Shown one piece after another: positions 1-64,000 of a DNA stretch of 64,000 nucleotides. A model generated the notes under the pieces. It was not told where the DNA came from. It was given only the letters and a program-made list of their open reading frames with translations, and searched no databases. How positions within the stretch are numbered: the first letter of the stretch is position 1; every line of letters begins with the position of its first letter. The position numbers were made by a program, and so were the translations under genes. The DNA lies in contig OZ024895.1 in the NCBI GenBank assembly GCA_964017195.1, forward strand, positions 46,123,673-46,187,672. The letters are read 5' to 3'. The DNA is from Siderastrea radians. Lineage: Eukaryota > Cnidaria > Anthozoa > Scleractinia > Rhizangiidae.

Positions 1-3000
1 AAGCTTTTGTCTTCCATACAGCAACGCAATGCGAAAATGCTTCATCAAGACGCCCTGAACAAAAATGAATTGTCTCTGGTACCTTTAAGTTCCACATTAT
101 GGTCTCAAATGAGAGTATATACTATTTAAATTCTTTATAAAATACTGTATGATATCTCTAAAAAGAGTTTACAAGGGCAGAAGATCAGAGATGTGCTGAA
201 TAGTCCTTAACAGGGAAGCGGTATTTTGGGAGCACTAGCAGAGAGGGTGGGGGTGGGGTGCAGTCCTACTTGAAATTTAACAGTGCAAGTTACTAACAAA
301 GAAGTGGGTGCAGGCCAGCAATCTGACTAAGCAAAAAAAGTGTTTTGACTACTCTCAATCAACATAGTCTACCAGTATGTAAGAGTGGCTTTACTCTAAA
401 TCTCTTTTAGGCAGTTACAATGGCACACACAATTATTATTCCCTTCAAAAATGAGACAAGGATTGCCTACGACTACAGCTGTACATGTAAATTAGCTACT
501 TGTACAGCTGCAGTCTTACCTAACTTTTAATTTCAGTCTTACCTCTCACAGCATACAGCCTAACTAGTCTGACATGCAGGTCAACGTCTCTTGGCCGTTT
601 ACTCTAGAAAAAGAACAGAATGACAATCTTTAGAAAATCTATCCAAGTCAAACAAAAAGACAAAGAAACAAACTAAGAATTCAAACAACATTGTTACCAT
701 TAAGCTCTGGTTTCTATGGCAGAAAACACTAGAAGGAGATTGTGTTCTCACCACCGCATTAACCGTCCTCTCAACAATGACAAAGCACAAAATCAGGGTT
801 AAAAGTTTTAACATAATTATGTCCATGGAGGTTCAAAATAGAATTCTTGCAAGAATACTGGTCCACTCACCAATTCTTCAGATATCAGATCTTCTAGAGC
901 TTCATAGTCTACAATGTCTGCTGACTCCAAAAGATGAAGCTGCAACAAAAAGATTTCAAGTTTGTCAACTGAGTTGACACAGCAAGTTGGCACTGTAAAG
1001 GAATTCAAAGGTTGATGTTTTGAGTGTGAGCCCTTCATGAGAGGGAATGAAAGAATCATGGGTTGCATGTAGTTTATATACTAAATGGTGGAGCTATGTT
1101 ATTGGTGGAAACATGGCAATTTGAAAAACAAGAATAAGAAATAATTAGTGATAATTATTCCACTTGTGCTTGTTGGATGTGAGATGATTATAACTCAAAT
1201 TGCATGCTTATGGAATATCTGTAAAATATTTTTTTAGACTCACCCTGAGATGAAAAACATCTGGATGGCCAGGAAACAAACGAGATCCTCTGTCTGCCCA
1301 AGCCTACAAATAAAAACAAACAAAACTAAAAAGTATCAATAAGGATTAAGATAATTTTCCTCTAAGGTGAGATGTTACACGGTATTTCCAGTTCTGGAAA
1401 AACATCCCGAGATTTTCAAAGTTTAATTACACCTGAAAATTCTGTCTTTAAGACAAATGTTACTCACCCTAGCACGGTCAGGATGAACAGGAACTTGGCA
1501 ATACAACTTGACCACTAAGACAGAAAAAGATATTCACACTGATACAAATTCACCCCACTACCTCTCCACCAAACAAAAAATTACATTTAGGTTAATATAA
1601 AATTGTATACTGAATAAAAAACAAACAACGAATTTATACCAAATTTGAATGCTTATTAACAAGACACTATATTGGTGGTTATGGAGTAGATCTATGTTTT
1701 CGAATCTAGGTCTTCTGTGGTTGTAAGTGTCAGAGACACACCGCTAGCTCTGCACAAGGACAACTAACCTTTCAGAACTAACTCCTTTTGGGTGTTGTTT
1801 AATTCCAAGGACCTGAAAAAGTTGCTGTAAGTTAATATCTTCAATACTTTTGGCAGTTCACGACAAACACAAACAATAAGCACTAAACAGAGTGTTCTGT
1901 TAGTGTAGCATATTCTGCTTGTCTCACACCACTGAATGGTTCTTAGAAACTAATGACTTTTCAGTGATATGAGACAACCTGTATACAGTGCTAAATTTGA
2001 AGGGGTAAAATGAAACGAAAAATGCTCTAAGCAGGGCCCCACTGAAGAGCACCTATTGGTGAAGTGGGCTCCCTGCTAAAATATTATTATTACATATTTA
2101 TTATCATCATTATTATTATTATTATTATAAAGATAAGCTATATACTGATATTAACTACTGATACCTTCTGTATGAAGTCACTGCCTTTTCTAACTGTCCC
2201 ATTGATTCATACAACTGCCCCATAAGACAATGGCCCCTGAAATTAAGATACAGAAACACATGTTAAACATTTTATATCTTTCTTGCATCCTTTCAAAGCT
2301 ACACAATTTCACTGTAAAAAATTCTATTTACATGCCACAAAAATTCTAAAAAATCAAATTAATTGCCTTAAAGGGGCATGGTCACACTATTTTAGTTCAC
2401 TTTAAAAATCAAAAATATGTCCTCACATCAATGAATGCCCACAAATAATGGTCTAGTTTTGTAACCAAAGACTATATTACTTCACTGAAACTATTTTCTG
2501 TCGTCTGTTGCTACGGACGGCACGGATGGAAATGGATTGCAATTTGAAAAAATTAGGCTAAACTTTTCAAATTCTTTCAGCGTGTTGACATTAAATCGAT
2601 ATTTAATGGTCATGGTTTGTTTTCTCTGAATGAAATTAAGTTAATATGTTCCTTTAAATGTTCAAACACAATTGGGCATGGAAAAAGTTAGCTACCGATA
2701 ATTTTAGCACAGTTTTGACCAGAAATCTGCGAAATCCTCGTGACTATGCCCCTTTAATATCTCTTTTGTGCACTGACAATATTACTTAGTTTTTTCTAGC
2801 CGATGACAAAGGCAATTTTAGAGTTTCTTGGTTTTAGTCAAGGGAGCAGACACACTAGGTGAGTGCTGACAATTGTCATGGCCAGCATCTGACATGCCCA
2901 AAATTGGCATATTCAATCACTTGTTGCCACCATCATGATGAGGTGCCATGCACCTCTTGGAATACTTCACTGGACTGGTTGAGAAGACAGTGAAACAAAC

Positions 3001-4279
3001 ACAGAGGTGCCATACACCTCTTGGAATGCTTCACAGGACTGATTGGGAAGACAATGAAACAAACAACAAAAAAATGACCCAAGCCCTGAAAATAATGGAG
3101 GCACATGATAACCAGGTTCAATGAAATGACTGGTTCTGAAGAGGTACATGCCTATTGAACAGGATTACTGGTAACAAAGTAATGTCTTCGCAGTTGAAAA
3201 GGTGCTGTTACAGGAGGAAACTTTTCTTGCAACTTGCGATGTAACGAAGGCGAGAGCATTGCGAGACAAGTTGTAGAATACATGTTACATGCTGCAACTT
3301 ATCTCGCAATGTTATGAAAAGCAGAAACCTAGCCTACTTTAATTGCAACTCACAATGGAGCTTTTTGTTGTGAGACATGTTGCAAAGAGAGGGCGCTACG
3401 CACGCAATTTCGTCTGCAACTTGTCTCTCAATGCCGTTCAATTGCAAGTTGCAGAAAAAATTGCCTTGTGTAACAGCATCTTTTAACACTCTTGGCAATT
3501 TTTGCAAAGTACTGCAACAAATATATGAAATCACCTTGTGCCCCACTAGCTTACTGGTGGTAATTTTCCTCGCGTGACCAGGTTCTTAATTCTCATTACC
3601 ATGCCTAAGTGAAATTGCTGGTAACGGAAAATCAGAAAACTTGATGTTTCACGCAAGGGATGACGATTCCAGAATGATTAGTGGGACTAATCATATTTTG
3701 TTCAGCATACCAACAGGAAAACTTTATGATTATTCTCTTACCTAAAATCTCCTTCACTTTCACTGATGTAAGCTTCTAGATATCTACAAAACATATTATA
3801 AGAAAAAAAGGACAAGCACAAGAAAATTTCAGCTTTTAATTTGTTGTCACTATGGCCCGGTTGTCGCATTTAACTTGATTTTACTTACGTGTACTTAAAG
3901 AACTTTTTAACAAGTGAAAGTTTCATTGACAGTTGGAATCGATCAAATTTGAATTGCATGAACTAACTGTGCCAATAAGCTGGAGCTGTCAAAATGTGAT
4001 GGGTCGTAAATTAACAGGAAATGCAGTAATAAACCTAAACTAACCGCTTCGCGCTCTCACTGTCGGCCGCTTCCCTGTACAGCCTAGCAAAGGCAAACCC
4101 CTTCAGGTTACGCTGCAAATTAGGAAAACGAAATTATAAAAAGCTCAGAGGAATGCGAAAAAGACGTTCGGCAAACAGGCGTGAAAAAATGAATGAGATC
4201 TACAAACCTCGTGCGCGCTTTTGCAGTTTCGTTCAACCTGAATCACGTATTTATCGACCTCGTCCTTGGTCCAAACCAT
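1..4279 (-). CDS. RanBP2/Nup358-like protein, N-terminal TPR region (partial, continues left)
   Basis: Ten minus-strand exons with GT-AG borders and agreeing phases read through as one protein: 4208-4279, 4045-4112, 3742-3783, 2165-2236, 1769-1812, 1468-1514, 1244-1303, 871-939, 543-603 and 1-54 (cut by the window edge). It starts MVWTKDEVDKYV. It follows the N-terminal tetratricopeptide region of vertebrate RanBP2 block by block, for example KGFAFARLYREA, RSLELNNTQKELVLK and SRLFPGHPDV. In vertebrates this region anchors Nup358 on the cytoplasmic face of the nuclear pore. About 190 residues are visible and the rest of the gene lies outside. The Ran-binding domains that should follow in the same protein are instead encoded on the opposite strand from 5208, so this gene may be a separate TPR-only protein. 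Alternatives are a full-length paralogue or a local inversion. Homology is firm; the status of the missing part is unknown. Confidence 0.88.
2368..2757. mobile_element. Non-autonomous DNA transposon with TTAA ends
   Basis: An 18-bp terminal inverted repeat, TTAAAGGGGCATGGTCAC at the left and its complement with one mismatch at the right, encloses 390 bp with no reading frame. The ends overlap TTAA, which suggests a TTAA-specific mobiliser (Kolobok or piggyBac type). Its ends differ from those of the autonomous element at 6391. It lies in intron 3 of the TPR gene. Confidence 0.6.
2940..3067. repeat. Two-copy tandem repeat of about 64 bp
   Basis: Two adjacent units both read GAGGTGCCAT(G/A)CACCTCTTGG and continue to GTGAAACAAACA or AATGAAACAAACA. 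They differ at several positions, so the duplication is not very recent. Each unit also contains the short palindrome GAGGTGCATGCACCTC. No coding function is seen; the repeat is intronic. Confidence 0.7.
3185..3500. repeat. Interspersed repeat with internal inverted segments
   Basis: Variants of GCGAGACAAGTTG and its complement CAACTTGTCTCGC recur several times in both orientations across this intronic stretch. This suggests a degenerate foldback element. Its borders are unclear and it has no coding potential of its own; the short frames here are only shadows. Confidence 0.4.
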
Positions 4280-5207
4280 TTTGAGATATTGTAGAAATGT
4301 CAAACTTGATGCCAAACTAAAGAGATATCAAATCTGCTGGACACGTAGTTTGATTTTTAGGACATTTCAACTTCAACTCTCAACTTCCGAAACCGCGAAA
4401 GAGAATTTGATTACACGCATGACTTTCCATATGCCTGCCGCTGACCAGAATGATCGATTATTTCTTCTTCCCCCATCCCCCCATAGCGAACCTTAGCGAA
4501 CCGAACCACAGCTGAAGAAAAAGTGGACGCGTAGCTCTGGGGACGAGAATTTAATTTACTTCCTCTTTTTCTCGGAAACGATGATTTGGATGATCCGTAA
4601 GGACACCGACGCCACGCGCCAAGTACGGTAGGGTGAAAAATTTTAATTGTGATGCAGTTTTTTTTGCACAAACAGTACAAATTTAAACTAAAAAGAACTA
4701 CTAAAGACAAAACCACAGCGACAAACCAGTGAGAAGGTCCGGATTTTTGTAGACCCGGACAGGAGCCCATCACATGGGCTCCTGACCTGGATCAGTTAAA
4801 ATCTTGAAGACTAAAGCAAACAATAGTAAACTGATCCTCACGGCAAGAAGATTGAGAAATTAAAAATAAGACAGAAAGTAAAGTGATGTATTTGTATTTT
4901 TTGGGCAAATACATCGCTTTATTTCATTTCTGTCTCAGTTTTAATTTCTCAATCTTCTCTCCGTAAGGATCAGCTTATTGTTGCCGACTTTAAACTTCCA
5001 TCCAACTTCGCTTCATAATTCAGTTATGCTTCGCAAAGTCCCTTCAAACAATCAGACACCTCGATCTGACACCGTGTCTTCCCTAATAACTCGCACGTCC
5101 AGCGTAGTAATATTGAGTGCCATTTTTTATTTTTCTTGCCAGTACTTTTTTTATGTAGTAACGCAGACCATACTCAGAAACTGACCATTCTGTTGCTAGG
5201 TCACAGT
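4280..5207. promoter_or_regulatory. Divergent intergenic region between the two RanBP2-like genes
   Basis: The start codons of the minus-strand TPR gene (4279) and the plus-strand Ran-binding gene (5208) are 928 bp apart and point away from each other. Both promoters must therefore lie here or be shared. No clear TATA box or other core element could be assigned. The foldback at 4828-4977 sits inside the region. Confidence 0.5.
4828..4977. mobile_element. Foldback (MITE-like) element in the divergent promoter region
   Basis: Two arms of about 65 bp, from CTGATCCTCACGG and AGATTGAGAAATT at the left to AATTTCTCAATCT and CCGTAAGGATCAG at the right, form a nearly perfect hairpin with a loop around GGGCAAATACATC. 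There is no reading frame. It looks like a short non-autonomous transposon. Confidence 0.65.
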
Positions 5208-8200
5208 ATGGACGGACACCATAATAACTCTGAGCACTCACTTTCCGCGAGGGAAAGATCGCTTCAGGAGAAGATTGTTCGATTGGAGAACCAACTGCAG
5301 GGATACAGGTCTCAGATAGGTAACCAGCGTCACATACAGGTTTCCTTCGGCATTCCCCAGGGTTCGGTGCTGGGACCGACCTTATTCACGCTATTTACAA
5401 ACGACCTTCCTGCTTCAGTCAGCTCGGGGTCCTTGTATGTGTACGCAGATGACACAACCGCTTACTGCATAGGAGATTCGATAGACACCGCTATTGCGCA
5501 GCTAAACAAGACCCTGAAGGACGTATACACGTGGTGTCTAACAAATCGTTTAACACCTCATCCAGGAAAGAGTGAAGTGATGTTACTCAGTAAAGCAACC
5601 CCGATGGGGCCACATGCACCAATACAACTAGGGACCTCAATTCTTAGATGCGTTACAAAAACGCGCCTGCTGGGTATGACTGTCGACCGTAACCTAAGCT
5701 GGGTACCTCATGCACTAGAGACCAAGAAAAGTTTTGCTAATAAGCTGAACTTACTGAAACGATCCAGATTTCTCCCAAAGGCCGTGCTAAAGGACTTTTA
5801 TTTTAAAGTGATACTACCCTCTGTAAAATATGGTTTAGGTACGGGGATCGTGTTGTAACTCTGACATGCTAGACTCTATAGAAAGACTACATTGTAGGGC
5901 GGCAAGGATTATTTTCAACTTGCCCAAGGACATGCCGTCAAATGAAGTGCTCAAATATGATCAGTGGTTTACCTTTTCCCTGTATTATAAGCTCGACATC
6001 CTTAGGCTATTTTATAAGGCAAACAACGACAGCCTGCCCGAGCCTCTGATGAAATCGATACTAGACAACTCCAGACACGGCTATTCGCTCCGAGGAAAAC
6101 AACTATCTTCGATACTAAGATTCAACTCGCGATTCATGAAGGAGTCACTCAGATACAAGGGATCTGTACTTTGGAACATTGTTGAATACCACAATCAACA
6201 GAAGAGCTTTTCAAGTTTTTTAGAGCTAAGAAAGCATGTTGTAAATAGAGCATATTTTAAAGATTTTAATTTTAACGCCCTGTCGGCTTCAACAACCCGC
6301 CACAGACATAGTGATTTTAGATATAATTAGCTTTAGTTAGTTTATTTTAATCATCTAGTATAGTAACAGTTCTAGTTAGTAATTAATTAAGGAGGCTCGA
6401 TAGGCCAAAATTCATCAAAAATGTGATTTTTTTGAAAATCCTTTTTAAGGCATCTTAAGTCATTGTAGTCTTAAGAAAAGTATGTTTTTTCCTATTTTCT
6501 TGTTGTATAAATTTGTTTTAGAGCCTTTTGTGAAGCTGCTCAGTGTCAGTTGGATGGTTGTCATGGCAACCAGAGTTGTTTACGCGTTGTTTTTCAAGCA
6601 AAAAACTGGTCATGTTTTGATCCAAATCCAGTGAAAGCTGTGTAGGAGCGATTTCGAATCATTTAGGGGACTGGTGAAGAGTCCGGGGACATTACATTGT
6701 AAATACATGAAGCGGTAAAAGCCGTAAAACGTGGATCGCTTGAGTCGCCATTGTTGACAATTTTTCTTGTGAAACGTCTTGACAAAATGCCTCCAAAGAA
6801 GAAATTTAGGAGCGGTAGAAGCAAGAAAAGGAGGTTTGCAGGTAACAGGTATACTATAAAGCAAAAGAAAGAGGAAAATGAAGCTTCAGTCGAGCGAGAA
6901 TCGTCCGAAGAAACCGAAGAGTCCGACGCCGAAGAAACCACGCGGCCCTTGAGCGCTGAAGCAATTGAAATGAAATCTTTTCCAGCATCAGTGAGAAAAC
7001 TGGACGAACCTTCAGGTGAATCAAACAGTAGCTCAAGCAAAGACGATTCAAACGGACCAGAAGGCTTTCGCTTTGTTGATATATCCGTGCTTGCCTCAGT
7101 TTTTCAGTTGTTCCGTTGCCCTGTTTGCAAGTATGGTCATATCGAGTTGGAAGAAGATGGCAGTGCCAAAATGGGTTTTGCATCCCTGCTTGTGTTGAAG
7201 TGTAAGAATCGAAATTGCAAATTCTCGGAGAGATTTTATACTTCTTCAAAAATTGGAGGGAGCCAAGCATTTGAGGTAAACCGTAGAATTGTTTTGGCTA
7301 CAAGAAACATTGGCATTGGCCATCAAGCTCTTACAAAATTTACTGGTGTTATGAACATGCCCTCCCCCATGAATGAGAACTCGTACAGAGACCATGTTGC
7401 TGCTGTTAAAAATGCTGCTGAGACTGTTTGCAAAAAAAGTATGGGAAATGCTGTGGAAGAGGTAAAGTCCTTTTATGAACCTGAACAAGATGGGATCTTT
7501 GACATTGGAGTTTCGGGTGATGGCACTTGGAGGAAAAGAGGATACTCCTCCTCTTATGGCATTGTCACTGCTCTGTCAACCATCACTGGTAAAGTGCTAG
7601 ATGTTGAGGTTATGTCAAAGGACTGTACGGAATGTACTGTGTGGAGGAACAAGGAAGGGAGCCAAGAATTCCATGACTGGTGGGAAGGACACCAGCATCT
7701 CTGTGAGGCTAACTACCTGGGCTCCTCAGCATCAATGGACGCCTCCGGTTTATTAGCTATATTTCAGCGGTCAGTTGACAATTACTCTGTTCGATACACG
7801 GAATTTTTGGGAGATGGCGATAGTAAGGCCCACAGACTTATTGTTGAGGAAGGAGTTTACGGTAATAAGGAAGTTACCAAGCTTGAATGTGTCGGCCATG
7901 TTCAAAAGCGTCTTGGCTCCCGCCTCCGCTCACTGAAAACGAGGCTGGGTCAAACGCGTCTCGATGATGGCAAGTCAATTGGTGGTACTGGAAGGCTAAC
8001 TAAAAAGACAATTGACAAACTTCAGGTTTACTATGGGAATGCTATCAGAAACAACACACATGACATTCGAGAGATGCAAAATGCTGTCCTGGCCATTTGG
8101 CATCATTCCCAGTCAACAGACGACAGCCCAGACCATGACCTGTGTCCCCCTGGAGAAGATTCCTGGTGTGGCTATCAGAGGGATCTAGCCATGGGAACCT

Positions 8201-11200
8201 CTGATTATGAGCATAACCATGCTCTTCCCAGGGCTGTTGCTGATACCATTTTCCCTATCTTTGAAGATCTGAGTGACGAAGACCTACTCAAACGCTGTCT
8301 GCATGGAGGGACGCAGAATCAAAATGAAGCCATCAATGCTCTGATTTGGCAACGGGCCACTAAAGAAACCCACTCTGGGCTGAACACAGTTGAACTTGCT
8401 GTGTTCCTTGCAGTTTCATCCTTCAATGATGGTGCAGGTTCCATCAGTTTGGTCCTCGAGGAGTTGGGAATCAGCCCAGGAGTGCACTGTGAGAATGCCT
8501 GCTCAAAACTTGATCATGACAGACTGCGCCATGCTCGCAGAAAGAGCAGTGAGCATTCACAGAAGAGAAGGAGACAAATAAGAAACTGGAAGAAAGGGTA
8601 CACTGACACTTTGGAGGCACTTGAAGGCCCACATTATGCAGCTGGAGCCTTTTAAGACTGAACTATGAATGAAATTGTGTGACTAAACTTTATACTTCAT
8701 TTTCTTAAATTCCGTATTTTAGGTCTATTTGGACATGGTAAACACAATATCTCAAAAAGTATTTGGAATAATTCAATGAAATTTTCACACAAGGTTACAT
8801 ATCAATAGAACTGTGCAATGAACTAAAATAGCAGGGTTTCGAGCAGTTTGTCTTGATTTATTGCTGTTCTGTCCAAACAACGTCATGTGAATTTTTTGCA
8901 CTTTGTTTGTGAGAGTGTCATTCGAAAACATTTCATGGTGAATTGATAATTCTAGTTCATTGCACAGTTCTGGTCATTAGCTACCAGTGTGCCAAATTTC
9001 AACTGTCCTCTCTGAAGCAGAGATGAGATATTGTGTTTGCCAATATGCCTTTTATTTGACTTGTGGAAATGGGTGTGGCTCTTTGAAGGGGTGTGGTTCG
9101 TCTGGAATGTAAGGAATGTACCAACAATGTGATGGAAATTATTCCTTAAAGAGTTATCAGTGTTGTGACTTTGATAAGAGGCCATGAATGAAAGGCAAAC
9201 TGTTTGAAAAATTGCTCCTAAAATTGTCAATTTTAGACTATCGAGCCACCTTAAATAATTAATTTTACTGTAAACATAAGAATTGTAATTTTAGATATTT
9301 AATTGTAATTTTAATCTTAAATTTAAATACACGACCCCACAAGCTTTTAGCTTTTATTATTATCGTGTTAAAATAAAGTTTTATCTATCTATCTATCTAT
9401 ACATATACATCTCATTGCTGATAATAAACGATTTCCATTAAACTAAAAGGACGAGTTCTCTAATGAGCAGAAAGTCAACGAGGCAACAAGGCACATCCTA
9501 GTTGACTATAGCTCATAGAAACGCGATTAATTGTTTTAGTAAAACGTAACTACGGAAAGCAATGATACTTTAGGTGATATTTACCCCCCCCCCCCAAAAA
9601 AAAAAGGACAAGGGCTCGTCACGCAACGCTCCTCCCTTTGTGGAGAGGAGCGTTGCATTGTGTGACGAGCCAAAAAACGGCTGCGGGTCACAGCTGGCAG
9701 CGAACAGTCAGTGAGACTGACATTGAGCCAATCAGATGCGTGTTTTTGGAAACGGCCACGGTGAATGTAGTGTGAAAAATTACATGTGTTGTGCATACAC
9801 AGTTCTGTAGATCTAGATATTCTTGATGTTTGATTGGTGCTTCTTTTATAAATGGTTTAAAATTTCTATGACGCGATTCGAGACAGCTGTCTCTTCGTCA
9901 TTGAGAAAGAATGTACTGAATGTAGTGTGTCTGCGTGCGAGGTCTGCACGTTGGACGTACAGTCCTCCTCAGTCTTACTCTCCGTCTTTCCATTTTCACC
10001 TAAATTCGCTCCAGTCTTTTGTTCTTTGACCGCCCAATACCAACGCCGGATCTCGGACCGACTCAGGCAAAAATAGGGACTGTGTTGCAGTCTGTAAGTC
10101 TTCTTATTACCTTTGGTTGGACTTGTTCATTGAGTTTTAATATAGCGTTCTCTTCGTTAGTCTCGGCAAACCTTCGCTCTTGTCCCTTTACAGATATTCT
10201 TGATGATCAGCGCCAGAAACTAGAAGAAAGAGCACTCAACATCGAATCTGCTTTAACGAAAACGAAGAAACAGCTCTTGGAAGCGAAAAAGGAGGTATTT
10301 ATTTTCCAAGGCCACCTCACTTTTATTTTATTTCATAAACCTGGAATTCCTTACTGTAGTAGTGCAGCTATAAAGATTGCATGGTAGTGGCGCTTGATCG
10401 TGAACGGTGAAAAAAGTCAAATATTTCGAAGGACCTCTCAGATCTGATACCCATCTCCACACCTGTACATTTTTCGATTGTTTTCATAAGAAATGGAGAT
10501 TTTGTATTTATACGGTACTAATCCTTCCGTTCTTCGTTAACAATGACGTAACAACCTCGATTCAGGTCACTCAAAAGTAGTGTTTTCGTTTGCTTCTACC
10601 CTCGGTGCCAGAGGCCACTTTGTTTTCCTGCGAGAAAGAAAGTGTTGTTAGACCGCGTGGACGTGGTAAAGCTACTGCAACGAAGAACAAAGTGCCTAGG
10701 AAAACAACCTGCTTTTCGTCCGCCAATGCGGTTGATTCCCATTACTTTGCTTGACTTCCATTCCGTCATTTCTACACAACCGGCATCTGAAGCCAGGGTG
10801 ATAAGTTTGGGTATGGTTAGCCAAAACAAATGGAAACGCGTACGTGTGAACGGATACGCCTTTGAAATACGTTTCAAAAGATCTTCGTTTGAAAAAAAAG
10901 AAAACGAACAAAAACGCCCCATTACGAACTGTCAAGGGTGCGTATAGTCTTGCTGAGGTGCAATCAGTGCAACTGTTTATCCTTCAACTGTTTATCGCTT
11001 TAAAATTATTTTAGGTGCTGGACAAAGAAATAGCCGAGATTCAGTTGTCAGAAAAACTTAAGTCCGTGACCCTTCAAGCAGAGGAGTATAAGGTACATTC
11101 ATCCTAGCCTGCGAAGCAAACGTTTCCGTGTGCTTCTCTGCATGTTTGAAGCAGGAAAATTGAAACAAATGCAAAAAACTTCAAATCCGATTCAAACGTA

Positions 11201-14200
11201 CAGAAAAGCATATGGAAACGCTAGCTACGTAGGCTACTCTCATCCACACGAGAAAATCATGTCTCTGTCAAAGAGAGCATTCATTTTCTGCTAGCTGTGC
11301 TCTATTTTAGTATTCTTTTCCAGCAAGTGTCAAGAAAAAGTGGTATCCTTACCTCTAAAAGGAAAAAGACATTTTTGTATAGTAAACGTTCTTACATTAA
11401 TTCCATACTTTTGCAGATTTGTGTTCTGATTTCCTCACGTCTTCGCCCAGGTTATTGTGATTTCGCATGCAAATTAGAGAAACAAAAACGCTCATTCTTG
11501 TTATCTGGTACTCATTAAGAGATAGCATAAAGGAAAATTTGCTCATGTTATGCGCCTGTTTGCGCCGTTACTTTTGCGCATACGCTTTTATATGAGGGGC
11601 GTCATCGGGTGTCATATGTTATAGAAGAAAACTCAGAAGAAGAAAGATCATGGAGGAAAGATCATGGTTATAGAAGAAAGATCATGGAGGCAATCAAATC
11701 ATACTTGTCTTTGTTAATAAAACAAAACGAACAAATGTATTGTTGCTTTGATCACTGGCTTCACTAATCTTAGTTGCCCTGTCTTTTTTTGTGTCAGCAC
11801 CTTTTCATGGCGGAGAGAAGCAAGAAAAGATGCGAAATAGAAAGACTGGAAAAAATAATTGCAAACGTCGAGGCTAAACAGACCCAGGAGGCCACGCTAA
11901 ACCAGTTTAAAGGCTTCAAGGTAATTATTGGTTATCACAAGACGAGAATCCCGCATCCCGCACATTTTCATCGCTATCCCGAATCCCGTTTTTTCTTTCC
12001 CAAAAAAGACATTAAAAAAGACTAATTTCTGCAAAAGCTAATAAATGGAAGATGTAGATTGGCCATTTCGATTGACATTTTGAATTTACGCGTGTTTTAA
12101 GGTAGGTTAGATTACGTCTGCGACGCAGGCTAGTTTTAAGGCTACTGCAGAAAAGAAATAGCTTTTCATTTCTCAGTATGATGAAAGAGCACGATATGAC
12201 AGCGTGATGGGTCGTCCTGTACGAGTGCGTACTGTCCTTGATAGGAAGTTTACAGGAACAGCTTCGACTGCGTCTTCTTCGTGGATGCCACTGTCTTCAT
12301 CGTCGCTGGAGTCAGAATCATACTATGACAGCTGGTCTCCGATATCATCAGCTGAACTGCGTTCTTCGGTGACTCGGTCGCCAACAAGTAGCTCTTTCCT
12401 ATACATGTTTCGAGGGAGAGATTCCTCATGCTTAGTGTTGTTCGGCTTAATGGAGAATCCTGGACTCAATATGTCAATGTTTTTCTAGCCTCTCTCGACC
12501 CTTCTCCAACAGACTGAGGGATACAGCTGTTTTCGCAGCAATGGATTGAAACAAAATACTCCCTGCTGTCTGCTTGTCTGTCGATTACTTGACAGTTTCA
12601 ATTAGATAACTATTAACCAGGCACACTTTATAGTTTGGTTTAAAAGGAGATACCACTTAGCGCTCGCCTGGTTGATTTGCTTTTGCCGCTAGAACGTTTA
12701 TTTGGGTCGTAACGATTTCTCGAATTCCCGACAGACGGGCAAAAAAATCCCGCATCCTGTGCCCAAATTTTGGCGAATCCCGCTTCCCGGGTAGCAGTCT
12801 AACCCCGAATCCCGTCAAGATATTCTGCATTTTCCCGAATCCCGCACCGTATTTTGGTCAAATCCCAGATCAAGAGAATACCCTTCTGGACCCTGAGTAA
12901 AGGTTACTACCTATAACAACCTATAACGTTGCCGAATCTTTGGTTTACGCGAATCACTAAGCAGACAGTCTCACTAAATTTCTCAAATTCTTTTCCGTTG
13001 TGCTACCAATTTTTGTGCTGGTACCAATTATTATTTTATGCACATTTAAGATCGAAAAGTAGCATGGGTAGCTGTGAATACAAAGGGCTAAAATTTAATT
13101 TTGTCACTGCCGTATTAGTCTCCTACGCAGCCGAGGAGCTTTGCGTGACAAGTGATCACGACCCTTAGAACGGCTGCGTAAGGGAATACTGCCGTATAGA
13201 ATAAAACAAAATAACATAAATCAAAGCGCTAAATGGCCATAAACGTTTGTGTCTGTGTTGTGATTTGTACTGGTGAAGGGATTGCTCATTTTATTTTTCA
13301 GAATCCTCTCAGTGCATCACGTGACAATACAAAAGTTTTCTCGTTTCTGATTACTGTGACTGTATTTTGATCAATTATTTTTTATTTATATATAATTATT
13401 GTATTTTTGGGGGGGTGGGGGGAGGAGATCGACGTTAACGTGTATAAAAATGGGCGAAAACTGAATTTAGTGAGAACATAATATACTGATTTTTGACGAA
13501 CTCTCCAAATGTGCTAAAATAATGTGCTAAATTTAGTGGAGAATGCGATTGGGTTTATAGTTTCTCCACCTATCACAGACTGCACAGATGATGCCTGGTG
13601 GGTAAATGTCCAAGTCTTTTGATGACTTGAGTTGATATTCCGTTGTTTTCTTTTTTGGTCAATCCTACAGGAAATAATAAGCGTGATTCAAGAGGGATTC
13701 CAGAGTCAAATACATATGATGATTGACAAACTAAATGAAGCTGAAAATAAGCTTTGCGGATCGTCACACGAATCACAGCAGTCTAACACCCTGATAACGT
13801 CTAATGAGCAAAAAGGCGCTCAAACGGAGAATATCGGACCTGCTCATCTTCCATCTTTATCTTCAGAACCTGCACCGGAAACGGCAAAATCTGAAGATCA
13901 AAAAGAGACCGGGTGCAAACGTAATCAGCAGATTTCCGGAGTTCCTGGTACATGGTCATGCGATGTGTGTTTGGTTCAAAACAAGGCAGATGATTCAGAA
14001 GATAATGCTCTTCAGGGGGTAGCCAAACCTTTGTCCAGTAGGGAAGAATGTGACCATGATGGTGAAGAGTCTGAGGATTCCACCGACGAAAGTTCAAGTT
14101 ATTTCTCTGCAGAGGAAGATGATAGTGAATGGGACATTGGGGCTTCTCTGCTACCTGCACAAAGACCAACTGCTCAATCACCCCAAACTCCACCATCAAT

Positions 14201-17200
14201 TTCACTAAGTCAAGCGAAGGGTACAACAACCCCAGTGAAACCTGTTCCTGTCCACTCAACACAAGCTGACCCATCCGTACCTGCTCATCCTTCCAACAAT
14301 AGCGCTATGATCCGATTCTTGGTAGCCAAAAGTCCTATAAAAGGAGCCAAAAAGCAAGACGAAGACTGCATCCTTGTTTATGAAGTGCGTGCCTCAATAG
14401 CAGATCGGGAGAAAGCTAATCGCCTCTTTCTTCCACCAAATTTCTTTAATTACACCAAACAAGAAGCCTTCCCTGGCTACATTGGCTGCCGTGCAATATC
14501 AAAGGAGGTAGCAAATGTTAACAAAAAAGTTGGCAAAGAGCACTCGGCGATTGACACAACACCTTCCACTAAAGAGACTATCACAAAGCCAGGCACAAAC
14601 ACGTCTGCCAGTCATGTGTTTGGAGAATCGGCAACCTTTGGCCAACTAACGTTCTCATCTCTGAAGGTTGAAGGAGACAATTTGTTTTCCCAGGCTCAAA
14701 AGAAAGATGATCAGAAGCCATTTCAAGGAGCAGGTATGCAGGTGTTTTCTGAACCTATCCAAGGAGCCGAAGGTCAAGATAATGACAATGTGCATTTCGA
14801 ACCAATCATTCCTCTTCCCGCTGAAATCCAAGTAATCACTGGTGAAGAAGGTCTGGAAGTGATGTTTTCTGAGCGAGCAAAGCTTTACCGATTTGATGTT
14901 GACTCAGGGCAGTGGAAAGAGAGAGGGGTTGGAGATGTTAAGCTTTTGCGTCATCCAGCCTCTGGCCGAGGACGCGTTCTTATGAGGCGGGAGCAAATCA
15001 AGAAGTTGTGTGCTAATCATAACATTACTGCAGGGATGGAGCTTAAACCCAATGTTGGATCGGATCGCTCTTGGGTGTGGTACACTTCAGCGGACTATGC
15101 TGATGGCGAAGCAAAGCCAGAGAAGCTAGCTATCAAGTTTAAGACCTCCAAAATGGCACAGAAGTTTAAAAAAGTGTTTGATGATCTTATAGAACCTTTA
15201 TCGTCGGAACCTTCCCCAGAAGTGGCAAAGACGGAAGAACAAAAGGTTCCTGGGTGCAAACTGTATCAAGAACTTATGTCAACATTTATTGCTGCTCCTG
15301 GTGCATGGTCATGTGACGTGTGTTATGTCGACAACAAGGCAGATGATTTAACCTGTGTGGCGTGCAACTCTGTAAAGCCTGGTGCTGAAGTTTCTTATTC
15401 TCCAGTTAAAACAGGAGAAGAAACAAGTACAAATGCTTCTGTGGTTGAGTCCGAAGAACCAAACACATTCCAGGACTTAAACAAAGGAGCAGCTCCGTCG
15501 TCTTTCCTTTTTCAGTCAACAGGAGCAAAGGGGCTGTCCAGTTCACAGCTCTTTACTATTGGAAGAGTGGACCCAAATGAGGATACAGCAGATGATGAGA
15601 TTGATGTGTCCCCTAGCAAGACCTCTTCTCCAAGCAAGCAGGGGATTACACCACCTCAGAAGCCTTTAACGCCTCCTTCTCAGAGTGCTCAGTTGACTGG
15701 TCCATTTGGCACAGGCACCCCATCTAAATTTACATTCAGTCTGGTAGTCCCCCTTGGGTCACCAGTTCGTAAACCCATATCACCTATTTCACATGTGTCA
15801 CCCCAGTCTCCCGAGAGTCCTGTCCATGGAGATGACGATGGACCACATTTTGAGCCACTTATACCACTCCCTGAGAAAGTGGAATGCCTAACAGGGGAAG
15901 AAGGCCAAGAAATACTGTTCTGTGAACGTTGCAAATTGTTTAGATATGACAGTGATACTTCACAGTGGAAAGAACGAGGTGTCGGTTACATCAAGATACT
16001 TCGTAACCCAAGTTCTGGAAGACACCGTGTCTTGATGAGACGCGAGCAGATCTTTAAGCTTTGTGCTAATCACATGATTTCTGTAGATATGGAACTTAAG
16101 CCTTTTCCCAAATCTGACAGAGCGTGGCTGTGGACAGCCCTTGCTGATTTCTCTGAAGAAGTTGCTAAGGCGGAGACTTTAGCTGCAAGGTTCAGAACAA
16201 ACGAGATTGCCCGTCAATTTAAGGAAACATTTGACAAGGCTGTACATTTTTTCGCATCTAAAACGAATGCTGGTTCTTTGACGAAACCAGAAGGCACACA
16301 GCCTGACCAACCTATCGAAGGAGGAGCAGCATCGCCCGGTTCGGAGATTCTTTGTGGATCACGTAAAGCCGGGTTTTCGTTCGGTTTTCTTGGAACTACT
16401 GAAGGTGGTGGAAAACCAGCTTTCTCCTTTGATACAAGCTCAAGTTCGTCATTTGGCTTTAGCGCCCTAAAGCTAACACTAGAGCACAATAAGCACAGTA
16501 GGACTAGAGCACAAGATGAGGGTGACAAGAAAGGTGAACAGACGCCCAGTGATGTAATTGATGGCACCAAAGGTGACGATCCACACAGTAATAACAAAGG
16601 TGGAGATGGTGTTGAAGATAGCAACAAAAAGGAAACACCAGTGAAGGCAGTCCAAGATGAAGACGAAAAAGGACTTAAAGATGGTGTATGGAAGAATCTT
16701 CTTGTAATGTGGAAACCCAAAGAAGTCTCATGGGAGTGTGACATCTGTATGGTGAGAAACAACAGTGATGCGGTGAAGTGTGAAGCATGTGAAAGCCCAA
16801 AACCAGGCGTTGAACAAAGTCAAGACCAAAAACCTGGAGGAAAATCATTGGTTTTGTTTGGATCAGGTGTCGCATCTTCTCGTACAGGGTTAACATTTGG
16901 ATCAAGTACGCCATCTTCTGGGACAGGGTTTGCTTCCAGTAAAACTGATGATGGTGAAGATGATGTTGCAGAAGGTGACCACCACGATGGACCTCACTTT
17001 GAACCCATTATTCCACTTCCTGACAAGATTGACGTGAAAACTGGGGAAGAAGATGAGGATGTCGTCTTTTCTCACAGGGCCAAATTATATCGATTTGCAG
17101 CAGAGGAAAAGCAGTGGAAAGAACGAGGAGTTGGAGATATCAGGTTGTTAAGAAATAATCAAACAGAAAAAATGCGAGTTCTCATGCGCCGTGAACAGGT

Positions 17201-19286
17201 GTTGAAACTTTGTGCAAACCATCAGATAACCACTGACATGAAACTACAGCCAAATGCAGGCTCAGAACGATCGTGGGTGTGGAGCACACCGGCAGATTTC
17301 TCTGAACAGGAATGCAAAGCAGAACGTCTTGCTGTCAGGTTCAAAAACGAAAACATCGTCAAGCAATTCAAAGAGAAGTTCGAGGAATGTCAAGAAATCC
17401 TGAAGATTCAGGCATCACTGAAACTGCCAGTCCAAGAAGAGGCGGGGCAGAAGGAGGACGTGAAGGAAGATCTTCTTGCGAAGTTTAAAGCTGCAGAAGG
17501 GTCTTGGGAGTGTGACCTATGTATGGTGAGAAACGACAGTGTTAAGGTGGAGTGTGCAGCATGTGGAAGCCCAAAAGCAGGCGTGGAACTAAATCAAGAC
17601 CAAAAGACTGGAGGGAAACCATTGTTTTCGTTTGGATCAGGTGCCGCATCATCTGGGACAGGATTTACATTTGGATCTAGTGATGGATTTCCTGCTAGTG
17701 GAGTTTTTTTACTTGGATCAGGCTCTCCAAATATTTCTTCCTTGTCCTTCCACTCATTGGCTACTTCTTCATCATGGAGCAACAGTCCGTTTGGACAGAA
17801 AGACGCCAACAAGTCTCCTCCTGGGTTTGCTGGTGTGGGATCTACTTTGTTTGCATCTCAATCTCCTGGAGGAGATGAGCACGAGGCAGACCATGAAGGT
17901 GACCATGATGGACCACACTTTGAGCCTATTATTCCTCTACCTAACAAAATTGATGTCAAAACTGGGGAAGAAGATGAGGAAGTCATGTTTTCGCACAGAG
18001 CCAAATTGTATCGGTTTGCAGCAGAGGAGAAGCAGTGGAAAGACCGAGGAGTTGGAGATATCAAGTTGCTGAGAAGTAACCAAACAGGAAAAACGCGAGT
18101 TCTTATGCGTCGTGAACAGGTGCTGAAACTTTGTGCGAACCATCAGATAACCACTGACATGAAACTACAGCCAAATGCAGTGTCAGATCGATCGTGGGTG
18201 TGGTGCACACCGGCGGATTTCTCTGAACAAGAATGCAAAGCAGAACGTCTTGCTGTCAGATTCAAAAATGAAGATATCGCTAAGCAATTCAAAGAGAAGT
18301 TTGAGGAATGCCAAGAAATCCTGAAGAATCAGGCGTCACTAATGATGCCAAACCAAGAAGGGACAGAACAGGAGGAGGAAGTGAAAGATCATCTCACGAA
18401 GGTTAAAGCTACAGAAGGGTCTTGGGAATGTGACATCTGCATGGTGAGAAACGACATTGGTAAGGTGGAGTGTGCGGCATGTGGAAGTTTAAAGCCAGGA
18501 GTTGAACCAAGTCAAGACCAGAAGATTGGTGGAAAACCATTGTTTTCATCCGGATCAGGTGCCACATCTTCTGAGACAGGGTTTACGTTTGGAACAAGTG
18601 CGCCACCTTCCAGTTCAGGGTTTACATTTGGATCAGCCACACCGTCTTCCAGTGCGGGTATCTCATTTGGATCGGGTGGGAGAGGATTTTCATTTAGTTC
18701 ATCTAGAACTACTGAAGGTGATGCAAAACCTGTTTTCACTTTTGGATCAAGGACGCCATCTTCTTGGACAGGGTTTACGAGTGAAGCAAGTGCTCAGTCT
18801 TCTGGGTCAGGGTTTACAATTGGATCAGCTACACCATCTTCTGGTTCAGAGTTTACTTTTGGACCACGTGCCCCATCTTCTGGTTCAAGGTTTACATTTG
18901 GATCAAGTGTGTCATCTTCTGGTTCCGGGTTTACATTTGGATCAGCTGTGCCATCTTCCGGGAAAGGGTTTACATTTGGATCAGCTGCACCACCTTCTGG
19001 TTCAGGGCTTACATTTGGATCAGCTGCACGACCTTCTGGTTCAGGGTTTACATTTGGATCGGCTGCACCATCTTCTGGCTCCGGGTTTACGTCTGGATCA
19101 GCTGCACCATCTGCTGGTTCCGGGTTTACATTTGGATCAGCTGCATTACCTTCTGGTTCCGGACTTACATTTGGATCAGCTGCACCATCGTCTGGTTCAG
19201 GGTATACATTTGGATCAAGTGCGCCATCTTCTGGGACAGGGTTTACGTTTGGATCAGCTGCACCATCTTCCAGTTCAGGTATCTGA
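5208..19286 (+). CDS. RanBP2/Nup358-like protein: coiled coil, SUMO E3-type repeat, zinc fingers, four Ran-binding domains, FxFG tail
   Basis: Five exons (5208-5319, 10194-10294, 11015-11092, 11798-11920, 13671-19286) join in frame to about 2009 residues; all phases agree. Order: charged coiled coil (1-170); degenerate RanBP2 zinc finger lacking its second Cys pair (~231); an IR-like block (~369-410, CILVYEV...LPPNFFNY) matching the SUMO/Ubc9-binding internal repeats of vertebrate RanBP2; RanBD1 (~512-640); zinc finger (~680); RanBD2 (~860-994); zinc finger (~1157); RanBD3 (~1245-1378); zinc finger (~1415); RanBD4 (~1549-1683); zinc finger (~1720); FxFG repeats (1761-2009). Four Ran-binding domains match vertebrate Nup358, which disassembles export complexes at the cytoplasmic pore face. 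There is no TPR region and no cyclophilin domain. Exon 1 was chosen because its coiled-coil sequence and phase fit exon 2; it is the least certain exon. The stop lies inside the FxFG array and may be a recent nonsense change. Confidence 0.87.
5322..6330 (+). pseudogene. LINE reverse transcriptase, 3' fragment with one frameshift
   Basis: The frame contains GIPQGSVLGP and the catalytic YADDT motif of non-LTR reverse transcriptases, then a thumb-like and C-terminal region with LDSIERLHCRAARIIFNLP. The frame breaks near 5840: the first part runs to a stop at 5858, while the next frame resumes at WGSCCNSDMLDS. A single-base loss explains this. The domain is N-terminally truncated and cannot be active. 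Confidence 0.85.
6391..9250 (+). mobile_element. Apparently complete DNA transposon (Kolobok-like), TTAA target duplication
   Basis: The 2860-bp element begins GGAGGCTCGATAGGCCAAAATT and ends with the inverted form of GGTGGCTCGATAGTCTAAAATT (19 of 22 positions match). It is flanked on both sides by TTAA (6387-6390, 9251-9254), the expected target duplication. It carries a single uninterrupted transposase gene (6787-8655). TTAA duplications occur in the Kolobok and piggyBac superfamilies, and the protein does not look like piggyBac. It is inserted in the 3' UTR of a LINE, so it is younger than that LINE. Confidence 0.85.
6787..8655 (+). CDS. Transposase (Mutator-like/Kolobok-type DDE domain), 622 aa, intact
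   Basis: The ATG at 6787 opens MPPKKKFRSG, a basic probable nuclear localisation stretch, followed by an acidic Ser/Glu-rich region. A zinc-ribbon-like motif follows near residues 110-150 (CPVC ... CKNRNC). The catalytic core has SGDGTWRKRG, LGDGDSKAH and NQNEAINALIW, giving candidate Asp, Asp and Glu residues of an RNase H-fold transposase. The C terminus is again basic. I recall this family as the Mutator-like transposase domain common in cnidarian and other invertebrate genomes; the TTAA duplications suggest Kolobok affinity. The reading frame has no break and sits centrally between the inverted repeats, so the element could be autonomous. Confidence 0.82.
   Translation: MPPKKKFRSGRSKKRRFAGNRYTIKQKKEENEASVERESSEETEESDAEETTRPLSAEAIEMKSFPASVRKLDEPSGESNSSSSKDDSNGPEGFRFVDISVLASVFQLFRCPVCKYGHIELEEDGSAKMGFASLLVLKCKNRNCKFSERFYTSSKIGGSQAFEVNRRIVLATRNIGIGHQALTKFTGVMNMPSPMNENSYRDHVAAVKNAAETVCKKSMGNAVEEVKSFYEPEQDGIFDIGVSGDGTWRKRGYSSSYGIVTALSTITGKVLDVEVMSKDCTECTVWRNKEGSQEFHDWWEGHQHLCEANYLGSSASMDASGLLAIFQRSVDNYSVRYTEFLGDGDSKAHRLIVEEGVYGNKEVTKLECVGHVQKRLGSRLRSLKTRLGQTRLDDGKSIGGTGRLTKKTIDKLQVYYGNAIRNNTHDIREMQNAVLAIWHHSQSTDDSPDHDLCPPGEDSWCGYQRDLAMGTSDYEHNHALPRAVADTIFPIFEDLSDEDLLKRCLHGGTQNQNEAINALIWQRATKETHSGLNTVELAVFLAVSSFNDGAGSISLVLEELGISPGVHCENACSKLDHDRLRHARRKSSEHSQKRRRQIRNWKKGYTDTLEALEGPHYAAGAF
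9613..9671. repeat. Short foldback, GGCTCGTCACGCAACGCTCC family
   Basis: GGCTCGTCACGCAACGCTCC at the left pairs with GGAGCGTTGC...GTGACGAGCC at the right across a short loop. Related hairpins occur at 13115 and 39628, so this is one family of small foldback elements. It lies in intron 1 of the RanBP2-like gene. Confidence 0.6.
11921..13670 (+). other. Intron 4 of the RanBP2-like gene: CGAATCCCG repeats and remnants
   Basis: This 1.75-kb intron has no supported exon. It contains stretches rich in (G)AATCCCG at about 11946-11995 and 12720-12870, apparently fragments of one interspersed repeat. It also holds a foldback at 13115-13184 of the same family as those at 9613 and 39628. A minus-strand segment at about 12180-12490 reads as a basic Arg/Thr-Gly tail after an acidic stretch, with one internal stop; it may be the remnant of a retrotransposon polyprotein end, but this is weak. 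Confidence 0.5.
18540..19283 (+). repeat. FxFG-encoding tandem repeats of about 36 bp
   Basis: Around twenty imperfect copies of a unit reading GGGTTTACATTTGGATCAGCTGCACC and close variants encode SGSGFTFGSAAPS-type repeats. The FxFG core is typical of nucleoporins that bind transport receptors. The copies are very similar in DNA sequence, so the array is young or kept uniform and its length probably varies between alleles. The minus strand is also open here, which is only a by-product of the repeat. Confidence 0.85.
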
Positions 19287-20440
19287 TTTGGATCAGTTAC
19301 ACCGTCCTCCAGTTCGGGTATCTCATTTGGATCTGGTGGGACAGGATTTTTATTTAGTTCATCTGGGACTACTGGAGGTGATACAAAACCTGTTTTCACT
19401 TTTGTTACGCTAGACTAAATGCCAAGTTTAAGTTGTGCAGCTGCACATGTCTTTGGTTCTTTGAAACAAGGAGGAAATGAAACTGAAACCCAGACTGAGG
19501 AAAACAAAGAGGATGCATCCCAACCAGTCCCGTCAACAAAAGCAAAGGGGCTGTCCAGTTCACACCGTTGGAAGAGGGGACCAAAGAGTAAACGAAAGAT
19601 TTGAAAAAAGTGAGGGGAAGAACCTCCTTGAAAAATGGAAACCGAAAGTACATAGTGTGCAGCAGGTGGAAGTCCAAAACCCAGGAGTTGAATTAAGTCA
19701 AGACCAAAAGACTGGTGGAAAACCGTTGTTTTGATGTGGATCAGGTGCAGCATGTTCTGGTAAAACTGATGATGGTGAAGATGATGCTGCAGAGGATCAC
19801 CACCTCGATGGACCACACGTCCAGCCCATTCTTTCACTTGATCACAAGGTTGACGTGGAAACTGGGGAAGACAATAAGGAAGTCATGGTTTCTCACAAAG
19901 CCAAATTATATCGGTTTGCAGCGGAGGAGAAGTAGTGGAAAGAAAGAGGAGTTGGAGATATCAAGTTGTCGAGAAATAATCGATCAAACAAAAAATGTGA
20001 CTTCTTATGCGCCTAAACAGGTGCTAAAACTTTGTGAGGTTCAAAAATGCAAACAAGTTTGAAGAATGCCGAGACCCTGAAGTATTAGGCATCACTCAAG
20101 ATGCCAAACCAAAAACAGACAGAACAGGAGGTAAAGAAAGAAAATCTCGCGACGTTTACAGTTGCAAATGGGTCTTGGGAGTGTGACATACGTGGAAAAA
20201 TACGACGATGTGCCCATCTTAGGAGGAAATAGCAGAAGAGAAAGATGTAAGGAAGTAATTAGAAAGAACCTGTTCGCAAAGGTTAAGCTTAAGACGCATC
20301 TTGCGTGCGTGAGGTATATGCGGTGAGAAACGTAAAAGATGACATCGGGTGTATAACTTATGGTAGTCCAAAACGGGTTGTTGAGGGAACTCGATTCGAA
20401 ACAAACGATTTTTTAGCTTTTGATCTGAACTGTCATTTTG
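19287..20440 (+). pseudogene. Decayed C-terminal extension: FxFG end, zinc fingers and a fifth Ran-binding domain
   Basis: Immediately after the TGA stop the same frame continues with FxFG-like sequence to a second stop (VTLD, about 19418). Frame-shifted pieces then follow the module order of the gene: a zinc-finger linker (PGVELSQDQKTGGKPLF, about 19684-19733), then a Ran-binding domain (KAKLYRFAAEEK then stop, WKERGVGDI, about 19800-20000). Two zinc-finger scraps follow: GSWECDI near 20172 and another near 20310. Several stops and shifts make the region non-coding now. It may be 3' UTR of the active gene. Confidence 0.75.
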
Positions 20441-20605
20441 TGATAGCCTCGATATTTGAAATTGTTCTCGAAGTTTAATAACCCGCATTTAGCTAATCTT
20501 AGAAGTTTTTAGTCATTTTCTCTGTTTTTACCCAGAATCATCTGAACAATACCTCAGGTCGAGGCTGAGTCAATACAACAACAAAAACACGTCTGAAATC
20601 TTAAA

Positions 20606-20611
20606 TTTATT
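20606..20611 (-). terminator. Likely MCM7 polyadenylation signal
   Basis: AATAAA on the minus strand lies about 480 bp beyond the MCM7 stop codon. The stretch between them (20612-21089) contains no other gene and is presumably the 3' UTR. The RanBP2-like gene is transcribed towards it, so the two genes converge here. Confidence 0.5.
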
Positions 20612-21089
20612 ACACCAGCCAAAGAATACAGAATGGTATTTGAAACATAGGGCACAATAATATTTACAGGCAGAAAAAAAAAACTTAAATTACATGTAAG
20701 CAATGATAAGACAACAGCATTCAATACGATAAAATAGGAATAAAACAACGAAATAAATGCAAGAGTGGATGTGGCCTGTTTCTGAACTGCAAAATTCCCT
20801 GCAGTTCACCCCGCTGGAGGTAAAGCACCCCAAACCTCCCAATGACTATTACCCAATCGGAATGGTGTGAGCAGTCATGAGCACATGGAAAGCTGTGACA
20901 TTAGCGTGATGCCACAGGCCTCCTCAAGTCACTGAAGAACATAGCTAAGGAAACCAAGTGGACACAGACAGTTTCGGAGATGGGATTCCGCAAAACATTT
21001 CCCCAGCGTGATTTTGAAAGGAAAATTTAATCAAACTATATGTTGTGCCTCTGGATCGTGGATTCTTGTCCTCAAAGAGCTGTCGAGAT

Positions 21090-38300
<17,211 letters not shown>

Positions 38301-38451
38301 TTTTAGTGCAGATTTTTAGCATGCGTAGGACACAATGTGCTCAACAAACTACAAATCACTCGGGAAGCTTCTTGTAGCATGTGACAAATTTGGCGCGAAA
38401 ACTCTACTGCCCTGGTGCATTGTGGGTAGAGCCTGGGACCCTACATCTAAG
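38301..38451. promoter_or_regulatory. Bidirectional MCM7/GNAT promoter with an E2F-type site
   Basis: TTTGGCGCGAAA at 38389-38400 is a perfect E2F/DP consensus, the expected control of an MCM gene at G1/S. The MCM7 start (38300) and the GNAT start (38452) lie on either side, pointing apart. The upstream in-frame ATG at 38335 would place coding sequence across this site, so the downstream ATG was preferred for the GNAT gene. The 5' untranslated regions of both genes must be very short or overlapping. Confidence 0.7.
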
Positions 38452-41400
38452 ATGAGAGAAGATCAATGTCGCATGAATTTTTATCGCCTTCAAGAAAGAC
38501 TTCTTCCAGAAGTCAAATTAAACGAAAACTTCGTCATTTGCACTTGGAAGGTGAGAGAAACTGTTACTCTGGACGTTTTTGCTTCATAGCATCGCTAAAA
38601 TACAGTTCACTCTTCGTTATTTCAAGTCCTGTTTCTTGGATTTAAAGCGCGAAGTTCAGATGTAAATAAGACTTAAGCTTACCCTGTATGCTTTTATTGG
38701 TATTTAAGACTTATACTGTATGTGTGGGCAATATGTGGTGACTTGCTAGCGCCAAACTGTAAATTTGCGAAAACTAACACTGAAAGACACTTTGAACCTG
38801 ATATAAATGACAAACCTTGTTAATTAGTTAACGTTTAAATTCCGGATTTAATTTTCAGCCTGGAGATGAATGCAGGTGGATTGAGATAGGTTTGTGACCT
38901 TTAATTTTTTCCGTTTGAAGCACTTTCTGTGGACAGGAGCTTAAAACAAATATTCACAATATATCTTCTCACACCACTGCAGTAAGGAAAGCATTTGGTG
39001 ATTTTGTGTCTGATTGGAGTGCAGAAAGATTTGTGGAAAGGTGAATGAATCAATTTGTTTGTTTGTTTGTTTTGATTAATTTTTTTTTCACTCTTGTGAT
39101 TCAGGTTAAGATGGAACAAAGGAGTTTTTTCATGAACTGTGAAACATTGATACCAAACTAGATTGACAAAAGGCTAATGTAAGAAATTATCCAGAAAATA
39201 TCCATACCCACCCCATGAATGGTCATTGGAAATTCTGAGGGGGGTGGGTTCTCAAAAGCCAAAATTTCTAAAAGGAAGTCATGAGCTTAACTGGAATTTC
39301 ATGGAGGGTTGGGCAAAGCAAATCAAAAACCATCGGTGGGAGGGGGTGGGAGTATGGATATTTTCTGTAACTACACAATACCGTAAGACTGGGAGGGAGT
39401 AAGGGTAAGAAATATGAGCTGATCTGAGCTTAGCCACTGTGACATCAAGTGTACAAATCAATAATGTATGACAGCTGTAAGACCAATGTTACTTAGGTGA
39501 TGTCATTACAACAATTTCCAATCCCAAATCACCAAGGTGACAATTTTCACTGTAAAAGGTGTAGAGAGGAGACTGGTACAAGTGCATGCAAGTGTTTAAA
39601 GACAAATTTTGAAATGTTGGCCCAGTTCTAGTCTCCTTCGCAGCCATTCTTAGGGTCGTCACGCAATGCTCCTCCCCACAGGAGCATTGCATGACGACCC
39701 TAAAAATGGATGCAAAGGAGACTAGCCCAGTTCTAGTTATGTGGGATGACGTAGTCAGCTAGCGTTAAGGTTTTGGTCGATGGAATTTTTTCATCAGTGT
39801 TACAAATGGGCATGTTTCTTTTAACTTTCCCATTTCCTGTGCCCTAGGCACGAGGCTCAAGGGATGTCCCAGAAAAAATTGTGCGATTTCATTGGCTGTA
39901 ACACTTCGAATCACGTGCAAGTCAGAAGTACAAAGTTGTTATCATACGTTTTTGTCGGCACACATGCCGTGTAAACATAGACTGTGATAAAAACATAATA
40001 CAAGAATACTCAACGCATCAGTGAAGCGCAGCCTTAAGTTATAGAGTATTTTCCCGTTTCATGCGATTGCTTAGACCCAGTAGAACCTGAGATAAATAAA
40101 TATCTCAGGGACCTAGTCAATTCATGGCGCCGCATAATTGGTGGAATGTGATGAAAAACATTATTGTCAGCACACATGTAAACAAAACATTGACAGCGAT
40201 AAAAATAATACAAGAATACTCGACACATCAGTGAAATATTCACAGCAAGGACTGCCTTGATTTAGGAAGTATTTTCCTGTTTCAAGCAATTTCTTAGACC
40301 CAGTGGATCCTGAGATATTGTTTTTTTTGAGAAAATTGTGAACCGAATTTTACAGGTCATTTATTTAAATTCTCAATGAACATCGAAAACAATAGTTGTG
40401 AAATTTACTAATTGCATGCTAAAAAAGTATTTTGTTAACAAAAACAATGGATAAAGTTTCTTTGATCCTAAACATTATAAAAAGGTAACTGACTCAATAA
40501 GTATTACAAGCATTTCATGCAATAAGTGTATATCCACGAGACATGATCAGTGACGATGGAGTTACGAGTTAAATTTAAAAAATGCCTAGTTTGAAACGCC
40601 CACGTCAAAGTTTCACATTTGAGTTCTCGAACTTTTTAGCACGATTTTCTTTTGTTTTTGGGTAATCCACCATTGCGGGTAATCTGCTGATTCTTTTTCC
40701 CCCTTTTGGCTAAAATTGACCGGTGTGAGTAATCTGCTGTGCGGGTAGACGGCCGGAAATTATGGTAATCATTAAAAACCTTTTCTAATAAACATGATGT
40801 TAACATTACGTTCAAAATCTTTTTTTTGTCGCCACTCAAAGATAATTGAATTTCTTCACTCTCACTTCAGTCTAACCATGTCTTCTTCTAGTCCAGTGGC
40901 CCCTCTCTCTCTGTCATGCAACGCTGATGTTGCGTGGAGAGGGGCCAGAAGTGGTCACTAGTCTTATTCTTGTTTATATCCTTTTACACTAGTACTGAAC
41001 ATCTCCGTTTCTCTTTCACATATCGTACCAACCCATGTACTCGACAACTGTCCAACTCCGTTCAAAGTAGTCTTTACATACACTAGCACATCCTGCATAA
41101 ATGCCTTCAGGCATCTTCTTGTTCTTTGAAATGTTGACCCATTTCTTGTTCATAATTATTTTTCATCCCAGAGTTGGACCAAGTGGTGAAATCCTAGTAA
41201 TTGGCATATTGGTATGATTTTTGGTAAATTTCCTGTTTTTCATCCATTGAAACAAATCAGGGTTGTCGATGACTGGGACTTGCCAGATGACCTTGTTGCA
41301 GCGAAAATAGAGAAAATTGGTAGCTGAGGGTGGAGGTGAGGGATAGAGGACAGGTTCCAGAAATAAAACAGGATACAAAGTTAGTGTTTCGAAGGTGAGA

Positions 41401-41897
41401 AAAAGAGGTAAGGAAGCAGGATTCCCAAGGTTGAAGAAAGACTTTGAGGAAGGCGAAAGTTTGCAACATTGCATACATTTTGCAATAGAAAGTGCAAAGA
41501 GGCAGTAGCCACCAAAAAGAGGAAGCAAGAAGTTCAGACCAGTTCTCTTTTTCCAGTTCTCAGTTCTCATATTCATTTTAGGTATGCATCAAGTCCACTG
41601 TTCAAGGAAGATGGTTTTTTCTTTATCAGACATGGTGAGAGGTATGTAGCGACAGTATTTGCTTGGCAAGATGAAAGTGACACATGTGTAGGGTGCCTTC
41701 ACTGGCTTGCAGTCCTGCCAGAGTACCAAAGGTGTGGCCTGGGGACAGCTCTTACTCTCTGTGTTCTTATGTTTCACAAAGATCAAGGAAAAATGTCAGT
41801 GAGCCTTACTACTGAAGTGTACAGGAATGCTGCAATTAAGCTGTATAAGGACATTGGGTTTACTTTGTGTGACAGTGATGAATATAGTGATAGTTGA
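38452..41897 (+). CDS. GNAT-family N-acetyltransferase (167 aa)
   Basis: Four exons (38452-38550, 38860-38890, 38983-39040, 41582-41897) join in phase to 504 nt. The predicted protein starts MREDQCRMNFYRLQ. The C-terminal half is a typical GNAT fold: beta strands leading to LAVLPEYQRCGLGTAL, where the R/Q-x-x-G-x-G/A-type segment binds acetyl-CoA, then TEVYRNAAIKLYKDIGF. Substrate is unknown. The style (LHWLAVLPEY...G.G.AL...AI.LY..GF) strongly recalls bacterial GNATs. An in-frame ATG at 38335 would add 39 residues but overlaps the E2F-type site. Intron 3 is 2.5 kb and holds foldbacks and repeats. It converges with the receptor gene ending at 44035. Confidence 0.82.
39620..39732. mobile_element. 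Foldback MITE with an 8-bp target duplication
   Basis: CTAGTCTCCTTCGCAGCC and TTAGGGTCGTCACGCAATGCTCC form the left arm; the right arm is the near-perfect complement ending GGAGACTA. GCCCAGTT occurs at both borders (39620-39627, 39725-39732), an 8-bp duplication as made by hAT-type transposases. It lies in GNAT intron 3 and is related to the hairpins at 9613 and 13115. Confidence 0.7.
39954..40318. repeat. Two diverged direct repeats of about 160 bp
   Basis: 39954-40112 and 40166-40318 share CATAATACAAGAATACTC-like and CTTAGACCCAGT...CCTGAGATA blocks in the same order. Old tandem or dispersed duplication in GNAT intron 3; non-coding. Confidence 0.55.
40880..40962. repeat. Degenerate foldback around GGCCCCTCTC
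   Basis: CCAGTGGCCCCTCTCTC and CATGCAACGC pair imperfectly with GTTGCGTGGAGAGGGGCC downstream. It is similar in style to the CGTCACGCAACGCTCC family but shorter and diverged. Confidence 0.4.
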
Positions 41898-42005
41898 TTA
41901 CTAGTCAGATTTAGTCTCCAGAAGTGTCTTGCATATTAAGTCCCCTCAAAGGTTCTTTTTAATACAATGTTGAGGTAGTCACTGACTTTTTTCAACCATT
42001 CAGTT

Positions 42006-42443
42006 TTTAAAGTGCACCTAACCCCAAAATATTTTTTCGCTAAAATAACTCTTTGCACCTGTTCGAAAAGCATTACGACTTTTTTTTATGAAATCCCCCT
42101 TAGTCTTGACTTTTTATAGGCTGTAAAAGTTACGAAATCTAGCCATCATCTGGTACACAATCGAGCTAGTGAGGGCATGGGTCTATTCTGGATTTGACAT
42201 CACAAACTGATTTGCATCTCCTTAAGTCTTTGTAAACATGCATGCTAAGCAGTTTGTGACGTCAAATCAAGAATAGACCCATGCCCCTTCTGACTCGGTC
42301 GTGCGACAAATGGTGCTTAGTTTGTCGTAAGTTTTGAAGCCCATAAAAAAGTCAAAAACTGCAAATAATGGCGAAATGTTTTTAAAATAGGTGCAAAGAT
42401 TTATATTAGGGTAAAAAATATTTTGGGGTTAGGTGCACTTTAA
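42006..42443. mobile_element. Long foldback MITE, TTTAAAGTGCACCTAACCCC ends
   Basis: The outer 30 bp (TTAAAGTGCACCTAACCCCAAAATATTTTT) are perfectly inverted at the right end. Inner blocks such as ATGGGTCTATTCT / AGAATAGACCCAT and GTTTGTGA also pair, so most of the 438 bp folds back. No reading frame. It lies 110 bp beyond the GNAT stop. Confidence 0.75.
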
Positions 42444-44034
42444 GTGGGGTCTGGCAAGTTGACGTTGTCATATGACCATTATGGCATTCTGTGCTATAAC
42501 ACGTATTGCACAGCCATAAAACATGACACCCGATATGCATGTAACAGGTCACTGACTTAACTGAGAACAGTGAATGGAAAAAGAATGCTGGTTTAGTCCA
42601 TGGGTTTTCACAGGAGGGTAAATAAAATAATATAATGATGGCATAGAAACGGCACTTGTAACAATGGCATTACACCCACTGATACTGTCTGGTAGCAAAT
42701 GTGTAGAGACAAGAATTGTACATAACAACAGTGCAGTAAGCAATGTTGTAATGTCACAATTACCGGTAGTGGCAATGGTGTACCAGCATCGACAAAGTTG
42801 TTTTTAAAATTGGTAACCATGAAAAGTGTAGCGATAATGCAATGCAGCACTGTTTTGTTGGCAGTGGCTTAGTCGCACTTGAAACAGCATGGTGTAGTTC
42901 AGTACTGAAAGTTGTCATGAAGTGACTCTACGTACCAGTAGCATTGCACAGTTGGTTTGATCCTATTTATTGTACAATGTACAGAAAATCTGTTGGAAAC
43001 ACAAGACACATTTAAATAGAACACCTTAAAGAAATAGATAATGAAATAGTTGCTGTCATTATATACTGACAAGCAAAAGTTAATTGAAAGCCACCACAAC
43101 TGGCCATATTTCTTCAATATTTATGACAAACAGCGTTATTAAATAATTTTGGGGATTTTTTTAAAATACATACCTGTAGTAACTATTTTTGTCACAATTT
43201 TCAAATTACTCAAGAACAACACCGAAACTGATCAGTGATCATGATGTACCTCTAACTTCCTAGAGATATTAATAATTGAAGGGGTGCGTGGAATATGGCC
43301 CTAAGTGACTCCTGATCAAATATGAAAATTATTCTCCCTTTGATTTACAAGCATACACAGGGCAAATTGGAAGGAGAATGTAGCAAATATTCATCAGAAG
43401 TCACTTAGGGCTTTATTCCAGGCACCCCTTCAATTTAACTATATGTATGGTGATCAGTAAGGAGAATGTGTATTTTGAGCTTGGGCCTAAAAGAGTTATT
43501 TGAACTTAATTTTACACACATCTGTTCTTACCTGAAGAGAAAATGTTTTTGTGCTTGTTTTCTCCATAGTGGTGTTTTGTTTTTTGAAATAGAGTGATAG
43601 AGTAATCTCAAAATCGACCAAGCACACAGTGCAAGGGCCATTTGAATTCACAAGCAAAATTGTCCTGAGTTGTATCACATCAAGTCCAATATCATCACTA
43701 ATTAGCCAGTAACAAAAACTTGAGATTGAGTCTTTCTTACACAAAGTTTTGGCCCATCATAATTTATCCATTTTACAAACAGTGAAGCAAAAGCAAAAAA
43801 GAACACATGTAAGTTCAAATGATTGACAATGGTGCACACTGTGTGTGCACCATTGCAGCTATCCAGCCACAAAAACGTAAAGTAAATGTTGTAACTGTTC
43901 AGTTATAAAATAATTATTGGACGCCCACATGACCATGCAATAAATTAGGTTTATAAAAAATTGAGTATCTTGTTACAGGTTATCAAATCATTTACAATAA
44001 TTATCAATTAAGAGCTATTTGGAATTGTTATTAT
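42444..44034. other. Intergenic space between convergent genes
   Basis: No gene is supported here. It contains a foldback at 43275-43434 (ATTGAAGGGGTGCGTGGAATA ... CACTTAGGG ... GGCACCCCTTCAAT) and a perfect short palindrome, GGTGCACACTGTGTGTGCACC, near 43832. The rest is AT-rich and unremarkable. Confidence 0.5.
43275..43434. mobile_element. Foldback MITE of 160 bp
   Basis: The left end (ATTGAAGGGGTGCGTGGAATATGGCCCTAAGTGACT, described in part) is mirrored at the right by AGTCACTTAGGGC and GGCACCCCTTCAAT with a few mismatches. Non-coding. Confidence 0.65.
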
Positions 44035-47000
44035 CTAGTAATAAAGAGCACTCTCATTTTGGGGCATGTCTCTATCTTCAAATCCTTTGTTACTGTCTCC
44101 GATAGTAACCGCTGTCCCATTGGATGATATATTTGACTTTGTGACATACTTGGCACTTGCTCGCCTGCGTGCTCTTGAATTGTTCTTGAGCTTCTTTACA
44201 ACCGTATGTAAAAGTAGTGTTACTACAAAGATTACAATTAAAAATCCAACTACTGCAATAGTTAATATCCCTCCAGATATGCCATTTTTCTTTTCTTTTT
44301 TCTTTTTTTTGTCATCTGATTTCCCTGGAGTTGAATTCTCTGAAAAAAATAAACAAGACAATCGCAAGTCAAACTATGATTGTTTCTGTAGAAACACATA
44401 CAAAATGTTTTCTGTCACTTTTGGAAAATAACTCAACAACAGCTACGTCACAACTGGGATAAACCAAGGGCACCCAGGATAAACCAACAGGCAGTGGTAA
44501 GATCCCAGCCATAATGAGGAAAAGTTGCTTTGAAAGCCAGCACTGACTGCAACCCAGCCATGAGATCCCCCCAACCCCCATACACCTGGAGCACCCACTG
44601 ACTATTTTAGTGGAGGGGAAAAATAAGATGGCTTTCCATGCCATGTGGAACTAATGCTAACATCAGGAAAAGGATTCAGTGTGCACCTGACCTCAAAGCT
44701 GGTCCTAAATGAACCCCTGCAACTGTATTGGGGGGAGACCACTGAACTGTTATATAGAAGACTCGTGGTAGGCCTCCCAGGATCCACCAAAGACATCTTA
44801 TAGGATTGCCATGCTAAAACGCTGAACCAAAATGCCTCCATAGAACACCTAAAACACTGTGCTAGGTCACCACACTTTCTAAATGCATTTCAAATGTGAT
44901 ATTATTACCTGGGGCATTTTTCTTTTTTACTCTGCCCTTCTCTTTGTTGGAGATCTCTGTTGGTTTTGCTGTTAATATATATATAAAAAAAACACTTTCT
45001 TTAAGTATAAAATACATAAACTGTATTTTCTAAATGCCTTACATATTATTAGCCTCTGAAATATAACATATTATGAGGCAAGAGTTCTTTAGCTTCCTAA
45101 CTGTAATATGTTGTGTGAGATCCTACGTGAAAGTAAGGCATATTGTTATAGAGAGAGAGGGATAGAACATTTATTATTTATTTCACTCAACATTCAAGCA
45201 AATTCAAGCATTTTGACAACTATTTGAAACATCTCACTCTAATTCACTTCTCAAAATGACCCTGCAATTATTTCTCAATCATTCTCGAGAAAACTACTGC
45301 CAGATGTTGTAAAAATATGCTAAAAACGGGCTCCTTTTTGTTTTGAACTGACATGAAGCGTCTTTTTAATTAAAATATGGATCACTTCAAATTCCACTTC
45401 CTCTTGGGGTCAGCTTGGGAGCTTAAGTATTGATAACTTCTTCTTAACTGTATTAATTTATAATGTTACCATGGTATGAGTATTTTTTTTGGTAACCTTA
45501 TTTTTACTCTAATTGCTCGAACATTCAGTGGAAATTGTCTTAAAACCTTGCAGTCCCTGGGCCGACTGAATTACAATAAGCTTGATAACAATTCACAAAA
45601 AATTTATACAGTAATGACCAAAATTCTAGTAGAGTGTGAAATGAAATACCGACTTCCGCTTGCATCCAATCTGCATGTAAAGTACCCTGTACTATGGGAA
45701 AGAGCAGCACCCAACCATACTACACCAGGGGATTCAAAACTGTGTCCCCATGCTGTAGCTGTGAATTACTATTTTGAATTTACTTGGATTGTAAATAGCT
45801 TAAAATAATGCTAGCACGTCGGTTAATTTTGTCAGCATCCCAAGTATCATTATTGTTGACTTTCTTCCTTGCTTTCCTTCAAGTTAGCAGAGGCATGCGG
45901 TAAAGTATTGGAAAGTACAAGTTGAAACCAACTTGTGTTCTTACCAGTGACATGTTTGCCATTGCAAAAATCCTTTTCACAGCAGTGAACTTTCTGTTTA
46001 GTTGGCAAAGTGCTATTGCATACCAAGTCTCTTTTTGGCCCTCGATCAAGGCAGCTCTGGACAAACACAGTTGTTGCATCTCTGCTGCGCAGTGCAAGAC
46101 ATGAGCCATCTGTTGTGCATCTGTTGTTTTCACACTCATTACAATAGCATTGTAGCCTCTGTGCTGTACTGTTATATCCTGTGTTAAAATGCAACATACA
46201 GGAACAATGATTATGTATCTTCCTATTTAGGGAGTGTCTTTAAATGTCACTAACTTAATTAATTTTGTCCTTTACTTGTCAGTTGAATAAATAACTGAAA
46301 GATTTCTTCACTCTAACTTCATAAGTTTTCACAGAGAGGGAGAGAGAGCTCTAACTGCAGAGCTATGAGTGCAGTGACAGGTTTGTGGGAAAATTTGAAT
46401 GTTAGATGGGGGCTTGTGGGAGCCTTCAATACCAACCTGAGTTTGGCCACGGAACAGGCCACTGTAACTGTTGACATAACCCATCACCAGAGCTCACTTC
46501 AGAGAAGTTAGGAATGCACTTTGGAAAGAAAATATTGTGCCTTTGAAATTCACCATCACAACTGCTCCAGACTTCCTGACACAGTGATTGACAGGTGTAC
46601 AGGGTGTGGCCATTATTGGTAACACATGGTGATGTTTCAATGAAACAAGCAAGTCTTTTTAAATTGAACGAGCAGTTGCTGTTGAGGACTGGGCCAAGGT
46701 TATTGAGTAAGGACTGGAGCCGAGTTCTGGTCTTGTTTCCCAGGCCGTTGAGATTGTCGCTGAGGCATGCAGGTTTGGTTACTTTTTCACAGCTTGGTAA
46801 CGTTCGTTCTGTTAAGAGAAGACATCGTTTTAGTTTTAGTTTATGAAAGAATTTTTGGCCGTCACTATTCTGGCTTCTATAATTCCAGTCTAGAAATAAA
46901 CGAAAAATTCCCAAAGGAACGCAACTCTGCCTATTTCGTGCAACCTAGAGAGCACTATAGTCTATATTCTCTTGTATCGTACAATTCGGAAATGAGTTCA

Positions 47001-48989
47001 ACTCCTCGAAAAGAAACACGTCTTTGAAAGTAATTGTGTTTCCGGAATAATTACTGAAACACGCTTTTTCCTCTGCAATATTCGTAGAGGTTCCGGTGTT
47101 AATTGTTAAATGAGGAAATGTAAGTAAAAGTGCTTTACGTACTGCAAAAAATCGTGATACATCAACATAATGATACATGGTTAGATTCCGTTGCTAAGTA
47201 ACACGGTGTCATACGAGAATGTCGTGTGCTGATAAAATTTCTGACTGAAAAGAACATCAAAAGAGATTTTCTTTTTTTTCTTACATCTTCGTTACCTTTT
47301 GATATAATATCTTCAAGTTTGTAAAATTTCCCCATACGAATTTGTGAGAGGTTCCAAAGAACGTTATAACATAATTGTTTATATCAAATAAGCCTATTTC
47401 TCATATTTCAAAAATTCCCTGAATACCTTGTTACAGGAAATTTACAATTGACGACATCAAATTCTCGCGATTTTTTTTTTAAATTGCAAAATTTTGATGA
47501 CGCAAAAACGGAAAGCCGCTTAAAAAGGATTGTGAAATTTCTTGAAAATTCCATCTATGTCGCGATATTTCACCTTTCAAAAATTGCAAACTTCATGTAA
47601 TATTCTGAAGGTACCTTTTGTATGTTATGCTTACATGATGACCCGCACGGTTTTGAAAACGCGGTATTTGCGATCAGTTCAAGTCAAGGGCACACATATA
47701 AGTCTGTTAACAACATCATAGGCGAAGAAACTTACAAAATATTTATAATGAGCGCAGACTTTGTTCTTTTTAAGTTGACCATAAAAGTTGCTACAGCAAT
47801 TGCAGACAAACAAATATTTTACAAAGGTTTACCAATAATCCCTGTATATACTGTATTTGCTTCTTTTCGTGTTCTGTTTTAACTCGTTGTCATAGTAAAC
47901 ATATAGAGCAGAGGACAAAAGACACGGTTTTCCAGCGTGAAATATTGCGATGTAATATGACCTTGAATTTTCTTTTTAATTTCACAGTTCTCAGCTAAAT
48001 GATTGTCTCGATGTTCTTTCCGTCTTTCACCCATTGAATACCCAATTCCCGATAGTTAAATTTTCATTACCCTTTCAAAGCTTTTTGTTCCATTGAGATC
48101 ACTTTCCTGTAATTATTTTATGTGTGTGTGTTCATTAAGAAATATTGGATTTGTTAACAAGCATCTTTTTAAATGTCAATCGTCTCACGCGACTAAAGTC
48201 GTTAACCGAAAAAAACAGAAGTTTTTTTTAACTGGGCGTCTTTGTTGCTTAATATGTTACGCCTTGTAAATATTACTGAGTTGCAATTTCGTACACGCAA
48301 GGACTTTTGGTGCTAAGAAGAAGAGAACTTTAATTCCTAAAAAAATCAGTGACCCTCAAGTTTGTTAATGACTGTAGACTTAATTTGATTGAGTTCGAAC
48401 AGTCTAACGAAAAACTAATTTTAATAAGTGCCTCATTGTTATTAAACCTCTAATCGCGGAAAAACGGCTGAAACTGCAGGCTATTTAGTTTAAACTCACC
48501 TTTTGTATTGTTTGCTCGATGAATGAATCCTGGAGGTTTATAGCACTGTTTAGAGTTGTCTTTCTCAGGAGACAGCAGTCTGCAGTATGCAACATACCGG
48601 TTAAAAAGTCCACTTTCTCTCAAAAGCGTGTCGCAATCGTCCACAAACTGCTCGCAAACTTCTCGGCAAGGCAGCACTGGACCTTGTACGCTTTCGGAAC
48701 ATTTTGGAACGTAGCGAGCACATGCGAAAGCTCTCGAATGCGGTGAGCAGCTGTTGAAACGATAGGCAAAAAGTGTGATTTCTGAAGATACAAAAGCTTG
48801 ATAGCTCTTTTGTCCAACGCTGGAAAAATTGGCCGTATACTTGTAGCCAATGTGAGCGCAGGCCGGAAGAAGAGAGGTGTCAATTTGTTGGCATTTGTTA
48901 GCGAGTGCAAAATCTAATTTTGCAAAAAGCGCGGAATTGAACATAAGTAACAACAGAATCATACTGGCAGCTTGTTTCCACGAGAGCAT
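44035..48989 (-). CDS. Single-pass receptor-like protein: two Frizzled-type CRDs plus an activin/BMP-receptor-type ectodomain (486 aa)
   Basis: Five exons (48500-48989, 46437-46808, 45945-46178, 44909-44968, 44035-44339), all separated by phase-1 introns, give 486 residues. A signal peptide (MILLLLMFNSALFA region) is followed by CRD1 (~31-155, with CARYVPKC and PCREVCEQF typical of Frizzled domains). CRD2 follows (~168-280, CQSLCQEVWSSC), then a three-finger domain (~297-358, CYCNECENN ... CCEKDFCN) matching type I TGF-beta/BMP receptor ectodomains, a short Lys-rich linker, a membrane helix (~408-433) and a tail of about 50 residues with a basic start. There is no kinase and no seven-helix domain. 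Known Frizzled domains bind Wnt and known activin-receptor domains bind TGF-beta ligands. Dual binding or decoy function is inference. Exon/domain correspondence supports the model. Confidence 0.85.
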
Positions 48990-50775
48990 GAGTTGACAAG
49001 TGATCCATATTATTTTTTCCTTTTGCTTTCATAGCGTGTGCAAGCGATATTTGGCCAAGTGTTTTTTTACGACACCACGCATCAGCCAATACTTATATAT
49101 ATATAGTGCTCTAAAAAAACATAAGTAATTGTTTTTTCCTTTAAATTCATCAGTGTAAGTAAGATCAGGCTTTTGTAGATCAGCTCCTATTTATACGATA
49201 AAGGGATATGTGCAGTTCCTTCTGTCCTAAGATAGTTCCCTTTAAGGTTCGCGCGGATATGTTCCCACGCGCGTACGTCACGTTTTTCGCTCCACGCACA
49301 TTTGTCCACGCAGAGAAAGGTAGGGGACGGTTTGTAGTTAAAGAAAAGGAGGATTCAAAATTCTATATGTCAAATAAGAGAGAAAGATTATATCTACGAA
49401 AAAATATACGGATAACCTATTATGTGAAAAAAATAGCGTTATTTTTGTACGGGAAAATATCTAGCCCTCTTTGAATTGTCGCGCCAAATATTGTGTTTTT
49501 ACGTCATTAGACATCACCGAAAGTCCAGTATAGAAACATTACATTCACGCTGTCTGTTAATGTAAGAGCTTACAGGGAGTTTAGAGTTCATCGTGGGAGC
49601 AAGGTTACGATATTTTAGGCGATTTTATCACAACATAGTGGACTTTAAATAGAATGAAACCTCAAAATAACGGCTTCATGCCAAGCTTTGAACAATGCGT
49701 CTGGGTGGAGCTGGGTTTACTGTGGACCCAAATTTGTGAAATTTTCAAAACACCTTTTGAGCTTCGACCTGATGAGGGTATTTTACGGTCTAAGAATTCG
49801 CAATGCGTAGACCATTCCAACAAGTAAAGAATGCATTACTTTTATTAAATGTAAGTTTTATTCTTGAAAACATATAGCGACTAAAAACAATGTTTTTATT
49901 TTTTAGCAATGTGCTGTCGATTGCATCGGAGCACGAGCGCGTCACGTGTAAACAATACCAAATTTGGTATCAAACATGCTAACATTGGTCATCAAACATT
50001 TGACCCACCCGTTACGCGAACGTTCGCACTCAAAGTGAGTTGTTTGTTACTTAAATGCAAAGGTGAATCTTTTAAAACTCGTGACAAAACATGTTTGTTA
50101 GTCAAATTTGTTTTGGTCGACAGTTACGCCTGGGAAGGTTCACCAAACACTTATCCAATAACGCCCCGTTTCTCCTCGCGTGTTTTCACAAACATTCATC
50201 GAACCCTAAGAAATTCACAGTGACACCACTTGTTTAGTTCCTCCTTTTGTGAATTTCTACTTTACATCACAGAAGGAAACAGCGCCTTTCAAGGGCGGCT
50301 AAGTGCTGTAAGACTATTTCAATGAGTGAAGTTACCAACTTCGGTCCATGAGTTCTTTTTTGAGAGACTTCGTGATTAAGATCGACAATTCTACGTGTTT
50401 CACGGACCGTTTAATGAAGTCGTGCGGAGGTCTTGAGCAATAACCTTTCAAATCGCTTGAGTCCGGTCTTCTGTAACTTCATAGTTCACTTGTACTGTGA
50501 GAAGGTTTCCATGGTGGTGCCAAGCTTCAAGAGAATGTAGGCCGACTTCTAACAGCCACTAAAAGTATGATCTAGCCTGTACCGAGGGTCCTGAAAAGGG
50601 TGCTCAATTCTCAGGTGTCGGTTAGAACTTTGGCCATTTCTCAGCTATCTTTTCATAAACAAATATCGAAATTTCTCAACTAAAAGACATTTAAAATTTC
50701 TGCTGTTTTTTTAGCATCGAATGCTGTGCCAAATGGTTGTATGAAGCATAAATTGTAGCATGGTTACACAAATAT
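48990..50775. other. Intergenic space between the two receptor-like genes
   Basis: No coding region is supported. Short open frames at about 49208-49474 and 49909-50223 show no recognisable domain. A TATATATATATAG stretch near 49095, about 105 bp upstream of the first receptor start, could be a core promoter element, but this is only suggestive. Confidence 0.4.
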
Positions 50776-53700
50776 TTATACTGGCAGGTTATTTTCGGTG
50801 TCTGTCTGCGGCTCGGTGTATGTTGATTGCTGTTTGACATAACCACTTTTCTTCTGCTCATAGCGCCTGCGCACTGCCACAGCGACGTAGATGAAAACGA
50901 CCGCAGTCAGCGGCACCAAAACGAGGGCAGCAATGAGGCCTGCTGAGAAGGAAAACGGCAAGCTGTGTGGAGTGTTCCCTAGGGAGAGAAAAGTATTATT
51001 AGTTATAGAGTTAGGGGCCGATTACGTGAGGCGGGCTGGTTCGGTTTACCGGGATCTCGGCACGTCTGTGAAACACACTAAGGGGCCGATTACATGAGGC
51101 GGGCTGGCTCGGTTTTCCAGGATCTCGGCACGTCTGTGAAACACACTGAAAATCAACTTTGCGATTAGACCGATTACATGGAAAAATTTCAGCCCGGCTG
51201 GCCGGGATGAAAATTTACCATGTAATCGCGATTGCCGGGCCAGCCCGGCTAGCCGGGTCAACACTTTCTCGTCACTAAATTTCGCTTCAGAGCAAAATGG
51301 CTCACCAGAAGATCGATATTTCTCTTTCTATATAACACATAAAGGTTTATGAGACCATAAAGCTACGTAAAACTGAAAATAATACGCCAAAATAATGAAT
51401 TGGCAAAAATAAAAACACTTGGTTCATGCTCTTTGACGTAGCCATCTTTTCACACGACAGCTTCTAAATTTAGCCGCAGGCGGGCTGGCTCGCCTCATGT
51501 AATACCGAGCTGAGCTGTCATCTCGGTATACCGAGCCAGCCCTGCTAGCCGGGCCAGCCCGGCTCATGTAATTGGCCCCTAAAAATCAACTTAGTTGGAA
51601 TCCCGGCATCGCGATGCCGGGCTCTTGGCTAGCCGGGCTGAAAATTTACCATGTAATCGTGATTGCCGGGCCAGCCCGACTAGCCGCGCCAACACTTTCT
51701 CGTCACTTAATTTCGCTTCAGAGCAAAATGGCTCACCAGAAGATCGATATTTCTCTTTCTATATAACACATAAAGGTTTATGAGACCATAAAGCTACGTA
51801 AAACTGAAAATAATACACCAAGATAATGGATTAGCGAAAGTAAAAACACTCGATTCATGCTCTTTGATGTAGCCATCTTTTCACACCACAGCTTCTAAAT
51901 TTAGCCGCAGGCGGGCTGGCTCGCCTCATGTAATACCAGGCTGAGCAGTCATCTCGGTACACCGAGCCAGCCCTGCTAACCGGGCCAGCCCGGCTCATGT
52001 AATCGGCCCCTTATAGAGTTGCCGGATTTTAACTCCCTTAGCGGTTCCCGATTTGCCAAAGAGGACGCCTGTTGAAGAGACATTAACATTCATCACGGTT
52101 CAACCTTGTTGAATTCAACATGCTAAACGCATGTGGTTACCCTGTTGAAAGATGGTGACCCTGTTCAAAGATGTTGCCTCAACTTTTCTTTTGTTCTCAT
52201 GTGTGAACAACAACGTTGAATTCCTTTGGCTACCTCGTTCATCACCGTGCAACATAATAGCCCTTTTCACAGTTAACGTTTCTCATTTGCATGACAATGT
52301 ATTGGAACATGGATGTGAGGCAATTTCGGGCAGAAACTGCAAAATTGCCCGAAATTGCCTCACATCCACGTTAAAAAACATTGTAATGCAAATGAGAAAA
52401 GGCAACTGTGAAAAGGGCTATTGCATTCAACAGTGTTGAATGATGATATTGAATCCGCGTAACCGAGGCCTTAAAGTGTGATGATTTTTAGGGGCCAATT
52501 ACATGAGCCGGGCTGGCCCGGCTAGCAGGGCTGGCTCGGTGTACCGAGATGACTGCTCAGCCGGGTATTACATGAGGCGAGCCAGCCCGCCTGCGGCTGA
52601 ATTTAGAAGCTGTCGTGTGAAAAGATGGCTACGTCAAAGAGCATGAACCAAGTGTTTTTATTTTTGCCAATTCATTACTTTGGCGTATTATTTTCAGTTT
52701 GACGTAGCTTTATGGTCTGATAAACCTTTCTGTGTTATATAGAAAGAGAAATATCGATCTTCTGGTGGGCCATTTTGCTACAATGATCAAGCCCAGTGAT
52801 GTTTTATTTATTTTTCTACGCAAACTGACCGGTTTACGCAAAGGCTATCAACTGTATCATGAAAAAGGCACTAAAAGTTTGCAGTACGTCAAAACATCCC
52901 AAGGAAACCACAAAAAGTAAAAAAGCTGATTTATTTGTATCCAAGCTTTTTATGTGTTTACACGAAGCCTAAGAAGAAATGGTCCTTTTAAAACGCCAGA
53001 CAACAAGCGGCAGGTTAACGTTTGCTGTTTGCCGTAAACGTGATGTTTAATCTCTCTATAATTCTGAGCGACTCGGGTATCAGCAAACGTGCTTAAAAAA
53101 TTGAACCCTGATTGCAGGTTACGACTGTAGTTATGAAAACCTCCAACACATCAAACACAACGAAATAACTGAATCTATTGAAACTTCAATAGAAAAGACA
53201 AGAAATGTGAAAGCATGGTCAAACGATTGGGGTTTTTTTGCTTTGGTTGAAAAGAAGTGAAAAGGAAGAAACTGCGTCATTTTGGGCATCAGAGCAAAAG
53301 AAAAGCATAGACAGTTTGTTGAGGACAAAATCGAAGGTGGACGGCGAAAGCGCTGAAAATGATTTTGCGATATCGGGGAGTGGCTAGATATGAAAAGTTC
53401 AGAAAGGCGCTAAACTTCGCTCTTTGACCGTGGAGCTCCTTGGCGGGAGAAACAAACAAACGTTGCGAACTCACAAGCTTGTAACAGAAAGTAAACAGCA
53501 GAGAGGTTACTAAGCTACTGGCACATGTTACCACACGTACATACCTGTATCCCAGTGTCTCGCACTAGGCCACCTCGTTAGCTCACAGAAGCCGCTGGGC
53601 GTATTTCCCTGAGCAGGCTCAGCACAGTAACTGCTAACTTCAGGTATGTTGAACGCTTCTGGGCAATCATCAAAGAGCAGATCACACCAAGTGTTACACA

Positions 53701-56700
53701 CTGTCATTGTCTTGTCTCCGTCACACGGCGGCGTGTACGACGCACAGGCCAGTTTCTTCAGAGTCTTTTTACACGAGTCGCTAAAAACGCTGCTGACCAG
53801 TCTGTTCATGGTCGCGGTCAGGTTGTCTTTGAACTGGTCTTGTGCATTCTCTGTTATAAGGGTTTTCTTACAATCCGCTTTTGTGCAGTTTTTATTTGAC
53901 ACTGCGTTGTTGCAAGAAAGGCCTGTAAGTGATGAGATGAGTCCAAATAAACAAAACACAACTGCCATCCAAAGAACTTAGTGGATATTGAACGGTATGG
54001 CAATGCAGGTATATAGCGCAGTTTACATATCAGAGACAAAATGCACTAGTTGATAGGCGAATCGTTGTTTACAGTTTTTTCCTCAATAGCATAAGCTTCT
54101 CGTTTTCTAATCAAGTTACAAAAATGTCATTTCTGAATATTAAAAGGACGTATCATATCAAAGGGCATTACCGGCCTTTTCCGCAAATTTCAGTCCGAAA
54201 TTTTCTTTGAAAAATATGATGTTAAAAACTCGAAATTTCACAAAGAATGTATGAGTTCCTTAACACTTTTTCCCCCAGAAATTTTGCATTTTCCGTTGGC
54301 GTATATTGCCTTAGATTATTGGAAGCAAAGAGCTAAATATTGCACAGCCTGAGGTTAGTAAGTTTAACAAGCTCTTTGAGTTATTGAAGTCAATTTTTAG
54401 TTAGCATGCTGCCTTTTCTATAAAATTTGTATGCCAGTGAAGCAAAATGTAAAGAATGACCAGCAAAGATTCGCCTACAACTAAACCGCACAATGGGTAT
54501 TTTTCGACAAAACTGAAATCGCGACAATTGCCATTCACCTTCATTAACGAAACGACGATCTAGCATAGGAGCTGAAGTGACTATTTACAAATGACCGTGC
54601 ACAGATAGAAACTTAACTTTTCAGAGCATAAAAGATGGAATCGAAGTTATCTGCATGTATCTTCTACCAAATTTGTTTCTAAACAGTTTCATGTCTTTAA
54701 TTACGCGTTAAATGGTTCCGTGAAGCACCTCCGTAGTCTGAATTAGCAAGCTGCATACACTTGGCAAATTTTGTATAATATTTCTTGTTGCGCCATCACA
54801 CACGACACTTTTGATATTGCTGATCATAGCAGTATTCAGGCCGCGTGTCACAATATCTTAATGATGCTATAAGCTCATATGGAAGATCATCGCAATTGCG
54901 TACACAACTGAAGCAGTTGTGAAAAGCAAGCTTGAAAAATTCAGGGGCTCAAAAGCCCCGAAACTTGGTGGGCCGATTGAGGGCACGATAATTCACACTG
55001 TATCTTGTAAACAAAGAAGTTCTAACCATGGAACTTTGCTATAAGATACTGAAATATTTCTTATCTTAGAGACATCTTAAAATAACAGCTTTGTAGAATG
55101 AGCTCTTCACATTTTTACAAATGGCTCTTCCGGGCCGAAAAACTTTTCGAGGCTTTCGAGAAACGCACGCCTGGTCGTGGCTTTGATCCCCGTCGGGGAC
55201 TCAGATTATTAGGATTTTTTTTTGTCCCACGCTCGTGACATACAGAATATTATATCTTTCTAAATACACATGTTGTTTTCGAAAAAAAAGTATTCGGTTG
55301 GCAGCGAATCTTGGCAAATAAAGTGCAAATATCCATATGAAGACGAGCTCATCTTGAAAAAAAAAATCCATGATTCACAACAATTTATAAGCACTCATGA
55401 ACAAATTCAACTGAGAGAAAATTTGGCGAGGCGTGTGGACATGTTCAGTATCTTTCGAGATCTTCAGAGTTTCAGCACGTTTAATAATTCGATCAGCGTC
55501 AGACACGTTTTAAACAAATAAGTATTGAACAAGTGTTGTAGATAACCTAACTTGATTTCCGCTGCAGGTCACAAAATCTTTTTAACTCCAGTGGAGATTA
55601 TCAGTTTTTTGACGTAAACGATATTGTAACGGCAATCTCATCTATTTCTATAAATTAGGAGATTTAATTCATTTTCAGTTATTTGAAGCTATTTCGAATA
55701 CGCGAATCTCATTGCCTCAATCGTCATTGTTTATTAGCTATTATTAGTCATTCACTGTGGTCTATTTGAACGCGTGAATCTGATTGGCTCAATCATCATT
55801 GTCTATTCTCTATTATAAATTTTCAAGGTTTAGACCACTGCAAAACCGTGTACGATCAAAGCTTGCTCTACGTTGGATCAGTAGATCGTGACCAGTCAAA
55901 AGAAGATAAAATATGGAAATAATGCAAAGACTGGTCAGACAACGTGCACGAGGCGTAAATACAATATTTCGGCTGGCCAACACCAGCCTTCTTCAGGTTT
56001 ATTGAATGAAACGCGAATTTACATGGTCTTTATACAGCTTTATATAACGAACCGGAAATAACAGGACAGGGCTACGTGATGTGTTAAAAATAAAGAAAAA
56101 AAATAATAATAATAATGTAATAAAAGCGGAAATACAGTACAATAGAGATAAGGAAAAAGCTGGTTGGATTACATTTCGTCTCTTCTGTTAAGACCTGCAC
56201 CCGGGGACCTGCAGGCTCCAGTGTGTTTCCTCGGTGGATGAGGAATGCCTCACGAGCCTTTCTAACTGAATCACGATTAGTATATAATTTTTCAAGTGGT
56301 ATAAGAAGCATATGATTACCCGTATGATTGCCAGTAATAAAGTGTCGTGAGACAGCGGTAGGATTGTAGCTGGAGGTGTTGATAATGGGTCGCCTATGTT
56401 CATTAAAGCGTTCTTTGAGGCGACGTTTAGTTTCTCCGATATATTGAAGATTACACTTAGTACATTGAATCATGTAAATCACATTAGACGTTTCATAAGT
56501 AATGTGCGATTTGATTTGATTCATTTGTCCAGTACTATTAAAAGTATATTGCGTGCGGCCATCTTCGATATAAGGGCAGGTGGTGCAATTATTTTTATTG
56601 CACCGACGCTCTCCGAAACGCACCTTATTTACCTCATACATGGCTGAGATTTTTGGACGATATTTTCTTTATCTGGACCGAAGGTTCAGATAAACTGAAA

Positions 56701-59517
56701 GTATTTGTCGATTATCTCAATAACCTCCACCCCACCATTAAGTTCACCTGTTCACATTCCCTTACTAATGTCCCATTCCTTGATGTTATGGTTTCACTCA
56801 AGGATGGTCTTATAGCAACTGATCTTTACACTAAACCCACTGACAAACATCAGTATTTACTTATCTCTTCATGTCATCCCCCACACACTAAACGTTCTTT
56901 TCCATATAGCCTTGCACTTCGCCTTCGACGCATATGCTCCAACTACGACACTGACAAACAACGTTCTCAGGAACTCATGAACTACCTCGTCAATCGGGTT
57001 ATAGACTAGATTTTCTTAAAACCCAAATACAACGGGCTTCTGACGTTTCCCGCAAAGACGCTCTTAAAACCAAACCTAAACGACAGACAGATACTGTTCC
57101 TTTTGTCATTACATACAATCCTGCTTTACCTAACATATCCCGCATAATCCACAAACACTCTCATGTACTCTACTCATCTGATCGTTGTAAAAAGGTTTTT
57201 ACTAGTCTTCCTCTAGTAGCCCACCGGCGTTGTAAAAATATTAGTGACATTCTTGTTAGAGCTAAGTTACCGGAACCTGTTAACATTGACAACTCACGGT
57301 TTCCTCCCGGCTCTTTTCGGTGCAATAAAAATAATTGTACCACCTGCCCTTATATCGAAGATGGCCGCACGCAATATACTTTTAATAGTACTGGACAAAT
57401 GAATCAAATCAAATCGCACATTACTTGTGAAACGTCTAATGTGATTTACATGATTCAATGTACTAAGTGTTCCCAGGGTCTCTCTCTCCCCGCCCCCAAG
57501 AGCGAGAGAAGAGAGACCCCTGTGCCTCAAAGAACGCTTTAATGAACATAGGCGACCCATTATCAACACCTCCAGCTACAATCCTACCGCTGTCTCACGA
57601 CACTTTATTACCTGGCAATCATACGGTTAATCATATGCTTCTTATACCACTTGAAAAATTATATACTAATCGTGATTCAGTTAGAAAGGCTCGTGAGGCA
57701 TTCCTCATCCACCGAGGAAACACACTGGAGCCTGCAGGTCGTAACAGAAGAGACGAAATGTAATCCAACCAGCTTTTTCCTTATCTCTATTATACTGTAT
57801 TTCCGCTTTTATTTCATTATTATTATTTTTTCTGTATTTTTAACACATCACGTAGCCCTGTCCTGTTATTTCCGGTTCGTTATATAAAGACCATGTAAAT
57901 TCGCGTTTCACTCAATAAACCTGAAGAAGGCTGGTGTTGGCCAGCCGAAATATTGTAGTTACGCCTCGTGCACGTTGTCTGACCAGTCTTTGCATTATTT
58001 CTCTATTATGGTACAACGCTAAATTTTGGCGTGCTCCCATTGGTCGAAAACGATCATGTGACGCGACAGTGTCTCTCCTAGCGGGCGCCTATCAGCGCAT
58101 AGTACCCGCTTTTGGCAATTTTCGCTCAAAATTTAGCGTTGTGCAATAAAAACAATAGAGTCCTGTCTCAGGCCCTATGTGTGATAGGTTCCCTCGGAAA
58201 TTTGATGTTCAAACGTCATATAAGCCCTCGAACGTTGTTGTGAACATCAAATTTCCTCGGGCAACCTATCACATCTGATGATCGATAGTGCCTTCGACAG
58301 AAGAACTCTATTGTTTGAGTAGAAAAGTTGGCCTCGTTGTCCAGTTGTTGATTAGGGACCGGTCATTATTTGGAGATGATAGGGGGAGGGTCAATGATTT
58401 CTATGCAGGGAAAAGGGGGAGGGGGGCACATAAATTTATGCATGCATATTAGGGAGCTTTGTTATACAAAGGGGGGTAGGGGGAGGGTCAGCAAAAATGT
58501 GCTTCACAAAGTGGAGGTTCAGGAGAATTTGAACATGGCCTCCCTTCATTTGCACCAGCCCTCCCCCCTCTAAATAATGACCCATCCCTTAGCACACTCT
58601 TGAAAAAACAGGGGGGGAGGATGAGGGTATGTACTTTCGTATGTAAGCTACATATATATGCGCTGCTCCGAGGAAAATGTATCTGCCACTTTTTAAAGGT
58701 GGGTATAAATTTTCGCCGTTTTGATCTCAATTACGTCTGAAATACGGTACAAAAATCATATATATTGGTCTCCATCAGGGCTAGGGTTTCAATTTCAGAT
58801 GAGGCTCTTCATGTACTGCAGAAATGTCCCAAGACTTTTCCCGAAACTAAAAGCAATTTCGATCAGTTCCAGTCATATTCCGGTTGTTATTCATCATTCC
58901 GAACCCATAATACGAAGTTTTTTTTACATATTGTCATTCCCTAACGTCAATGCTACATCTGTTATTTTTCTTCCCTAATCTTCATTATCCCTCGTTCATT
59001 ATTCACTTGTTCACCCGTGATATTGAACTTATGTTGTATCTAGAATAACATACATACTTGGAGGAGGGTTAATGGAAGATTTGAAATCCGGTGGCTTGAA
59101 ACACTTCGCGTCTGTTTTGTCAGTAGGCAGCAAACTGCATAGCGGCTTCAACCAATTCAATCCACCGGAGTCCATTTGGTCCCCGCATCCCCGAACAAAT
59201 TCCTCGCAAACATCTCGGCATGGAAGCCAAGGTCCGGCCATGTTTTGTTTGCATCGCGGTACATACAGCGAACAGAGAATAAAACTTGTGTAGTTTGAGC
59301 AACTGCCAAGTTTCACCGTGATGTTGTTGATGATCTCGGAATAGTTTTTGGCGTAGTAGTTGTTCGCGAGGTACACGCTCGTCGAATGGAAGCCATTCTT
59401 TACGCAGATCGGGAACTTGGTCTCATCAACCCCTCGACACTCCGAAAGAGCCTCAGTTCTTTCCAGCTTTGTGACTAAAAACACAACCGCTATGTATACA
59501 GGAAATTTCAAATTCAT
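50776..59517 (-). CDS. Single-pass receptor-like protein with two Frizzled-type CRDs (346 aa)
   Basis: Three exons (59058-59517, 53545-53922, 50776-50978) joined by phase-1 introns give 346 residues. Exon 1 has a signal peptide and CRD1 (LCSLYVPRC, PCRDVCEEFVRGC). It matches exon 1 of the neighbouring receptor in layout and ending (FKPPDF vs YKPPGF). Exon 2 encodes CRD2 (CNTWCDLLFDDC) and corresponds to exon 2 of the neighbour. Exon 3 encodes the membrane helix (~292-316) and a short polar tail with YTEPQTDTENN. No activin-receptor-type exon was found. Alternative: exon 2 may begin at its own ATG (53968) with a signal-like MAVVFCLFGLISSL, making a one-CRD protein of 208 residues and leaving 59058-59517 as a separate fragment. 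The two-CRD join is preferred from parallel gene structure. Intron 1 contains a Penelope-like pair and intron 2 a MITE cluster. Confidence 0.7.
51011..52018. mobile_element. Tandem MITE cluster, AGGGGCCGATTACATGAG family
   Basis: Elements bounded by AGGGGCCGATTACATGAG and its inverse CTCATGTAATCGGCCCCT lie back to back. A unit of about 430 bp occurs twice (from about 51164 and 51640) with shared CAGAGCAAAATGGCTCACCAG. A 67-bp end segment is itself duplicated at 51011-51145. GC-rich GCCGGGCTGGC blocks alternate with AT-rich cores. Located in intron 2 of the two-CRD gene. Confidence 0.75.
52256..52422. mobile_element. Foldback MITE, AATAGCCCTTTTCACAGTT ends
   Basis: AATAGCCCTTTTCACAGTT and TTCTCATTTGCAT and CAATTTCGGGCA are mirrored at the right as TGCCCGAAATTG, ATGCAAATGAGAA and AACTGTGAAAAGGGCTATT. 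Nearly the whole 167 bp forms a hairpin. Confidence 0.75.
52490..52778. mobile_element. Inverted partial copy of the GGGGCCGATTACATGAG MITE
   Basis: Starts AGGGGCCAATTACATGAGCC and continues with the complement of the 51.0-52.0 kb units (GTGTGAAAAGATGGCTAC, AAAGAGAAATATCGATC). It breaks off near 52778 without a right end, so it is truncated. Confidence 0.65.
53923..55915. other. Right part of the receptor intron 1 before the Penelope pair
   Basis: AT-rich sequence without supported exons. Two short near-copies, CGCGAATCTCATTGCCTCAATC and CGTGAATCTGATTGGCTCAATC, lie near 55700 and 55780. A short frame at 55270-55521 is not recognisable. Confidence 0.4.
56196..56641 (-). pseudogene. Penelope-like GIY-YIG endonuclease domain (left copy)
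   Basis: The frame carries a Cys-rich entry (RCNKNNCTTCPYIEDG), then IYMIQCTKCNLQYIGETKRR, with the Y-I-G motif and following basic residues, and ends near RGNTLEPAG. The open frame continues to 56084 in low-complexity sequence. The endonuclease motif itself looks intact but the reverse transcriptase is absent, so the copy is dead on its own. Confidence 0.8.
56653..57780 (+). pseudogene. Penelope-like reverse transcriptase end and damaged GIY-YIG domain (right copy)
   Basis: The RT fragment begins at the catalytic DDIFFIW-type motif and includes VPFLDVMV and YTKPTDKHQYL; a frame break follows near 57009. The endonuclease part resumes (CNKNNCTTCPY), but the stretch that encodes NLQYIGETKRR in the left copy is replaced by about 54 bp of a GGGTCTCTC...GAGAGACCC near-palindrome at about 57470-57523. 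The catalytic motif is lost. Confidence 0.78.
58150..58316. mobile_element. Foldback MITE, AACAATAGAGT ends
   Basis: AACAATAGAGTCCTGTC and GATAGGTTCCCTCGGAAATTTGATGTTC are mirrored by GAACATCAAATTTCCTCGGGCAACCTATC and GAACTCTATTGTT. Non-coding. Confidence 0.65.
58353..58589. repeat. Possible MITE with AGGGACCGGTCATTATTT ends
   Basis: The ends AGGGACCGGTCATTATTT and AAATAATGACCCATCCCT are imperfectly inverted around a G-rich core (GGGGGAGGG repeats). Confidence 0.45.
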
Positions 59518-60875
59518 CCCTGATCGAAAACGTAGCCAATTTGAAACTGAGGAGGTTATAAAAATGACGAAGTGGCGCAGTTCGCCCAGGGATCAAATCC
59601 AGCGGCGTCTTGACTCAAATTAATTTTCACATTTGAAAGTTATATGGCGTGACAAGTCAAATTGTTTCTCAGCGGCCACAAGAATGCAAATTAAGCGAAG
59701 TAATTAAAAACGTGTGGTGACAATGCAAAAATAACTTCTCATTATGACTCGCTGTATTGTGGCAGTGCTAGGGTCAAATTGGCGATGCATGTATAAAACA
59801 TGCAAAGCTAAATCAAACCCAACCATGAATTTTAAAATATGGCTTGATAGTTTGAAGACATAGGCACGCAGTGCGTGCAGGAAACTAAATGTAACGTTAT
59901 AGCACTGAGTTCTTAAAATAATGGTTTTGCATCCAGAACTTATTCATAGCGTGCTGTCCAAAAGATAAAGATAAGTTATCTTTGGTTTAAGATTAACACC
60001 CCCTTTCCCAGGGTTTCTATTTCAAGATTTAAATTTCAGTTCATTGAATTTGTTGAGTCACTAGCGAGTTAGAAAATCAGTGGCAAATAAGTTCTTTAAC
60101 TTGGCTTTTAAAGATCAAAGCTAGACATAACAGGTGATTGACAGTGGAACAATGCAGCTAGAAAGCAACTGCTGTTCAGTGGAGAGGGACCTAAAAAGGG
60201 GATATAAGTCGTATTCTTCGACTCACATTTTAATCCTCTTCCCTAACTTTGACTTTGCTAAAATCCCGTTCCCAGTAGCAGCCTTTTCTGATACCGCAAG
60301 TTCCCTTTTTTCATTGCAAAAAAAAAAAAAAATTTTCATTGGCCAATCCCAGTTTGCATCTTCAGGACCCTCAGTTAAAGCTGTTCCACCTGTCCACTTG
60401 TTTGATGTCATATATTGTCTCTCCGTCTTTTGAAGAAAAGGTTTTTTCGTTTCCGCTTTTGTTGTATAGGGTCGATGCGAAATGTATTTTTGGACGTTTC
60501 CTGTGGAAAATAAGTTTTAAAACCCTCTTGGCAGCATCATAGCCACGTAGGAATTACGACAACGTTAAAAGACTTACTTTAAACTTACTGAAAATCTACT
60601 AACCAGTATATTTTTATCATATCCTTTGGAGCTTTTTCTTAGAAAACCGGAAGTTCGTTAGATGAACAACACTGCAAAAGCCAAGTTGGTATAGCATGCT
60701 TGTCTTTTCGTCACGTGACAGGCATGCTGGTAGGGTATTCGGTAAGGAATCGGGGTGTGACATCATAAAAATACGCAGAGCATAACGTGATGCCTATTTC
60801 TTTCGAATTTCTTGAACGCTTCGCTAAGTAGAAAGGCCACAGTTGTAAATAACCTTTTTGGCTTTCAGTCACAGA
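59518..60875. other. Intergenic space between the receptor-like gene and the GIY-YIG gene
   Basis: No gene supported. It contains a 15-base poly-A run near 60318. The segment from about 60700 to 60875 is echoed at 62830-62985 in front of the second GIY-YIG copy, so the tandem duplication includes upstream sequence. Confidence 0.5.
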
Positions 60876-61403
60876 ATGGCCCAGAAGCCGTTCAGAGAAT
60901 ACCACAATCTTCAAGGCTTCCAAAGCGAAGGACGATGGTCAACGTGGAAGAAGGCCATGGTACCCAAAGACACCACCAGCAGTGAGACGTACCTTGAAAA
61001 GCGCGGACCTGATCAAGAAGGATTCATGTGGTCAAACATAGACGATGCCTTATGTGAAGTGGGCGGGCTCTGTGGAATCTATGAATGGAAGGCTACTCGA
61101 CCCGATCAGCCAGACCGTGTAGTTTATGTTGGAAGCACGTGCACCCGTAATGATAGATGTCAAAGATTAAAGAGCAGAATTATTCGGTACTGCAAATATG
61201 GCAATCACAAAGAAGAGCTGATAAATGATGCATTGTCGAAAGGATATGAACTGTGGGTTCGTTATAAACAAGCTGAGGATGAGGAGCGTGCTAAAGAGCT
61301 GGAGAATGACCTGCTGGCCAAGTATGATTATGCTTGGAATATAAGAGAGAATAATCGCTTAAGAGAGATACTGCCTCAGCAGCGGGGTTGCCTTATATTG
61401 TAG
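60876..61403 (+). CDS. GIY-YIG nuclease-fold protein with a C-terminal CaaX-like box (175 aa)
   Basis: Single-exon frame from ATG (MAQKPFREYHNLQ). A GIY-YIG domain spans about residues 69-155: CGIYEWKA, then VVYVGSTCTRN, a following Arg-rich segment (RLKSRIIRY), a Glu in ELENDLL and DYAWN at the end. These cover the expected Tyr, Tyr/Gly, Arg, Glu and Asn positions of the nuclease fold. The ending DYAWN and spacing recall, from memory, plant effector-of-transcription-type GIY-YIG proteins; this is a resemblance only. The protein ends GCLIL, which fits a CaaX box with terminal Leu (geranylgeranyl type). It is not part of the nearby Penelope elements, whose GIY-YIG domain is quite different. 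Start at the ATG because the upstream in-frame TTG is not credible. Role unknown. Confidence 0.78.
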   Translation: MAQKPFREYHNLQGFQSEGRWSTWKKAMVPKDTTSSETYLEKRGPDQEGFMWSNIDDALCEVGGLCGIYEWKATRPDQPDRVVYVGSTCTRNDRCQRLKSRIIRYCKYGNHKEELINDALSKGYELWVRYKQAEDEERAKELENDLLAKYDYAWNIRENNRLREILPQQRGCLIL

Positions 61404-62980
61404 AACCAGTACTTCGACTTCTGATGTTGCTCTGTAAAGCTTATTTAGCTGCAATTACATTTGTAACATTTTAGCATCAAGTTAGTGGATTGAGAGAGAC
61501 ATTATGCTGACTTTCCAACTTCAAAATCATAGTTGTTAGTATCGCGATGCACAACAAGAGAAAATGATGATTGATGATTTCTCTTCAGTATTCATTGGTA
61601 TATTGACTCCCATCATTACAAGAAAAGCATAAGTACCAAACCCGCGGTGTTTAGGTAATTCAATGCCTTGATAACCAGCGATACTTGTTCCACCTTCACC
61701 ACTTCATGCAGCTCGCTAGATCTGTCTGTGGACAAATGTTTTGTTGCTGCACGTATTTGAACCAATTCCCAGATAAATTTCTTTATTATGCGTCGAGCGA
61801 GAATGGCTATTTTATTTATAGCACCACTGTCCGTGATAGTAGGAAATGATAGGCCGGAAAACTGATAATTGCAATCTCTATAGGTATGGTTAAACCCAGT
61901 TATCCACAAACGTATTCGGTAAACGTTCAAGTCAGGCTGCAATTCAGATTGTTAGACGGCTGAACGCAAACAACGGTAACGTTGACGTACAGTCCATTCC
62001 CATGCAAACCAAGAAAAAGTGAAAAATTCTGGAAGAGTTTTGATCCTGAAGCGAGGCAATGGCTAAGGGCTTTTATCCTCTTACATAAAAGATTCTTCAG
62101 CTGTCCAGTCTATTAGCTGTGAATTACTGAGCCTGATTGAGCTATCGTGCGCCAGAACCGGGAAGAGGGCTAGTGTTAGGATTAATGATTTTGGTCCATG
62201 GGTCTGTGTTAGAGTATAGATTTTCGCCATTTTGGTGTGAGGCAACGTTACGCATGAAACAAGGAAGAAGAAATTCATATATGTATTTTGATCTGACAGT
62301 TTATAAGGGGTGTAATGCCTGCCCAAAATTTCAACGAGTAACCTCCTAGGGGAGAAAGTGTCATTTGTGTTGTTCCCGTCTTTCCAAGAAACTGATAATT
62401 TTCTACGTATTATTCAAAAGCGCGCGGGGGCGGAACGTTGCTCCACGCGAGTTGCAGTTCGCAGATTCTAAGAAATCACTGAATGATAATTAACATTACC
62501 GGACAGAAAACTCCCAGGTTTGTTTAATCCCGAATACTTTAACAGAAGGTCGATTAGGTAAACCAAAAGAAGCCCTCCAGTTACGTCGACGGACGCATTT
62601 CTGTGTCGAAAAGAAACATGTCGCTGCTTGAACACAGCAGTGTTTAGAATTCTACTCAGTGACAACAACAAGGCTTAAAGGTTTATTATAAAAAGGTTAT
62701 TGAGTAAATTCTTGATGATTGCGCCTGTTTGAGGCTTTTTTCTCGGAAACCGGAAGAAAATAGGACACAGTTAGGTAAACGCTACTGTCCAATTTTTATT
62801 GGCTAAAGATGTGTGACCTGTTTGTTTCGTGATCCCATGACAGGCATGTTTGTCAGGTATTGGGTAACGAGTTCAGGTGTAGCGTCAAATTAAAATATGC
62901 AAAGGGTAACGGAACGTTCATTTCTTGAATACTTCAGTGGCAAAAGAGACCACGCTTTTGACTGAGTTTGTGGTGTTTCG
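61404..62980. other. Spacer between GIY-YIG copies
   Basis: No gene is supported. A minus-strand open stretch (61616-61942) is the longest and shows no recognisable domain. Part of the right end corresponds to the duplicated upstream region of the GIY-YIG gene. Confidence 0.4.
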
Positions 62981-62984
62981 GTCG

Positions 62985-63471
62985 AAGAATGAATGAGAGG
63001 TTAAGAGAATCAAGTCATCTTCCACTCGAAAATTGGACTGACTGCTATTTGGCCATGGTACCCGTAAATGATTCAATCAGGAGAAATCTTGAACCACGCG
63101 GTCCACTTCAACCCTGGCAAATGCTGTCAAATATATATAAGGGAAGCTGACGGAGCGGTCAACCTGTGTGGAATCTATGAATGCGGGCAACTCGACCCGA
63201 TCAGCCAAACTGTGTGGTTTATGTTGGAAGCACATGCACTCGCAATGGCAGATGTGAAAGACTGAAGAGCAGAATTGTTGGGTACTGCAAACACAATAAT
63301 CACAAGGCAGGTCTGATAAAGGATGAATTAAGGGAAGGATATGAACTGTGGGTTCGTGTCAAGCAAGCCAGTGGTGAGGAGGATGCTAAAGCCCAGGAGA
63401 ATGCGCTACTAGCCATGTATGATTACGCTTGGAACATAAGAAATAATAACAGCATAAGATACGTTCTTTGA
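62985..63471 (+). pseudogene. Frameshifted tandem copy of the GIY-YIG gene
   Basis: Pieces of the neighbouring protein appear in different frames: GPLQPWQMLSNIYKG, NLCGIYEC, then VVYVGSTCTRNGRCERLKSR through YDYAWNIRNNN. A one-base loss near 63183 separates GIYE from the rest, and at least one more shift lies upstream. The end (SIRYVL) lacks the CaaX-like box of the first copy. The catalytic residues of the second half remain, which suggests recent inactivation. Confidence 0.78.
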
Positions 63472-64000
63472 ATTGGTGGAGTAGTTTGAGAGTAACCGAG
63501 GAACTTTCCATCTGGTAAAACCAGTTGTGAACGTACAGTGACTCTTTTGTACGTGAAGCGAGTGAATATCCGCCTGCGTGCCTTTCGTGTCATAAGGTTT
63601 CCTTTAGTTAGGTTCCCGATGCTTTCTCTAGTCAGTGAGATTTTGTTATTAGATTTAATTTTAATCTTTCTTCATACCATTTTATATCAGTTTTATAGTG
63701 GACTGTACGCGGCACTTTGCCAATTTTCCAACTTCAAGTTTGAACATTTTTGCTGTGTAATAACATCAATTTGGTAATCCCAAGTGTACAATCGATTTTT
63801 TATCTAGATGCACACAACCAAATCTGTTGGTTAGCTTTTTTTTGCGTATAAGTAGGGCGATTTTGTAACCTAAATCCTCTGGTATATCATGTATCATACA
63901 GTCGAGCTTTCTATGTGACGTTTCACTGGTAATGACCCCTTAGTTACATGAAACACCTGAAGTAAGGGTGATTGCTTGTAATGAAACCAAACGATGATTG
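63472..64000 (+). other. Unannotated right edge
   Basis: AT-rich sequence after the GIY-YIG pseudogene. One open stretch (63538-63777) is hydrophobic and of unknown meaning; nothing else is seen. Confidence 0.4.

Follow-up and report, generated by a model that had tools for sequence, protein, structure and literature searches.

A predicted five-exon gene of Siderastrea radians encodes a membrane protein in which two Frizzled-type (Fz) cysteine-rich domains (CRD1 and CRD2) are followed by a three-finger domain (TFD) that is, judged by its sequence, of the TGF-beta/BMP type I receptor class and not of Ly6. The window, which is the whole stretch of DNA analysed, comprises 64,000 nt of contig OZ024895.1 (46,123,673-46,187,672, forward strand). 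From the first CRD onward the order of modules is that of the original prediction, now borne out by Pfam and hydropathy: two Fz CRDs, the TFD, a linker, a single membrane helix and a cytoplasmic tail. A signal peptide precedes them, and the two CRDs and the TFD have ten cysteines apiece. Neither a GS box nor a Ser/Thr kinase has a Pfam match in the protein, and with a tail of only ~50 residues the predicted lack of a kinase also holds. The architecture appears to be more than chance, given the E-values reported below, the ten cysteines per module and the equal module order in two relatives, P0001 and P0002.

Gene structure and domain assignments

The gene lies on the minus strand, with the ATG starting at 48,989 and the stop codon ending at 44,035, exactly as first proposed. 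Its five exons (Table 1) make up a 1,461-bp coding sequence of 486 residues, with exon borders derived from the sequence and from agreement with relatives. All four introns are GT/AG and each internal exon border is in phase 1, in keeping with the uniform phase claimed earlier. Hydropathy only was used to place the one strong membrane helix (approximately residues 408-433) and a hydrophobic segment at the N terminus.

Table 1. Exons of the main gene and of its tandem paralogue in the window.
Feature	Coordinates	Strand	Remarks
Main gene, exon 1: signal peptide and CRD1	48500..48989	(-)	Pfam Fz at residues 33-139; ends in phase 1; donor GTGAGT
Main gene, exon 2: second Fz cysteine-rich domain (CRD2)	46437..46808	(-)	Phase 1 to phase 1; Fz 36.6 bits alone
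Main gene, exon 3: three-finger Activin_recp domain (TFD), type I receptor-like	45945..46178	(-)	10 Cys; phase 1-1
Main gene, exon 4: 20-residue extracellular linker	44909..44968	(-)	AKPTE...KG...KNAP common to P0001
Main gene, exon 5: Lys-rich juxtamembrane stretch, membrane helix, cytoplasmic tail, stop	44035..44339	(-)	
Paralogue, exon 1: signal peptide and CRD1	59058..59517	(-)	
Paralogue, exon 2: CRD2-like	53545..53922	(-)	Taken singly, 27.9 bits to Fz (cut-off of 32.1 not reached)
Paralogue, exon 3: membrane helix (by eye) and short tail	50776..50978	(-)	

In a search against the Fz model, a check proposed with the original prediction, the window protein passes the Pfam cut-off of 32.1 bits (whole protein 7.5e-19, 68.8 bits, in two stretches; exon 2 alone 7.2e-9, 36.6 bits). 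The nearest PDB sequences of CRD1 are Frizzled-4 (7.1e-11), then Frizzled-10 and Frizzled-8 (to 4.6e-10). An AlphaFold2 model of P0002 (7 sequences, mean pLDDT 46.2) is usable in CRD1 only, where 10-residue blocks have pLDDT 52-83 over residues 31-160, CRD2, TFD and linker being unusable. This modelled CRD1 matches Frizzled CRDs, the best being 7x8q (Frizzled-10, E 2.9e-4, TM-score by target 0.73). Non-Wnt proteins are bound by CRDs as well, as Norrin is by FZD4 in entry 5bqc, which came up with this model. Exon 2 also scores 23.0 bits against the folate receptor family of Pfam, below the cut-off of 29.8.

The TFD matches Pfam Activin_recp (cut-off 20.9 bits) with 27.6 bits in the whole protein and 33.5 bits (8.7e-8) as exon 3 alone; the same exon reaches E 3.7 with CD59, and no Ly6/UPAR_LY6 family appears in its Pfam list, where HMMER's filters let few very weak matches through. 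A profile of the three TFD bearers (the window protein, P0001 and P0002) matched 19 distinct PDB sequences up to E 10, all of them TGF-beta-family receptors. The best match is TGFBR1 (2.1e-6), and 17 carry the name of a type I receptor (TGFBR1, BMPR1A, BMPR1B, ACVR1B and ACVR1). The remaining two are 9mir, named merely 'receptor protein serine/threonine kinase', and 7mrz, an ACVR2B-ACVR1B fusion matched at 139-212, presumably in the ACVR1B part. With the single window TFD, 17/19 PDB matches are TGF-beta-family receptors (9mir and 7mrz included), the other two being Notch (E 7.8) and the three-finger protein alpha-bungarotoxin (E 6.5).

That exon 3 is an unrelated Ly6/uPAR/CD59 module is very improbable on these scores. 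The cysteine scaffold is common to three-finger folds, alpha-bungarotoxin is among the single-sequence matches (albeit at E 6.5), and Pfam does not list Activin_recp at E<=1 for P0001, whose TFD copy nevertheless aligns along exon 3 and shares the ten cysteines. However, the gap between Activin_recp and CD59 and the uniformity of the PDB profile matches argue against such a module, and the Ly6 assignment was rejected on the Pfam and PDB scores. The Activin_recp assignment made at the outset is thus sustained, and the better Ly6/uPAR score that had been named as evidence against it was not found for exon 3.

All 10 TFD cysteines are kept in the window protein, P0001 and P0002, and the three pairs are identical at 39/69, 35/69 and 46/69 TFD positions, compared with 87/133, 85/133 and 100/133 in CRD1. 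Thus, the TFD does not drift freely. A Phe two residues before a cysteine (F85 of BMPR1A, F60 of TGFBR1) is taken here to be the ligand-binding hot spot of type I receptors; the aligned position is L in the window protein and S in P0001 and P0002. Modelled by itself, the TFD gave no reliable structure (mean pLDDT 42.6). A search of the protein collection with the TFD alone (residues 288-370) yielded one candidate and no match at E<=10, with too few shared words to indicate absence elsewhere.

Relatives and distribution of the three-finger domain

A protein search with the window protein found eight proteins, and a profile search, which scored the 7,996 candidates sharing most words, found 13, including those eight. 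All three relatives that carry an organism name are from stony corals. The prokaryotic and viral collections were scanned by pattern for stray coral DNA, and none of the 29 stretches from genome_contigs or the 52 from viral_contigs could be confirmed as a relative. Full-length relatives are 'uncharacterized' or without a name in the databases searched. P0002, an uncharacterized protein of Acropora muricata (NCBI gene model, 485 aa), and P0001, an uninterrupted 485-aa open reading frame (ORF) whose longest contig measures 2,469 nt, carry all modules, with 53-55% identity across 98% of the window protein. In P0003, P0004, P0005, P0006 (Oculina patagonica) and P0007 (Stylophora pistillata, incomplete at its N terminus), CRD sequence is found together with the linker, membrane helix and tail, and the exon 3 stretch is a gap. 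The predicted domain order therefore recurs in P0001 and P0002 and fails in P0003-P0007, which have no TFD. With or without the TFD, P0001-P0007 carry a YV..SNIS.NG..VTIG-like tail motif with small changes, and the window tail is identical at 27/53 to 37/51 positions to those of the five others of alignment A2. P0008-P0013 are fragments that have no bearing on the TFD, since P0008-P0012 run from CRD1 into an apparent intron at the place of intron 1, and P0013, with CRD2, does so at that of intron 2.

Intron 1 is 1,691 nt long in the window gene and its position is conserved in relatives. As P0001 and P0005 (412 aa on 1,918 nt) have uninterrupted ORFs on short contigs, both are probably cDNA, and P0001 then supports the splice pattern of the window gene. 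Probably, therefore, the TFD exon is spliced into the chain in one coral (P0001) and is missing from it in another (P0005). It is barely conceivable that the gene model is an artefact in which two genes were joined. The Siderastrea radians model is known from genomic sequence alone, but the same modules occur in one chain in both P0001, where they are contiguous, and P0002, a database gene model, and the artefact was rejected for this reason. Exon 3 is joined to the same chain in both, and its splicing to a different gene, considered beforehand, was not seen.

A tandem paralogue (50,776-59,517, minus strand) lies upstream of the main gene and encodes a CRD-CRD-membrane helix-tail protein of 346 residues, with all exon borders in phase 1. 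It is identical to the main protein in 74/265 aligned columns (28%, 108 bits), and as a whole it has two Fz stretches in Pfam (70.0 bits); its CRD1 also matches the RECK Frizzled-like family (27.4 bits, cut-off 27). The TFD motif was not found between its CRD2 and exon 3, and when the part of the window beyond 40 kb was scanned for motifs, the TFD ending turned up in exon 3 of the main gene alone; the paralogue thus showed no TFD. The architecture and domain assignments of the original prediction stand, while the absence of the TFD from five relatives and the tandem paralogue had been left out of it.

A 13-row tree built on the CRD region sets the window gene, P0001, P0002, P0012 and P0013 apart from the other rows (support 98/98), with Oculina, Stylophora and the other TFD-less rows on the opposite side. 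Because the paralogue sits on a very long branch (4.73), the rooting is uncertain, and so is the choice of the derived side. The TFD is found in 3/3 scorable members on the window's side and 0/5 on the other, counts that are not independent events and in which just three of the eight members bear a species name. Acropora belongs to the suborder Refertina, and Oculina and Stylophora to Vacatina (taxonomy look-up), so by suborder the TFD is seen in the single named Refertina species and in neither of the two named Vacatina species. On the simplest reading, this looks like a CRD-CRD-membrane helix scaffold in which a phase 1-1 cassette, the product of exon shuffling, supplies the type I receptor module. 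The distribution may reflect gain in one suborder, loss in the other, or alternative splicing. As hints at splicing, removal of exon 3 from the window protein is in frame and leaves a 408-aa form, and the P0002 cluster contains an 'isoform X2' UniRef record. It is possible, though on balance doubtful, that these proteins form a new stony-coral receptor class integrating Wnt and TGF-beta/BMP inputs in one polypeptide, its cassette gained in Refertina (complex) or lost in Vacatina (robust), such that the suborders would differ in the wiring of their axis pathways.

Comparison with known receptor families

The ectodomain of BAMBI consists of a TFD only, and BAMBI is not known to carry Frizzled CRDs. 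The window protein resembles BAMBI, compared here by description, in its type I receptor-like Activin_recp ectodomain, membrane span and lack of a kinase, but differs in the two CRDs that precede the TFD. According to passages in two papers, BAMBI is tied to both TGF-beta and Wnt signalling and binds type I receptors as well as Frizzled 5/LRP6/Dvl2 (PMC9964332, PMC4581218), and one of these passages describes its inhibition as not dependent on ligand binding (PMC9964332). Fz CRDs are shared with Frizzled receptors and sFRPs. However, the window protein has one membrane helix rather than seven (no seven-helix membrane family is in its Pfam list), tandem CRDs and an added TFD, and differs from sFRPs in being membrane-anchored and without an NTR match in Pfam. 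Type I receptor kinases have a similar three-finger ectodomain with 10 cysteines and a CCxxDxCN-type end, but not the two CRDs upstream of it. Ly6/uPAR/CD59 is not the best profile match of the window TFD. The window protein thus falls outside the BAMBI, Frizzled, sFRP and type I receptor kinase families, failing a defining feature of each, and is called pseudoreceptor-like here, two known modules being joined.

Corin carries tandem Fz CRDs in a membrane-anchored protein with protease and LDLa domains and no known TFD; the window protein shares the two Fz CRDs and the membrane anchor and differs in having a TFD. MuSK has a tyrosine kinase and is not known to have an Activin_recp domain. The likeness to MuSK lies in a Frizzled-like domain within a BMP co-receptor whose BMP role falls to another domain: in passages of PMC7272578, MuSK is a receptor with a Frizzled-like CRD, reported as a BMP co-receptor, that contacts BMP through Ig3. 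A text search of a Pocillopora receptome paper (PMC9897584) hits frizzled twice, whereas activin, BMP and TGF give no hit. No description of a CRD-CRD-TFD architecture was found among the papers listed in searches of CC-licensed full texts, in agreement with the earlier remark, whose author knew of no described protein of this kind.

Possible functions

Animal body axes are patterned by Wnt and BMP signals, which affect each other mostly via separate receptors and secreted modulators. The reading favoured here, tentatively and with somewhat less than even confidence, is that the window protein may be a BAMBI-like, kinase-less co- or pseudoreceptor linking Wnt/Frizzled with TGF-beta receptor complexes. 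The CRDs would dock Wnt, or Frizzled/LRP complexes, and the type I receptor-class TFD would join TGF-beta/BMP receptor complexes on the same membrane. Lacking a kinase, the protein could be sequestering or dominant-negative for Smad signalling while held near Wnt receptors, so that one chain would do the job of BAMBI, which binds type I receptors as well as Frizzled 5/LRP6/Dvl2. This reading is favoured because of the domain order, the type I-class TFD, the lack of a kinase, the conserved TFD cysteines and tail, the CRD1 model match and the BAMBI analogue. It is weakened by the L/S at the hot spot, the non-Wnt CRD partners, the unreliable TFD model, the uncalled TFD of P0001 and the TFD-less relatives. 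Both receptor ectodomain types on one chain would constitute a testable physical link between Wnt and BMP signals.

The same modules might instead form a ligand trap or presenting co-receptor, in which the CRDs catch Wnt and the TFD catches BMP/activin, as a dual decoy or for ligand hand-over. Both ectodomain families are ligand-binding modules and a single-pass anchor without an enzyme would suit this role, but the aromatic residue of the hot spot is replaced by L or S, which suits a ligand-independent mode better, although this is an argument from one position. In view of this position and of the ligand-independent inhibition by BAMBI, the sensing of both Wnt and BMP ligands by a single co-receptor or decoy, as first proposed, is a conjecture. 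Furthermore, when no type II receptor is present, a lone type I-like TFD, BMPR1A excepted, as a rule binds ligand weakly, which also makes a trap rather unlikely. Similarly improbable is a receptor centred on the CRDs that recognises some other ligand (a lipid, a secreted cystine-knot protein, matrix or the surface of a microbe), with the TFD as a spacer or adhesion module specific to the lineage and without a part in Wnt/BMP signalling. The retention of CRDs and tail in five TFD-less relatives, the tandem duplication of the gene, and the folate receptor score of exon 2 together with the RECK Frizzled-like score of the paralogue CRD1 are consistent with it. However, the best PDB matches of CRD1 are the CRDs of Wnt receptors, and the type I receptor signature of the TFD is kept in all three sequences that bear one. 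With the co-/pseudoreceptor reading, corals without the TFD would keep the CRD-based arm alone. The presence of the TFD in some corals and its absence from others offers a natural experiment on how receptors evolve through exon shuffling.

Tandem paralogue and its introns

The tandem paralogue of the kinase-less receptor gene carries two Frizzled-type cysteine-rich domains (CRDs), the first of which also matches the RECK Frizzled-like family in Pfam (27.4 bits vs a cut-off of 27). Within its first intron sit ORFs that, by eye, resemble fragments of LINE-type and other reverse-transcriptase elements (56084-57887). Its last intron contains repeated GC-rich units at 51000-52620 (gccgggctggcccgg, ggccgattacatgagccggg), which by eye are present in both orientations and are possibly a small transposable element.

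Features of the window
Feature	Position	Strand	Basis
ORFs resembling LINE-type or other reverse-transcriptase element fragments	5070-6330	plus	by eye
ORF, 650 aa	6703-8655	plus	ORF listing
Uninterrupted ORF, 1,886 aa	13626-19286	plus	ORF listing
Two long adjoining ORFs, 418 and 1,535 aa	28762-34580	minus	ORF listing
ORF with GNAT acetyltransferase match	41448-41897	plus	PF00583, 8e-13
Tandem paralogue, CRD-CRD-membrane helix, no three-finger domain	50776-59517	minus	
ORFs resembling LINE-type or other reverse-transcriptase element fragments	56084-57887	both	by eye
Two ORFs, alike	60849-61403 and 63181-63471	plus	by eye

Neighboring ORFs with domain matches

Past the 3' end of the receptor, the next gene-like stretch is the GNAT-matching ORF. 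One of the two similar ORFs, that at 60849-61403, matches the GIY-YIG domain family PF19239 (4.6e-10) in Pfam.

Long and element-like ORFs

By eye, the adjoining 418-aa and 1,535-aa ORFs resemble a gag-pol pair from a retroelement of the Ty3/gypsy type. The 650-aa ORF is possibly of transposon origin. Judged by eye, the 1,886-aa ORF contains RanBP2-like segments that recur, repeats resembling zinc fingers, and a long tract of SGSGFTFGSA repeats; this tract is open in further frames as well (18493-19413 and 18785-19357, plus; 18794-19414, minus).
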